This document shows, in pieces, positions 1-35,656 of a DNA stretch of 35,656 nt. This DNA is from Oscillospiraceae bacterium (GTDB lineage: Bacteria > Bacillota > Clostridia > Oscillospirales > Oscillospiraceae). Under the pieces are notes generated by a model, which saw only the letters and a list, made by a program, of their open reading frames with translations, was not told the origin of the DNA and ran no database searches. The number at the start of each line of letters is the position of its first letter. The stretch's first letter is position 1. The DNA is taken from positions 1-35,656 of the forward strand of contig JAFQUN010000072.1 in NCBI GenBank assembly GCA_017408525.1, read 5' to 3'. The translations under genes and the position numbers were made by a program.

Positions 1-131
1 AGGAGAGAACTTTTAGGGCTTCTATGAAGCCATTGAAAATTCAAGAGTTACTGTAAAAAAGCTTGCTGCCGCAAGGGTTTGCGGCGACGGAGGACTGCGG
101 AGGACTGCGGTGGACATACATGACGCAACCA
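1..131. other. Probable terminal segment of an integrated element
   Basis: This stretch lies directly left of a tRNA-Leu 3' half and contains no tRNA 5' half, so I read it as the end of an element that integrated into the tRNA gene. It has a tandem 10-bp repeat (AGGACTGCGG at 91-100 and 101-110, with a partial copy before it) and a small hairpin around 68-85 (GCCGCAA/TTTGCGGC). Such short repeats next to a tRNA crossover can be integrase arm or core sites, but that is inference. An open frame enters from the left edge and stops at 54-56. It could be the tail of an integrase gene, but 17 codons are too few to identify it. Confidence 0.4.
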
Positions 132-186
132 CTCAAAATCCACCGCTGGCGACAGCGTGCCGGTTCGAGTCCGGCCACCGGCACCA
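132..186 (+). tRNA. tRNA-Leu(CAA) 3' half only; probable att site
   Basis: Reading from 132 one sees the anticodon loop CTCAAAA (anticodon CAA at 134-136), the 3' strand of the anticodon stem TCCAC (139-143), a long variable arm (CGCTG-GCGA-CAGCG, 144-157) typical of class II leucine tRNAs, a perfect T-arm (GCCGG-TTCGAGT-CCGGC, 159-175), the acceptor 3' strand CACCGGC, discriminator A and encoded CCA (184-186). The expected 5' acceptor strand GCCGGTG and a D-arm are absent upstream, and 127-131 does not pair with 139-143. Tyrosine integrases commonly recombine in the anticodon loop and leave exactly such a 3' half at one end of the element. The alternative is a degraded tRNA pseudogene. Confidence 0.75.
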
Positions 187-221
187 AAAATCCGCACCCC
201 CTTTGGGGGCGCGGATTTTTT
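187..221 (+). terminator. Rho-independent terminator after the tRNA-Leu remnant
   Basis: The inverted repeat AAAATCCGC-ACCCC / GGGGC-GCGGATTTTT with loop CTTTG is followed by a T-run and begins at the base after the CCA end. It fits the native terminator of the tRNA gene, which supports the view that chromosome, not element, lies to the right. From 222 to 411 I see no gene. There is a T-loop-like GGTTCGATCCC at 247-257 without a pairing arm, and no convincing promoter for the next gene. Confidence 0.8.
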
Positions 222-411
222 CGTGTCGGTCGGACGAGAACCGGAGGTTCGATCCCGGTCTGCACCTACACGGAAACCTGTGTGTGACCGCTGCTTTTGC
301 GCAGCTCCTTCAGCCTGTTTCTCATAGCATCACCTGATGGCATTATGTCATATTCAGACTTGGCAATTATTTGGGGCATACTATCCGGAAACAATACACA
401 GGAGGATGTAA

Positions 412-1713
412 ATGGACTCTCTCTGGACAATGACGGCGCAGCCGCCGCAGTTTTCGGATCGGAAGCAGACCATGCACGCCGATGTCGCTGTGATCGGCGG
501 CGGCATGGCGGGTATTTTGTGCGCGTATTTTCTCGCGCGCGAGGGCGTTGACTGCCTCGTGCTGGAGGCGGAGCGTGTGTGCGGCGGTGTAAGCGCAAAC
601 ACGACGGCAAAGCTTACGTTTCAGCATGGGCTTTTCTGCGATACGCTTTTGCGCCGTTTCGGAAAGGAACGCGCGCAGATGTTTCTTGCCTCGCAGCGCG
701 AGGCGCTGTCTCAGTACCAAACGCTTTGCAGCGAGATAGACTGCGATCACAGCCAAACGTCAAGCGGCGTCTATGCGCTGCACGACCGCGCCGCCATCGA
801 GCGCGAGGTACGCGCGTTTGAAGCTCTCGGCATCGATGCACGGTTTGAGCCGTCGCTGCCCATTCCGCTTTCCATCGCAGGCGCGGTGTGCGTGGACGGA
901 CAGGCGCAGTTCCATCCGCTGAAATTTGCCTGGGCGCTCGCTAAAGATCTTCGCATTCGCGAAAATACACGCGCACTTGCACTCACAGACGATGGCGTGA
1001 TCACAAGCGACGGACCTGTTCGGGCAAAAAGCGTCATCGTTGCAACGCATTTCCCATTTCCGCGCTGGCGCGGGGCATACTTTCTCAAAATGCATCAGGA
1101 ACGCTCCTATGTCCTTGCGCTGGACAATGCTGCGGATGCAGGCGGAATGTATGTCGATATGGAGAAGGAAGGGCTGTCGTTTCGAAACCACGGCACAGCG
1201 CTGCTGCTTGGCGGTCTTTCACACCGCACCGGTGTGCAAAGCGCGGGGTGGGAGCCGCTGTGCGGCTTCGCAAAGGAGCATTACCCTGCCGCGCGCGAGG
1301 TGTGCCGTTGGGCGACGCAGGACTGCATCACACTCGATGCGGTCCCTTATATCGGGCGGCTGTCAAAGCGCACGCCGAATGTCTATGTCGCAGCAGGATT
1401 CAACAAATGGGGCATGAGCTCATCGATGGCCGCCGCCATTATTTTGCGCGACCTTCTGACGGGGCGCGGCAGCCCATACGCCGCGCTCTATGACCCGTCA
1501 CGTTCGATCATGCGCGCGCAGCTTTTTGCCAATGCGGCGCACTCGACGCTCGGACTTCTCACCCCCACCGTGCCTCGATGCGGCCACCTCGGCTGTGCGC
1601 TCAAATACAACAAGCAGGAACACACATGGGACTGTCCCTGCCACGGCTCGCGCTACTCGCAGCGCGGCGAGGTCGCGGAAGGTCCCGCGCAAAAAAAGAT
1701 ACACCGAAAATAA
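412..1713 (+). CDS. FAD-dependent oxidoreductase with C-terminal Rieske [2Fe-2S] domain
   Basis: This 433-residue cytosolic flavoprotein is of the DadA/glycine oxidase-like fold. An N-terminal dinucleotide-binding motif, GGGMAG (29-34), is followed by an acidic residue-ended strand typical of FAD binding. The C-terminus is a compact Rieske module with ligands C390-x-H392 and C408-x2-H411 (CGHLGC ... CPCHGSR). The fusion is a known clostridial architecture whose substrate is not established; it presumably passes electrons from the FAD substrate site to the iron-sulfur cluster or a partner. The ATG is preceded by a strong site (AGGAGGA, 401-407). The gene stands alone, followed by its own terminator, so context gives no pathway. 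The protein ends soon after the Rieske loop with a lysine-rich tail, as family members usually do, so it is not obviously truncated. Confidence 0.85.
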   Translation: MDSLWTMTAQPPQFSDRKQTMHADVAVIGGGMAGILCAYFLAREGVDCLVLEAERVCGGVSANTTAKLTFQHGLFCDTLLRRFGKERAQMFLASQREALSQYQTLCSEIDCDHSQTSSGVYALHDRAAIEREVRAFEALGIDARFEPSLPIPLSIAGAVCVDGQAQFHPLKFAWALAKDLRIRENTRALALTDDGVITSDGPVRAKSVIVATHFPFPRWRGAYFLKMHQERSYVLALDNAADAGGMYVDMEKEGLSFRNHGTALLLGGLSHRTGVQSAGWEPLCGFAKEHYPAAREVCRWATQDCITLDAVPYIGRLSKRTPNVYVAAGFNKWGMSSSMAAAIILRDLLTGRGSPYAALYDPSRSIMRAQLFANAAHSTLGLLTPTVPRCGHLGCALKYNKQEHTWDCPCHGSRYSQRGEVAEGPAQKKIHRK

Positions 1714-1727
1714 TGTTGGGAAATTTT

Positions 1728-1757
1728 GGCGGATATCGGAAGATATCCGTCTTTTTT
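1728..1757 (+). terminator. Rho-independent terminator
   Basis: An 8-bp perfect stem (CGGATATC, 1730-1737; GATATCCG, 1742-1749) with GGAA loop is followed by TCTTTTTTC. It separates the flavoprotein gene from the efflux operon. Confidence 0.85.
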
Positions 1758-1781
1758 CAAAAAATGTTTACATTTCATGCG

Positions 1782-1810
1782 TTGAAATAGATATGTATAT
1801 GGTGTAGAAT
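1782..1810 (+). promoter_or_regulatory. Sigma-A-type promoter of the efflux operon
   Basis: TTGAAA (1782-1787), a 17-nt spacer and TAGAAT (1805-1810) sit 35 nt before the adaptor gene and just after a terminator. A ribosome site (AAGGAGAA) follows at about 1831. Confidence 0.8.
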
Positions 1811-1844
1811 CTAAGCTGAATTTTGTTCGCAAGGAGAATAAGCG

Positions 1845-3500
1845 ATGAAACTTGTAACGAAAAAAGAGGATGCCGCCGCGGGTGTGAAAAAGCGCCCCTC
1901 ACGCCGCGCGGTGATACTCATCGTGCTTGCTGTGCTGGTTGGTGCAGTGGTGCTTTCTGCCGTTTTCGGACGGCGCGGCAATGACAGTGAGATCTCCTAT
2001 ACATACGAAACGGCGCAGCGCCGCTCCATCACAGCAACGCTCGTGGGAAACGGCATTTTGGAGCCTGCCGATTCCTACACGCTCAAAACGCTGCTGGAGG
2101 GCGATATCCTCACGGCAGGGTTTGAAGAGGGCGACATGATCGCAAAGGACGATATCCTCTATGAGATCGATCCCGCAAGCGCCGCTACGGGCGTTGAGCG
2201 CGCGGAGATCGCACGCGCGCAGAACCAGCGCCGCTATGATGATGCGCTCGAAGCGATCGCCGATCTCAACGTGACAGCATCTCTTTCGGGAACCATCAGC
2301 GGTCTGACCGTCCGTGCAGGCGACACCGTCAGCACGCAAACGCCCATCTGCACCATTGAGGACACCACGCAGCTGACGCTCACGGAGTATTACAGCGACG
2401 AGTACGCAGGGTCGATCTATCCCGGTATGCGTGCCGCTGTCTCTATCCCGTCGATGATGCTTGCCCTGGAAGGCACGGTCAAAAGCGTTTCCGGCGCAAA
2501 GCGCGTGAGCGAGACGGGCGTTTCCTGCTTTGCTGTGACTGTTTCCGTTGAAAATCCGGGTGCTGTCTCCACCGGCGCGGAGGCATCCGGCACGCTCGTC
2601 GGTGCATCCGGCATGATCTACCCCTCTGTTTCAGACGCAGACGGACTCGACGCGGCAAGCCGCACCGTTGTCTATCCCGATGTTGCCGGCACGGTCGACG
2701 CCGTGCGGATGCACGAGGGCGAGCGTGTGCGCGCAGGTGAGACCATCGTGCTTCTTTCCAACGAAACGCTCAGCGACAACCTTGCAAACGCTGCCGACGC
2801 GCTGCGTGATTCGGAGCTGTCACTTGAAAACCAGTACGACGCGCTCGATAACTACACCATCACCGCGCCGATCGACGGCACGATCGTCGACAAAGATGCA
2901 AAGGGCGGCGAAAAGGTCTCTGCCGGCGAAACGCTGTGCGTGATCTACGACCTTTCCTATCTTTCCGTCACACTCGATGTTGACGAGCTTGATATCAGCC
3001 AGGTCGCCGTCGGACAGCGTGCCACCGTCACGGCGGATGCCGTCGCGGGCATCGAGTACGAAGGTGTTGTCACACGCATCGGCATCAACGGAACGGCAGG
3101 CGCGGGCGTGACGACCTATCCTGTCACCGTGCGCGTCGACAAGACGGAGGGCCTTTTGCCCGGCATGAATGTCGACGTTTCCATCGTCGTCGCCGAAAGT
3201 GAAAACGCGCTCTCCGTTCCCGCGGCATCCATCCAGCGCGGCGATGTCATTTTTATCAAGACTGCCGATGGCACGACAGGCGAGGGCGCACCGGAGGGAT
3301 ACGCTGCCGTAAAGGTCACGACCGGAATCACCGACAGTGACTATGTCGAGATCACAGGCGGGCTTGACGACGGCGCCGAGATCGCCTATATCCCCGACGA
3401 TGTCGTTGCAAAGGACTTCCTCACGATGATGATGGGGATGAGTCAGGATATGATGAACGGCGATATGAGCGCGATGGGCGGTCCGCCGATGATGCCGTAA
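1845..3500 (+). CDS. MacA/HlyD-type efflux adaptor with duplicated lipoyl-barrel unit and Met-rich tail
   Basis: This 551-residue membrane-anchored adaptor probably couples the MacB-like ABC transporter encoded next to it to extracytoplasmic export. It has a basic N-terminus, one membrane anchor (about 21-41), then two successive lipoyl/beta-barrel units. The first is about 52-250. The second is about 272-460, with a short helical hairpin and the sequence ITAPIDGTIVDKDAKGGEKV. Most family members carry one such unit in about 350-450 residues, so the internal duplication explains the length. The last 30 residues are strikingly methionine-rich (TMMMGM, DMMNGDM, GGPPMMP). The gap to the ATPase gene is 12 nt, indicating one operon. 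Substrate is unknown; peptide or drug export is the usual guess, and metal contact by the tail is only a speculation. Confidence 0.85.
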   Translation: MKLVTKKEDAAAGVKKRPSRRAVILIVLAVLVGAVVLSAVFGRRGNDSEISYTYETAQRRSITATLVGNGILEPADSYTLKTLLEGDILTAGFEEGDMIAKDDILYEIDPASAATGVERAEIARAQNQRRYDDALEAIADLNVTASLSGTISGLTVRAGDTVSTQTPICTIEDTTQLTLTEYYSDEYAGSIYPGMRAAVSIPSMMLALEGTVKSVSGAKRVSETGVSCFAVTVSVENPGAVSTGAEASGTLVGASGMIYPSVSDADGLDAASRTVVYPDVAGTVDAVRMHEGERVRAGETIVLLSNETLSDNLANAADALRDSELSLENQYDALDNYTITAPIDGTIVDKDAKGGEKVSAGETLCVIYDLSYLSVTLDVDELDISQVAVGQRATVTADAVAGIEYEGVVTRIGINGTAGAGVTTYPVTVRVDKTEGLLPGMNVDVSIVVAESENALSVPAASIQRGDVIFIKTADGTTGEGAPEGYAAVKVTTGITDSDYVEITGGLDDGAEIAYIPDDVVAKDFLTMMMGMSQDMMNGDMSAMGGPPMMP

Positions 3501-3512
3501 GGGGGTGCGGAT

Positions 3513-4238
3513 ATGACCCCTTTGATCGAATTTCGTGATCTTTGCAAAACGTATGTGATGGGCGACACCATCGTGCGTGCTGCCGACCATATCTCCTTTT
3601 CCGTGAACGAAGGCGAGTTTGTCGCCATCGTCGGAAAGTCCGGCTCGGGCAAGTCGACGTGCATGAACATCATCGGCTGTCTCGACGTTCCGACCTCGGG
3701 AGAGTATCTGCTCGATGGGCGAAATGTCGGCGCGATGAGCAAAAACGAGCTTTCCGAGATCCGCAACGCAAAGCTCGGCTTCATCTTCCAGCAGTATAAT
3801 CTCCTCCCCAAGCTCGACCTTTTGGATAACGTTGCCGTGCCGCTCCTGTACGCGGGCAAGGGAAAGCGCGAGCGGCGCGCGACCGCGCAGAAAATGCTCG
3901 AGCGCGTGGGGCTTGGCGACAAGCTGCACAACCGTCCCAACCAACTCTCCGGCGGTCAGCAGCAGCGCGTTTCCATCGCGCGCGCGCTTTCAAACAGTCC
4001 CTCGGTCATTCTTGCCGACGAGCCGACCGGCGCGCTCGACTCACGCACAGGGCGCGAGGTTTTGGAGATGCTGCAGGCGCTGCACAAGGAAGGCAACACC
4101 GTCGTGCTCATCACACACGACAATTCCATTGCCGCGACGGCGCAGCGCATCATCCGTCTGGAGGACGGGCGCGTGACGTTCGATGGTCCGGCAAGCGACC
4201 CGAAGGCGGGCGTTGAGAAAGCAGGTGCGATGGCATGA
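3513..4238 (+). CDS. ABC transporter ATP-binding protein, MacB/LolD type
   Basis: This 241-residue nucleotide-binding subunit energises the neighbouring permease. Walker A is GKSGSGKST (41-49), the Q-loop is FQQYN (about 92-96), the signature is LSGGQQQR (145-152) and Walker B is VILADEP (165-171), followed by a switch histidine in THDNS. These are complete and canonical for the MacB/LolD/FtsE class. A purine-rich site (AAGGGGG) precedes the ATG. The stop overlaps the permease start in ATGA, which indicates translational coupling and a fixed stoichiometry. Confidence 0.92.
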   Translation: MTPLIEFRDLCKTYVMGDTIVRAADHISFSVNEGEFVAIVGKSGSGKSTCMNIIGCLDVPTSGEYLLDGRNVGAMSKNELSEIRNAKLGFIFQQYNLLPKLDLLDNVAVPLLYAGKGKRERRATAQKMLERVGLGDKLHNRPNQLSGGQQQRVSIARALSNSPSVILADEPTGALDSRTGREVLEMLQALHKEGNTVVLITHDNSIAATAQRIIRLEDGRVTFDGPASDPKAGVEKAGAMA

Positions 4239-5431
4239 GCTTTTCTGAAAGTTTATCGCTTGCCCTGCAAAACATCTGGGGCAGCAAGATGCGCTCGTTT
4301 CTCACGATGCTCGGCATCATCATCGGCATCGCGGCGGTCATGGTGATCGTCGGTCTTGGCAACGGCATGGAAAACTACATGACCGATATGTTCAAAACCA
4401 TCGGCACGAACATCTGCGAGGTGACGCTCACAGGGCGCGACACCTCACGCACCGCCTCCGTTGAGGATATGTATGAGGTTCTCCGTGACAACGCGCGGTA
4501 TTTTGACAATATGTCGCCGACCGTTTCCATGCGGGGGAGCATCAAGGTCGGCACGGAGGAACTGGATTACACCAACGCAACGGGCGTTGCCGAGACGTAT
4601 TTTGAGATCAAAAGCTATGAGATCGCCGAGGGGCGCGCGCTGCACTATATGGATATGGAAGCGCGCAGCCGCGTGTGCGTCATCGGAAGCTATGTCGCCA
4701 ATGAGTATTATGGCGGTCACGCTGTGGGCGAGACGATCCGCATAAACGGCGCGGAATTCACGATCGTCGGCGTGATGGCGCAGGAGGATGACGAGCCTGC
4801 AAGAGGCATGACCGATGACGTTGTGTATCTGCCTTACTCAACGGCGGCGCGTCTTTCCGGACTCGGCAGCGTTTCAAGCTACTCTTTTACCGTCATCGAC
4901 GAGGACAATGTTTCTATCGCCAAGACGGCGCTTGAAAATTCGCTCTATGACATTTTCCGCTCCGAGGATGCGTATATGGTCATCAGCATGACGCAGCTTT
5001 TGAGCGTGATGACCGATATGCTCAATGTTGTTATCACCATTTTGGCAGTCATTGCAGGCATTTCGCTCGTCGTTGGCGGCGTGGGCATCATGAACATCAT
5101 GCTTGTCTCCGTCACTGAGCGCACGCGTGAGATCGGCATTCGCAAGGCGCTCGGCGCGAAGGAAAGCTCCATCATGGTGCAGTTTGTTATCGAGGCAGCT
5201 GTCACGGCATGCATCGGCGGCATTTTCGGCATCATCGCGGGATTCGGATTCTCGTCGCTGGGGACGGTCATCATTACGAACATCCTCGGCTTTGATATGG
5301 AGGTCACACCGTCAGCGGGTTCGATCGTGCTTGCGGTCGGTGCATCCGCCGCCATCGGCGTTGCGTTCGGTTTTCTGCCCGCACGCAAGGCGGCGCTTCT
5401 CAATCCCATCGACGCGCTGCGCTATGAATAA
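4235..5431 (+). CDS. ABC transporter permease, MacB_PCD-FtsX type
   Basis: This 398-residue permease has the four-helix mechanotransmission layout of MacB. An N-terminal helix (SFLTMLGIIIGIAAVMVIVG, about 19-38) is followed by a large extracytoplasmic MacB_PCD domain (about 50-260). Three C-terminal helices form the FtsX domain (about 270-390), with the signature VTERTREIGIRKALGA. It ends DALRYE as usual for the family. Together with the adaptor and ATPase it forms an adaptor-dependent exporter adapted to a Gram-positive envelope. No regulator gene adjoins. A multi-hairpin repeat starts 12 nt after the stop codon. Confidence 0.92.
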   Translation: MSFSESLSLALQNIWGSKMRSFLTMLGIIIGIAAVMVIVGLGNGMENYMTDMFKTIGTNICEVTLTGRDTSRTASVEDMYEVLRDNARYFDNMSPTVSMRGSIKVGTEELDYTNATGVAETYFEIKSYEIAEGRALHYMDMEARSRVCVIGSYVANEYYGGHAVGETIRINGAEFTIVGVMAQEDDEPARGMTDDVVYLPYSTAARLSGLGSVSSYSFTVIDEDNVSIAKTALENSLYDIFRSEDAYMVISMTQLLSVMTDMLNVVITILAVIAGISLVVGGVGIMNIMLVSVTERTREIGIRKALGAKESSIMVQFVIEAAVTACIGGIFGIIAGFGFSSLGTVIITNILGFDMEVTPSAGSIVLAVGASAAIGVAFGFLPARKAALLNPIDALRYE

Positions 5432-5442
5432 CGCTAACGCGT

Positions 5443-5615
5443 TCGCAAAAGATGCTGTGCATCTTTTGCGAGATTTCTTCGCTTCGCTTCGCGCACTCGC
5501 CGCAAAGCGGCTCGCACACTCCGCTTTGCGCAAAGTATTTTCTCCGACGCACGTGTCGCCGGAGAAAATGATTGAAATTTCTTTCGCGCTGTAAGCGCGA
5601 AACTCTGTGAGACTT
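5443..5615 (+). repeat. Dispersed multi-hairpin repeat, copy A
   Basis: Hairpin 1 (5443-5471) is a perfect 13-bp stem, TCGCAAAAGATGC with loop TGT. A GC-rich part follows (about 5492-5530, GCACTCGCC ... GGCTCGCACAC). Hairpin 3 (5537-5569) is ATTTTCTCC / GGAGAAAAT. Hairpin 4 (5583-5601) is TTCGCGC / GCGCGAA, followed by the conserved end CTCTGTGAGACTT (5602-5614). The same modules recur at 20073-20247, 21389-21600 and 24163-24264. It fills almost the whole gap between the permease and the SLH gene and contains no gene. Confidence 0.85.
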
Positions 5616-5635
5616 ACAATAGATGGAGGGACAGG

Positions 5636-7981
5636 ATGAAAAAAAGAACGCTTTCTCTTGCGCTCGCACTGAGCATGGTGCTTGCCATGTTCACCGCGCC
5701 GGCGCAAGCGGTATTTACCGACATCCACGATACAAAAACGGCGCTCGCCGCGGCAACGCTTTCGAGCATGGGCATTGCGGAGGGAACGAACGCAAGCTCG
5801 TTTTCCCCGTCTGCATCGCTCACGCGCGCACAGTTTTGTACCTTTGCCGTGCGCGCGATGGGGCTTGAAGAGCACGCCGAGGCAAACGGGCGCAAGATGC
5901 TCTTCAGTGATGTGCGTCCCGGTGCATGGTACACAGGTTATGTAAACCTCGCCTATACAAAGGGCGCGGTCAACGGCTACGGTGACGGGCGCTTTGGACC
6001 AGATGACAGCGTAAATTACGCGCAGGTCATTACCATCCTTCTGCGTATGCTCGGCTATACGCAAAGCAACATCGGCAATCTCTGGCCCGATGACTACATT
6101 GCCTTTGCTGAATCCATCGACCTTGATGAAGGCGTTTCGCTGGGCGCTTACAGCGCGGTCACGCGCGGCGACGCAGCGCTTCTTCTTTGCAATATGCTGC
6201 GTGAGGAGATCGCCGGCACACCGTACAAGTTCTACGAAAAGATGCCGAATGTTGCCTCCGTACAGGAAGCCATCATCCTCGATACCGATGCCGTGAGCGG
6301 CGGCAAAGCCGGCTATTTGAAGGTTTGCTCCGTCGGCGCGCAGGATGCTGCCGTTTCCTACTATGCACAGAAAGAAACCGTCTCGTCCGACCTTTGCGGC
6401 ACAGCGGGCAGCGTTCTTTTCAATAACGCCGGTGAAGTCGTCGGCTTTGTGCCGGATGACGGCGAAGTAACCGACATCACCGTTGATTCCGCATCTCCTT
6501 CGTCCATCGAGGGCGCGGACGGCATTACTTACCGCATCGCAAGCGGCGCGCGCGTTATCGCAGGCGGAGAGCTGTATCCGTACGCCTCCACCGGTTATTT
6601 GCAGGTCGATGCGCGCGAGGGCGAGTGTGCGCGGCTTTTCCGTAACGACGCAGGAAAGGTAGATTATGTCTACCTCTCCGGCGGCGCGGCGGCAAGCGGC
6701 GAAGATGTCTTTTTTGCCGAAACGGACAACGCCGCGCAGGAGCTTGCCGCAAAGCTCGGCATCTCCTCCGGCGGCTACGCCATCACCAAAAACGGCGCAG
6801 CTGCGACGGCGCAGAGCATCACGCGCTACGACACCGCGTATTATGATGCGGCTCGCAAAACGATGTGCGTTTCCGACTACCGCGTGACAGGTTTCATCGA
6901 AAGCGCGTCCCCCTCCCTCGCTGCGGCGGAGTCGGTCACCCTCACCGGCTGCACGCTCGGCGTTTTGGAAAGCGCATGGGATACACTTTCGCAGTTTTCG
7001 GCAGGTGACACGGTGACACTGCTCCTTACCGACGATGCCAAGGTTGCAGCCGCCGTCAAAAACACCACCGCGAGCGCGCCGATGCTCGGCATCGCGGCGG
7101 AGGACGGTACGCGCGTCACGCTTTGCGGCAGCGGCATCACGTTCGGCGCGGATGCTCTGTCGATCCAGCCCAAGCATTACGGAAAGCTCGTGCGCCTTTC
7201 CAACCCCTCGCGCAGCGGCTACACCTGCGTAGAGACCGGCAGCTCGACCACTTCCGGCACGCTCGATATCACTGCCCGCACGCTCGGAAATTCCCGCATT
7301 GCCCCGGGCTGCGCCATTTATGAGTGGGTGTCGGACGGCACGCGCACATCGTATGTCCGCAGCCTCTCCGGCAAGGCGGGCGCCGCGTCGACCACCTTTT
7401 CGGATCTCTTCTGGACGGCGACACTTCCCTCTTCAAGCATCGGCTACGTCCACCACAACAGCGCCGGTGAGGTCGACATCCTGATTTTGAACGATGTCAC
7501 GGGCAACGCATACGACTATGGCTCGCTCGTAACGTACACAGGCGCGGAGGGCTTCGTCGTCCCCGGCTTTGCGAATGAAGCGCCCTCGTACAACAGCGCG
7601 GCGGCGATCACAAACGGCGCGGGCACGGGTGTAAAATGCTACTACACGCGCTCGGACGGCACAAAGGGCGGCTACCTCGGTGCAGTGTACACACGCAGCG
7701 AGGCACAGGCACCGAGCATCTTCAAAACATGCTCTCTGACATACAGGCAGATACCGGCAAGTGACTTCTTCCTTGTCGACGGCGACTGGTATGCGCACGT
7801 CGATGGCACGACGATGCGTGTTGCCGAAAATGTGCATTCGCACATCTCTGCCTCCGGCGCATGGCTGAGCGGCGAGATCGGACTTACAAACGCCATCGCA
7901 GGCGGCGGCAAGCTCAATATCTACTTTGACCGTACGCTCTCCACCGGTGCACAGGTTCGCGTGGTGGTCGTTCCGCAATAA
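5636..7981 (+). CDS. Secreted S-layer homology (SLH) domain protein
   Basis: This 781-residue exported protein has a Sec signal peptide (KKR, hydrophobic core, AQA cleavage site near residue 25). Three SLH repeats follow (about 26-75, 83-140 and 143-190; for example FSDVRPGAWYTGYVNLAY and GYGDGRFGPDDSVNYAQ). SLH triplets bind pyruvylated secondary cell-wall polymers and hold proteins on the surface. The remaining roughly 590 residues are rich in Ala, Gly, Ser and Thr beta-strand-like sequence with no motif I recognise. The start follows GGAGGGACAGG closely, and a terminator follows the stop. A cell-surface structural or wall-associated role is likely; no enzymatic function is assigned. Confidence 0.85.
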   Translation: MKKRTLSLALALSMVLAMFTAPAQAVFTDIHDTKTALAAATLSSMGIAEGTNASSFSPSASLTRAQFCTFAVRAMGLEEHAEANGRKMLFSDVRPGAWYTGYVNLAYTKGAVNGYGDGRFGPDDSVNYAQVITILLRMLGYTQSNIGNLWPDDYIAFAESIDLDEGVSLGAYSAVTRGDAALLLCNMLREEIAGTPYKFYEKMPNVASVQEAIILDTDAVSGGKAGYLKVCSVGAQDAAVSYYAQKETVSSDLCGTAGSVLFNNAGEVVGFVPDDGEVTDITVDSASPSSIEGADGITYRIASGARVIAGGELYPYASTGYLQVDAREGECARLFRNDAGKVDYVYLSGGAAASGEDVFFAETDNAAQELAAKLGISSGGYAITKNGAAATAQSITRYDTAYYDAARKTMCVSDYRVTGFIESASPSLAAAESVTLTGCTLGVLESAWDTLSQFSAGDTVTLLLTDDAKVAAAVKNTTASAPMLGIAAEDGTRVTLCGSGITFGADALSIQPKHYGKLVRLSNPSRSGYTCVETGSSTTSGTLDITARTLGNSRIAPGCAIYEWVSDGTRTSYVRSLSGKAGAASTTFSDLFWTATLPSSSIGYVHHNSAGEVDILILNDVTGNAYDYGSLVTYTGAEGFVVPGFANEAPSYNSAAAITNGAGTGVKCYYTRSDGTKGGYLGAVYTRSEAQAPSIFKTCSLTYRQIPASDFFLVDGDWYAHVDGTTMRVAENVHSHISASGAWLSGEIGLTNAIAGGGKLNIYFDRTLSTGAQVRVVVVPQ

Positions 7982-7989
7982 GCAAAACA

Positions 7990-8018
7990 AAAGTCCTTCC
8001 GAATGGAAGGACTTTTTC
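7990..8018 (+). terminator. Rho-independent terminator after the SLH gene
   Basis: A 9-bp stem (AGTCCTTCC, 7992-8000; GGAAGGACT, 8005-8013) with loop GAAT is followed by TTTTCCTTTTT. Confidence 0.88.
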
Positions 8019-8099
8019 CTTTTTGTCCCGATACGCTGCATAATCCTCCCCACTTTGGGAAAAGTAAGGCAAAATTGGAACGGTCTACGGGAGGAAAAA

Positions 8100-9512
8100 A
8101 TGGCAAAGAGTTACTACAAAGGATTTATCCCCTACGCGGCAGCGGCACTGATGGTCGGTGTTGTCGGCGGCTTTGCCGCAGTTTTGCCGCCCGCGCTTGT
8201 GCAGGATCTTGGACTTGCTTACAACAACACGACCTGGAGTACGCTTGCGCTTGCGATGTCGTCTGCCGCGTGCGCACCGATCCTCGGCAGGCTCGGCGAT
8301 GTGCTTGGGCGCAAAGTGACGCTTTTGCTCGGTATCGCTGTTTTTGCGATCGGCAATGCGCTCACCGCACTTTCAAGTACACTCATCCCTGTTTTGATCT
8401 CGCGCTTTATCGTCGGTATCGGCACAGCGGCGATCGCGCCGGTGATTCTGTCGTATATCGTCACGGAGTTTCCGCCCGAAGAGATGGCGCGCGGTTTTTC
8501 GCTCTATATGCTCATATCGAGCAGCGCCGTTATCTTCTCACCCACCATCGGCGGTTTTATCATTGAAAGTGCGTCGTGGCAGGCGATGGTTTGGCTGTGT
8601 GCGGCGATCGCACTGGGCGTTTTCATCTTTTGCTTTTTCTTCCGAGAAAACGCGCCGCGTCCGCGCGGGACACTCGCTGGCTTCGATGGTTTCGGCGCGC
8701 TTGCGATCCTCATTTTTTTCTCGCTCGCACTTTGCCTTCCCGCGTTCGGGCAGAATTTCGGCTGGAGCTCGCGCGCATTCTTACTGACGCTCGCAGCAAG
8801 CGTCGCGGCATTTGCAGGACTGCTCCTTGCTGAAAGCCGCGCAAAAAATCCTATCCTGCAAAAGAGCTTCCTCGCGCGGCGCGCATTCATCCTGCCCGTT
8901 CTCGCACTTTTCCTGACGCAGGGACTGATGCAGGCGAACATGACCAATACCATCGTCTTTGTGAACTACACCCAGCCGGAAAATACGATTATTTCAAGCT
9001 ATGCCATCTCCATCATGTACTTTGGAATGTCGCTCGGCTCAGTCTTTGCCGCGCCGCTTGCCGACCGCTATGAGCCGCGAAATGTCCTCACGATCACACT
9101 TGCCGCGACAGGTGCCGGCTGCGCATTGATGCTCGCCTTCACACCCGACGCGTCAGCACTGCTGCTGGCACTCTCGCTCGGTGTTCTGGGACTTGGTCTT
9201 GGCGGCAACGCGACGATCTTTTTGAAGGTCGTCCTCACGGGACTGGACGCGCGCTCCGCCGGTGCAGGAACGGGACCATACGGACTTTTCCGTGATCTTT
9301 CCGCGCCGTTCGGCGTTGCTGTTCTCGTGCCGCTTTTTACGAACAGCATCACAGCGCGCGTGCAGAGTACAGCGATATCCGATGCGCTTGCCGCAGTCGA
9401 AGCGATCCGGATGCTTGCTGTTGTGGAGCTTTTTTGTGTGGGGCTTGGCATTATACTCGTCCGTCTGCTGCCGCGTGTCCACGCGGCGGAACTTGGAAAG
9501 CAAGGAGGTTAA
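8100..9512 (+). CDS. MFS transporter, drug:H+ antiporter (DHA2)-like
   Basis: This 470-residue polytopic membrane transporter has about 14 hydrophobic segments, which matches the DHA2 branch of the major facilitator superfamily. The loop 2-3 motif is present as LGRLGDVLGRKVTLL, and the TM4-5 region has SRFIVGIGTAAIAPV. The start is the ATG after GGGAGGAAAAA; an upstream in-frame ATG at 7926 lies inside the SLH gene and is rejected. The stop is 5 nt before the dehydrogenase gene, whose ribosome site lies within this gene's 3' end, so the two are translated from one mRNA. That suggests transport of the dehydrogenase substrate or product, possibly a bile acid. The substrate is inference. Confidence 0.87.
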   Translation: MAKSYYKGFIPYAAAALMVGVVGGFAAVLPPALVQDLGLAYNNTTWSTLALAMSSAACAPILGRLGDVLGRKVTLLLGIAVFAIGNALTALSSTLIPVLISRFIVGIGTAAIAPVILSYIVTEFPPEEMARGFSLYMLISSSAVIFSPTIGGFIIESASWQAMVWLCAAIALGVFIFCFFFRENAPRPRGTLAGFDGFGALAILIFFSLALCLPAFGQNFGWSSRAFLLTLAASVAAFAGLLLAESRAKNPILQKSFLARRAFILPVLALFLTQGLMQANMTNTIVFVNYTQPENTIISSYAISIMYFGMSLGSVFAAPLADRYEPRNVLTITLAATGAGCALMLAFTPDASALLLALSLGVLGLGLGGNATIFLKVVLTGLDARSAGAGTGPYGLFRDLSAPFGVAVLVPLFTNSITARVQSTAISDALAAVEAIRMLAVVELFCVGLGIILVRLLPRVHAAELGKQGG

Positions 9513-9517
9513 AGGGC

Positions 9518-10315
9518 ATGCGCTTACAGGATAAAGTCGTGCTTGTGACGGCGTCGACGCGCGGGATCGGTCTTGCGTGCGCGGAGGCGTGCGCGAGAGA
9601 GGGTGCGCTCGTCTATATGGCGGCGCGGAATATGGAACGCGCGGCGGAAACGGCGCAGCGTCTTTGCAGCGAAGGATTGCGCGTTCGCTGCGTCTATAAC
9701 GACGCGGCGCAGCGCGATACGTTTGAAACGATGGTCGATGAGGTCGCCTCGCGTGAGGGGCGGCTCGATGTACTCGTCAACAACTTCGGAACATCGGACC
9801 CCGCCCGCGACCGCGACCTTATGCATACCGATATCGATGATTTTCTCCGAACGGTAACGATGAATCTGCAAAGCGTTTTTCTCGGAAGTCAGGCGGCGGC
9901 GCGCCGCATGGCGGCAAACGGCGGCGGAAGCATCATCAATATTTCCTCCGTCGGGGGCAGCGTGCCCGATATCTCACAAGTCGCCTACGGCACGAGCAAG
10001 GCGGCGATCAATTATCTCACAAAGCTCATCGCTGTGCAGGGCGCATCGCACGGTATCCGCTGCAACGCGGTGCTGCCGGGCATGACGGCGACCGAGGCGG
10101 TCAAATCGAGACTTACAGAGGACTTTCGCGCACTTTTCCTGCGCCACATCCCGCTCGGGCGCATGGGGCTTGCCGAGGAGATCGGCGCGGCGGTCGTCCA
10201 CTTTGCAAGTGACGAATCGGCGTACACCACGGGACAGATCCTCGCCGTCTCCGGCGGCTTCGGACTTGCAACACCGGTCTATGCGGATATGCTCGGAAAA
10301 GAGCGATCAACATAA
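9518..10315 (+). CDS. hdhA: Probable 7-alpha-hydroxysteroid dehydrogenase (SDR family)
   Basis: This 265-residue classical short-chain dehydrogenase has cofactor motif TASTRGIG (11-18) and NNFG (88-91). The catalytic residues are Asn116, Ser144, Tyr157 and Lys161 (YGTSK). The stretches NISSVGGSVPDISQ, RCNAVLPGMTAT and the C-terminal SGGFGLATPVY closely resemble clostridial 7-alpha-hydroxysteroid dehydrogenases as I remember them. Those enzymes oxidise the 7-alpha hydroxyl of cholate and chenodeoxycholate. Arg37 right after the second strand suggests NADP(H) preference. It is coupled to the MFS gene with a strong AGGAGG site. The start at 9518 fits family length; an earlier in-frame ATG would add 28 residues overlapping the MFS gene. 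A different SDR substrate cannot be excluded without an assay. Confidence 0.75.
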   Translation: MRLQDKVVLVTASTRGIGLACAEACAREGALVYMAARNMERAAETAQRLCSEGLRVRCVYNDAAQRDTFETMVDEVASREGRLDVLVNNFGTSDPARDRDLMHTDIDDFLRTVTMNLQSVFLGSQAAARRMAANGGGSIINISSVGGSVPDISQVAYGTSKAAINYLTKLIAVQGASHGIRCNAVLPGMTATEAVKSRLTEDFRALFLRHIPLGRMGLAEEIGAAVVHFASDESAYTTGQILAVSGGFGLATPVYADMLGKERST

Positions 10316-10316
10316 A

Positions 10317-10348
10317 GCGCCTGCCGCAGCGTATGCTGCGGCAGGCGC
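10317..10348. terminator. Hairpin between convergent genes
   Basis: A perfect 14-bp stem (GCGCCTGCCGCAGC / GCTGCGGCAGGCGC, loop GTAT) lies between the dehydrogenase and tetR-like stops. It lacks a long T-run on the plus strand, so it may act as a two-way mRNA end or 3' stabiliser rather than a classical terminator. Confidence 0.65.
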
Positions 10349-10353
10349 AAAAG

Positions 10354-10947
10354 CTATGCGTCTTTCCCAAAAACGCAATACTCAATGACCTCAGAGATCT
10401 CCTCAACGCTTTTTTGACAGCTATCTTTCAGCCACTCTGTGATGATCGCGGTGATACCGTTGAGGTAGAACATCATAACATAGCGCTGTTCATCCTTTGG
10501 ATAGCGGAACTTATCCAATATGGGATGAAAAATGTTGTCGAACAGCCTTTGAAAAATGGCAGCGGAATCGAATGTAGTCGGGTGTGACAATACCGCCGAA
10601 AAAAGCTGTTGGTTTTCTTTGATGAAGGAAAGATAAGGGTGCAGGTATTTTTCGTTGATAAAATTCAATTCCTGCAGGTCACGGTCTGCAAATTTCGAGG
10701 AAATGTCTTTTGTGTCTGCCGAAAAATAGGAGACAAAGGTGTCAAGCATATATACCACGGTCTCTTTGAGAAGATCACTTGTATTTTCATAGTGAAGATA
10801 AAATGTCGAGCGGTTGACGCCCGCTTCCTTGCAGATCTCGCTGACCGTTATATACGCAAAAGGCTTTTTCTCAAGCAGGGAAAGGAGTGCTTTATCAAAC
10901 CGCAAGGCTGTGTGGAAGTATTTGCTTTCTGCTTTATTCAAGGGCAT
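10354..10947 (-). CDS. TetR/AcrR family transcriptional regulator
   Basis: This 197-residue DNA-binding repressor has an N-terminal helix-turn-helix (ITVSEICKEAGVNRSTFYLHY, about 33-53). A mostly helical ligand-binding and dimerisation region follows and resembles the TetR_C_8-like group. The start at 10947 follows GGAGGAGG; an in-frame ATG at 11013 would overlap the upstream gene and is less likely. It is 19 nt downstream of a small membrane protein gene on the same strand, so they form a two-gene unit. It converges on the dehydrogenase. It may sense a small amphipathic ligand, and whether it controls the neighbouring exporter is unknown. Confidence 0.85.
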   Translation of the reverse strand: MPLNKAESKYFHTALRFDKALLSLLEKKPFAYITVSEICKEAGVNRSTFYLHYENTSDLLKETVVYMLDTFVSYFSADTKDISSKFADRDLQELNFINEKYLHPYLSFIKENQQLFSAVLSHPTTFDSAAIFQRLFDNIFHPILDKFRYPKDEQRYVMMFYLNGITAIITEWLKDSCQKSVEEISEVIEYCVFGKDA

Positions 10948-10966
10948 TCCCTCCTCCGCAGAGGAT

Positions 10967-11317
10967 TCACTGCTCGCTGATCTGGCGAGCAAGCTCCACG
11001 ATCTCGTAGGCATATTTTGCCTTGTCCTTTTCGATCTTTCTTCTATAGATCGGATAATTTACGCCGCAGCCGATAAAGCCGATGATTCCAAGCACGATGC
11101 CAAAGATCATATGCATCAGCCCATCACCTAAAACCTGCATGGAAAGACACATACCAAAACCGACCACAAGAGCCGAAGCAATGCCAAACGAATAGGTAAA
11201 TATGGTCGCGGGCAGCTTTGCCTTGTTGTCGAGCTTTTTCAAGGCGACGATTTTTGAATTGTCCTTCGGAGCATACTCCTTTGCGATGGATTCGGCGATG
11301 ATCTTGTCTGTGTTCAT
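10967..11317 (-). CDS. Small two-helix membrane protein of unknown function
   Basis: This 116-residue protein has a charged, Lys-rich N-terminal region (1-35). Two hydrophobic segments follow (about 38-62 and 67-88), then a basic C-terminal tail with YRRKIEKDKAK. Similar clostridial proteins exist, some labelled dihydropteridine reductase; nothing in this sequence supports that enzymatic name. It has an AGGAGG site before the ATG and is the first gene of a unit with the TetR-type regulator. It may be the regulator's target or an accessory membrane protein. Confidence 0.7.
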   Translation of the reverse strand: MNTDKIIAESIAKEYAPKDNSKIVALKKLDNKAKLPATIFTYSFGIASALVVGFGMCLSMQVLGDGLMHMIFGIVLGIIGFIGCGVNYPIYRRKIEKDKAKYAYEIVELARQISEQ

Positions 11318-11349
11318 AAAAAGAACCTCCTGTTTCTTTGTGTGATGTC

Positions 11350-11378
11350 ATTGTAAAGAAAAAAAGAGGCGCTTTGAA
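11350..11378 (-). promoter_or_regulatory. Likely sigma-A promoter for the small membrane protein/tetR unit
   Basis: On the minus strand TTCAAA (11373-11378), a 17-nt spacer and TACAAT (11350-11355) stand about 33 nt before the ATG. The -35 is a partial match. I see no clear operator palindrome. The rest of 11379-11528 is AT-richer sequence without a gene. Confidence 0.5.
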
Positions 11379-11528
11379 CAACATGATTTTGAAAAACTGT
11401 TGCTTTCAAGCATTAGCTGTCCATGCATTTTCTTTCACCTTATCATATTTTTCTCAAAACATCAATTACCGGAAAGCGGTCGAAGTATTCTGCGTCGGCA
11501 GGCAAGCGCAAAGGAGAGCAATGTCCTA

Positions 11529-11557
11529 TTGCGCTTTGGCGGCGAATACGATAAAAT
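11529..11557 (+). promoter_or_regulatory. Sigma-A-type promoter for the DUF1295 gene
   Basis: TTGCGC (11529-11534), a 17-nt spacer and TAAAAT (11552-11557) are followed by a short GC-rich hairpin (GCCGCG / CGCGGC, about 11563-11580), then AAGGAGG and the ATG at 11603. Confidence 0.6.
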
Positions 11558-11602
11558 AAAAGTGCCGCGTACCGCGCGGCAGAATAAGGAGGTCTTTACA
11601 TC

Positions 11603-12406
11603 ATGGTATTTCCCGCAAATTTTTGGCTTGTGACCGCCGTTGCGTTTCTCGTGAGCGCCATCGGCTTCAAAAATTACATCTGGTTTTTCTCCATCGGCTA
11701 CGGACTTTCCATCGCCGCCGAGGGTGTGCTGCTGCTCGCACTCTATGGCGAGAGTCTGACGCTTGGAACGGCGCTTTGCTGCGTCATTTTCGTCATCTAC
11801 GGTCTGCGCCTTGGCGGTTACCTCGCCTACCGTGAGGTGAAGCTCAAAAGCTATCATAAGCACCTTGCCGGCGAGATCAAGGACAGCAAGACCATCCCGC
11901 TGATCGCAAAGCTCTCCATCTGGTTTTTCTGCGCCGTTTTGTACGTTGCGATGGTCTGCCCCGTTTTTTACCGCCTGCACAACGGCAGCGGCAGCGACGC
12001 ATTTACATACGTTGGCGCTGCGCTGATGCTTATCGGCTTTTTGATGGAAACGGTCGCCGACGCGCAGAAGAAAGCGGCGAAGAAGACTGCGCCGCACCGC
12101 TTTGTCGACACGGGGCTGTACCGCTTTGTGCGCTGCCCGAACTACCTTGGCGAGCTGATCCTCTGGACGGGCGTGCTCGTTGTGGGCTGCGGTTCGCTTT
12201 CGGGCGCGGGACAGTGGGCGCTTGCCATCGTTGGATATCTGGGCATCCTCTATGTCATGTTCAGCGGCGCGCGGCGGCTTGAAATTCGCCAGAACAAAAC
12301 ATACGGCAATGACAGCGAGTATCAAAAATACAGCACCACCGTCCCCATTCTTCTGCCGTTTATCCCGCTCTACAGCGTGGAAAAACACAAGTGGCTCGTC
12401 GCATGA
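11603..12406 (+). CDS. DUF1295 membrane protein (steroid 5-alpha-reductase C-terminal-like)
   Basis: This 267-residue polytopic protein has about six or seven hydrophobic segments. A conserved C-terminal catalytic-type region reads DTGLYRFVRCPNYLGELILW (about 170-189) and continues to YRYQKYSTT-like residues near 245. The RxPNYxGE pattern is the hallmark of DUF1295 and the steroid 5-alpha-reductase/isoprenylcysteine methyltransferase superfamily, which bind NADPH or SAM and act on membrane lipids or steroids. DUF1295 members in other gut bacteria have been linked to steroid 5-alpha reduction, but family membership alone does not prove it. Its closeness to a hydroxysteroid dehydrogenase makes that reading worth testing. 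The following gene starts one base after its stop. Confidence 0.75.
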   Translation: MVFPANFWLVTAVAFLVSAIGFKNYIWFFSIGYGLSIAAEGVLLLALYGESLTLGTALCCVIFVIYGLRLGGYLAYREVKLKSYHKHLAGEIKDSKTIPLIAKLSIWFFCAVLYVAMVCPVFYRLHNGSGSDAFTYVGAALMLIGFLMETVADAQKKAAKKTAPHRFVDTGLYRFVRCPNYLGELILWTGVLVVGCGSLSGAGQWALAIVGYLGILYVMFSGARRLEIRQNKTYGNDSEYQKYSTTVPILLPFIPLYSVEKHKWLVA

Positions 12407-12407
12407 G

Positions 12408-13100
12408 ATGAAAAAGAAGCTTTACAAACGACTTGCGTGTGCGGCGCTGTGCCTTGCAGTGTTGACCGCTGCGGCGGTACTTGGTATCAACGGATATGTC
12501 AAAGCGGTCACAGCGGAGCGCATCCTCCCGCCGGAACAGGCGGCGGTGCTTTCCGATGTTGACTGCATACTTGTCCTTGGCTGCTACGTCCACGAGAGCG
12601 GGCGCCCGAGCGATATGCTCGGCGACCGTCTGCGCCGGGGCATCGAGCTGTATCATGCCGGCGCCGCGCCAAAACTCCTCATGAGCGGCGACCACGGGCG
12701 GACGGATTACAACGAGGTAAAGGCGATGAAGCTGCACGCGATGGAAGCGGGTGTCCCCTCCGAGGATGTTTTCATGGACCACGCAGGCTTTTCCACCTAC
12801 GAGAGTATCTTCCGCGCAAGGGATGTGTTTGCCGCGGACAAGATCATCATTGTCACGCAGAAGTACCACCTCCACCGCGCGCTCTACATCGCGCAGGCGC
12901 TGGGCGTGGAAGCGTACGGCGTCGCGTCCGGCTACCACACTTACGCGGGGCAGGCAGGGCGCGAGCTGCGCGAGATCCTCGCCCGCTGTAAGGATGTTGT
13001 CACAGGCATCGTAAAACCCGCGCCCACCTTTCTCGGTGAGGCGATCCCTGTGAGCGGAAACGGCGATCTTACAAACGACGAAGAACTGATCCTGTCATAA
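12408..13100 (+). CDS. SanA/YdcF-type DUF218 protein
   Basis: This 230-residue protein has an N-terminal membrane anchor (about 9-29) and one extracytoplasmic DUF218 domain. Visible motifs are ILVLGCYVHESGRPSDMLGDRL, the acidic LLMSGDHG and VTQKYHLHRALYIA. SanA of E. coli affects vancomycin exclusion at high temperature; YdcF-like proteins bind nucleotide-like ligands, and a cell-envelope role is usual. The ATG sits one base after the upstream stop with no independent ribosome site, so translation is coupled to the DUF1295 gene. A bidirectional terminator follows. Confidence 0.8.
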   Translation: MKKKLYKRLACAALCLAVLTAAAVLGINGYVKAVTAERILPPEQAAVLSDVDCILVLGCYVHESGRPSDMLGDRLRRGIELYHAGAAPKLLMSGDHGRTDYNEVKAMKLHAMEAGVPSEDVFMDHAGFSTYESIFRARDVFAADKIIIVTQKYHLHRALYIAQALGVEAYGVASGYHTYAGQAGRELREILARCKDVVTGIVKPAPTFLGEAIPVSGNGDLTNDEELILS

Positions 13101-13101
13101 A

Positions 13102-13136
13102 ACAAGGGGCAGCCTACTTAGGCTGCCCCTTGTTCT
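13102..13136. terminator. Bidirectional terminator between convergent genes
   Basis: A 15-bp stem (AACAAGGGGCAGCCT / AGGCTGCCCCTTGTT, loop ACTT) lies between the SanA-like gene and the DtxR gene stop, with T-rich flanks. Confidence 0.85.
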
Positions 13137-13137
13137 G

Positions 13138-13509
13138 CTATCTTTCAAACTTTTTCATGTGCGCCTTGACTGCATCAAACGCCTTATCGCTGATAACATG
13201 CTCGATACGGCACGCATCTTCGGCAGCGGTGACCTCGTCCACGCCGAGCGCGGTGAGCGCGGCTGTGAGCACCGTGTGGCGTTCGTAGATCTTCTCAGCG
13301 GTTTCCCTTCCCTTTTCCGTCAGACTCAAAAACCCGCTCTCGTCCGAAAGAAGATATCCACCCTCGCGCAGAAGTCCGACCGCGCGGCTGATGCTCGGCT
13401 TTGAATACCCCATCGCCTCCGCAATGTCGATGCTGCGCACACGCGCGCGCTCAGCTGCAAGACGGTAGATCGTTTCAAGATACATCTCAGCAGATTCCTG
13501 CAACTGCAT
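13138..13509 (-). CDS. DtxR/IdeR-type iron-dependent repressor (short form)
   Basis: This 123-residue regulator has a winged helix-turn-helix (RSIDIAEAMGYSKPSISRAV, 25-44) and a dimerisation domain but lacks the C-terminal SH3-like domain of full DtxR. Its metal ligands look like the iron-type set of DtxR/IdeR: Met9 (AEMYLETIY), Cys100, Glu103 and His104 (ACRIEHVIS). Manganese sensors of the MntR group usually have Glu at the Cys position. It diverges from feoA, with three IdeR-like palindromes near the feo genes, so it most likely represses feoAB when Fe(II) is sufficient. A site (GGGAGGG) precedes the ATG. Confidence 0.85.
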   Translation of the reverse strand: MQLQESAEMYLETIYRLAAERARVRSIDIAEAMGYSKPSISRAVGLLREGGYLLSDESGFLSLTEKGRETAEKIYERHTVLTAALTALGVDEVTAAEDACRIEHVISDKAFDAVKAHMKKFER

Positions 13510-13539
13510 CGCTCATCCCTCCCAATACGGTATAGGTTG

Positions 13540-13568
13540 ATTTTACCATGTGTACACGCTGTTTTCAA
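13540..13568 (-). promoter_or_regulatory. Sigma-A promoter of the DtxR gene
   Basis: Minus-strand TTGAAA (13563-13568), 17-nt spacer and TAAAAT (13540-13545). No GTTAGC palindrome overlaps it, so the repressor gene may not be autoregulated through that motif. Confidence 0.75.
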
Positions 13569-13601
13569 CGGCGATTTTTTTGCCAAAATTTCAAAAAACG
13601 C

Positions 13602-13630
13602 TTGACAGACGAAGACCCGCGAGGTAATAT
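13602..13630 (+). promoter_or_regulatory. Consensus sigma-A promoter of feoA
   Basis: A perfect TTGACA (13602-13607), a 17-nt spacer and TAATAT (13625-13630). The expected transcription start (about 13637) lies at the edge of the first palindrome. Confidence 0.88.
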
Positions 13631-13639
13631 ATGGATGTA

Positions 13640-13655
13640 GTTAGCAGCGGCTAAC
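13640..13655. promoter_or_regulatory. IdeR/DtxR-like operator 1
   Basis: The palindrome GTTAGC-AGCG-GCTAAC covers about +4 to +19 of the feoA transcript. It resembles the TTAGGTTAG/CTAACCTAA operator of the iron repressors DtxR and IdeR. Confidence 0.78.
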
Positions 13656-13672
13656 ATATTTTTTCAAGTACC

Positions 13673-13690
13673 GGTTAGCTTTAACTAACC
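13673..13690. promoter_or_regulatory. IdeR/DtxR-like operator 2
   Basis: GGTTAGC-TTTA-ACTAACC is the same 16-bp core as operator 1 with an extra flanking pair. It lies in the feoA leader, 26 nt before the ATG. Confidence 0.75.
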
Positions 13691-13716
13691 AAAATTTTTC
13701 CAAAGCAGGTGATCTT

Positions 13717-13929
13717 ATGGAGCTGTCGGTGGCGCAGGAAGGTAAGGAGTACATCATCCAAAAGATCGAAACAGACGATGCGGAGCTTGACGCGTTTTTG
13801 CTCTCGCTCGGCTGTTACGCCGGCGAGAAGATCACCGTTGTTTCGCGTCGGCGCGGCGGCTGCACCGTCGCCATCAAAGACGGCAGGTACAATATCGATA
13901 ACCAGCTTGCACGGGCGATCATTGTCTGA
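13717..13929 (+). CDS. feoA: FeoA, ferrous iron transport accessory protein
   Basis: A 70-residue SH3-like FeoA domain. It is a small cytosolic protein that works with FeoB in Fe(II) import. Typical features are LLSLGCYAGEKITVVSRR and a terminal strand NQLARAIIV. The length is normal. A weak AGGTGA site precedes the ATG. The gene has its own iron-regulated promoter and is followed by a hairpin and a further operator before feoB, so feoA may be partly transcribed alone. Confidence 0.92.
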   Translation: MELSVAQEGKEYIIQKIETDDAELDAFLLSLGCYAGEKITVVSRRRGGCTVAIKDGRYNIDNQLARAIIV

Positions 13930-13961
13930 CGGCGGCGCAAGAGGCATCGCCGTCTTCTTTT
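13928..13961 (+). terminator. Terminator or attenuator between feoA and feoB
   Basis: A GACGGCG (13928-13934) / CGCCGTC (13948-13954) stem is followed by TTCTTTT. It overlaps the feoA stop region and precedes operator 3, suggesting partial or full separation of feoA and feoB transcription. Confidence 0.6.
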
Positions 13962-13970
13962 CGCCCAGTA

Positions 13971-13986
13971 GTTAGCAACTGCTAAC
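13971..13986. promoter_or_regulatory. IdeR/DtxR-like operator 3 before feoB
   Basis: A perfect palindrome GTTAGC-AACT-GCTAAC. A possible -10 (CATAAT, about 14000) follows, but I find no good -35, so a separate feoB promoter is only suggested. Confidence 0.75.
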
Positions 13987-14039
13987 CAGTGGATCAAAGC
14001 ATAATTTGAGCTTTTTAAGATAACGAGGAGGAAAAAACA

Positions 14040-16052
14040 ATGCGCATCGCTTTTGCAGGAAATCCCAACAGCGGGAAAACCACCATGTACAACGCCCTCA
14101 CAGGACGCAGCGAAAAGGTCGGCAACTGGGCAGGTGTGACCGTTTCCAAAAAGGAAGCGCCCATCAAGGACTCCTACGCCCACGGGCAGGAGCTTGCTGC
14201 CGTCGACCTTCCTGGTGCGTACTCCATGTCGCCATTCACATCGGAGGAGGGCATCACGAGCGGCTACATCAAAAACGAGCGCCCCGACGTCATCATCAAC
14301 ATCGTCGATGCAACGAACCTCAGCCGCTCGCTCTTTTTCACGACGCAGCTTCTGGAGCTTGGCATCCCCACTGTCGTCGCGCTCAACAAGCACGATGTGA
14401 ACGAAAAGAAGCAGACTGTGATCGACACAAAGTTGCTGTCCGAAAAACTGGGCTGCCCTGTTGTGAACACAACCTCGACGACGAGCGAGGGTCTTTCGGA
14501 AGTTGTTGAGGCAGCGGCAGCGCTGTACGGAAAAGAGCAATCAGCGCCCTACACGCAGGGAAACGTCGATCTTAGCGACAAGAGCGCTGTGGAGGCTGCC
14601 GACCGCGCGCGCTTTGCGTTTGTAAACGAGCTTGTCGCCGCCGTGGAAACGCGAAAAGTCCTCACGAAGGACAAAAACGCGCAGGATGACATTGACAATA
14701 TTCTGACGCATCCTGTCGCGGGACTTCTCATTTTTGCAGTTGTCATGTTCCTCGTCTTCCACATCTCGCAGTCCGACGGGCGGCTGGGACTTGGCATCTA
14801 TCTTGCCGACCTTCTCGTCGGCTGGCTGGAAGCATTCCAAGGGTGGGTCGCCGGCGCGGTTTCGACTGCCTCGCCCGTATTGCAGGCACTTCTCGTTGAC
14901 GGCGTGATCGGCGGTGTCGCCGCTGTTGTCGGATTTTTGCCGCTTGTGATGGTCATGTATTTTTTGATCGCCCTTTTGGAGGACTGCGGCTATATGGCGC
15001 GCGCGACGGTCGTGCTCGATCCCATTTTCAAAAAGGTCGGTCTTTCGGGGCGCTCTGTCATCCCGTTCGTCATCGGCACTGGCTGCGCCATTCCGGGCGT
15101 GATGGCGTGCCGCACCATCCGAAACGAGCGCGAGCGCCGTGCGACGGCGATGCTTACGCCGTTTATGCCCTGCGGCGCGAAGCTGCCGGTCATCGCGCTT
15201 TTTGCCGGTGCGTTCTTCGGCGACGCAAGCTGGGTGGGTACGCTGATGTATTTTGTCGGCATCGCGATGATCCTGCTCGGTGCGCTGCTTGTCAATGTGA
15301 TCGCAGGACACAAGGCACGCAAGTCCTTTTTCATCATCGAGCTTCCCGAATATAAGCTCCCTTCCGTGAAGCGCGCGTTTATCTCCATGTGCAGCCGCGG
15401 CTGGGCGTATATCGTCAAGGCCGGTACGGTGATCCTCGTTTGCAACACCGTCGTGCAGCTCATGCAGAGCTTTACATGGAGCTTTGCCGTTGCGGAAAAT
15501 GCCGCAGATTCCATCCTTGCGTCCGTTGCATCGCCCATTGCGTATCTGCTCGTTCCCATCGTGGGCGTTGCATCCTGGCAGCTTGCCGCGGCGGCTGTGA
15601 CCGGCTTTATCGCAAAGGAAAATGTCGTCGGAACGCTTGCCGTGTGCTTCGTGGGACTTGAAAATCTCATCGACACGGAAGAACTTGCCCTGATGGAAGG
15701 CGCAGGTGCGGAGGTCGCCGGCGTCATGGCGATCACGAAGGTCGCGGCTCTTGCGTATTTGATGTTCAACCTCTACACGCCGCCGTGCTTCGCGGCGCTC
15801 GGCGCGATGCGCTCGGAGATCGGTGCGCGCAAGTGGTTCTGGGGCGGCGTTGCACTCCAATTTGCGGCAGGCTATACGCTCTCCTACCTTGTCTACACCG
15901 TCGGTACACTTTTGACCTACCCTGCCGCGCTGAATATTGGCGCTGCACTCGCAGGGCTTGGCGTTATTCTCGTCATCGCCGGTATCATCGTGTATATTGC
16001 ACGAAAAAATACGCGCGCACACTCTGCGGCATATGCGCTGGGTGCGGCGTAA
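14040..16052 (+). CDS. feoB: FeoB ferrous iron transporter
   Basis: This 670-residue inner-membrane Fe(II) transporter has an N-terminal G domain: G1 GNPNSGKT (7-14), G3 DLPG (56-59) and G4 NKHD (116-119). The TSEEGI segment of the helical region is visible. The C-terminal membrane part has paired Gate motifs, including the conserved GTGCAIPGVMACRT and MPCGAKLPV segments with their cysteines. The length is normal for the compact clostridial form. GAGGAGGAAAA precedes the ATG. It is followed 15 nt later by a small cysteine-rich membrane protein that probably acts with it. Regulation by the adjacent DtxR-type protein is inferred from the operators. Confidence 0.95.
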   Translation: MRIAFAGNPNSGKTTMYNALTGRSEKVGNWAGVTVSKKEAPIKDSYAHGQELAAVDLPGAYSMSPFTSEEGITSGYIKNERPDVIINIVDATNLSRSLFFTTQLLELGIPTVVALNKHDVNEKKQTVIDTKLLSEKLGCPVVNTTSTTSEGLSEVVEAAAALYGKEQSAPYTQGNVDLSDKSAVEAADRARFAFVNELVAAVETRKVLTKDKNAQDDIDNILTHPVAGLLIFAVVMFLVFHISQSDGRLGLGIYLADLLVGWLEAFQGWVAGAVSTASPVLQALLVDGVIGGVAAVVGFLPLVMVMYFLIALLEDCGYMARATVVLDPIFKKVGLSGRSVIPFVIGTGCAIPGVMACRTIRNERERRATAMLTPFMPCGAKLPVIALFAGAFFGDASWVGTLMYFVGIAMILLGALLVNVIAGHKARKSFFIIELPEYKLPSVKRAFISMCSRGWAYIVKAGTVILVCNTVVQLMQSFTWSFAVAENAADSILASVASPIAYLLVPIVGVASWQLAAAAVTGFIAKENVVGTLAVCFVGLENLIDTEELALMEGAGAEVAGVMAITKVAALAYLMFNLYTPPCFAALGAMRSEIGARKWFWGGVALQFAAGYTLSYLVYTVGTLLTYPAALNIGAALAGLGVILVIAGIIVYIARKNTRAHSAAYALGAA

Positions 16053-16067
16053 GAGAAGAGGTGCGCG

Positions 16068-16247
16068 ATGGATATTCTCATCATCGTCCTCGTCACCGCC
16101 ATCGTCGCTTTTGCAGCAGGGTACATCTGCAAGGCAAAACGCCGCGGCGTCAAGTGCATCGGCTGTCCCGATGGCGCAAAATGCTCCGGCTGCTGCACAG
16201 GCTGCGAAGCCGCGTGCGGCGGCTGCGGCAAGAGAGAAAATACATGA
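16068..16247 (+). CDS. FeoB-associated cysteine-rich membrane protein
   Basis: This 59-residue protein has one N-terminal transmembrane segment (ILIIVLVTAIVAFAAGYI, 3-20). A basic stretch and ten cysteines in repeated CxGC and CC arrangements (CIGCPDGAKCSGCCTGCEA) follow. This matches the FeoB_associated family found directly after feoB in Firmicutes. Its role is not proven; metal handling on the cytosolic side of FeoB or a FeoC-like function has been proposed. GAAGAGGTG precedes the ATG. Confidence 0.88.
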   Translation: MDILIIVLVTAIVAFAAGYICKAKRRGVKCIGCPDGAKCSGCCTGCEAACGGCGKRENT

Positions 16248-16270
16248 TCGTTCCTCCCCCCGATCAAAGT

Positions 16271-16316
16271 GTGCGAAGGCGGCTCTTTTTCAAAAGAGCC
16301 GCCTTTGCACATATTT
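16271..16316 (+). terminator. Terminator of the feoB unit
   Basis: A long stem of about 18 bp (GTGCGAAGGCGGCTCTTT / AAAGAGCCGCCTTTGCAC) around a TTCA loop, followed by ATATTTT. Confidence 0.8.
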
Positions 16317-16369
16317 TGCGCGATTTTGCAGAAAATACGACAGTAAAACCACTTTGCAGGAGGAGTTCG

Positions 16370-16927
16370 ATGTCAGACGAGCAAATCGTCAAATACTGCG
16401 CGCCAACGCTTGCAGGCATTAAAACAGGAAATCTTTTCAGCTGCAAGGATGCAAGCGTCGCGGCAGTTCGCGCACTCAACAGGCGGCTTGTCCCGAAGGG
16501 GATCTGCACCCTTGCAAAAGAGCGCGGTGGAACGAGGACGCTTGTGTACGTTTTTCGTCCTGCATATCTTGCGCTCGACCTTCGTGATGCGCGTGCGGCG
16601 GCACTTCTGCGCGCACGCGGCTATCCGTTCGGTGAAATGCGCCGCTGTGTTGCAGAACTCATGCGGCGCATCGAAAACGATGCGGCGTTCCCGCACGAGG
16701 TCGGACTTTTTCTCGGCTATCCGCCGGAGGATGTGCGCGCGTTTATCGACGGCCGCGATGCGTACAAATGCGTGGGGTGCTGGAAAGTTTACGACGACGC
16801 GGATGCCGCGCGGCGCGCTTTCGGGCAGTATAAGCGCTGTACGCGCGAGTACCGCAAACGGTGGGAAAGCGGATACTCTCTTGACACACTGGCTGTTTGT
16901 CAAAACGAATGCCCGGCCTTTTGGTAA
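16370..16927 (+). CDS. DUF3793 family protein
   Basis: This 185-residue cytosolic protein of the DUF3793 family is common in Clostridia near iron, flavodoxin and Feo genes. It carries the typical features of an early TLAGIKTGNLFSC, a central VGLFLGYPPEDVRAFI and a Cys-bearing YKCVGCWKVY, ending near a C-x4-C. No enzymatic activity is established. AGGAGG precedes the ATG, 59 nt after the feo terminator stem, and no palindrome of the GTTAGC type lies upstream, so iron control is not shown. Confidence 0.8.
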   Translation: MSDEQIVKYCAPTLAGIKTGNLFSCKDASVAAVRALNRRLVPKGICTLAKERGGTRTLVYVFRPAYLALDLRDARAAALLRARGYPFGEMRRCVAELMRRIENDAAFPHEVGLFLGYPPEDVRAFIDGRDAYKCVGCWKVYDDADAARRAFGQYKRCTREYRKRWESGYSLDTLAVCQNECPAFW

Positions 16928-16940
16928 AGGTCGGGCAGCC
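16909..16940. terminator. Convergent-gene hairpin
   Basis: TGCCCGGCC / GGTCGGGCA encloses the DUF3793 stop region, with GTTTTAC beyond. It probably ends both this gene and the opposing YgiQ gene. Confidence 0.65.
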
Positions 16941-16943
16941 GTT

Positions 16944-18872
16944 TTACTTCATTTTCCGTTTTGGCTTGCGCGATGGCTTTGCGCCTTTATGCGGCGGAGA
17001 TTTCGTCGCACCTTTTTTCGGCGTTTTCTGCGCGCCCGCCTTTTCGCGCCGCGACGCGGCAAGATTTGCAGCCGAGCGCGGGCGGATGAGGCAGTTTTTG
17101 CCGTAGCCGATCAAATCCTCGCGCCCCGCCTTTCGCAGCGCCTCCTCGACAAGCGCACGCTTTTCGGGACGGCGCCACTGCAAAAGCGCGCGTTGGAGCG
17201 CCTTATCGTGCGCGTCGCGGGCAACGTACACCTCCGACATATCGCGCGGGTCGATGCCCGTATAGTACATGCACGTTGAAAGTGTGCCGGGCGTGGGGTA
17301 GAAATCCTGCACCTGCTCAGGCTGATGCCCTGTGGAGTGGAGGAACTCGGCAAGCTTCACCGCGTCACCCAGCGTGCATCCGGGGTGGGAGGACATGAGG
17401 TAAGGGACAAGATACTGCTCTTTGCCCTGCTTTTCGTTGAGTCTTTGATACTTTGCCCAAAAACGCTCAAAAACGTCAAAGTGCGGCTTTCCCATGTAGT
17501 CAAGAACGCCTGCCACACAATGCTCCGGCGCGACTTTGAGCTGTCCGGAAACATGGTAGCGGACAAGTTCGGCGAAAAAGTCGCCGCGCTTATCTTGGAG
17601 CATATAATCGTAGCGGATGCCGGAGCGGACAAACACTTTCTTCACGCCCGGGATGGCGCGTGCGCGGCGCAGGAGCGTCAAATACTCCGAGTGGTCGGCA
17701 TCAAGATTCGGACAGGGTTTTGGCGCAAGGCAGCTTTTGTTTTTGCACATTCCCGCCTTCTCCTGCTTCTTGCAGGAAGGATGGCGGAAGTTTGCCGACG
17801 GTCCCCCGATGTCGTGGACGTAGCCTTTGAAAAGCGGATCGTGCGTAAAACCCTCGATCTCGCGCAGGACAGATTCGATGCTGCGTGAGGTGATGGCGCG
17901 CCCTTGGTGGAAGGCAAGCGAGCAGAAATTGCACCCGCCAAAGCAGCCGCGGTTGTGCGTGACGGAAAAGCGCACCTCCTCGATCGCAGGGACACCGCCG
18001 AGCGCGTCGTACATGGGATGCACTTCGCGCATATAGGGAAGCTCGGCAACGGCGTCAAGCTCCTCACGGTTCAAGGGCGCGGCAGGCGGATTGCAGACGA
18101 GAACGCGGTTTTCGTGCGCTTGCAGCACGGCGCGTCCGCGCACGCTGTCATGCTCTTCATAGGTGATGCGCGTTGCCTCGGCATAGGCGCGCTTATTCGT
18201 GCAGACCTCTTCAAAGGACGCGCAGGTGACGGACGGGAACGCACATTCGTCCTCGCTTTTTGCGGCAAAGCAAGTGCCGCGTACATTGTGGATGGTGGAA
18301 ACATCCTCGCCGGCGGCAAGGCGCGCGGCGATCTCGCGTGTGGCACGCTCGCCCATGCCGTAGACGAGCAGATCCGCCTGCGCGTCAAAGAGGATGCTGC
18401 GGCGCACCTTGTCGTCCCAGTAGTCGTAATGCGCGAAGCGCCGAAGGCTTGCCTCAAGCCCGCCGATGACAATGGGGATATTGCCGAATGCCTCGCGCGC
18501 ACGGTTCGCGTACACGATGGTCGGGCGGTCGGGGCGAAGTCCCATGCGCGCACCGGGGCTGTACGAATCGCTTGTGCGGCGGCGCTTTGCGACGGTGTAG
18601 TGGGCAACCATCGAGTCGATGTTGCCGCCGCCGATCATCACGCCGTAGCGCGGCTTTCCCATGTCAAGGAACGGCTGCGCGCTGTGCCAGTCGGGCTGGG
18701 CAAGGATGGCAACACGGTAGCCTTCCGCTTCCAGCACGCGGGCGATGATGGTCGTGCCGAAGCTGGGGTGGTCAACGTACGCGTCGGCGGTGACGACCAG
18801 AAAATCGTAGTAGTACCAGTCGCGCTCGCGCATCTCGTCGCGGCTGGTGGGGAGAAACTGTTTTATTTTCAT
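16944..18872 (-). CDS. YgiQ family radical SAM protein
   Basis: This 642-residue protein has the radical SAM [4Fe-4S] motif C310-x3-C314-x2-C317 (GCFGGCNFC) in the middle. A B12-like/YgiQ N-terminal domain comes before it (DWYYYDFLVVTADAYVDHPSFG, GVMIGGGNIDSMV). The long C-terminal tail is Lys-rich, as in the UPF0313/YgiQ group. The substrate of this family is unknown. It lies 24 nt downstream of the phosphatase-GNAT gene on the same strand, so both probably share a transcript. The last 60 residues are low-complexity basic sequence that may bind nucleic acid. Confidence 0.9.
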   Translation of the reverse strand: MKIKQFLPTSRDEMRERDWYYYDFLVVTADAYVDHPSFGTTIIARVLEAEGYRVAILAQPDWHSAQPFLDMGKPRYGVMIGGGNIDSMVAHYTVAKRRRTSDSYSPGARMGLRPDRPTIVYANRAREAFGNIPIVIGGLEASLRRFAHYDYWDDKVRRSILFDAQADLLVYGMGERATREIAARLAAGEDVSTIHNVRGTCFAAKSEDECAFPSVTCASFEEVCTNKRAYAEATRITYEEHDSVRGRAVLQAHENRVLVCNPPAAPLNREELDAVAELPYMREVHPMYDALGGVPAIEEVRFSVTHNRGCFGGCNFCSLAFHQGRAITSRSIESVLREIEGFTHDPLFKGYVHDIGGPSANFRHPSCKKQEKAGMCKNKSCLAPKPCPNLDADHSEYLTLLRRARAIPGVKKVFVRSGIRYDYMLQDKRGDFFAELVRYHVSGQLKVAPEHCVAGVLDYMGKPHFDVFERFWAKYQRLNEKQGKEQYLVPYLMSSHPGCTLGDAVKLAEFLHSTGHQPEQVQDFYPTPGTLSTCMYYTGIDPRDMSEVYVARDAHDKALQRALLQWRRPEKRALVEEALRKAGREDLIGYGKNCLIRPRSAANLAASRREKAGAQKTPKKGATKSPPHKGAKPSRKPKRKMK

Positions 18873-18896
18873 CGTTTGTGTGTCACCGCCTTTTTG

Positions 18897-20042
18897 TCAG
18901 AAAGTGTAACGCTGCTCAAAACCGATGTATTTTTCAAGCGTCACGGTGCGCGCATCGCGCGCCGTTTCTTCAAAGTCGTAGCTCAAAAAACGTGCGGCGA
19001 GCGCTTCATCTCTCGCATCGAGCACGACACGCAGGCGCTCGCGTCCGCGCGGGCGGTAGAAGGAGATGGCTTCGCCGACAAGGTAGATGCCAAAGCCGCG
19101 CTTACGGATGGCAGGCGTAAGGTAGAAAAAGTCGATCGAGCCGACGCCCTCCGCCTCACCGTGCGTCTTATCGAACTGCACGACACCGACGTGCGCGCCC
19201 TCCTGAAAGATGCACATGACGCTGCGCGCGTCGCGCTGCGCGAGTGCGCGCGCCTCATCAAGCCTTGCCGCACCGTCGAAGCCCGTCTCGCCGCCGTTCA
19301 CGGAAACGTACGCCTCGCGCTGACATTCAACGTAGAAATCGGCGTCGCGCTGCGCGTCGAACGGCGCATAATAAATCCCTTGGTCAACGCCGCGGCTGCT
19401 TTTCCACCAACTTTGGCGCGAGAAGGTGGAAAGCTCCTTGAGGTGCGAGTTGTCGTTGATATAAACGAAATTCGCGCGGTCGCCCTCAACTTCGATCTTC
19501 GTGACGGCGGTGTTGTCGGCGTGACCGGTCTTGCCGATCTCGGCAAAAGAAAGTCCTTGCAGCGTGCCGATAAGGATGCGAAGCGCCATGCCGTGACTGA
19601 CAATGGCGACGGTCTTCCCCTCGTTTTCGCGCGCAATGCGCCAAAAAGCGTCCGTCATGCGTTTTTGCACAAGCTCGACCGTTTCCGAGCCTTCGACCTG
19701 CCAGCCGATCATACCGGTGTTGAAGCGGGCAAGGCTTTCGTACTCAAACTGCGCAAGCTCGCCCCACGGGCGATCCTCCCACGCGCCGATGCTGACCTCG
19801 CGCAGCTCGCGCATGGGCGTGATGGGAAGGTCACGGTCGTGTGTGAGCGCACCTGCTGTGGTGCGCGTGCGGAAAAGGTCGCTTGCGTATATCGCGTCGA
19901 TCTGCACGTCCAGAAACCGCTCACGCAGCGAGGCGATCTGGCGGTAGCCGCGCGCGGTGATGGCGCTGTCATACTGTCCGTGCGCGCGGCGGTAGAGGTT
20001 GCCCTCCGCCTCGGCGTGCCGGATGAGATAGATGGTAGTCAT
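18897..20042 (-). CDS. Histidine phosphatase-GNAT acetyltransferase fusion
   Basis: This 381-residue two-domain protein begins with a histidine phosphatase (phosphoglycerate mutase-like) domain (about 1-200). That domain has phospho-acceptor motif LIRHAEAEGN (His9), the acid region REVSIGAWED (about 81-90) and the second histidine VSHG (His150). The C-terminal part (about 225-375) is a GNAT fold with the acetyl-CoA-binding region around FYLTPAIRKRGFGIYLVGEA. Stand-alone versions of both domains are common; the fusion is less so and occurs in Clostridia. Substrates are unknown. The ATG lies 30 nt from a multi-hairpin repeat. Confidence 0.85.
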   Translation of the reverse strand: MTTIYLIRHAEAEGNLYRRAHGQYDSAITARGYRQIASLRERFLDVQIDAIYASDLFRTRTTAGALTHDRDLPITPMRELREVSIGAWEDRPWGELAQFEYESLARFNTGMIGWQVEGSETVELVQKRMTDAFWRIARENEGKTVAIVSHGMALRILIGTLQGLSFAEIGKTGHADNTAVTKIEVEGDRANFVYINDNSHLKELSTFSRQSWWKSSRGVDQGIYYAPFDAQRDADFYVECQREAYVSVNGGETGFDGAARLDEARALAQRDARSVMCIFQEGAHVGVVQFDKTHGEAEGVGSIDFFYLTPAIRKRGFGIYLVGEAISFYRPRGRERLRVVLDARDEALAARFLSYDFEETARDARTVTLEKYIGFEQRYTF

Positions 20043-20072
20043 ATTCCGATAAACCCCTTATATAACACAGTT

Positions 20073-20247
20073 TGTCTAAAAAGTCTCACAGAGTTTTGCG
20101 GCTATGCCGCGAAAGAAAGTTAAATCATTTTCTCCGGCGGCATGCACGCCTCCGAAAATACTTCTCGCGGAGCGAGTGTGCGAGTGGACACAAGTGCACG
20201 GAGCGGAGCGCAAAAGACTCGAAAAAGATGCTTCGCATCTTTTTCGA
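20073..20247 (-). repeat. Dispersed multi-hairpin repeat, copy B (reverse)
   Basis: Read on the minus strand: hairpin 1 (20247-20219) is a perfect 13-bp stem TCGAAAAAGATGC with loop GAA, starting 4 nt after the stop codon of the PyrF-like gene. A GC-rich part with CTCGCACACTCGC follows, then hairpin 3 (TTTTCGGAG ... CCGGAGAAAA), hairpin 4 (CGCGGC / GCCGC) and the conserved end CTCTGTGAGACTTTTT. It fills the gap between two co-directional genes. Confidence 0.85.
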
Positions 20248-20251
20248 AATT

Positions 20252-21052
20252 CTATACTATGGTAATATATTTCTTCGTTTCCGCCTTTGCCGCGATGACC
20301 GCATCGCGCGCAGCGGCGCGGAAATCACCATCCGTGTGCTGCTCGACACGCATGGTCAAGAGGATATCTGCGCCGTATTCATTCGCGGCGCAGCTCGCCG
20401 TTTCGACGGTGCAGTCGGTAAGAAGGAAAAACGTTTTCCCCATGCGGCGGCGCAGGTCGCGAATGTCAAGCGGCGAATCGCTGCCGATCAACGCACCAAC
20501 ACTGCCTTGCGCCCCCTTCTGCGCACGGGTGGTCAGTTCCGCGACGGCGGCAGAGAGCTTGCGGTCACCCGCCATAAGGTTCTGCACATCGGAAGCGGAT
20601 GGATTCGCGCTTTTGAGCATAACAAAAATATCCTGCGCTTCGGAAGCCGGACGCATCGCGTCCATCCCTGTGTACGGCGTGACGGTCACGGCATCGGGTA
20701 AAAAACCGTCAAACCACGGCTGCGCGTCGGTGCTTCCGGCATTCAAAATGGTGTAAAGCCCCTTGTTGCGCGCAACGGTCAAAAGGTGTGTAAGTACCTC
20801 CAATCCCGAAAAGCCGAGCTTCAGAAAGGGCGCGGTATCGATCACAACGGCGGGGAGTTCCCCCTCTGCCGCGTCCAAAAGCGCGCAGCAGTACATTCGC
20901 ATTGCCTCACACGTTGTCTGCGGCACGTCGCCGAAAAGCGAGCGAAAATTATTGACAACACCCTGCGACAAAAGCGCCGCGTCGGGTGAAATATGGAGCG
21001 CAAGCGGCGTTTTGCACGAACGGATACGCTCTTTCAGAATTTCAAAAGACAT
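20252..21052 (-). CDS. PyrF-like (OMP decarboxylase family 2) protein lacking catalytic lysine
   Basis: This 266-residue TIM-barrel protein is recognisable as a relative of clostridial orotidine 5'-phosphate decarboxylase: AVTVTPYTGMDAM (about 121-133), FVMLKSANPSASDVQNL (143-159) and a C-terminal ADILLTMRVEQH region. However, the active-site DxKxxD motif reads NAGSTD (104-109), so the first Asp is Asn and the essential Lys is Gly. The N-terminal LDPD reads ISPD. It is therefore unlikely to decarboxylate OMP. It may be a pseudoenzyme or bind another phosphorylated ligand. Its own promoter (21098-21126) and intact frame argue against simple decay. Confidence 0.7.
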   Translation of the reverse strand: MSFEILKERIRSCKTPLALHISPDAALLSQGVVNNFRSLFGDVPQTTCEAMRMYCCALLDAAEGELPAVVIDTAPFLKLGFSGLEVLTHLLTVARNKGLYTILNAGSTDAQPWFDGFLPDAVTVTPYTGMDAMRPASEAQDIFVMLKSANPSASDVQNLMAGDRKLSAAVAELTTRAQKGAQGSVGALIGSDSPLDIRDLRRRMGKTFFLLTDCTVETASCAANEYGADILLTMRVEQHTDGDFRAAARDAVIAAKAETKKYITIV

Positions 21053-21097
21053 AGCGAGGGACTCCTTTCACGCTGTAAACATAGTACCTAAAATATT

Positions 21098-21126
21098 ATT
21101 ATATTTGAAACGGCACATTTTAGCAA
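21098..21126 (-). promoter_or_regulatory. Sigma-A promoter for the PyrF-like gene
   Basis: Minus strand TTGCTA (21121-21126), 17-nt spacer, consensus TATAAT (21098-21103). Confidence 0.78.
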
Positions 21127-21133
21127 ATAAAAT
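21105..21133 (+). promoter_or_regulatory. Overlapping divergent promoter for the small protein gene
   Basis: TTGAAA (21105-21110), 17-nt spacer, TAAAAT (21128-21133). It overlaps the opposite promoter almost completely, so polymerase can probably occupy only one at a time. Confidence 0.7.
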
Positions 21134-21203
21134 TCGCAAAAATCGGCGCTTTTTTTGCCGCAGTCGGGCATACTACCTGCGTGCAGACAAGGAGAGTGAT
21201 ACG

Positions 21204-21383
21204 ATGAGCTGCGTCGCATTTTTTCGCGGCATGGGCGTCGGACTGGTCGCCGGCGCTGCATTTGCTGCTGCGGTGATGACGAGAAAGCAGTCCATGAAAA
21301 CCTGCGTTGGCAGGGGTATGCAGAATATGGGTAACGCCGTGGACCGCGTTCTTGGAGACATCATCGACAGCGTTTGCGGATAA
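21204..21383 (+). CDS. Small glycine/alanine-rich membrane protein
   Basis: This 59-residue protein has one hydrophobic, Gly/Ala-rich segment (MGVGLVAGAAFAAAVMT, 10-26). A basic, Met-rich amphipathic tail (RGMQNMGNAVDRVLGDIID) follows. The general look is that of YtxH-like or similar small proteins widespread in Clostridia; no function is known. AAGGAGAG precedes the ATG, and a strong promoter lies upstream. A multi-hairpin repeat begins 5 nt after its stop. Confidence 0.7.
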   Translation: MSCVAFFRGMGVGLVAGAAFAAAVMTRKQSMKTCVGRGMQNMGNAVDRVLGDIIDSVCG

Positions 21384-21388
21384 AAAAC

Positions 21389-21600
21389 TCGGGGAAGATG
21401 CGCGGCATCTTCCCCGAAAATTTTTCAAAAAAAGCGGAAGCCGCTTTTTTGAATCTTTTGCACTGCGCTGCGCGCACTCGCCGCCGCAAGGCGGCTCGCA
21501 CACTTCGCTTCGTGATAAGAATTTTTTTCGACGCGCATGTCGTCGAAAAAAATGATTGAAATTTGTTTCGCGGCGGCGATGCGAAATTCTTCAAAACTTC
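21389..21600 (+). repeat. Dispersed multi-hairpin repeat, copy C
   Basis: Hairpin 1 (21389-21417) is a perfect 13-bp stem TCGGGGAAGATGC with loop GCG. An extra hairpin follows (about 21425-21450, AAAAAAGCGG / CCGCTTTTTT) that copies A and B lack. Then come the GC-rich part (GCGCACTCGCC ... GGCGGCTCGCACAC), hairpin 3 (about 21530-21553, TTTTTTCGAC / GTCGAAAAAA) and hairpin 4 (TTTCGC / GCGAAA). The 3' end (TTCTTCAAAACTT) has diverged from the other copies. Confidence 0.82.
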
Positions 21601-21606
21601 TTGCGA

Positions 21607-21635
21607 TTGCAAACGGGAGAGATTTCTGCTAAAAT
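21607..21635 (+). promoter_or_regulatory. Sigma-A promoter for the nucleoside phosphorylase
   Basis: TTGCAA (21607-21612), 17-nt spacer, TAAAAT (21630-21635), immediately after repeat copy C and 40 nt before the chosen start. Confidence 0.72.
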
Positions 21636-21675
21636 CAAGGGTAGAAGATCAAATTTTTAAGTGAGGTGTATAGTG

Positions 21676-22443
21676 ATGCAGGAACTTGAAAAGCAATATC
21701 ATATCGCCTGCAGTGAAGGTGATGTCGGACGGTATGTGATCCTCCCCGGTGACCCGGGGCGCTGCGCATCGATCGCGGCGCTTTTTGACGATGCGAAAAA
21801 GGTCGCCCAGAACCGCGAGTATGTTACATACACGGGTACGCTCCTCGGTGAGAAGGTCAGCGTCTGCTCGACCGGTATCGGCGGACCGTCCGCGTCCATT
21901 GCGATGGAGGAGCTGCACAAGATCGGCGCCGATACGTTCATCCGCGTCGGCACTTGCGGCGGCATCGACCTTGATGTTCGCTCGGGCGACATCGTCGTTG
22001 CAACAGGTGCCATCCGCTACGAACACACAAGCTGCGAATATGCACCCATCGAATTCCCCGCCGTTTCCGATTTCGGCATTGCAAATGCACTGACGCTCGC
22101 AGCAAAGGCGATGGGCAAGACGGTGCATACCGGCGTTGTCCAGTGCAAAGACAGCTTTTACGGACAGCACAGCCCCGAAAAAAGCCCCGTTTACTACGAA
22201 CTGCAGCAAAAGTGGGAGTCGTGGAAGCGCCTTGGCGTGAAAGCGAGCGAGATGGAATCCGCCGCACTTTTCGTCGTTGCGGCAGCGCTTGGCGTTCGCT
22301 GCGGGTCGTGCTTCCATGTCGTTTGGAACCAGGAACGCGAAAAAGCAGGTCTTGACCAGAACATGAGCGAGGATACCTCCGCCGCCGTGCGCGTCGGCGT
22401 GGAGGCGCTCAAATACATCATCGAGGAAGATCGAAAGAAATAA
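21676..22443 (+). CDS. Uridine phosphorylase-type nucleoside phosphorylase
   Basis: This 255-residue phosphorylase of the NP-I family is probably specific for uridine or related pyrimidine nucleosides; it salvages base and ribose-1-phosphate in the cytosol. Visible motifs are [15 protein letters not shown] (phosphate site), [34 protein letters not shown] and the ribose/base site [18 protein letters not shown]. The ATG at 21676 is preferred, with GAGGTG upstream; a GTG at 21661 would add five residues. It is transcribed from its own promoter and ends at a bidirectional terminator. Purine specificity (DeoD) is less likely but not excluded. Confidence 0.85.
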
Positions 22444-22474
22444 TGAAAAGGCGGAGCTGCGCTCCGCCTTTTCA
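22444..22474. terminator. Bidirectional terminator
   Basis: GAAAAGGCGGAGC / GCTCCGCCTTTTC with loop TGC lies between two convergent stop codons; T-rich on one side and A-rich on the other. Confidence 0.85.
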
Positions 22475-23290
22475 TTATTTCTCATCTACGATATGCACGT
22501 TGAGGTGATTATACGTCATTTTGATGCCGCGCTCGGCAAAGACGGTACGAATGGCAGAGAGGGACTGATAGTGCGCATCCCAGTACACTTCACTCGGCAC
22601 CCAGAAGCGCAGGACATATTGGATACTGCTCTCGCCGTAGGCTTCAACGGCGGCAAGCGGCTCGGGATCGCTGAGAAAGCCTTCCGTATGCTCCGCAACG
22701 GAAAGCAGCGCAGAGAGCACTTCCCCGGTCGGTGTGTCGTAGGAGACCGTGACAATGTGGGCAACGCGGCGGTTTTTGAGCGCGGAGTAGTTCGTGATCG
22801 TTCCGGCAGCGACAGTGCTGTTGGGAACGAGGACGCGCTGTCCGCCGACCGTATCAAGCAGCGTGTGCGTGAGCGATATCTCGCACACCGTACCCTCGCC
22901 GCCCGAGGTCTCCACATAATCCCCCACATGAAACGGCTTTGTCGTCAGCACGACAAGACCGCTTGCAACGTTTGCAAGCACATCCTGCACAGCGAGCGAA
23001 AGCGCAAGCGAAACGACCGACAAAAGCGCGACGAGCGACGTGACGGGGATCCCGAGCGAATCGGCAACAATGAGCGCCGTGAGCGTATAGAGCAGGAACT
23101 TCAGCGCACCGAGAACATATTTTTTCACCTGCGCGTCGAGGCGCGTCTTCCCCAAAAGGCGGGAGAGAAAGCGCATAACGATGCGCGTGATGAGCAGGCA
23201 CACAACAAGCGTGATGATGGCGGCGAAAAGACCGCCGAGCGTCAGCTGCCCGATGGCAACATTTGCGATAGAGGTAAGATCAGCAGGCAT
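22475..23290 (-). CDS. Small-conductance mechanosensitive channel (MscS family)
   Basis: This 271-residue protein has three N-terminal transmembrane segments. The pore-lining third helix, rich in Ala, Gly, Leu and Val, is SLALSLAVQDVLANVASGLVVL (about 93-114). The cytosolic beta domain with PFHVGDYVE and GQRVLVPNS follows. It releases solutes during hypo-osmotic shock. The start at 23290 follows AAGGAGAG; an in-frame ATG 21 nt upstream would add seven basic residues. It has its own consensus promoter and converges on the phosphorylase gene. Confidence 0.92.
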   Translation of the reverse strand: MPADLTSIANVAIGQLTLGGLFAAIITLVVCLLITRIVMRFLSRLLGKTRLDAQVKKYVLGALKFLLYTLTALIVADSLGIPVTSLVALLSVVSLALSLAVQDVLANVASGLVVLTTKPFHVGDYVETSGGEGTVCEISLTHTLLDTVGGQRVLVPNSTVAAGTITNYSALKNRRVAHIVTVSYDTPTGEVLSALLSVAEHTEGFLSDPEPLAAVEAYGESSIQYVLRFWVPSEVYWDAHYQSLSAIRTVFAERGIKMTYNHLNVHIVDEK

Positions 23291-23319
23291 GAGAACTCTC
23301 CTTCTTTTCATTTTTACCC

Positions 23320-23348
23320 ATCATAAGAAAAAAAAGCGGCGCTGTCAA
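23320..23348 (-). promoter_or_regulatory. Consensus sigma-A promoter of the MscS gene
   Basis: Minus strand TTGACA (23343-23348), 17-nt spacer, TATGAT (23320-23325). Confidence 0.85.
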
Positions 23349-23357
23349 GGGCAGGAC

Positions 23358-23387
23358 TTGCGGCGACGCAGTTATTTGTGATAGCAT
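23358..23387 (+). promoter_or_regulatory. Possible promoter of the racemase gene
   Basis: TTGCGG (23358-23363), 18-nt spacer and TAGCAT (23382-23387), 24 nt before the ATG. A partial match only. Confidence 0.45.
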
Positions 23388-23411
23388 AAGGAAAACGAAG
23401 GAGGGGCACAC

Positions 23412-24113
23412 ATGCAAAAGAAAGTCATCGGTATTCTCGGCGGCATGGGACCGCTTGCAACAGCAGATCTTTTTGAAAAGATCGTGCTGCACACCGCTGC
23501 CGCGTCGGATCAGGAGCATCCGCGCGTTTGCATCGACAGCAACACGAGCATCCCCGACCGCACGGCAGCACTGCTGCACGGCGGCGCGGACCCGACGGAG
23601 GAGATGGTCAAAAGCGCACGGCGGCTCGTTTCTATCGGCGCGCAGGTGATCGCCATGCCATGCAACACAGCGCACAATTTTCACGCCGCCGTCGCCGCAT
23701 CGGTCGATGTCCCCGTGCTGCACATGATCGCCCTCACGCGCGATGTACTGCTGCAGGAGGGGATCACCTGCGCGGCACTCCTTGCAACAGACGGTACGAT
23801 CGAAACGGGCATCTACCAGCGCACATTTGAAAACAGCGGTGTCACGCTCATCACACCCGAAGGCGACGATCAGCGTGCCGTGATGGACATGATCTACAAG
23901 GGCGTGAAAGCGGGCGTTTCCAACTACGATACGGCAAACGTACGCGCAGCGATCGAGCGGCTGCTCACGCGCGGCGCCGAGACGCTCATCCTCGGCTGCA
24001 CGGAGCTTCCGCTTGCAGTAAAGCTCTATTCGCTCGACTACCCCTGCACCGACCCGACGCTCGCCCTTGCGCGCGGCGCGATCGAAGCAGCGGGATACAC
24101 CTGCAAGGAATAA
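23412..24113 (+). CDS. Aspartate/glutamate racemase family protein
   Basis: This 233-residue PLP-independent racemase has the two-cysteine site: MPCNTAHNF (Cys about 83) and LGCTELPLAV (Cys about 195). It starts with the canonical ILGGMGPLATADLF. Such enzymes interconvert L- and D-aspartate (RacD) or broader amino acids (YgeA). D-amino acids serve in peptidoglycan or signalling. AAGGAGGGG precedes the ATG. It is a single gene closed by a strong terminator. Confidence 0.88.
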   Translation: MQKKVIGILGGMGPLATADLFEKIVLHTAAASDQEHPRVCIDSNTSIPDRTAALLHGGADPTEEMVKSARRLVSIGAQVIAMPCNTAHNFHAAVAASVDVPVLHMIALTRDVLLQEGITCAALLATDGTIETGIYQRTFENSGVTLITPEGDDQRAVMDMIYKGVKAGVSNYDTANVRAAIERLLTRGAETLILGCTELPLAVKLYSLDYPCTDPTLALARGAIEAAGYTCKE

Positions 24114-24117
24114 AAAT

Positions 24118-24160
24118 CAAAAGCCCGCCGCACGGCAAGTGCCGTGCGCGGGCTTTCCAT
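24118..24160 (+). terminator. Terminator after the racemase
   Basis: Long stem AAAGCCCG-CCGCACGGC / GCCGTGCG-CGGGCTTT with loop AAGT, followed by CCATTTTG. Confidence 0.85.
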
Positions 24161-24162
24161 TT

Positions 24163-24264
24163 TGTCAAAAAGTCTCACAGAGTTTCGCGGCGCTGCCGCG
24201 AAATAGAGCTAAACTATTTTCTCCGGCGGCGTGTACGTCGGAGAAAATACTTCTCGCCCCGCCC
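24163..24264 (-). repeat. Dispersed multi-hairpin repeat, copy D (reverse, 5'-truncated)
   Basis: Read on the minus strand: GGGCGAGAAGT-like junction, hairpin 3 (24248-24216, ATTTTCTCCG / CGGAGAAAAT), hairpin 4 (24203-24183, TTCGCGGC / GCCGCGAA) and the conserved end CTCTGTGAGACTTTTTGAC. Hairpin 1 is absent; unrelated GC-rich sequence lies where it should be. Confidence 0.82.
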
Positions 24265-24582
24265 GCTGCACTGCGCTCCACATTGCCCCGTTCACGCACG
24301 AAAATGCGTTGACCATTCATGGTCCGGGCGTGGCAAGATATGTCGTATGCGCCGCTGGAGAGGGAGGACGGCGCGGCGCAGTGCAGCTTTCCGCACAGCG
24401 CATCGGGAGAAAAGATGCGCATGGCGTCGGGCGTGAGCGGAAAGAGCACGCAAAGCGGCTCGATGAGAAAATCTGTTTTTCTCACTGCCTACTATACCAA
24501 AATTCCAGATTCTTTTCAACTAATAATACCCATTAAAAAATATAAACAATTTCGATAAGTGCTGCACATATAGATGTTGTTT
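24265..24582. other. Non-coding gap between repeat D and ylbJ
   Basis: I find no convincing gene. The segment 24265-24480 is GC-rich with small imperfect inverted repeats (for example near 24296-24335, AAAATGCGTTGACCATTCATGG). It holds overlapping open frames, none with recognisable protein sequence; the longest minus-strand frame (GTG 24485 to 24165) runs into repeat D. The segment 24520-24582 is AT-rich. A minus-strand promoter sits at 24491-24519. Confidence 0.5.
24491..24519 (-). promoter_or_regulatory. Orphan sigma-A promoter reading into repeat D
   Basis: Minus strand TTGAAA (24514-24519), 17-nt spacer, TATAGT (24491-24496). The predicted start (about 24484) falls at the GTG of a 106-codon frame, so the product would be leaderless if translated. 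No known gene follows, so a non-coding transcript ending in the repeat or the racemase terminator region is possible. Confidence 0.6.
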
Positions 24583-25548
24583 CTAAAAAAGAAACGGTGC
24601 CAAAAAATGCGCCAAAAGCGCGCTGAGCGCTGCGTGCAGCACCTTTGCAAGGAAATAGAGCCGCACATCAAAGGTATCCGCAGACAAAAGCGAAAGCGTC
24701 TGCGCATGAACGGAAAGCCCTCCCCATCCAACGAGCGCGGCAGCGCAGATAAACCCGTGTGCATCGGGTGAAAGCGCCGCAATGCCGCTCGTCATTTCAA
24801 ATACACCGCACAGCAGCGCGTGTGCGTTTTCCCCGAGTGACGGAAAAATCGAGCGGAGAATGTGTTCGGGAAGCGCAAAAAATCCGCAAAGCTCAAAAAT
24901 CCGGAGAAGAACGATGAAAAAAGTCACAAATGCGCAGACATTCAAAATGGCGCTGAGGGAAGACTGCACCGCGTCTGTAAAGATCCGTGAAAAAGAAGCG
25001 GAGACGGTATCCGTGCGCACACGGTATGCGCTGCGCGAAGCGCTGCCGTGCCGGCTGAGCAGAACACCTGTCAAAAGCGCGGCAAGAACATGGGTGAGAT
25101 AGAGATACACCCCAACGCGCACATCATCGAAAACGGAGATGCCGACCATGCCGAGAATAAAGGAAGGTCCCGCGTTGTTGCAGAAGGTCAAAAGCCGCTG
25201 CACCTCACCGCGCGAGAGCGTTCCCTCGCGGAAAAGCGCATCCGCCGTGCGCGCACCCGATGGATATCCGCCGACAAGCCCAATGGCAAGCGCGGACGCA
25301 CCCTCACCGCCGATGTGAAAAAGTGTTCGCATCATTCGTTCGAGCCGCCCTCCGACAATGTGCGCAAAGCCGAGCGAAACGGCAAGCGATGAGATGACAA
25401 AAAAGGGAAAAAGCGCCGGTATTACCGATGTGCAGCAAAGCAAAAGTGCCTCTTGCACCGCAGCAGCGCTTTCCCTGCCGTGCTGCAGGAGCATAAGCGC
25501 AAAAAATGCGGCGGCGGAAAGCGCCGCAGCGCGGAAAAGCCGTTTCAT
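24583..25548 (-). CDS. ylbJ: Sporulation integral membrane protein YlbJ
   Basis: This 321-residue polytopic membrane protein is of the nucleoside-recognition (Gate) type. It has about eight hydrophobic segments and the family marks VIPALFPFFVISS (about 44-56), IGLVGGYPSGARTADALF, LLTFCNNAGPSFILGMVG and a C-terminal SGIAALSP. In B. subtilis YlbJ is made in the mother cell and is needed for heat-resistant spores. The start at 25548 follows AAGGGGGTG; an in-frame upstream ATG at 25608 would add a hydrophilic 20-residue head and is less likely. It is divergent from yqfC, another spore gene, across 128 bp. I could not find convincing sigma-E sites there. Confidence 0.88.
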   Translation of the reverse strand: MKRLFRAAALSAAAFFALMLLQHGRESAAAVQEALLLCCTSVIPALFPFFVISSLAVSLGFAHIVGGRLERMMRTLFHIGGEGASALAIGLVGGYPSGARTADALFREGTLSRGEVQRLLTFCNNAGPSFILGMVGISVFDDVRVGVYLYLTHVLAALLTGVLLSRHGSASRSAYRVRTDTVSASFSRIFTDAVQSSLSAILNVCAFVTFFIVLLRIFELCGFFALPEHILRSIFPSLGENAHALLCGVFEMTSGIAALSPDAHGFICAAALVGWGGLSVHAQTLSLLSADTFDVRLYFLAKVLHAALSALLAHFLAPFLF

Positions 25549-25676
25549 TGCAACACCCCCTTCAAATCCTATGCGCTCTGCGCAGGGCAAATGTTTGCAG
25601 GCATCCAAAGAAAACGCAATTTTGCGCTGTTTCTTTCATATCCTTCGAGTAACAGGACAGGAAAAGGGGGAGCATA

Positions 25677-25961
25677 ATGGACAGGAAACGAAAAGAGACA
25701 AATCTTCTTACAAAAACAGCGGAGCTTTTTGACCTTCCCGCAGACGTGGTGGCAGGCGCGCCGCGCATTGAGCTTTTGGGCGCGCGTGAACTTTTTGCAG
25801 ACAACCACACCGGAATACTGACCTACGGTGAAAGCCTCATCGATATCAACACCTCCGGTCTTATCGTGCGCGTGCGCGGCGAGGGGCTGGAGCTGCGTGC
25901 GATGACCGATCGTGACCTTCGTATTGCAGGGCGCATCGATGCAGTTGAGTTTGTGAGGTGA
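25677..25961 (+). CDS. yqfC: Sporulation protein YqfC
   Basis: A 94-residue protein matching YqfC, which in B. subtilis is a mother-cell sporulation gene paired with yqfD. The central LFDLPADVVAGAPRIELLG and NHTGILTYGESLIDINT segments are characteristic. The protein is small and soluble. An AAAGGGGGAG site precedes the ATG. The gap to yqfD is 3 nt. The biochemical role is unknown. Confidence 0.9.
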   Translation: MDRKRKETNLLTKTAELFDLPADVVAGAPRIELLGARELFADNHTGILTYGESLIDINTSGLIVRVRGEGLELRAMTDRDLRIAGRIDAVEFVR

Positions 25962-25964
25962 GCG

Positions 25965-27167
25965 ATGCTTAGCCAAAGTGTGAACCTTTTGCGCGGCGAA
26001 GTCGAGGTCGTGGTGCGATGCCCGTTTCCCGAACGCGTTTTGAACCTCTGCGCCGCACACGGTATCAAGTTTTGGGCGCTTTCCTGGGAGGATGCGCAAA
26101 CGTTTTCCATCACGGTACACCGCGCAAAGCTTTCCGTGCTGCGCCGTCTTGCCGAAAATGTGGACGGCTGCACAGTGCTTGTGCGAAGGCGGCGCGGCGC
26201 TCCCTTTGCACTTTTGCGTCTGCAGCGCCGCCACACACTTTCGCTCGGGCTTTTCCTGTGCGTCACACTTGCGATCGCGTCATCCTTTTTTGTCTGGGAC
26301 TTTTCCGTTTCGGGAAACGAGACTGTCCCACGCGAGACGATTTTGCGTGTACTTGAAAAAAACGGCGTGGGCATCGGCACATTCAGCTATTCGATCGACG
26401 GGGCGGCACTTCGCAACCACGTTCTTCTGGAGCTTCCGGAGCTTTCCTGGATCGCCGTGAACGTGCGCGGCTGCCGCGCGTATGTGCAGGTCGCCGAGCG
26501 CGTTGCCGCGCCGCAGATCGCATCGCAAAAGCCGGCAAACATCGTCGCGGCGAAAAGCGGACTTGTAACGCGCGTCCAGCCGCTTGACGGCCGCGCGATG
26601 GTACGCGCGGGAACGACCGTTTTGCCCGGACAGCTTCTCATCTCCGGCGCGGTGGAAACGCAGTCGGTCACATCACCCAGCGTCGCCTCGCGTTTTATGT
26701 GTGCGCGCGGGAGCGTGTATGCACGCACCTGGTATGAGCTTTCCGTGCTGCTTCCGGCGCAGGAGAGCGTCAAGCGCTATACAGGCGAAGCGCAGAAGGT
26801 CATCTCCCTCGCATGGGGGAAGAACAGGGCGAAAATATTTGGAAATGACAGTAGCAAAAGCGGTATGCAGTGTGATAAAATAAGCGAGAGAAACAAACTC
26901 TCCCTTGGATTTTATGTCTTCCCCATCACACTTGTAAAAGATACGCTGCACCCTTACACAATGGAGCAAAGGAGCGTTTCACGCGAAGCGGCTGCCGTGC
27001 GCGGCGAAGAGCTTCTCACGCAGTATCTTACCGCCCAGCTTGATGAGGAGGGCTATGTCGTCACCTCGCGCTGTACAAGCGCAAAGCATGGGGAATACTA
27101 CATCGTCACGCTTTGCGCCGAGTGCATCGAGCAGATCGGTACGAGCGTGGATATACAAATGGATTGA
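25965..27167 (+). CDS. yqfD: Sporulation protein YqfD
   Basis: This 400-residue membrane protein has a cytosolic N-terminal part (1-90). One transmembrane helix (about 93-112, LGLFLCVTLAIASSFFVWDF) is followed by a large extracytoplasmic region with a POTRA-like start (VSGNETVPRETILRVLEKNG). YqfD is essential for B. subtilis sporulation and is widespread in spore-formers. The tail DIQMD is 11 nt before phoH. It is co-transcribed with yqfC and probably runs into phoH and beyond. Confidence 0.92.
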   Translation: MLSQSVNLLRGEVEVVVRCPFPERVLNLCAAHGIKFWALSWEDAQTFSITVHRAKLSVLRRLAENVDGCTVLVRRRRGAPFALLRLQRRHTLSLGLFLCVTLAIASSFFVWDFSVSGNETVPRETILRVLEKNGVGIGTFSYSIDGAALRNHVLLELPELSWIAVNVRGCRAYVQVAERVAAPQIASQKPANIVAAKSGLVTRVQPLDGRAMVRAGTTVLPGQLLISGAVETQSVTSPSVASRFMCARGSVYARTWYELSVLLPAQESVKRYTGEAQKVISLAWGKNRAKIFGNDSSKSGMQCDKISERNKLSLGFYVFPITLVKDTLHPYTMEQRSVSREAAAVRGEELLTQYLTAQLDEEGYVVTSRCTSAKHGEYYIVTLCAECIEQIGTSVDIQMD

Positions 27168-27178
27168 GAGGACTTTAC

Positions 27179-28147
27179 ATGGAGCAGAGGATCGGCATCG
27201 AACGGCTGGAGCAGGCGGTAAATCTGTTCGGCTCTTTTGACGAGAATATCCGCATGATCGAGGAGGAATTTTCCGTCACGGTCACAAATCGCGAGGGGGC
27301 ACTGCGCGTGAACGGCGAGGCGGAGGACGTGATGACCGCCTGCAAGGCGATCGGCGCACTTTTGACGCTTTCAAGCCGCGGCGAGCCGATCAACGAGCAG
27401 AATGTGCGCTACGTTGTCGCCCTTGCCCGCAGCGGTCAGATCGAAAAGATCGCAGAGCTTACGCCCGACGTCATCTGCATCAGCGCAAAGGGCCGCCCCA
27501 TCAAACCCAAGACCATCGGTCAAAAGGCGTATGTCGACTCCATCATGAAAAATACCGTCACCATCGGCGTCGGTCCTGCCGGCACGGGCAAGACGTATCT
27601 TGCCGTTGCCGCAGCGGTCGCGGCGTTTCGCGACAAGCAGATCAACCGCATCATCCTCACCCGTCCCGCTGTCGAGGCGGGCGAGCGGCTCGGTTTTCTC
27701 CCCGGTGACCTGCAAAGCAAGGTCGACCCCTACCTGCGCCCGCTCTATGACGCGCTTTTCGATATGCTCGGCGCGGAGACGTACAACAAGTATCTCGAAC
27801 GCGGCAATATCGAGGTCGCGCCCCTCGCGTATATGCGCGGGCGCACGCTTGATGACAGCTTCATCATCCTCGACGAGGCGCAGAATACCTCCTGCGAGCA
27901 GATGAAGATGTTTTTGACGCGCATGGGCTTCGGATCGAAAATGGTCATCACGGGTGATATCACGCAGATCGACCTTCCCGCCGACAAGATGAGCGGTCTG
28001 CGTCAGGCAACGCGCGTGCTCGAAGGGGTCGAGGGCGTTGGCATCTGCGGTTTGAATGATCAGGACGTGGTGCGCCATGTGATGGTGCAGCGTATTATCA
28101 AAGCATACGACGCGTATGAAAAGTCGCGCGAACAAAAGAAAAGGTGA
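27179..28147 (+). CDS. PhoH-like ATPase
   Basis: This 322-residue cytosolic P-loop ATPase of the PhoH family has Walker A GPAGTGKT (132-139), Walker B FIILDEAQNT and the helicase-like MVITGDITQIDLP. An N-terminal KH-like RNA-binding region precedes it (about 20-75). Such proteins are linked to RNA metabolism and sit next to ybeY in most Firmicutes. The ATG at 27179 follows GAGAGGAC; a start further upstream would overlap yqfD. The next gene starts 8 nt after the stop. Confidence 0.92.
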   Translation: MEQRIGIERLEQAVNLFGSFDENIRMIEEEFSVTVTNREGALRVNGEAEDVMTACKAIGALLTLSSRGEPINEQNVRYVVALARSGQIEKIAELTPDVICISAKGRPIKPKTIGQKAYVDSIMKNTVTIGVGPAGTGKTYLAVAAAVAAFRDKQINRIILTRPAVEAGERLGFLPGDLQSKVDPYLRPLYDALFDMLGAETYNKYLERGNIEVAPLAYMRGRTLDDSFIILDEAQNTSCEQMKMFLTRMGFGSKMVITGDITQIDLPADKMSGLRQATRVLEGVEGVGICGLNDQDVVRHVMVQRIIKAYDAYEKSREQKKR

Positions 28148-28155
28148 GGCAGAAT

Positions 28156-28644
28156 ATGAAACATCTTATTACCGTTGAAACGGATATCGACGAGCTTTTT
28201 GACGAGGAGCTTTTTGCCATGCTGCGCGAGGCGGTGGAAGCCGCGCTTGACTGTGAGGGCGTTGCGACGCCGTGCGAGGTGAATGTCCTTTTGACCGATG
28301 ACGAGGGCATCCATCAGGTCAACCTTGATATGCGCGGCGTCGACGCGCCGACCGATGTTTTGAGCTTTCCCATGCTTGAGCTTGCCCCCGGCGAGCATCC
28401 GACCGAGGACGATATCGACCCGGGCAGCGACACCGCGCCGCTTGGCGATATGTGCATCAGCGTCGAGCGCGCGCAGGCGCAGGCGCAGGAATTCGGTCAC
28501 TGCATGGCGCGCGAGATGGGGTATCTTGCCGTCCACTCCGTGCTGCATCTGCTCGGCTACGACCACATGGACGAGGGCGACGAGAAGGCGCTCATGCGCG
28601 CGCATGAGGAAGCGGTCATGCAGAAGCTCGACTTGACGAGATAA
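28156..28644 (+). CDS. ybeY: YbeY endoribonuclease (rRNA maturation)
   Basis: This 162-residue zinc-dependent RNase carries the signature HSVLHLLGYDH (127-137), whose three histidines bind the metal. NVLLTDDEGIHQVNLDMRG is further characteristic. It acts in 16S rRNA 3'-end maturation and ribosome quality control. Start ATG 28156; GTG 28144 would add four residues within the same frame. In B. subtilis pgpH precedes it and dgkA and cdd follow; here it lies directly between phoH and era. Confidence 0.93.
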   Translation: MKHLITVETDIDELFDEELFAMLREAVEAALDCEGVATPCEVNVLLTDDEGIHQVNLDMRGVDAPTDVLSFPMLELAPGEHPTEDDIDPGSDTAPLGDMCISVERAQAQAQEFGHCMAREMGYLAVHSVLHLLGYDHMDEGDEKALMRAHEEAVMQKLDLTR

Positions 28645-28684
28645 GTTTACATAACGCAAGAGAGATTGTTGAGGATCATCTGAA

Positions 28685-29578
28685 ATGAGTATTACGAAAA
28701 CAGCCATGATAACCGTCTGCGGTCGTCCGAATGTCGGAAAGTCGAGCCTTACGAACGCGCTCGTCGGTGAGAAGATCGCGATCGTATCGAGCAAACCCCA
28801 GACAACGCGAAACCGCATCTGCGGCGTCGTCAACCGCGGCGACACGCAGCTTGTGCTCGTCGACACGCCGGGCTTTCACAAAGCGCGCACGCGCCTTGGT
28901 GACTACATGGTCGGCGTTGTGCGCGAGTCGATCGCAGATGTTGACGCGGTCATGCTGATGGTTGAGCCGATACCCAACGTCGGCGCACCGGAGCAGCTTC
29001 TCATCGACCGCCTTCGTACGAGCAATGTCCCTGCGATTCTCTGCATCAACAAGATCGACACCATCCATGATAAAAACGAGCTGCTCGCCGTCATCGCGGC
29101 GTACAGCGCGGCGTATACGTTCGACGCCATCGTTCCCGTGAGCGCGCACAGCGGCGACGGTCTCGGCGAACTTGTGGAGGTGCTTTCCAAATACGCCGTC
29201 GAAGGACCGCAGCTTTTCCCTGACGACATGAACACCGACCAGCCCGAGCGCCAGATCGTCGGAGAGATCGTGCGCGAAAAGCTCCTTCGCAATCTCAACA
29301 AGGAGATCCCGCACGGCACGGCTGTCGAGGTCACGCGTTTTGTAGAGCGCGAGGACGAGGTCATCGAGCTGGATGTGACCATCTACTGCGAAAAGGCAAG
29401 TCACAAGGGCATCATCATCGGGCGCGGCGGCGAGATGCTAAAGCGCATCAGCTCGCAGGCGCGGCAGGATATCGAGCGGTTCATGGGTACGAAGGTCTAT
29501 ATGGAAACATGGGTCAAGGTCAAGGAGAACTGGCGCGACAACATGAACTTCATCCGAAGCGTCGGTTACCGCGAGTGA
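28685..29578 (+). CDS. era: GTPase Era
   Basis: A 297-residue ribosome-assembly GTPase. G1 is GRPNVGKS (13-20), the switch region has SKPQTTRNRI, G3 is DTPGFHKART (60-69) and G4 is NKID (about 121). The C-terminal KH domain has GRGGEMLKRISSQARQDIERF and ends with the conserved VKVKENWRDN region. It binds 16S rRNA near the 3' end. The start follows GAGGATCATCTGAA. Confidence 0.95.
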   Translation: MSITKTAMITVCGRPNVGKSSLTNALVGEKIAIVSSKPQTTRNRICGVVNRGDTQLVLVDTPGFHKARTRLGDYMVGVVRESIADVDAVMLMVEPIPNVGAPEQLLIDRLRTSNVPAILCINKIDTIHDKNELLAVIAAYSAAYTFDAIVPVSAHSGDGLGELVEVLSKYAVEGPQLFPDDMNTDQPERQIVGEIVREKLLRNLNKEIPHGTAVEVTRFVEREDEVIELDVTIYCEKASHKGIIIGRGGEMLKRISSQARQDIERFMGTKVYMETWVKVKENWRDNMNFIRSVGYRE

Positions 29579-29651
29579 AAGACTGCAAAATTTACCGCTT
29601 ATAACGTTGTGACCGCGCGCGCACCCTAAGCGCAGAAGGGGGCGCTGTACG

Positions 29652-29741
29652 ATGGATGAGAGATATTTTTCGCTTTTTCTGCAAACCGGCGCACCGGTAT
29701 TCTATCTGCTTGCAAAAAGCGAAGACGAAGCTGACGAATAA
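29652..29741 (+). CDS. YqzL-like small protein
   Basis: A 29-residue protein between era and recO, the place where B. subtilis has yqzL. The YFSLFLQTGAPVFYLLAKS stretch matches the usual pattern of an aromatic start, xLFxxTG, xxYLL and an acidic tail. AAGGGGGCG precedes the ATG. The family is short (about 30-50 residues) and of unknown function. Position and pattern carry the call. Confidence 0.75.
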   Translation: MDERYFSLFLQTGAPVFYLLAKSEDEADE

Positions 29742-29747
29742 CCGCCG

Positions 29748-29770
29748 CCGCGCCGCAGTTTGCGGCGCGG
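29748..29770. other. Strong hairpin between yqzL-like gene and recO
   Basis: A perfect 10-bp GC-rich stem (CCGCGCCGCA / TGCGGCGCGG, loop GTT), without a T-run. It may modulate read-through or processing upstream of recO. Confidence 0.6.
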
Positions 29771-29799
29771 TGTGCGCGGCTCGAGGTTTACATAACGCT

Positions 29800-30555
29800 A
29801 TGGAAAACGAACGCATCGTAGTAAAAGGTGTCATCCTCCGCGCAACGGATACGAAGGACGCCGACAAGATGCTCACCGTGCTGACCGGCGAGCGCGGGAA
29901 GCTCTCCGTCGTCGCACGCGGTGCGCGGCGGCGCACAAGCCGCATTGCCGCCGCAAGCCAGCTTTTCGTCTATTCAGAGATGGTCTTGTGCGAGCGGCGC
30001 GGCTGGTATATGCTCGACGAAGCGGCAACGCTTTGCCAGTTCTCCGCGCTGCAAAATGACCTTTCGCAATTTGCACTCGCGTCGTACTTTGCCGAGCTAA
30101 CCGAATCGCTCACGCAGGAGGAGATCGAGGCGCACACGGCACTTTCGCTTTTTTTGAATGCGCTCTACGCGCTCGAAACACTGCAAAAGCCGAGCGCGCT
30201 CGTCAAGGCGGCATTCACGCTGCGGCTTTTGTGCCTTGCCGGCTACGAGCCGCTGCTCGACGCGTGCGCGTACTGCGACGAAGTGACGCCGCAGCGCCCA
30301 ATGCTCGACGTTTTACAGGGCATATTGCGCTGCGCCGGATGCGGCACGGGCAGCGGCGGGCTTTCGATGCCGCTTTGCCCCGCGTCGCTCGCGGCGATGC
30401 GGCACATCGTATCGTGCGAACCAAAACGGCTTTATAGCTTCACCCTGCCGGACGATGCCCTCGCGCGGCTCGATAACGCAGCCGAAGCCTTCTGCGCAGC
30501 GCAGCTTGAGCGCGGCTTTCGCACGCTTGATTACTACAAGGCATTGCAAATTTGA
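29800..30555 (+). CDS. recO: DNA repair protein RecO
   Basis: This 251-residue recombination mediator loads RecA with RecR on gapped DNA. An N-terminal OB-fold (about 1-80, VVKGVILRATDTKDADKMLTVLT) is followed by a helical region and a zinc-finger-type four-cysteine set (CAYC ... CAGC, about 150-175). The length is typical. The start is preceded by GAGGTTTACATAACGC. The end is 47 nt before mutS2. Confidence 0.92.
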   Translation: MENERIVVKGVILRATDTKDADKMLTVLTGERGKLSVVARGARRRTSRIAAASQLFVYSEMVLCERRGWYMLDEAATLCQFSALQNDLSQFALASYFAELTESLTQEEIEAHTALSLFLNALYALETLQKPSALVKAAFTLRLLCLAGYEPLLDACAYCDEVTPQRPMLDVLQGILRCAGCGTGSGGLSMPLCPASLAAMRHIVSCEPKRLYSFTLPDDALARLDNAAEAFCAAQLERGFRTLDYYKALQI

Positions 30556-30602
30556 TTGAGAATTGTATATTTTTGACGAAATATTACATTGAGGATCTGG
30601 AT

Positions 30603-32987
30603 ATGAGCGAGTTATTTGACAAATCCATTCGCGTTTTGGAGCTTCCTGCCGTACTGGAGCGTCTTGCCCGCCACGCGGTGAGCGCTGAGGCAAAGGCGCG
30701 TGCGCTGCGCGTGTATCCGATGTGCGAGGTGGAGGAAGTCCTGCGCGCGCAGGACGAGACGGACGCGGCGCGCGAGATGATCGCGCTGCGCGGTGCGCCG
30801 TCGTTTTCGGGTGTAAAAAATGTTGCCGAAGCGCTTGCGCGCGCCGACCGCGGCGGTATGCTCTCAACGCGCGAGCTTTTGGACATCGCGCAGCTTTTGA
30901 CCGCTTCGCGCCGCGCAAGTGAATATTTTAACGACGAATCGAATCAAAAGACGGTCATCGACCACCTTTTTCATTCTCTGCATACGAACCGCTTTTTGGA
31001 GGACAAGATCAAAACGAGCATCCTCGGCGAGGACGAGATCGCCGACGGCGCGAGCGCGGAGCTTTCCGATATCCGCCGCCACAAGCGCGCCGCCGCCGCG
31101 AAAAGCCGCCAGATATTGCAGAAGATCATCTCCTCGCCAAGCTACGCCAAGGTTTTGCAGGAAGCGCTCATCACCCAGCGCGACGGACGTTTTGTCGTGC
31201 CGGTGAAAGCCGAGCATAAAGCGAGCCTTCCGGGGCTCGTCCATGATATCTCCTCCAGCGGTGCGACCGTATTCGTCGAGCCGATGGGCGTGGTGCAGGC
31301 GAACAATGAACTCAAGGAGCTCGAAGCCAAGGAGGAAAAAGAGATCGAGCGCATCCTCTGCGCACTTTCCGCCGAGGCTGCTGCGCATCGGGAGGATATC
31401 CTCTGGGATTACGATGTTCTGGTGCATCTTGACCTCATCTTCGCGCGTGGGCAGTTGAGTTACGAGATGAATGCCGTGCGCCCCGAGATCCGGCGGGGCG
31501 CCTCCGTCCTGCTGCGCCGTGCGAGGCATCCGCTGCTCGACAGCGCGCGCGCCGTGCCGATCGACATTGCGCTTGGCGCAGACTTTGATACGCTCGTCAT
31601 CACAGGGCCCAACACCGGCGGCAAAACGGTGAGTCTTAAAACGCTGGGGCTTTTGACGCTCATGGCGCAGTGCGGACTGCACATCCCTGCCGCCGATGGC
31701 AGCGCGGTCAGCGTCTTTGAAAGCGTCCTTGCCGATATCGGCGACGAGCAGAGCATCGAGCAGAACCTTTCGACTTTTTCCGCGCACATGACGAATATCG
31801 TGCGTATTCTGGACGAGGCGAACAGCCGCAGCATGGTGCTCTTTGATGAGCTTGGCGCGGGTACCGACCCCGTGGAGGGCGCGGCGCTTGCCATCTCCAT
31901 CATCGAGCACGTCCGTGCGCGCGGCGCGCGCATCGCCGCGACGACGCATTACGCGGAGCTGAAGACCTTCGCCATGACGACCGGGGGCGTCGAGAACGCC
32001 TCGTGCGAGTTTGACGTGGAGACGCTGCGCCCGACTTATAAACTGCTCATCGGCATCCCGGGACGCTCCAACGCATTTGCCATCTCGCGCCGCCTCGGGC
32101 TTTGCGAGGAGGTCGTGGAAAACGCCAAGCGTCAAATGGACAGCGAGAGCATACGCTTTGAGGACGTTCTCACGGCGCTTGAAGCAAAACGCCAGCGTTT
32201 GGAGGGCGACTTGCAGGAGGCTGAGCGCCTTCGCGTACAGCGCGAGGAGGATGCGCGGCGTGCAAGGGAGTTCCGCACCCAGATGGAAAAGGCAAAGGAG
32301 AACGCCCGCAGCCGCGGCGAGGCGGAGGCGAAGCGCATCATCGCCGAAGCACGCGCCGCCGCTGACACGGTTTTTGCCGAGCTGAACGCGCTTCGCAAGG
32401 AACAAAAGCGCGCGATGGATTTTCAGGCTGTCAATGATACGCGCGCCGATGTGCGCCGCCTTATCAATCAGGCGCAGGAGTCGATCGCCGCAAGGGAAAG
32501 TGAGCGTGAGCCGATCCCCGCACCCAGCCGCCCCATCCGCGTGGGCGACCGCGTGGAGATCCCCGGAACGAGTACACCTGCTGAGGTCGTTGAAGCCAAG
32601 GACGATACGCTGACGCTGCGCGCGGGAGCGATGCGCCTGACCGTTCGCCGCGCGGAGGTGCGGCTGATCGAAGAGGGCGAAAAGATCGCCGCGAAAAAAG
32701 CTGCCGCCGCAAATCCCTCCCAGCGCGTACTGCGTGCGGCAGCCGCCGCGCGGGAGCTTGACCTTCGCGGGATGGAAACACTCGAGGCGGAGGCGGTCGT
32801 CGACCGTTTTCTTGACGCAGCAGTGATGGGTAAACTCGAAACGGTCGTCATCATCCACGGCAAGGGTACGGGTGCGCTGCGAAAAGCAGTGCAGGCGCAT
32901 TTGAAGCATCACCGTGCCGTAAAATCCTTCCGGCTTGGACGCTACGGCGAGGGCGAGGCGGGCGTGACCGTCGTGGAGCTGAAATGA
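30603..32987 (+). CDS. mutS2: MutS2 endonuclease
   Basis: This 794-residue protein lacks the MutS mismatch-recognition domain. It has a lever/clamp region, ATPase core (Walker A GPNTGGKT 335-342; FDELGAGTDP), a coiled coil rich in Arg, Glu and Ala (about 520-640) and a C-terminal Smr endonuclease domain (LDLRG and HGKGTG, about 715-794). MutS2 acts on branched DNA and, in some Firmicutes, on collided ribosomes. The ATG at 30603 follows GAGGATCTGG. A solo first hairpin of the dispersed repeat begins 4 nt after the stop. Confidence 0.95.
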   Translation: MSELFDKSIRVLELPAVLERLARHAVSAEAKARALRVYPMCEVEEVLRAQDETDAAREMIALRGAPSFSGVKNVAEALARADRGGMLSTRELLDIAQLLTASRRASEYFNDESNQKTVIDHLFHSLHTNRFLEDKIKTSILGEDEIADGASAELSDIRRHKRAAAAKSRQILQKIISSPSYAKVLQEALITQRDGRFVVPVKAEHKASLPGLVHDISSSGATVFVEPMGVVQANNELKELEAKEEKEIERILCALSAEAAAHREDILWDYDVLVHLDLIFARGQLSYEMNAVRPEIRRGASVLLRRARHPLLDSARAVPIDIALGADFDTLVITGPNTGGKTVSLKTLGLLTLMAQCGLHIPAADGSAVSVFESVLADIGDEQSIEQNLSTFSAHMTNIVRILDEANSRSMVLFDELGAGTDPVEGAALAISIIEHVRARGARIAATTHYAELKTFAMTTGGVENASCEFDVETLRPTYKLLIGIPGRSNAFAISRRLGLCEEVVENAKRQMDSESIRFEDVLTALEAKRQRLEGDLQEAERLRVQREEDARRAREFRTQMEKAKENARSRGEAEAKRIIAEARAAADTVFAELNALRKEQKRAMDFQAVNDTRADVRRLINQAQESIAARESEREPIPAPSRPIRVGDRVEIPGTSTPAEVVEAKDDTLTLRAGAMRLTVRRAEVRLIEEGEKIAAKKAAAANPSQRVLRAAAAARELDLRGMETLEAEAVVDRFLDAAVMGKLETVVIIHGKGTGALRKAVQAHLKHHRAVKSFRLGRYGEGEAGVTVVELK

Positions 32988-32991
32988 AAAT

Positions 32992-33020
32992 TCGAAGAAG
33001 ATGCTGCGCATCTTTTTCAA
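32992..33020 (+). repeat. Solo hairpin 1 of the dispersed repeat
   Basis: TCGAAGAAGATGC-TGC-GCATCTTTTTCAA has the same AGATGC-N3-GCATCT core and length as hairpin 1 of copies A-C, with one mismatch and one G-T pair. The other modules are absent. It is 4 nt after the mutS2 stop and may have become its terminator. Confidence 0.65.
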
Positions 33021-33068
33021 GTCCTTTGAAAATTTTTCTCCAAAAGGCAAATATTTGTTAAAAAATCA

Positions 33069-33098
33069 TTGACGAAAAAAGCGGTTATAGTATATAGT
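33069..33098 (+). promoter_or_regulatory. Sigma-A-type promoter of the HPr gene
   Basis: TTGACG (33069-33074), 18-nt spacer, TATAGT (33093-33098), followed by a 55-nt leader with GGAGAAGGAG before the ATG. Confidence 0.72.
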
Positions 33099-33153
33099 AG
33101 AAGGAGCAAGTTCTCATACTGCTAACTTTGTTTGGAGAAGGAGCGTTGCGATT

Positions 33154-33417
33154 ATGTATACGCAGGAAGTTACCATTAAAAACGAAGTCGGTCTTCATGC
33201 AAGACCTGCCACGTTCTTCATTCAGAAGGCGAACGAGTTCAAAAGCGGCATCTGGGTCGAAAAGGATGCGCGTCGCGTGAATGCAAAGAGTCTTCTGGGC
33301 GTGCTGTCCCTTGGCATCACCAAGGATATGAGCATCACGCTCATCGCCGACGGCGTCGACGAAAAGGAAGCCGTTGAGGCGCTTGCCGAGCTCGCCGCGA
33401 GCAACCTCGGCGAATAA
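33154..33417 (+). CDS. ptsH: HPr phosphocarrier protein
   Basis: This 87-residue HPr has the active-site His15 in GLHARPAT and the regulatory Ser46 in AKSLLGVLSLG, exactly at the canonical positions. It can therefore act both as phosphoryl carrier of the PTS and as target of HPr kinase in carbon control. Crh, which lacks His15, is excluded. It is a single gene with its own promoter and terminator and no PTS enzyme I beside it. Confidence 0.92.
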   Translation: MYTQEVTIKNEVGLHARPATFFIQKANEFKSGIWVEKDARRVNAKSLLGVLSLGITKDMSITLIADGVDEKEAVEALAELAASNLGE

Positions 33418-33433
33418 ACATTTTGCCACGCAG

Positions 33434-33475
33434 AAGAGCCGCATTGTACGCAGTGCGGCTCTTTTTGTTCTTTTA
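33434..33475 (+). terminator. Terminator after HPr gene
   Basis: AGAGCCGCATTG / CAGTGCGGCTCT with loop TACG, then TTTTTGTTCTTTT. Downstream, 33480-33580 contains two more hairpins (GTTTCGC / GCGAAAC and CCTTTGGCA / TGCCAAAGG) in the uvrC leader. Confidence 0.88.
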
Positions 33476-33585
33476 ACTGCTTTGTGACGTACTGCCGGCG
33501 GAGGCGCTTTGTTTCGCGCCGCCGGAGCGGCGAAACGCCCCCCCTTTGGCAGAGCGTGCCAAAGGCGAAAAAAGGAGGAGAAAAG

Positions 33586-35412
33586 ATGACACGCGACGAG
33601 CTGCGCGAAAAAGCAAACGACCTTCCCACCGCACCGGGCGTTTATCTGATGATGGACAAAAGCGGCCGCGTGATCTATGTCGGGAAAGCAAAAAAACTCA
33701 AAAATCGCGTCAGCCAGTACTTTCAGGACTCCGCCGGTCACAGCGTCAAAACGCGTGCGATGGTCTCGCAGGTCGACCGGTTCGATACCATTTTTGTCTC
33801 CAGCGAGTTTGAGGCACTCGTCCTTGAAAACAGCCTCATCAAGCAGCACCAGCCGCGCTATAACATCCTCCTCAAAGACGACAAGGGCTACCCCTTCGTG
33901 CGGCTTTCAAACGAGGAGTACCCGCGTTTTTCGCTTGCAAGCCGCATCGCTGATGACGGTGCACGCTATTTTGGTCCTTTCGGTGCGCGCAGCGAAACGA
34001 GGGCGGCTGTCGATGCCGTCTGCGCCGCGCTGCGTCTTCCGACCTGCTCGCGCCGCTTTCCGCGCGACATTGGAAAAGCGCGCCCCTGCCTCAATCACCA
34101 CATGGGTCGCTGCGACGCGTTTTGCCGCGGAACACCCGACCACACGGAGTATCTTGCGCGTATTGAGCAGGCGGTTTTGATACTTGAGGGTCGATACAAG
34201 CAGCTTGCGCGCTCGCTTCGCGAGGAGATGGAGCGTGCGGCAGAGGACCTGCAGTTCGAACGCGCCGCCGCGCTGCGCGACAGCGTGCGCGCCGTCGAAA
34301 CGCTCGGCAAGCGGCAAAAGGTCATCGCCGGTATCTGCGCCGATACGGACGTGTGGGGCATATATCGCGGTGCGGCGCGCTGCGCCTACGCCGTTTTGCA
34401 CGTTGAGGACGGGCAGCTCACCTACCGTGAGGCGGAAATTTTCGACGCGCCGATCGACGAGAGCGAGGAGCAGATGCTCTCCGCGCTTCTCGCGCGCTAT
34501 TACTTTGACCGCGCCGTTGTTCCGCGCGAGATATTGCTCCCCTGCACCATCGAAGACGCGCAGGAGCTTGCCGAAAGCTTCAGCGAGCGCAGCGGACGGC
34601 GCGTACAGCTCCGCGTACCGAGCCGCGGCGAACGCGCCGGACTTTGCGAAATGGCGCAGCGCAACGCCCGTGAGGAGGTCGAGCGCGTCACGACGCAGAG
34701 CGAGCGCACCGACAGAACGCTGCGCCGCCTTGGCGAGATGCTCGCCCTGCCCGACACGCCGCGCCGTATGGAGGCGTATGACATCTCCAACACCGGTGCA
34801 AGCGATATCGTCGCCTCGATGACTGTTTTTTGCGACGCAAAGCCCTTAAAGCGCGACTATCGCCGCTTTCGCATCAAGTCGCTGGGCGGTCATGCCGACG
34901 ACTATGCATCCATGCGCGAGGTCATCGCCCGCCGCGTGCAGCGGTATCTTGACGGCGACGAAAAATTTTCGACGCTGCCCGACATTTTTCTCATCGACGG
35001 CGGTGCCGTTCACGCGCGCACAGCGCGCGAGGCAGCACTTGCACTCGGTGTGGACGTCCCCTTTTTCGGCATGGTCAAAGACGACCGCCACCGCACGCGC
35101 GCGCTCACAACGCCCGAGGGCGAGGAGATCTCCATCGCCGCTGACACGGCTGTTTTTGCGCTCATCGGACGCATCCAGGAGGAAACGCACCGCTTTGCCG
35201 TCGCCTACCACCACGAGCTGCACGGCAAGTCCGCAACACGCTCACAGCTGGACGGCATTGAGGGCATCGGTGAGACGCGGCGCAAAAAGCTCCTGTCGCA
35301 TTTCAAAACAGTACGCGCCATCCGTGAGGCGAGCGAAGAGCAGCTTTGCGCCGTCGTTCCAAAAAATGCTGCCCATGCCGTATATACACATTTTCACGGG
35401 ACATCGGAATGA
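33586..35412 (+). CDS. uvrC: UvrABC system protein C
   Basis: This 608-residue nucleotide-excision endonuclease subunit has an N-terminal GIY-YIG nuclease (APGVYLMMDKSGRVIYVGKAKKL, about 16-38). A UVR domain (about 200-240), the RNase H-like nuclease region (AYDISNTGASDIVASM, FLIDGG) and a C-terminal helix-hairpin-helix (IEGIGETRRKKLL) follow. It incises on both sides of lesions with UvrB. AAAGGAGGAG precedes the ATG; upstream in-frame starts lie in the hairpin-rich leader and would lengthen the protein beyond the family norm. Confidence 0.95.
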   Translation: MTRDELREKANDLPTAPGVYLMMDKSGRVIYVGKAKKLKNRVSQYFQDSAGHSVKTRAMVSQVDRFDTIFVSSEFEALVLENSLIKQHQPRYNILLKDDKGYPFVRLSNEEYPRFSLASRIADDGARYFGPFGARSETRAAVDAVCAALRLPTCSRRFPRDIGKARPCLNHHMGRCDAFCRGTPDHTEYLARIEQAVLILEGRYKQLARSLREEMERAAEDLQFERAAALRDSVRAVETLGKRQKVIAGICADTDVWGIYRGAARCAYAVLHVEDGQLTYREAEIFDAPIDESEEQMLSALLARYYFDRAVVPREILLPCTIEDAQELAESFSERSGRRVQLRVPSRGERAGLCEMAQRNAREEVERVTTQSERTDRTLRRLGEMLALPDTPRRMEAYDISNTGASDIVASMTVFCDAKPLKRDYRRFRIKSLGGHADDYASMREVIARRVQRYLDGDEKFSTLPDIFLIDGGAVHARTAREAALALGVDVPFFGMVKDDRHRTRALTTPEGEEISIAADTAVFALIGRIQEETHRFAVAYHHELHGKSATRSQLDGIEGIGETRRKKLLSHFKTVRAIREASEEQLCAVVPKNAAHAVYTHFHGTSE

Positions 35413-35459
35413 GCGATAATGATATGAATATACCGATGTCAAAAGCAGTATTTAAAGTA

Positions 35460-35502
35460 AACAGCGCTCCCTCTCCGACCGGAATGGGAGCGCTGTTTGT
35501 TA
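35460..35502. terminator. Bidirectional terminator
   Basis: A 12-bp stem AACAGCGCTCCC (35460-35471) / GGGAGCGCTGTT (35486-35497), between uvrC and the opposing kinase gene, with T-rich sequence on both exit sides. Confidence 0.82.
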
Positions 35503-35508
35503 TCTTTA

Positions 35509-35656
35509 TTATGCTCTTGTACCAAACAGAACAGAGATCGTGGTTCCCTTGTTCGGTTCGCTTTCCATAGTGATCTTGCCGTGATGATACTGCACGGCGT
35601 GCTTCACGATGGACAGCCCAAGACCGGTGCCGCCGGACTGCTTGGAATGGCTCTTA
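35509..35656 (-). CDS. Sensor histidine kinase, C-terminal fragment (cut by window edge)
   Basis: The last 48 codons on the minus strand contain the G-box of the HATPase_c domain ([19 protein letters not shown]) and the final strand [17 protein letters not shown]. The preceding KSHSKQS fits PhoR/WalK-like kinases. It is truncated only by the window edge. The partner response regulator would be expected upstream of the kinase, beyond the window. Confidence 0.88.

Follow-up and report, generated by a model that had tools for sequence, protein, structure and literature searches.

A conserved gene pair for a transporter and a predicted 7α-hydroxysteroid dehydrogenase in gut Clostridia, a candidate unit for the oxidation and export of bile acids

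Our analysis of the window (the whole stretch of DNA studied, 35,656 nucleotides) suggests, with a probability of roughly 0.6, that a gut Oscillospiraceae-type bacterium possesses a two-gene unit, consisting of a DHA2-like MFS transporter and an NADP(H)-type 7α-hydroxysteroid dehydrogenase (7α-HSDH), which would oxidise and export bile acids. The two genes form a real, conserved unit. They lie on the same (+) strand with 5 nt between them, as the original prediction had noted (Table 1), and the MFS-HSDH pair is found at 11 loci in total, in gut Clostridia, where the genes overlap or sit no more than 23 nt apart wherever this was measured. Starting from the MFS, this HSDH gene was found directly downstream in 5/5 orthologues (at least 52% identity). 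Searches for the MFS gave no match among plasmids and, across 209 genomes sampled from the whole phylum, recovered the window only. Two hairpins bracket the pair, of which the upstream one is likely a terminator marking the 5' boundary of the unit and the downstream one is its 3' boundary.

Table 1. Features at and around the MFS-HSDH pair (positions in the window)
Feature	Position	Strand	Evidence or remarks
Hairpin, 12-bp perfect stem, T-runs on both strands	7989-8016	.	Separates the S-layer-domain and MFS genes
DHA2-like MFS transporter gene, 470 aa	8100-9512	+	Pfam MFS_1; EmrB-subfamily NCBIfam below cut-off; AF2 model and fold search; alignment with ten relatives
Predicted 7α-HSDH (SDR), 265 aa	9518-10315	+	NF049979; 5EPO match; tree; residues
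Strong hairpin, 14-bp stem	10317-10348	.	Separates the HSDH gene from the convergent tetR gene
TetR-family regulator gene	10354-10947	-	Outside the MFS-HSDH unit; lies second in a conserved operon of two genes
116-aa membrane protein gene, without Pfam family	10967-11317	-	Directly upstream of tetR; outside the MFS-HSDH unit; first gene of the operon
DUF1295 membrane protein, steroid-5α-reductase-like fold family	11603-12406	+	Pfam; outside the MFS-HSDH unit
DUF218/SanA-like gene	12408-13100	+	1 nt after DUF1295

The 116-aa gene, the DUF218/SanA-like gene and both hairpins had been left out of the original prediction.

The SDR scored 401.6 bits against the NCBIfam 7α-HSDH equivalog NF049979 (cut-off 350) and is 50% identical to the 7α-HSDH of Clostridium absonum (PDB 5EPO). 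Our phylogenetic analysis places it in a clade of 33 sequences that includes 5EPO and stands apart from the other SDRs (support 100/100), so the resemblance to clostridial 7α-HSDHs proposed from the sequence was upheld, and the enzyme falls inside rather than outside the HSDHs. The catalytic triad is present (Ser144-Tyr157-Lys161). In the C. absonum enzyme, for which residue roles have been described, arginines 16, 38 and 194 belong to the NADP-phosphate site and Arg38 was reported as the key determinant (PMC4785404); two of the 2'-phosphate arginines are kept here (Arg15 and Arg37), whereas the third position is Glu193 in place of Arg194, and the serine of the triad corresponds to Thr145 in C. 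absonum. Family cut-off, residues and phylogeny together make it likely that the SDR is a 7α-HSDH of the C. absonum type, with bile-acid activity predicted. The MFS-linked HSDHs group together in the HSDH tree (support 88/87), and at two loci of the C. absonum-like branch (L078 and L082) there is no MFS of the present kind beside the HSDH.

The transporter is predicted to have 14 helices in a DHA2 fold (AF2 model, pLDDT 84.9), and a fold search returned the efflux pumps EmrB, EfpA, QacA and NorC as the closest solved structures, with TM-scores of about 0.8 for EmrB, EfpA and QacA but an identity of just 17-20% over the fold match. Its score against TIGR00711 (EmrB subfamily) was 107 bits, below the cut-off of 230.2, and it is therefore not assigned to that subfamily; its pairing with an HSDH also sets it apart from these pumps.

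The original prediction had read the exporter and the dehydrogenase together with the TetR regulator and the DUF1295 protein as one cluster acting jointly on bile acids or steroid hormones. All four genes do lie within 4.3 kb, the TetR gene does sit between the SDR and DUF1295 genes, the latter is 1.3 kb from the SDR gene, and its product is sequence-related to steroid 5α-reductases. In Pfam this product matches DUF1295 best, at 113 bits, and Steroid_dh only weakly (28.4 bits, cut-off 22.6), over residues 101-195 alone. The predicted structure of this protein (mean pLDDT 50) was too poor to judge an active site and was not used. Comparative gene context nevertheless leads us to reject such a cluster, which we consider highly improbable: at the ten other MFS-HSDH loci neither a TetR nor a DUF1295 gene is nearby (0/10 for each), so that what relatives keep together is the pair and not the four genes. 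The tetR gene is convergent with the SDR gene and separated from it by the strong hairpin, and its orthologues follow the 116-aa gene in 6/6 relatives with no HSDH near any of them, showing that TetR and the 116-aa membrane protein form a separate conserved operon that is not in the MFS-HSDH unit. The DUF1295 gene ends 1 nt before the DUF218 gene, and its single close orthologue among 59 relatives (in genome G004) has none of these genes beside it and shares no neighbour with the pair; conserved linkage is thus absent, and DUF1295 is not part of the unit either.

The neighbours that do recur beside the pair in relatives are genes of redox defence. AhpC, an AhpF homologue and/or desulfoferrodoxin share a divergent intergenic region with the pair in 6/10 informative MFS-HSDH loci; among HSDH loci lacking the MFS, 0/21 have these divergent genes. 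They are ordinary defence genes of the anaerobe AhpC and AhpF-homologue (TIGR03137, TIGR03143) and desulfoferrodoxin system, which is present as divergent neighbours in the six relatives but absent from the window, and no AhpF homologue was found in the window genome (78% complete). The intergenic regions between the pair and these divergent genes contained no convincing PerR-like box, and none of the papers searched ties an HSDH to AhpC or desulfoferrodoxin genes. The HRRxxxR motif of thioredoxin reductases marks NADPH use; in the AhpF homologue this site reads [IV]R.[DE]DF[ST]C, which does not point to NADPH use by this protein. In relatives the unit often lies back-to-back with this operon for defence against peroxide and superoxide (AhpF homologue, AhpC, desulfoferrodoxin), so that it probably takes part there in a joint response to bile and oxygen stress.

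We propose that bile acids enter the cell, where the HSDH would reversibly oxidise the 7α-hydroxyl to a 7-oxo group with NADP+, and that the co-translated, probably H+-coupled transporter would then expel the bile acid, either the 7-oxo product or the substrate, as a means of detoxification. In this scheme we infer the substrate, the direction of transport, the direction of the reaction in vivo and the co-regulation with the redox genes. The pairing of the genes is itself no guide to the direction of transport. The MFS could instead take up bile acids and feed the HSDH, with 7-oxo bile acids serving as an electron sink or 7α-hydroxy bile acids as a source of NADPH. BaiG is an importer of bile acids that is encoded with bile-acid enzymes (PMC7996314), and an MFS with just 22% identity to BaiG replaces it in other bai clusters (PMC8623032), so bile-acid-importing MFS proteins beside bile-acid enzymes are already known. 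However, the 14 helices and the efflux pumps as nearest folds favour export over import, the antiporter motif C core (GP..GG) is carried by 10/10 MFS relatives (degenerate, SPTIGG, in the window MFS), and none of the genes annotated around the window pair or around the pairs of the fetched relatives was recognised as a bai gene, which speaks against location in a bai operon. We therefore regard import as unlikely.

Export of bile acids is also preferred over a change of substrate, by which the MFS-linked HSDHs and their transporters would act on some other hydrophobic ketone or alcohol, such as a compound from plants or microbes that undergoes redox cycling; this would account for the neighbouring oxidative-stress genes. 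DHA2-like pumps often export xenobiotics, and the MFS-linked HSDHs are a separate group with about 50% identity to the characterised enzyme. At two loci the MFS or the HSDH stands alone beside ferritin or rubrerythrin genes, which could also suit such a substrate. Nonetheless, every MFS-linked HSDH tested exceeds the 7α-HSDH equivalog cut-off with its catalytic residues conserved, and the named relatives are gut bacteria. A strong bile salt hydrolase match in 5/7 tested MFS-HSDH carriers points the same way, though given an order background of 108/394 and no match in the window genome (78% complete) it points only weakly to bile salt hydrolase as a partner. A different substrate thus appears quite improbable.

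Two known systems have a comparable arrangement. In the bai operon of Clostridium scindens the MFS gene (BaiG) is beside bile-acid SDR genes (BaiA) (PMC7996314), as the MFS gene here adjoins a predicted bile-acid SDR gene, but the present unit has two genes without recognised bai neighbours, its enzyme is of the 7α-HSDH kind and its transporter fold is nearest to efflux pumps. The desABCD operon likewise has an HSDH gene, for the 20α-HSDH DesC, adjoining that of a putative steroid transporter, DesD (PMC7996314), whereas here there are no desmolase genes and the HSDH is of the bile-acid rather than the cortisol type; both BaiG and desABCD were compared by description. The bacterial bile-acid transporters named in the cited literature are the importer BaiG and its putative stand-ins (PMC7996314, PMC8623032), and the present MFS is a candidate exporter of bile acids or their 7-oxo forms.

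The physiological role of many bacterial bile-acid HSDHs has been called unclear, and two functions have been suggested: supplying hydride for the detoxification of oxygen close to the mucosa, or detoxifying bile acids (PMC7996314). It is conceivable, if doubtful, that in the lineage of the pair the NADP-dependent 7α-HSDH is part of the defence against oxygen and peroxide, with bile-acid oxidation yielding hydride for the adjacent, co-regulated AhpC, AhpF homologue and desulfoferrodoxin and the transporter removing the 7-oxo product. If true, this would give the HSDHs of gut bacteria a concrete physiological role. A conserved transporter-HSDH unit that is divergent to redox-defence genes in several lineages offers a defined genetic system in which both ideas may be tested.

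The original prediction described a four-gene bile-acid/steroid cluster, and its component genes (MFS, SDR, TetR and DUF1295; 4/4) as well as the spacing between the MFS and SDR genes are present as described; the 116-aa gene, the DUF218/SanA-like gene and both bracketing hairpins were absent from that account (see table). The window is a single contig from an assembly of 1.64 Mb that is 78% complete. The resemblance of the SDR to clostridial 7alpha-HSDHs is borne out, as the protein clears the 350-bit cut-off of the NCBIfam equivalog NF049979 with 401.6 bits and shares 50% identity with the C. absonum enzyme (PDB 5EPO). A maximum-likelihood tree built from 62 SDRs puts the two enzymes into one clade of 33 sequences (support 100/100) that also holds C. 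difficile, C. nigeriense, Holdemania, Beduini and many gut MAGs, with E. coli HdhA outside. Our alignment places Ser144-Tyr157-Lys161 at Thr145-Tyr158-Lys162 of the C. absonum enzyme (residue roles from PMC4785404) and Arg15 and Arg37 at the positions of the two main NADP arginines, while the third, Arg194, is replaced by Glu193. Near-identical HSDHs occur in G022-group genomes of the same family and in an 'uncultured Flavonifractor', which makes Oscillospiraceae the probable family. A gene above the cut-off is present in only 12/394 genomes of the order. In one genus, the gene downstream of a 7alpha-HSDH without MFS encodes what looks by eye like an aldo/keto-reductase-like protein carrying cysteine-rich motifs of the ferredoxin type; three genomes keep this pairing.

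Features of the window and of loci fetched from relatives (L handles)
Locus	Feature	Position	Strand	Remark
Window	FAD-dependent oxidoreductase with C-terminal Rieske domain, then HlyD/ABC/MacB-type efflux set	412-5431		
Window	Strong hairpin	7989-8016		flanks pair, MFS side
Window	MFS transporter	8100-9512	+	
Window	SDR (7alpha-HSDH)	9518-10315	+	5 nt after MFS
Window	Strong hairpin	10317-10348		flanks pair, SDR/tetR side
Window	TetR	10354-10947	-	convergent with SDR
Window	116-aa membrane protein		-	upstream of tetR; both genes 10354-11317
Window	DUF1295	11603-12406	+	
Window	DUF218/SanA-like			starts 1 nt past DUF1295
Window	DtxR/MntR-family regulator, FeoA, FeoB	13138-16052		ordinary iron/manganese genes, ~3 kb downstream of pair
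L065	Redox genes (AhpF homologue, AhpC and/or desulfoferrodoxin)	3037-5674		beside pair
L070	Redox genes (same)	2228-4434		beside pair
L071	Redox genes (same)	1947-4555		beside pair
L085	Redox genes (same)	1961-4562		beside pair
L177	Redox genes (same)	4371-6604		beside pair
L178	Redox genes (same)	1-937		beside pair
L153	44% MFS relative (G332), ferritin, rubrerythrin	5013-7052, 8034-8621		no HSDH
L066	HSDH, aldo/keto-reductase-like	5610-7487		no MFS
L067	HSDH, aldo/keto-reductase-like	6999-8876		no MFS
L068	HSDH, aldo/keto-reductase-like	4631-6499		no MFS

The MFS-SDR pair is a real, conserved transporter-HSDH operon. Searches with the MFS only covered samples of 394 genomes from the order, 391 from the class and 209 from the phylum. 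They turned up five orthologues of at least 52% identity outside the window (G186, G543, G518, G701, G784), all with an HSDH directly downstream (5/5), and one further relative of 44% identity (G332) with no HSDH directly after it. Together with loci reached via the HSDH, this makes 11 MFS-HSDH loci (the window, L057, L065, L070, L071, L072, L085, L177, L178, L179 and L180), and in the 10 with a measured junction (L071 excepted) the two genes either overlap, by up to 17 nt, or stand at most 23 nt apart. Such adjacency far exceeds chance, and the association appears from the SDR tree to have arisen once, because the HSDHs of these loci group together (11 rows, support 88/87).

The larger cluster found no support. 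Neither TetR nor DUF1295 lies near the pair at any of the ten other loci, where the sole trace of the 116-aa gene is a remote 35% relative ~3 kb from the pair in L065. TetR orthologues in six other genomes directly follow the 116-aa gene (61-75% identity) in 6/6, with no HSDH nearby within the fetched stretches (0/6). The 116-aa membrane protein, which has no Pfam family, and TetR form a two-gene operon kept in these six genomes of the order (L194-L199). Conserved linkage of DUF1295 to the pair likewise fails, the only close orthologue among 59 relatives searched having none of the window's neighbour genes beside it.

The MFS model (14 helices, pLDDT 84.9) finds its closest solved structures in EmrB, EfpA, an Rv1410 homologue, QacA and NorC, and on this model the protein resembles a DHA2 pump in its working; we left it outside the EmrB subfamily because its score is below the curated cut-off. 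The core of antiporter motif C (GP..GG) is present in 10/10 relatives aligned and is degenerate in the window MFS (SPTIGG). Import in the manner of BaiG, the importer of the bai operon, has to be considered, since gene pairing gives no information on transport direction, and in other bai clusters an MFS with only 22% identity to BaiG stands in for it (PMC8623032). Import is not favoured; bile-acid export is, because the nearest structures are efflux-type pumps and relatives keep the motif C core.

Genes for AhpC, an AhpF homologue and/or desulfoferrodoxin divergently adjoin the MFS in 6/10 informative loci (L057 ends at a contig edge), and are found in the fetched flanks of 0/21 HSDH loci without MFS. 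AhpC and the AhpF homologue exceed their cut-offs in L065 (TIGR03137 and TIGR03143); the desulfoferrodoxin match is under its own (101 of 147 bits). The pairwise identities of the five proteins vary in step between loci, as expected if the redox and MFS-HSDH block travels as one, so these six cases do not count as separate events. In L177 and L178, the intergenic region between the two blocks has perfect 9-bp inverted half-sites (AGTATAACC...GGTTATACT, span 46 bp) containing outward TATACT boxes; a related pair occurs in L071 (~46-48 bp apart across the three), and that of L085 is weaker, at a level that shuffled sequence often reaches. From these we infer a putative divergent promoter shared by the pair and the redox genes in relatives. 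No AhpF homologue was found in the window genome (78% complete) or in same-family G005, so the redox adjacency is a property of the lineage and not of the window. Elsewhere, the 44% MFS relative has a ferritin gene within 25 nt after it and a rubrerythrin gene nearby, which are once more genes of oxygen or iron stress, and a ferritin gene is divergent to the HSDH of L084, which is without MFS.

Most likely, the pair protects the cell: the HSDH would oxidise bile-acid 7alpha-hydroxyls using NADP+ and the MFS would expel bile acid. Any co-regulation with redox genes could reflect bile and oxidative stress arriving together, or reducing power provided by the HSDH, although the nucleotide motif of the AhpF homologue is no clear mark of NADPH use. 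The role of many bile-acid HSDHs is described as unclear, and two uses are suggested, detoxifying bile acids and gaining hydrides with which to detoxify oxygen (PMC7996314); our literature search found no published description of HSDH linkage to peroxide/superoxide defence genes. The window itself is without these divergent redox genes, and the interest of the pair comes mainly from its redox neighbourhood in relatives, where joint regulation with peroxide and superoxide defence is probable.
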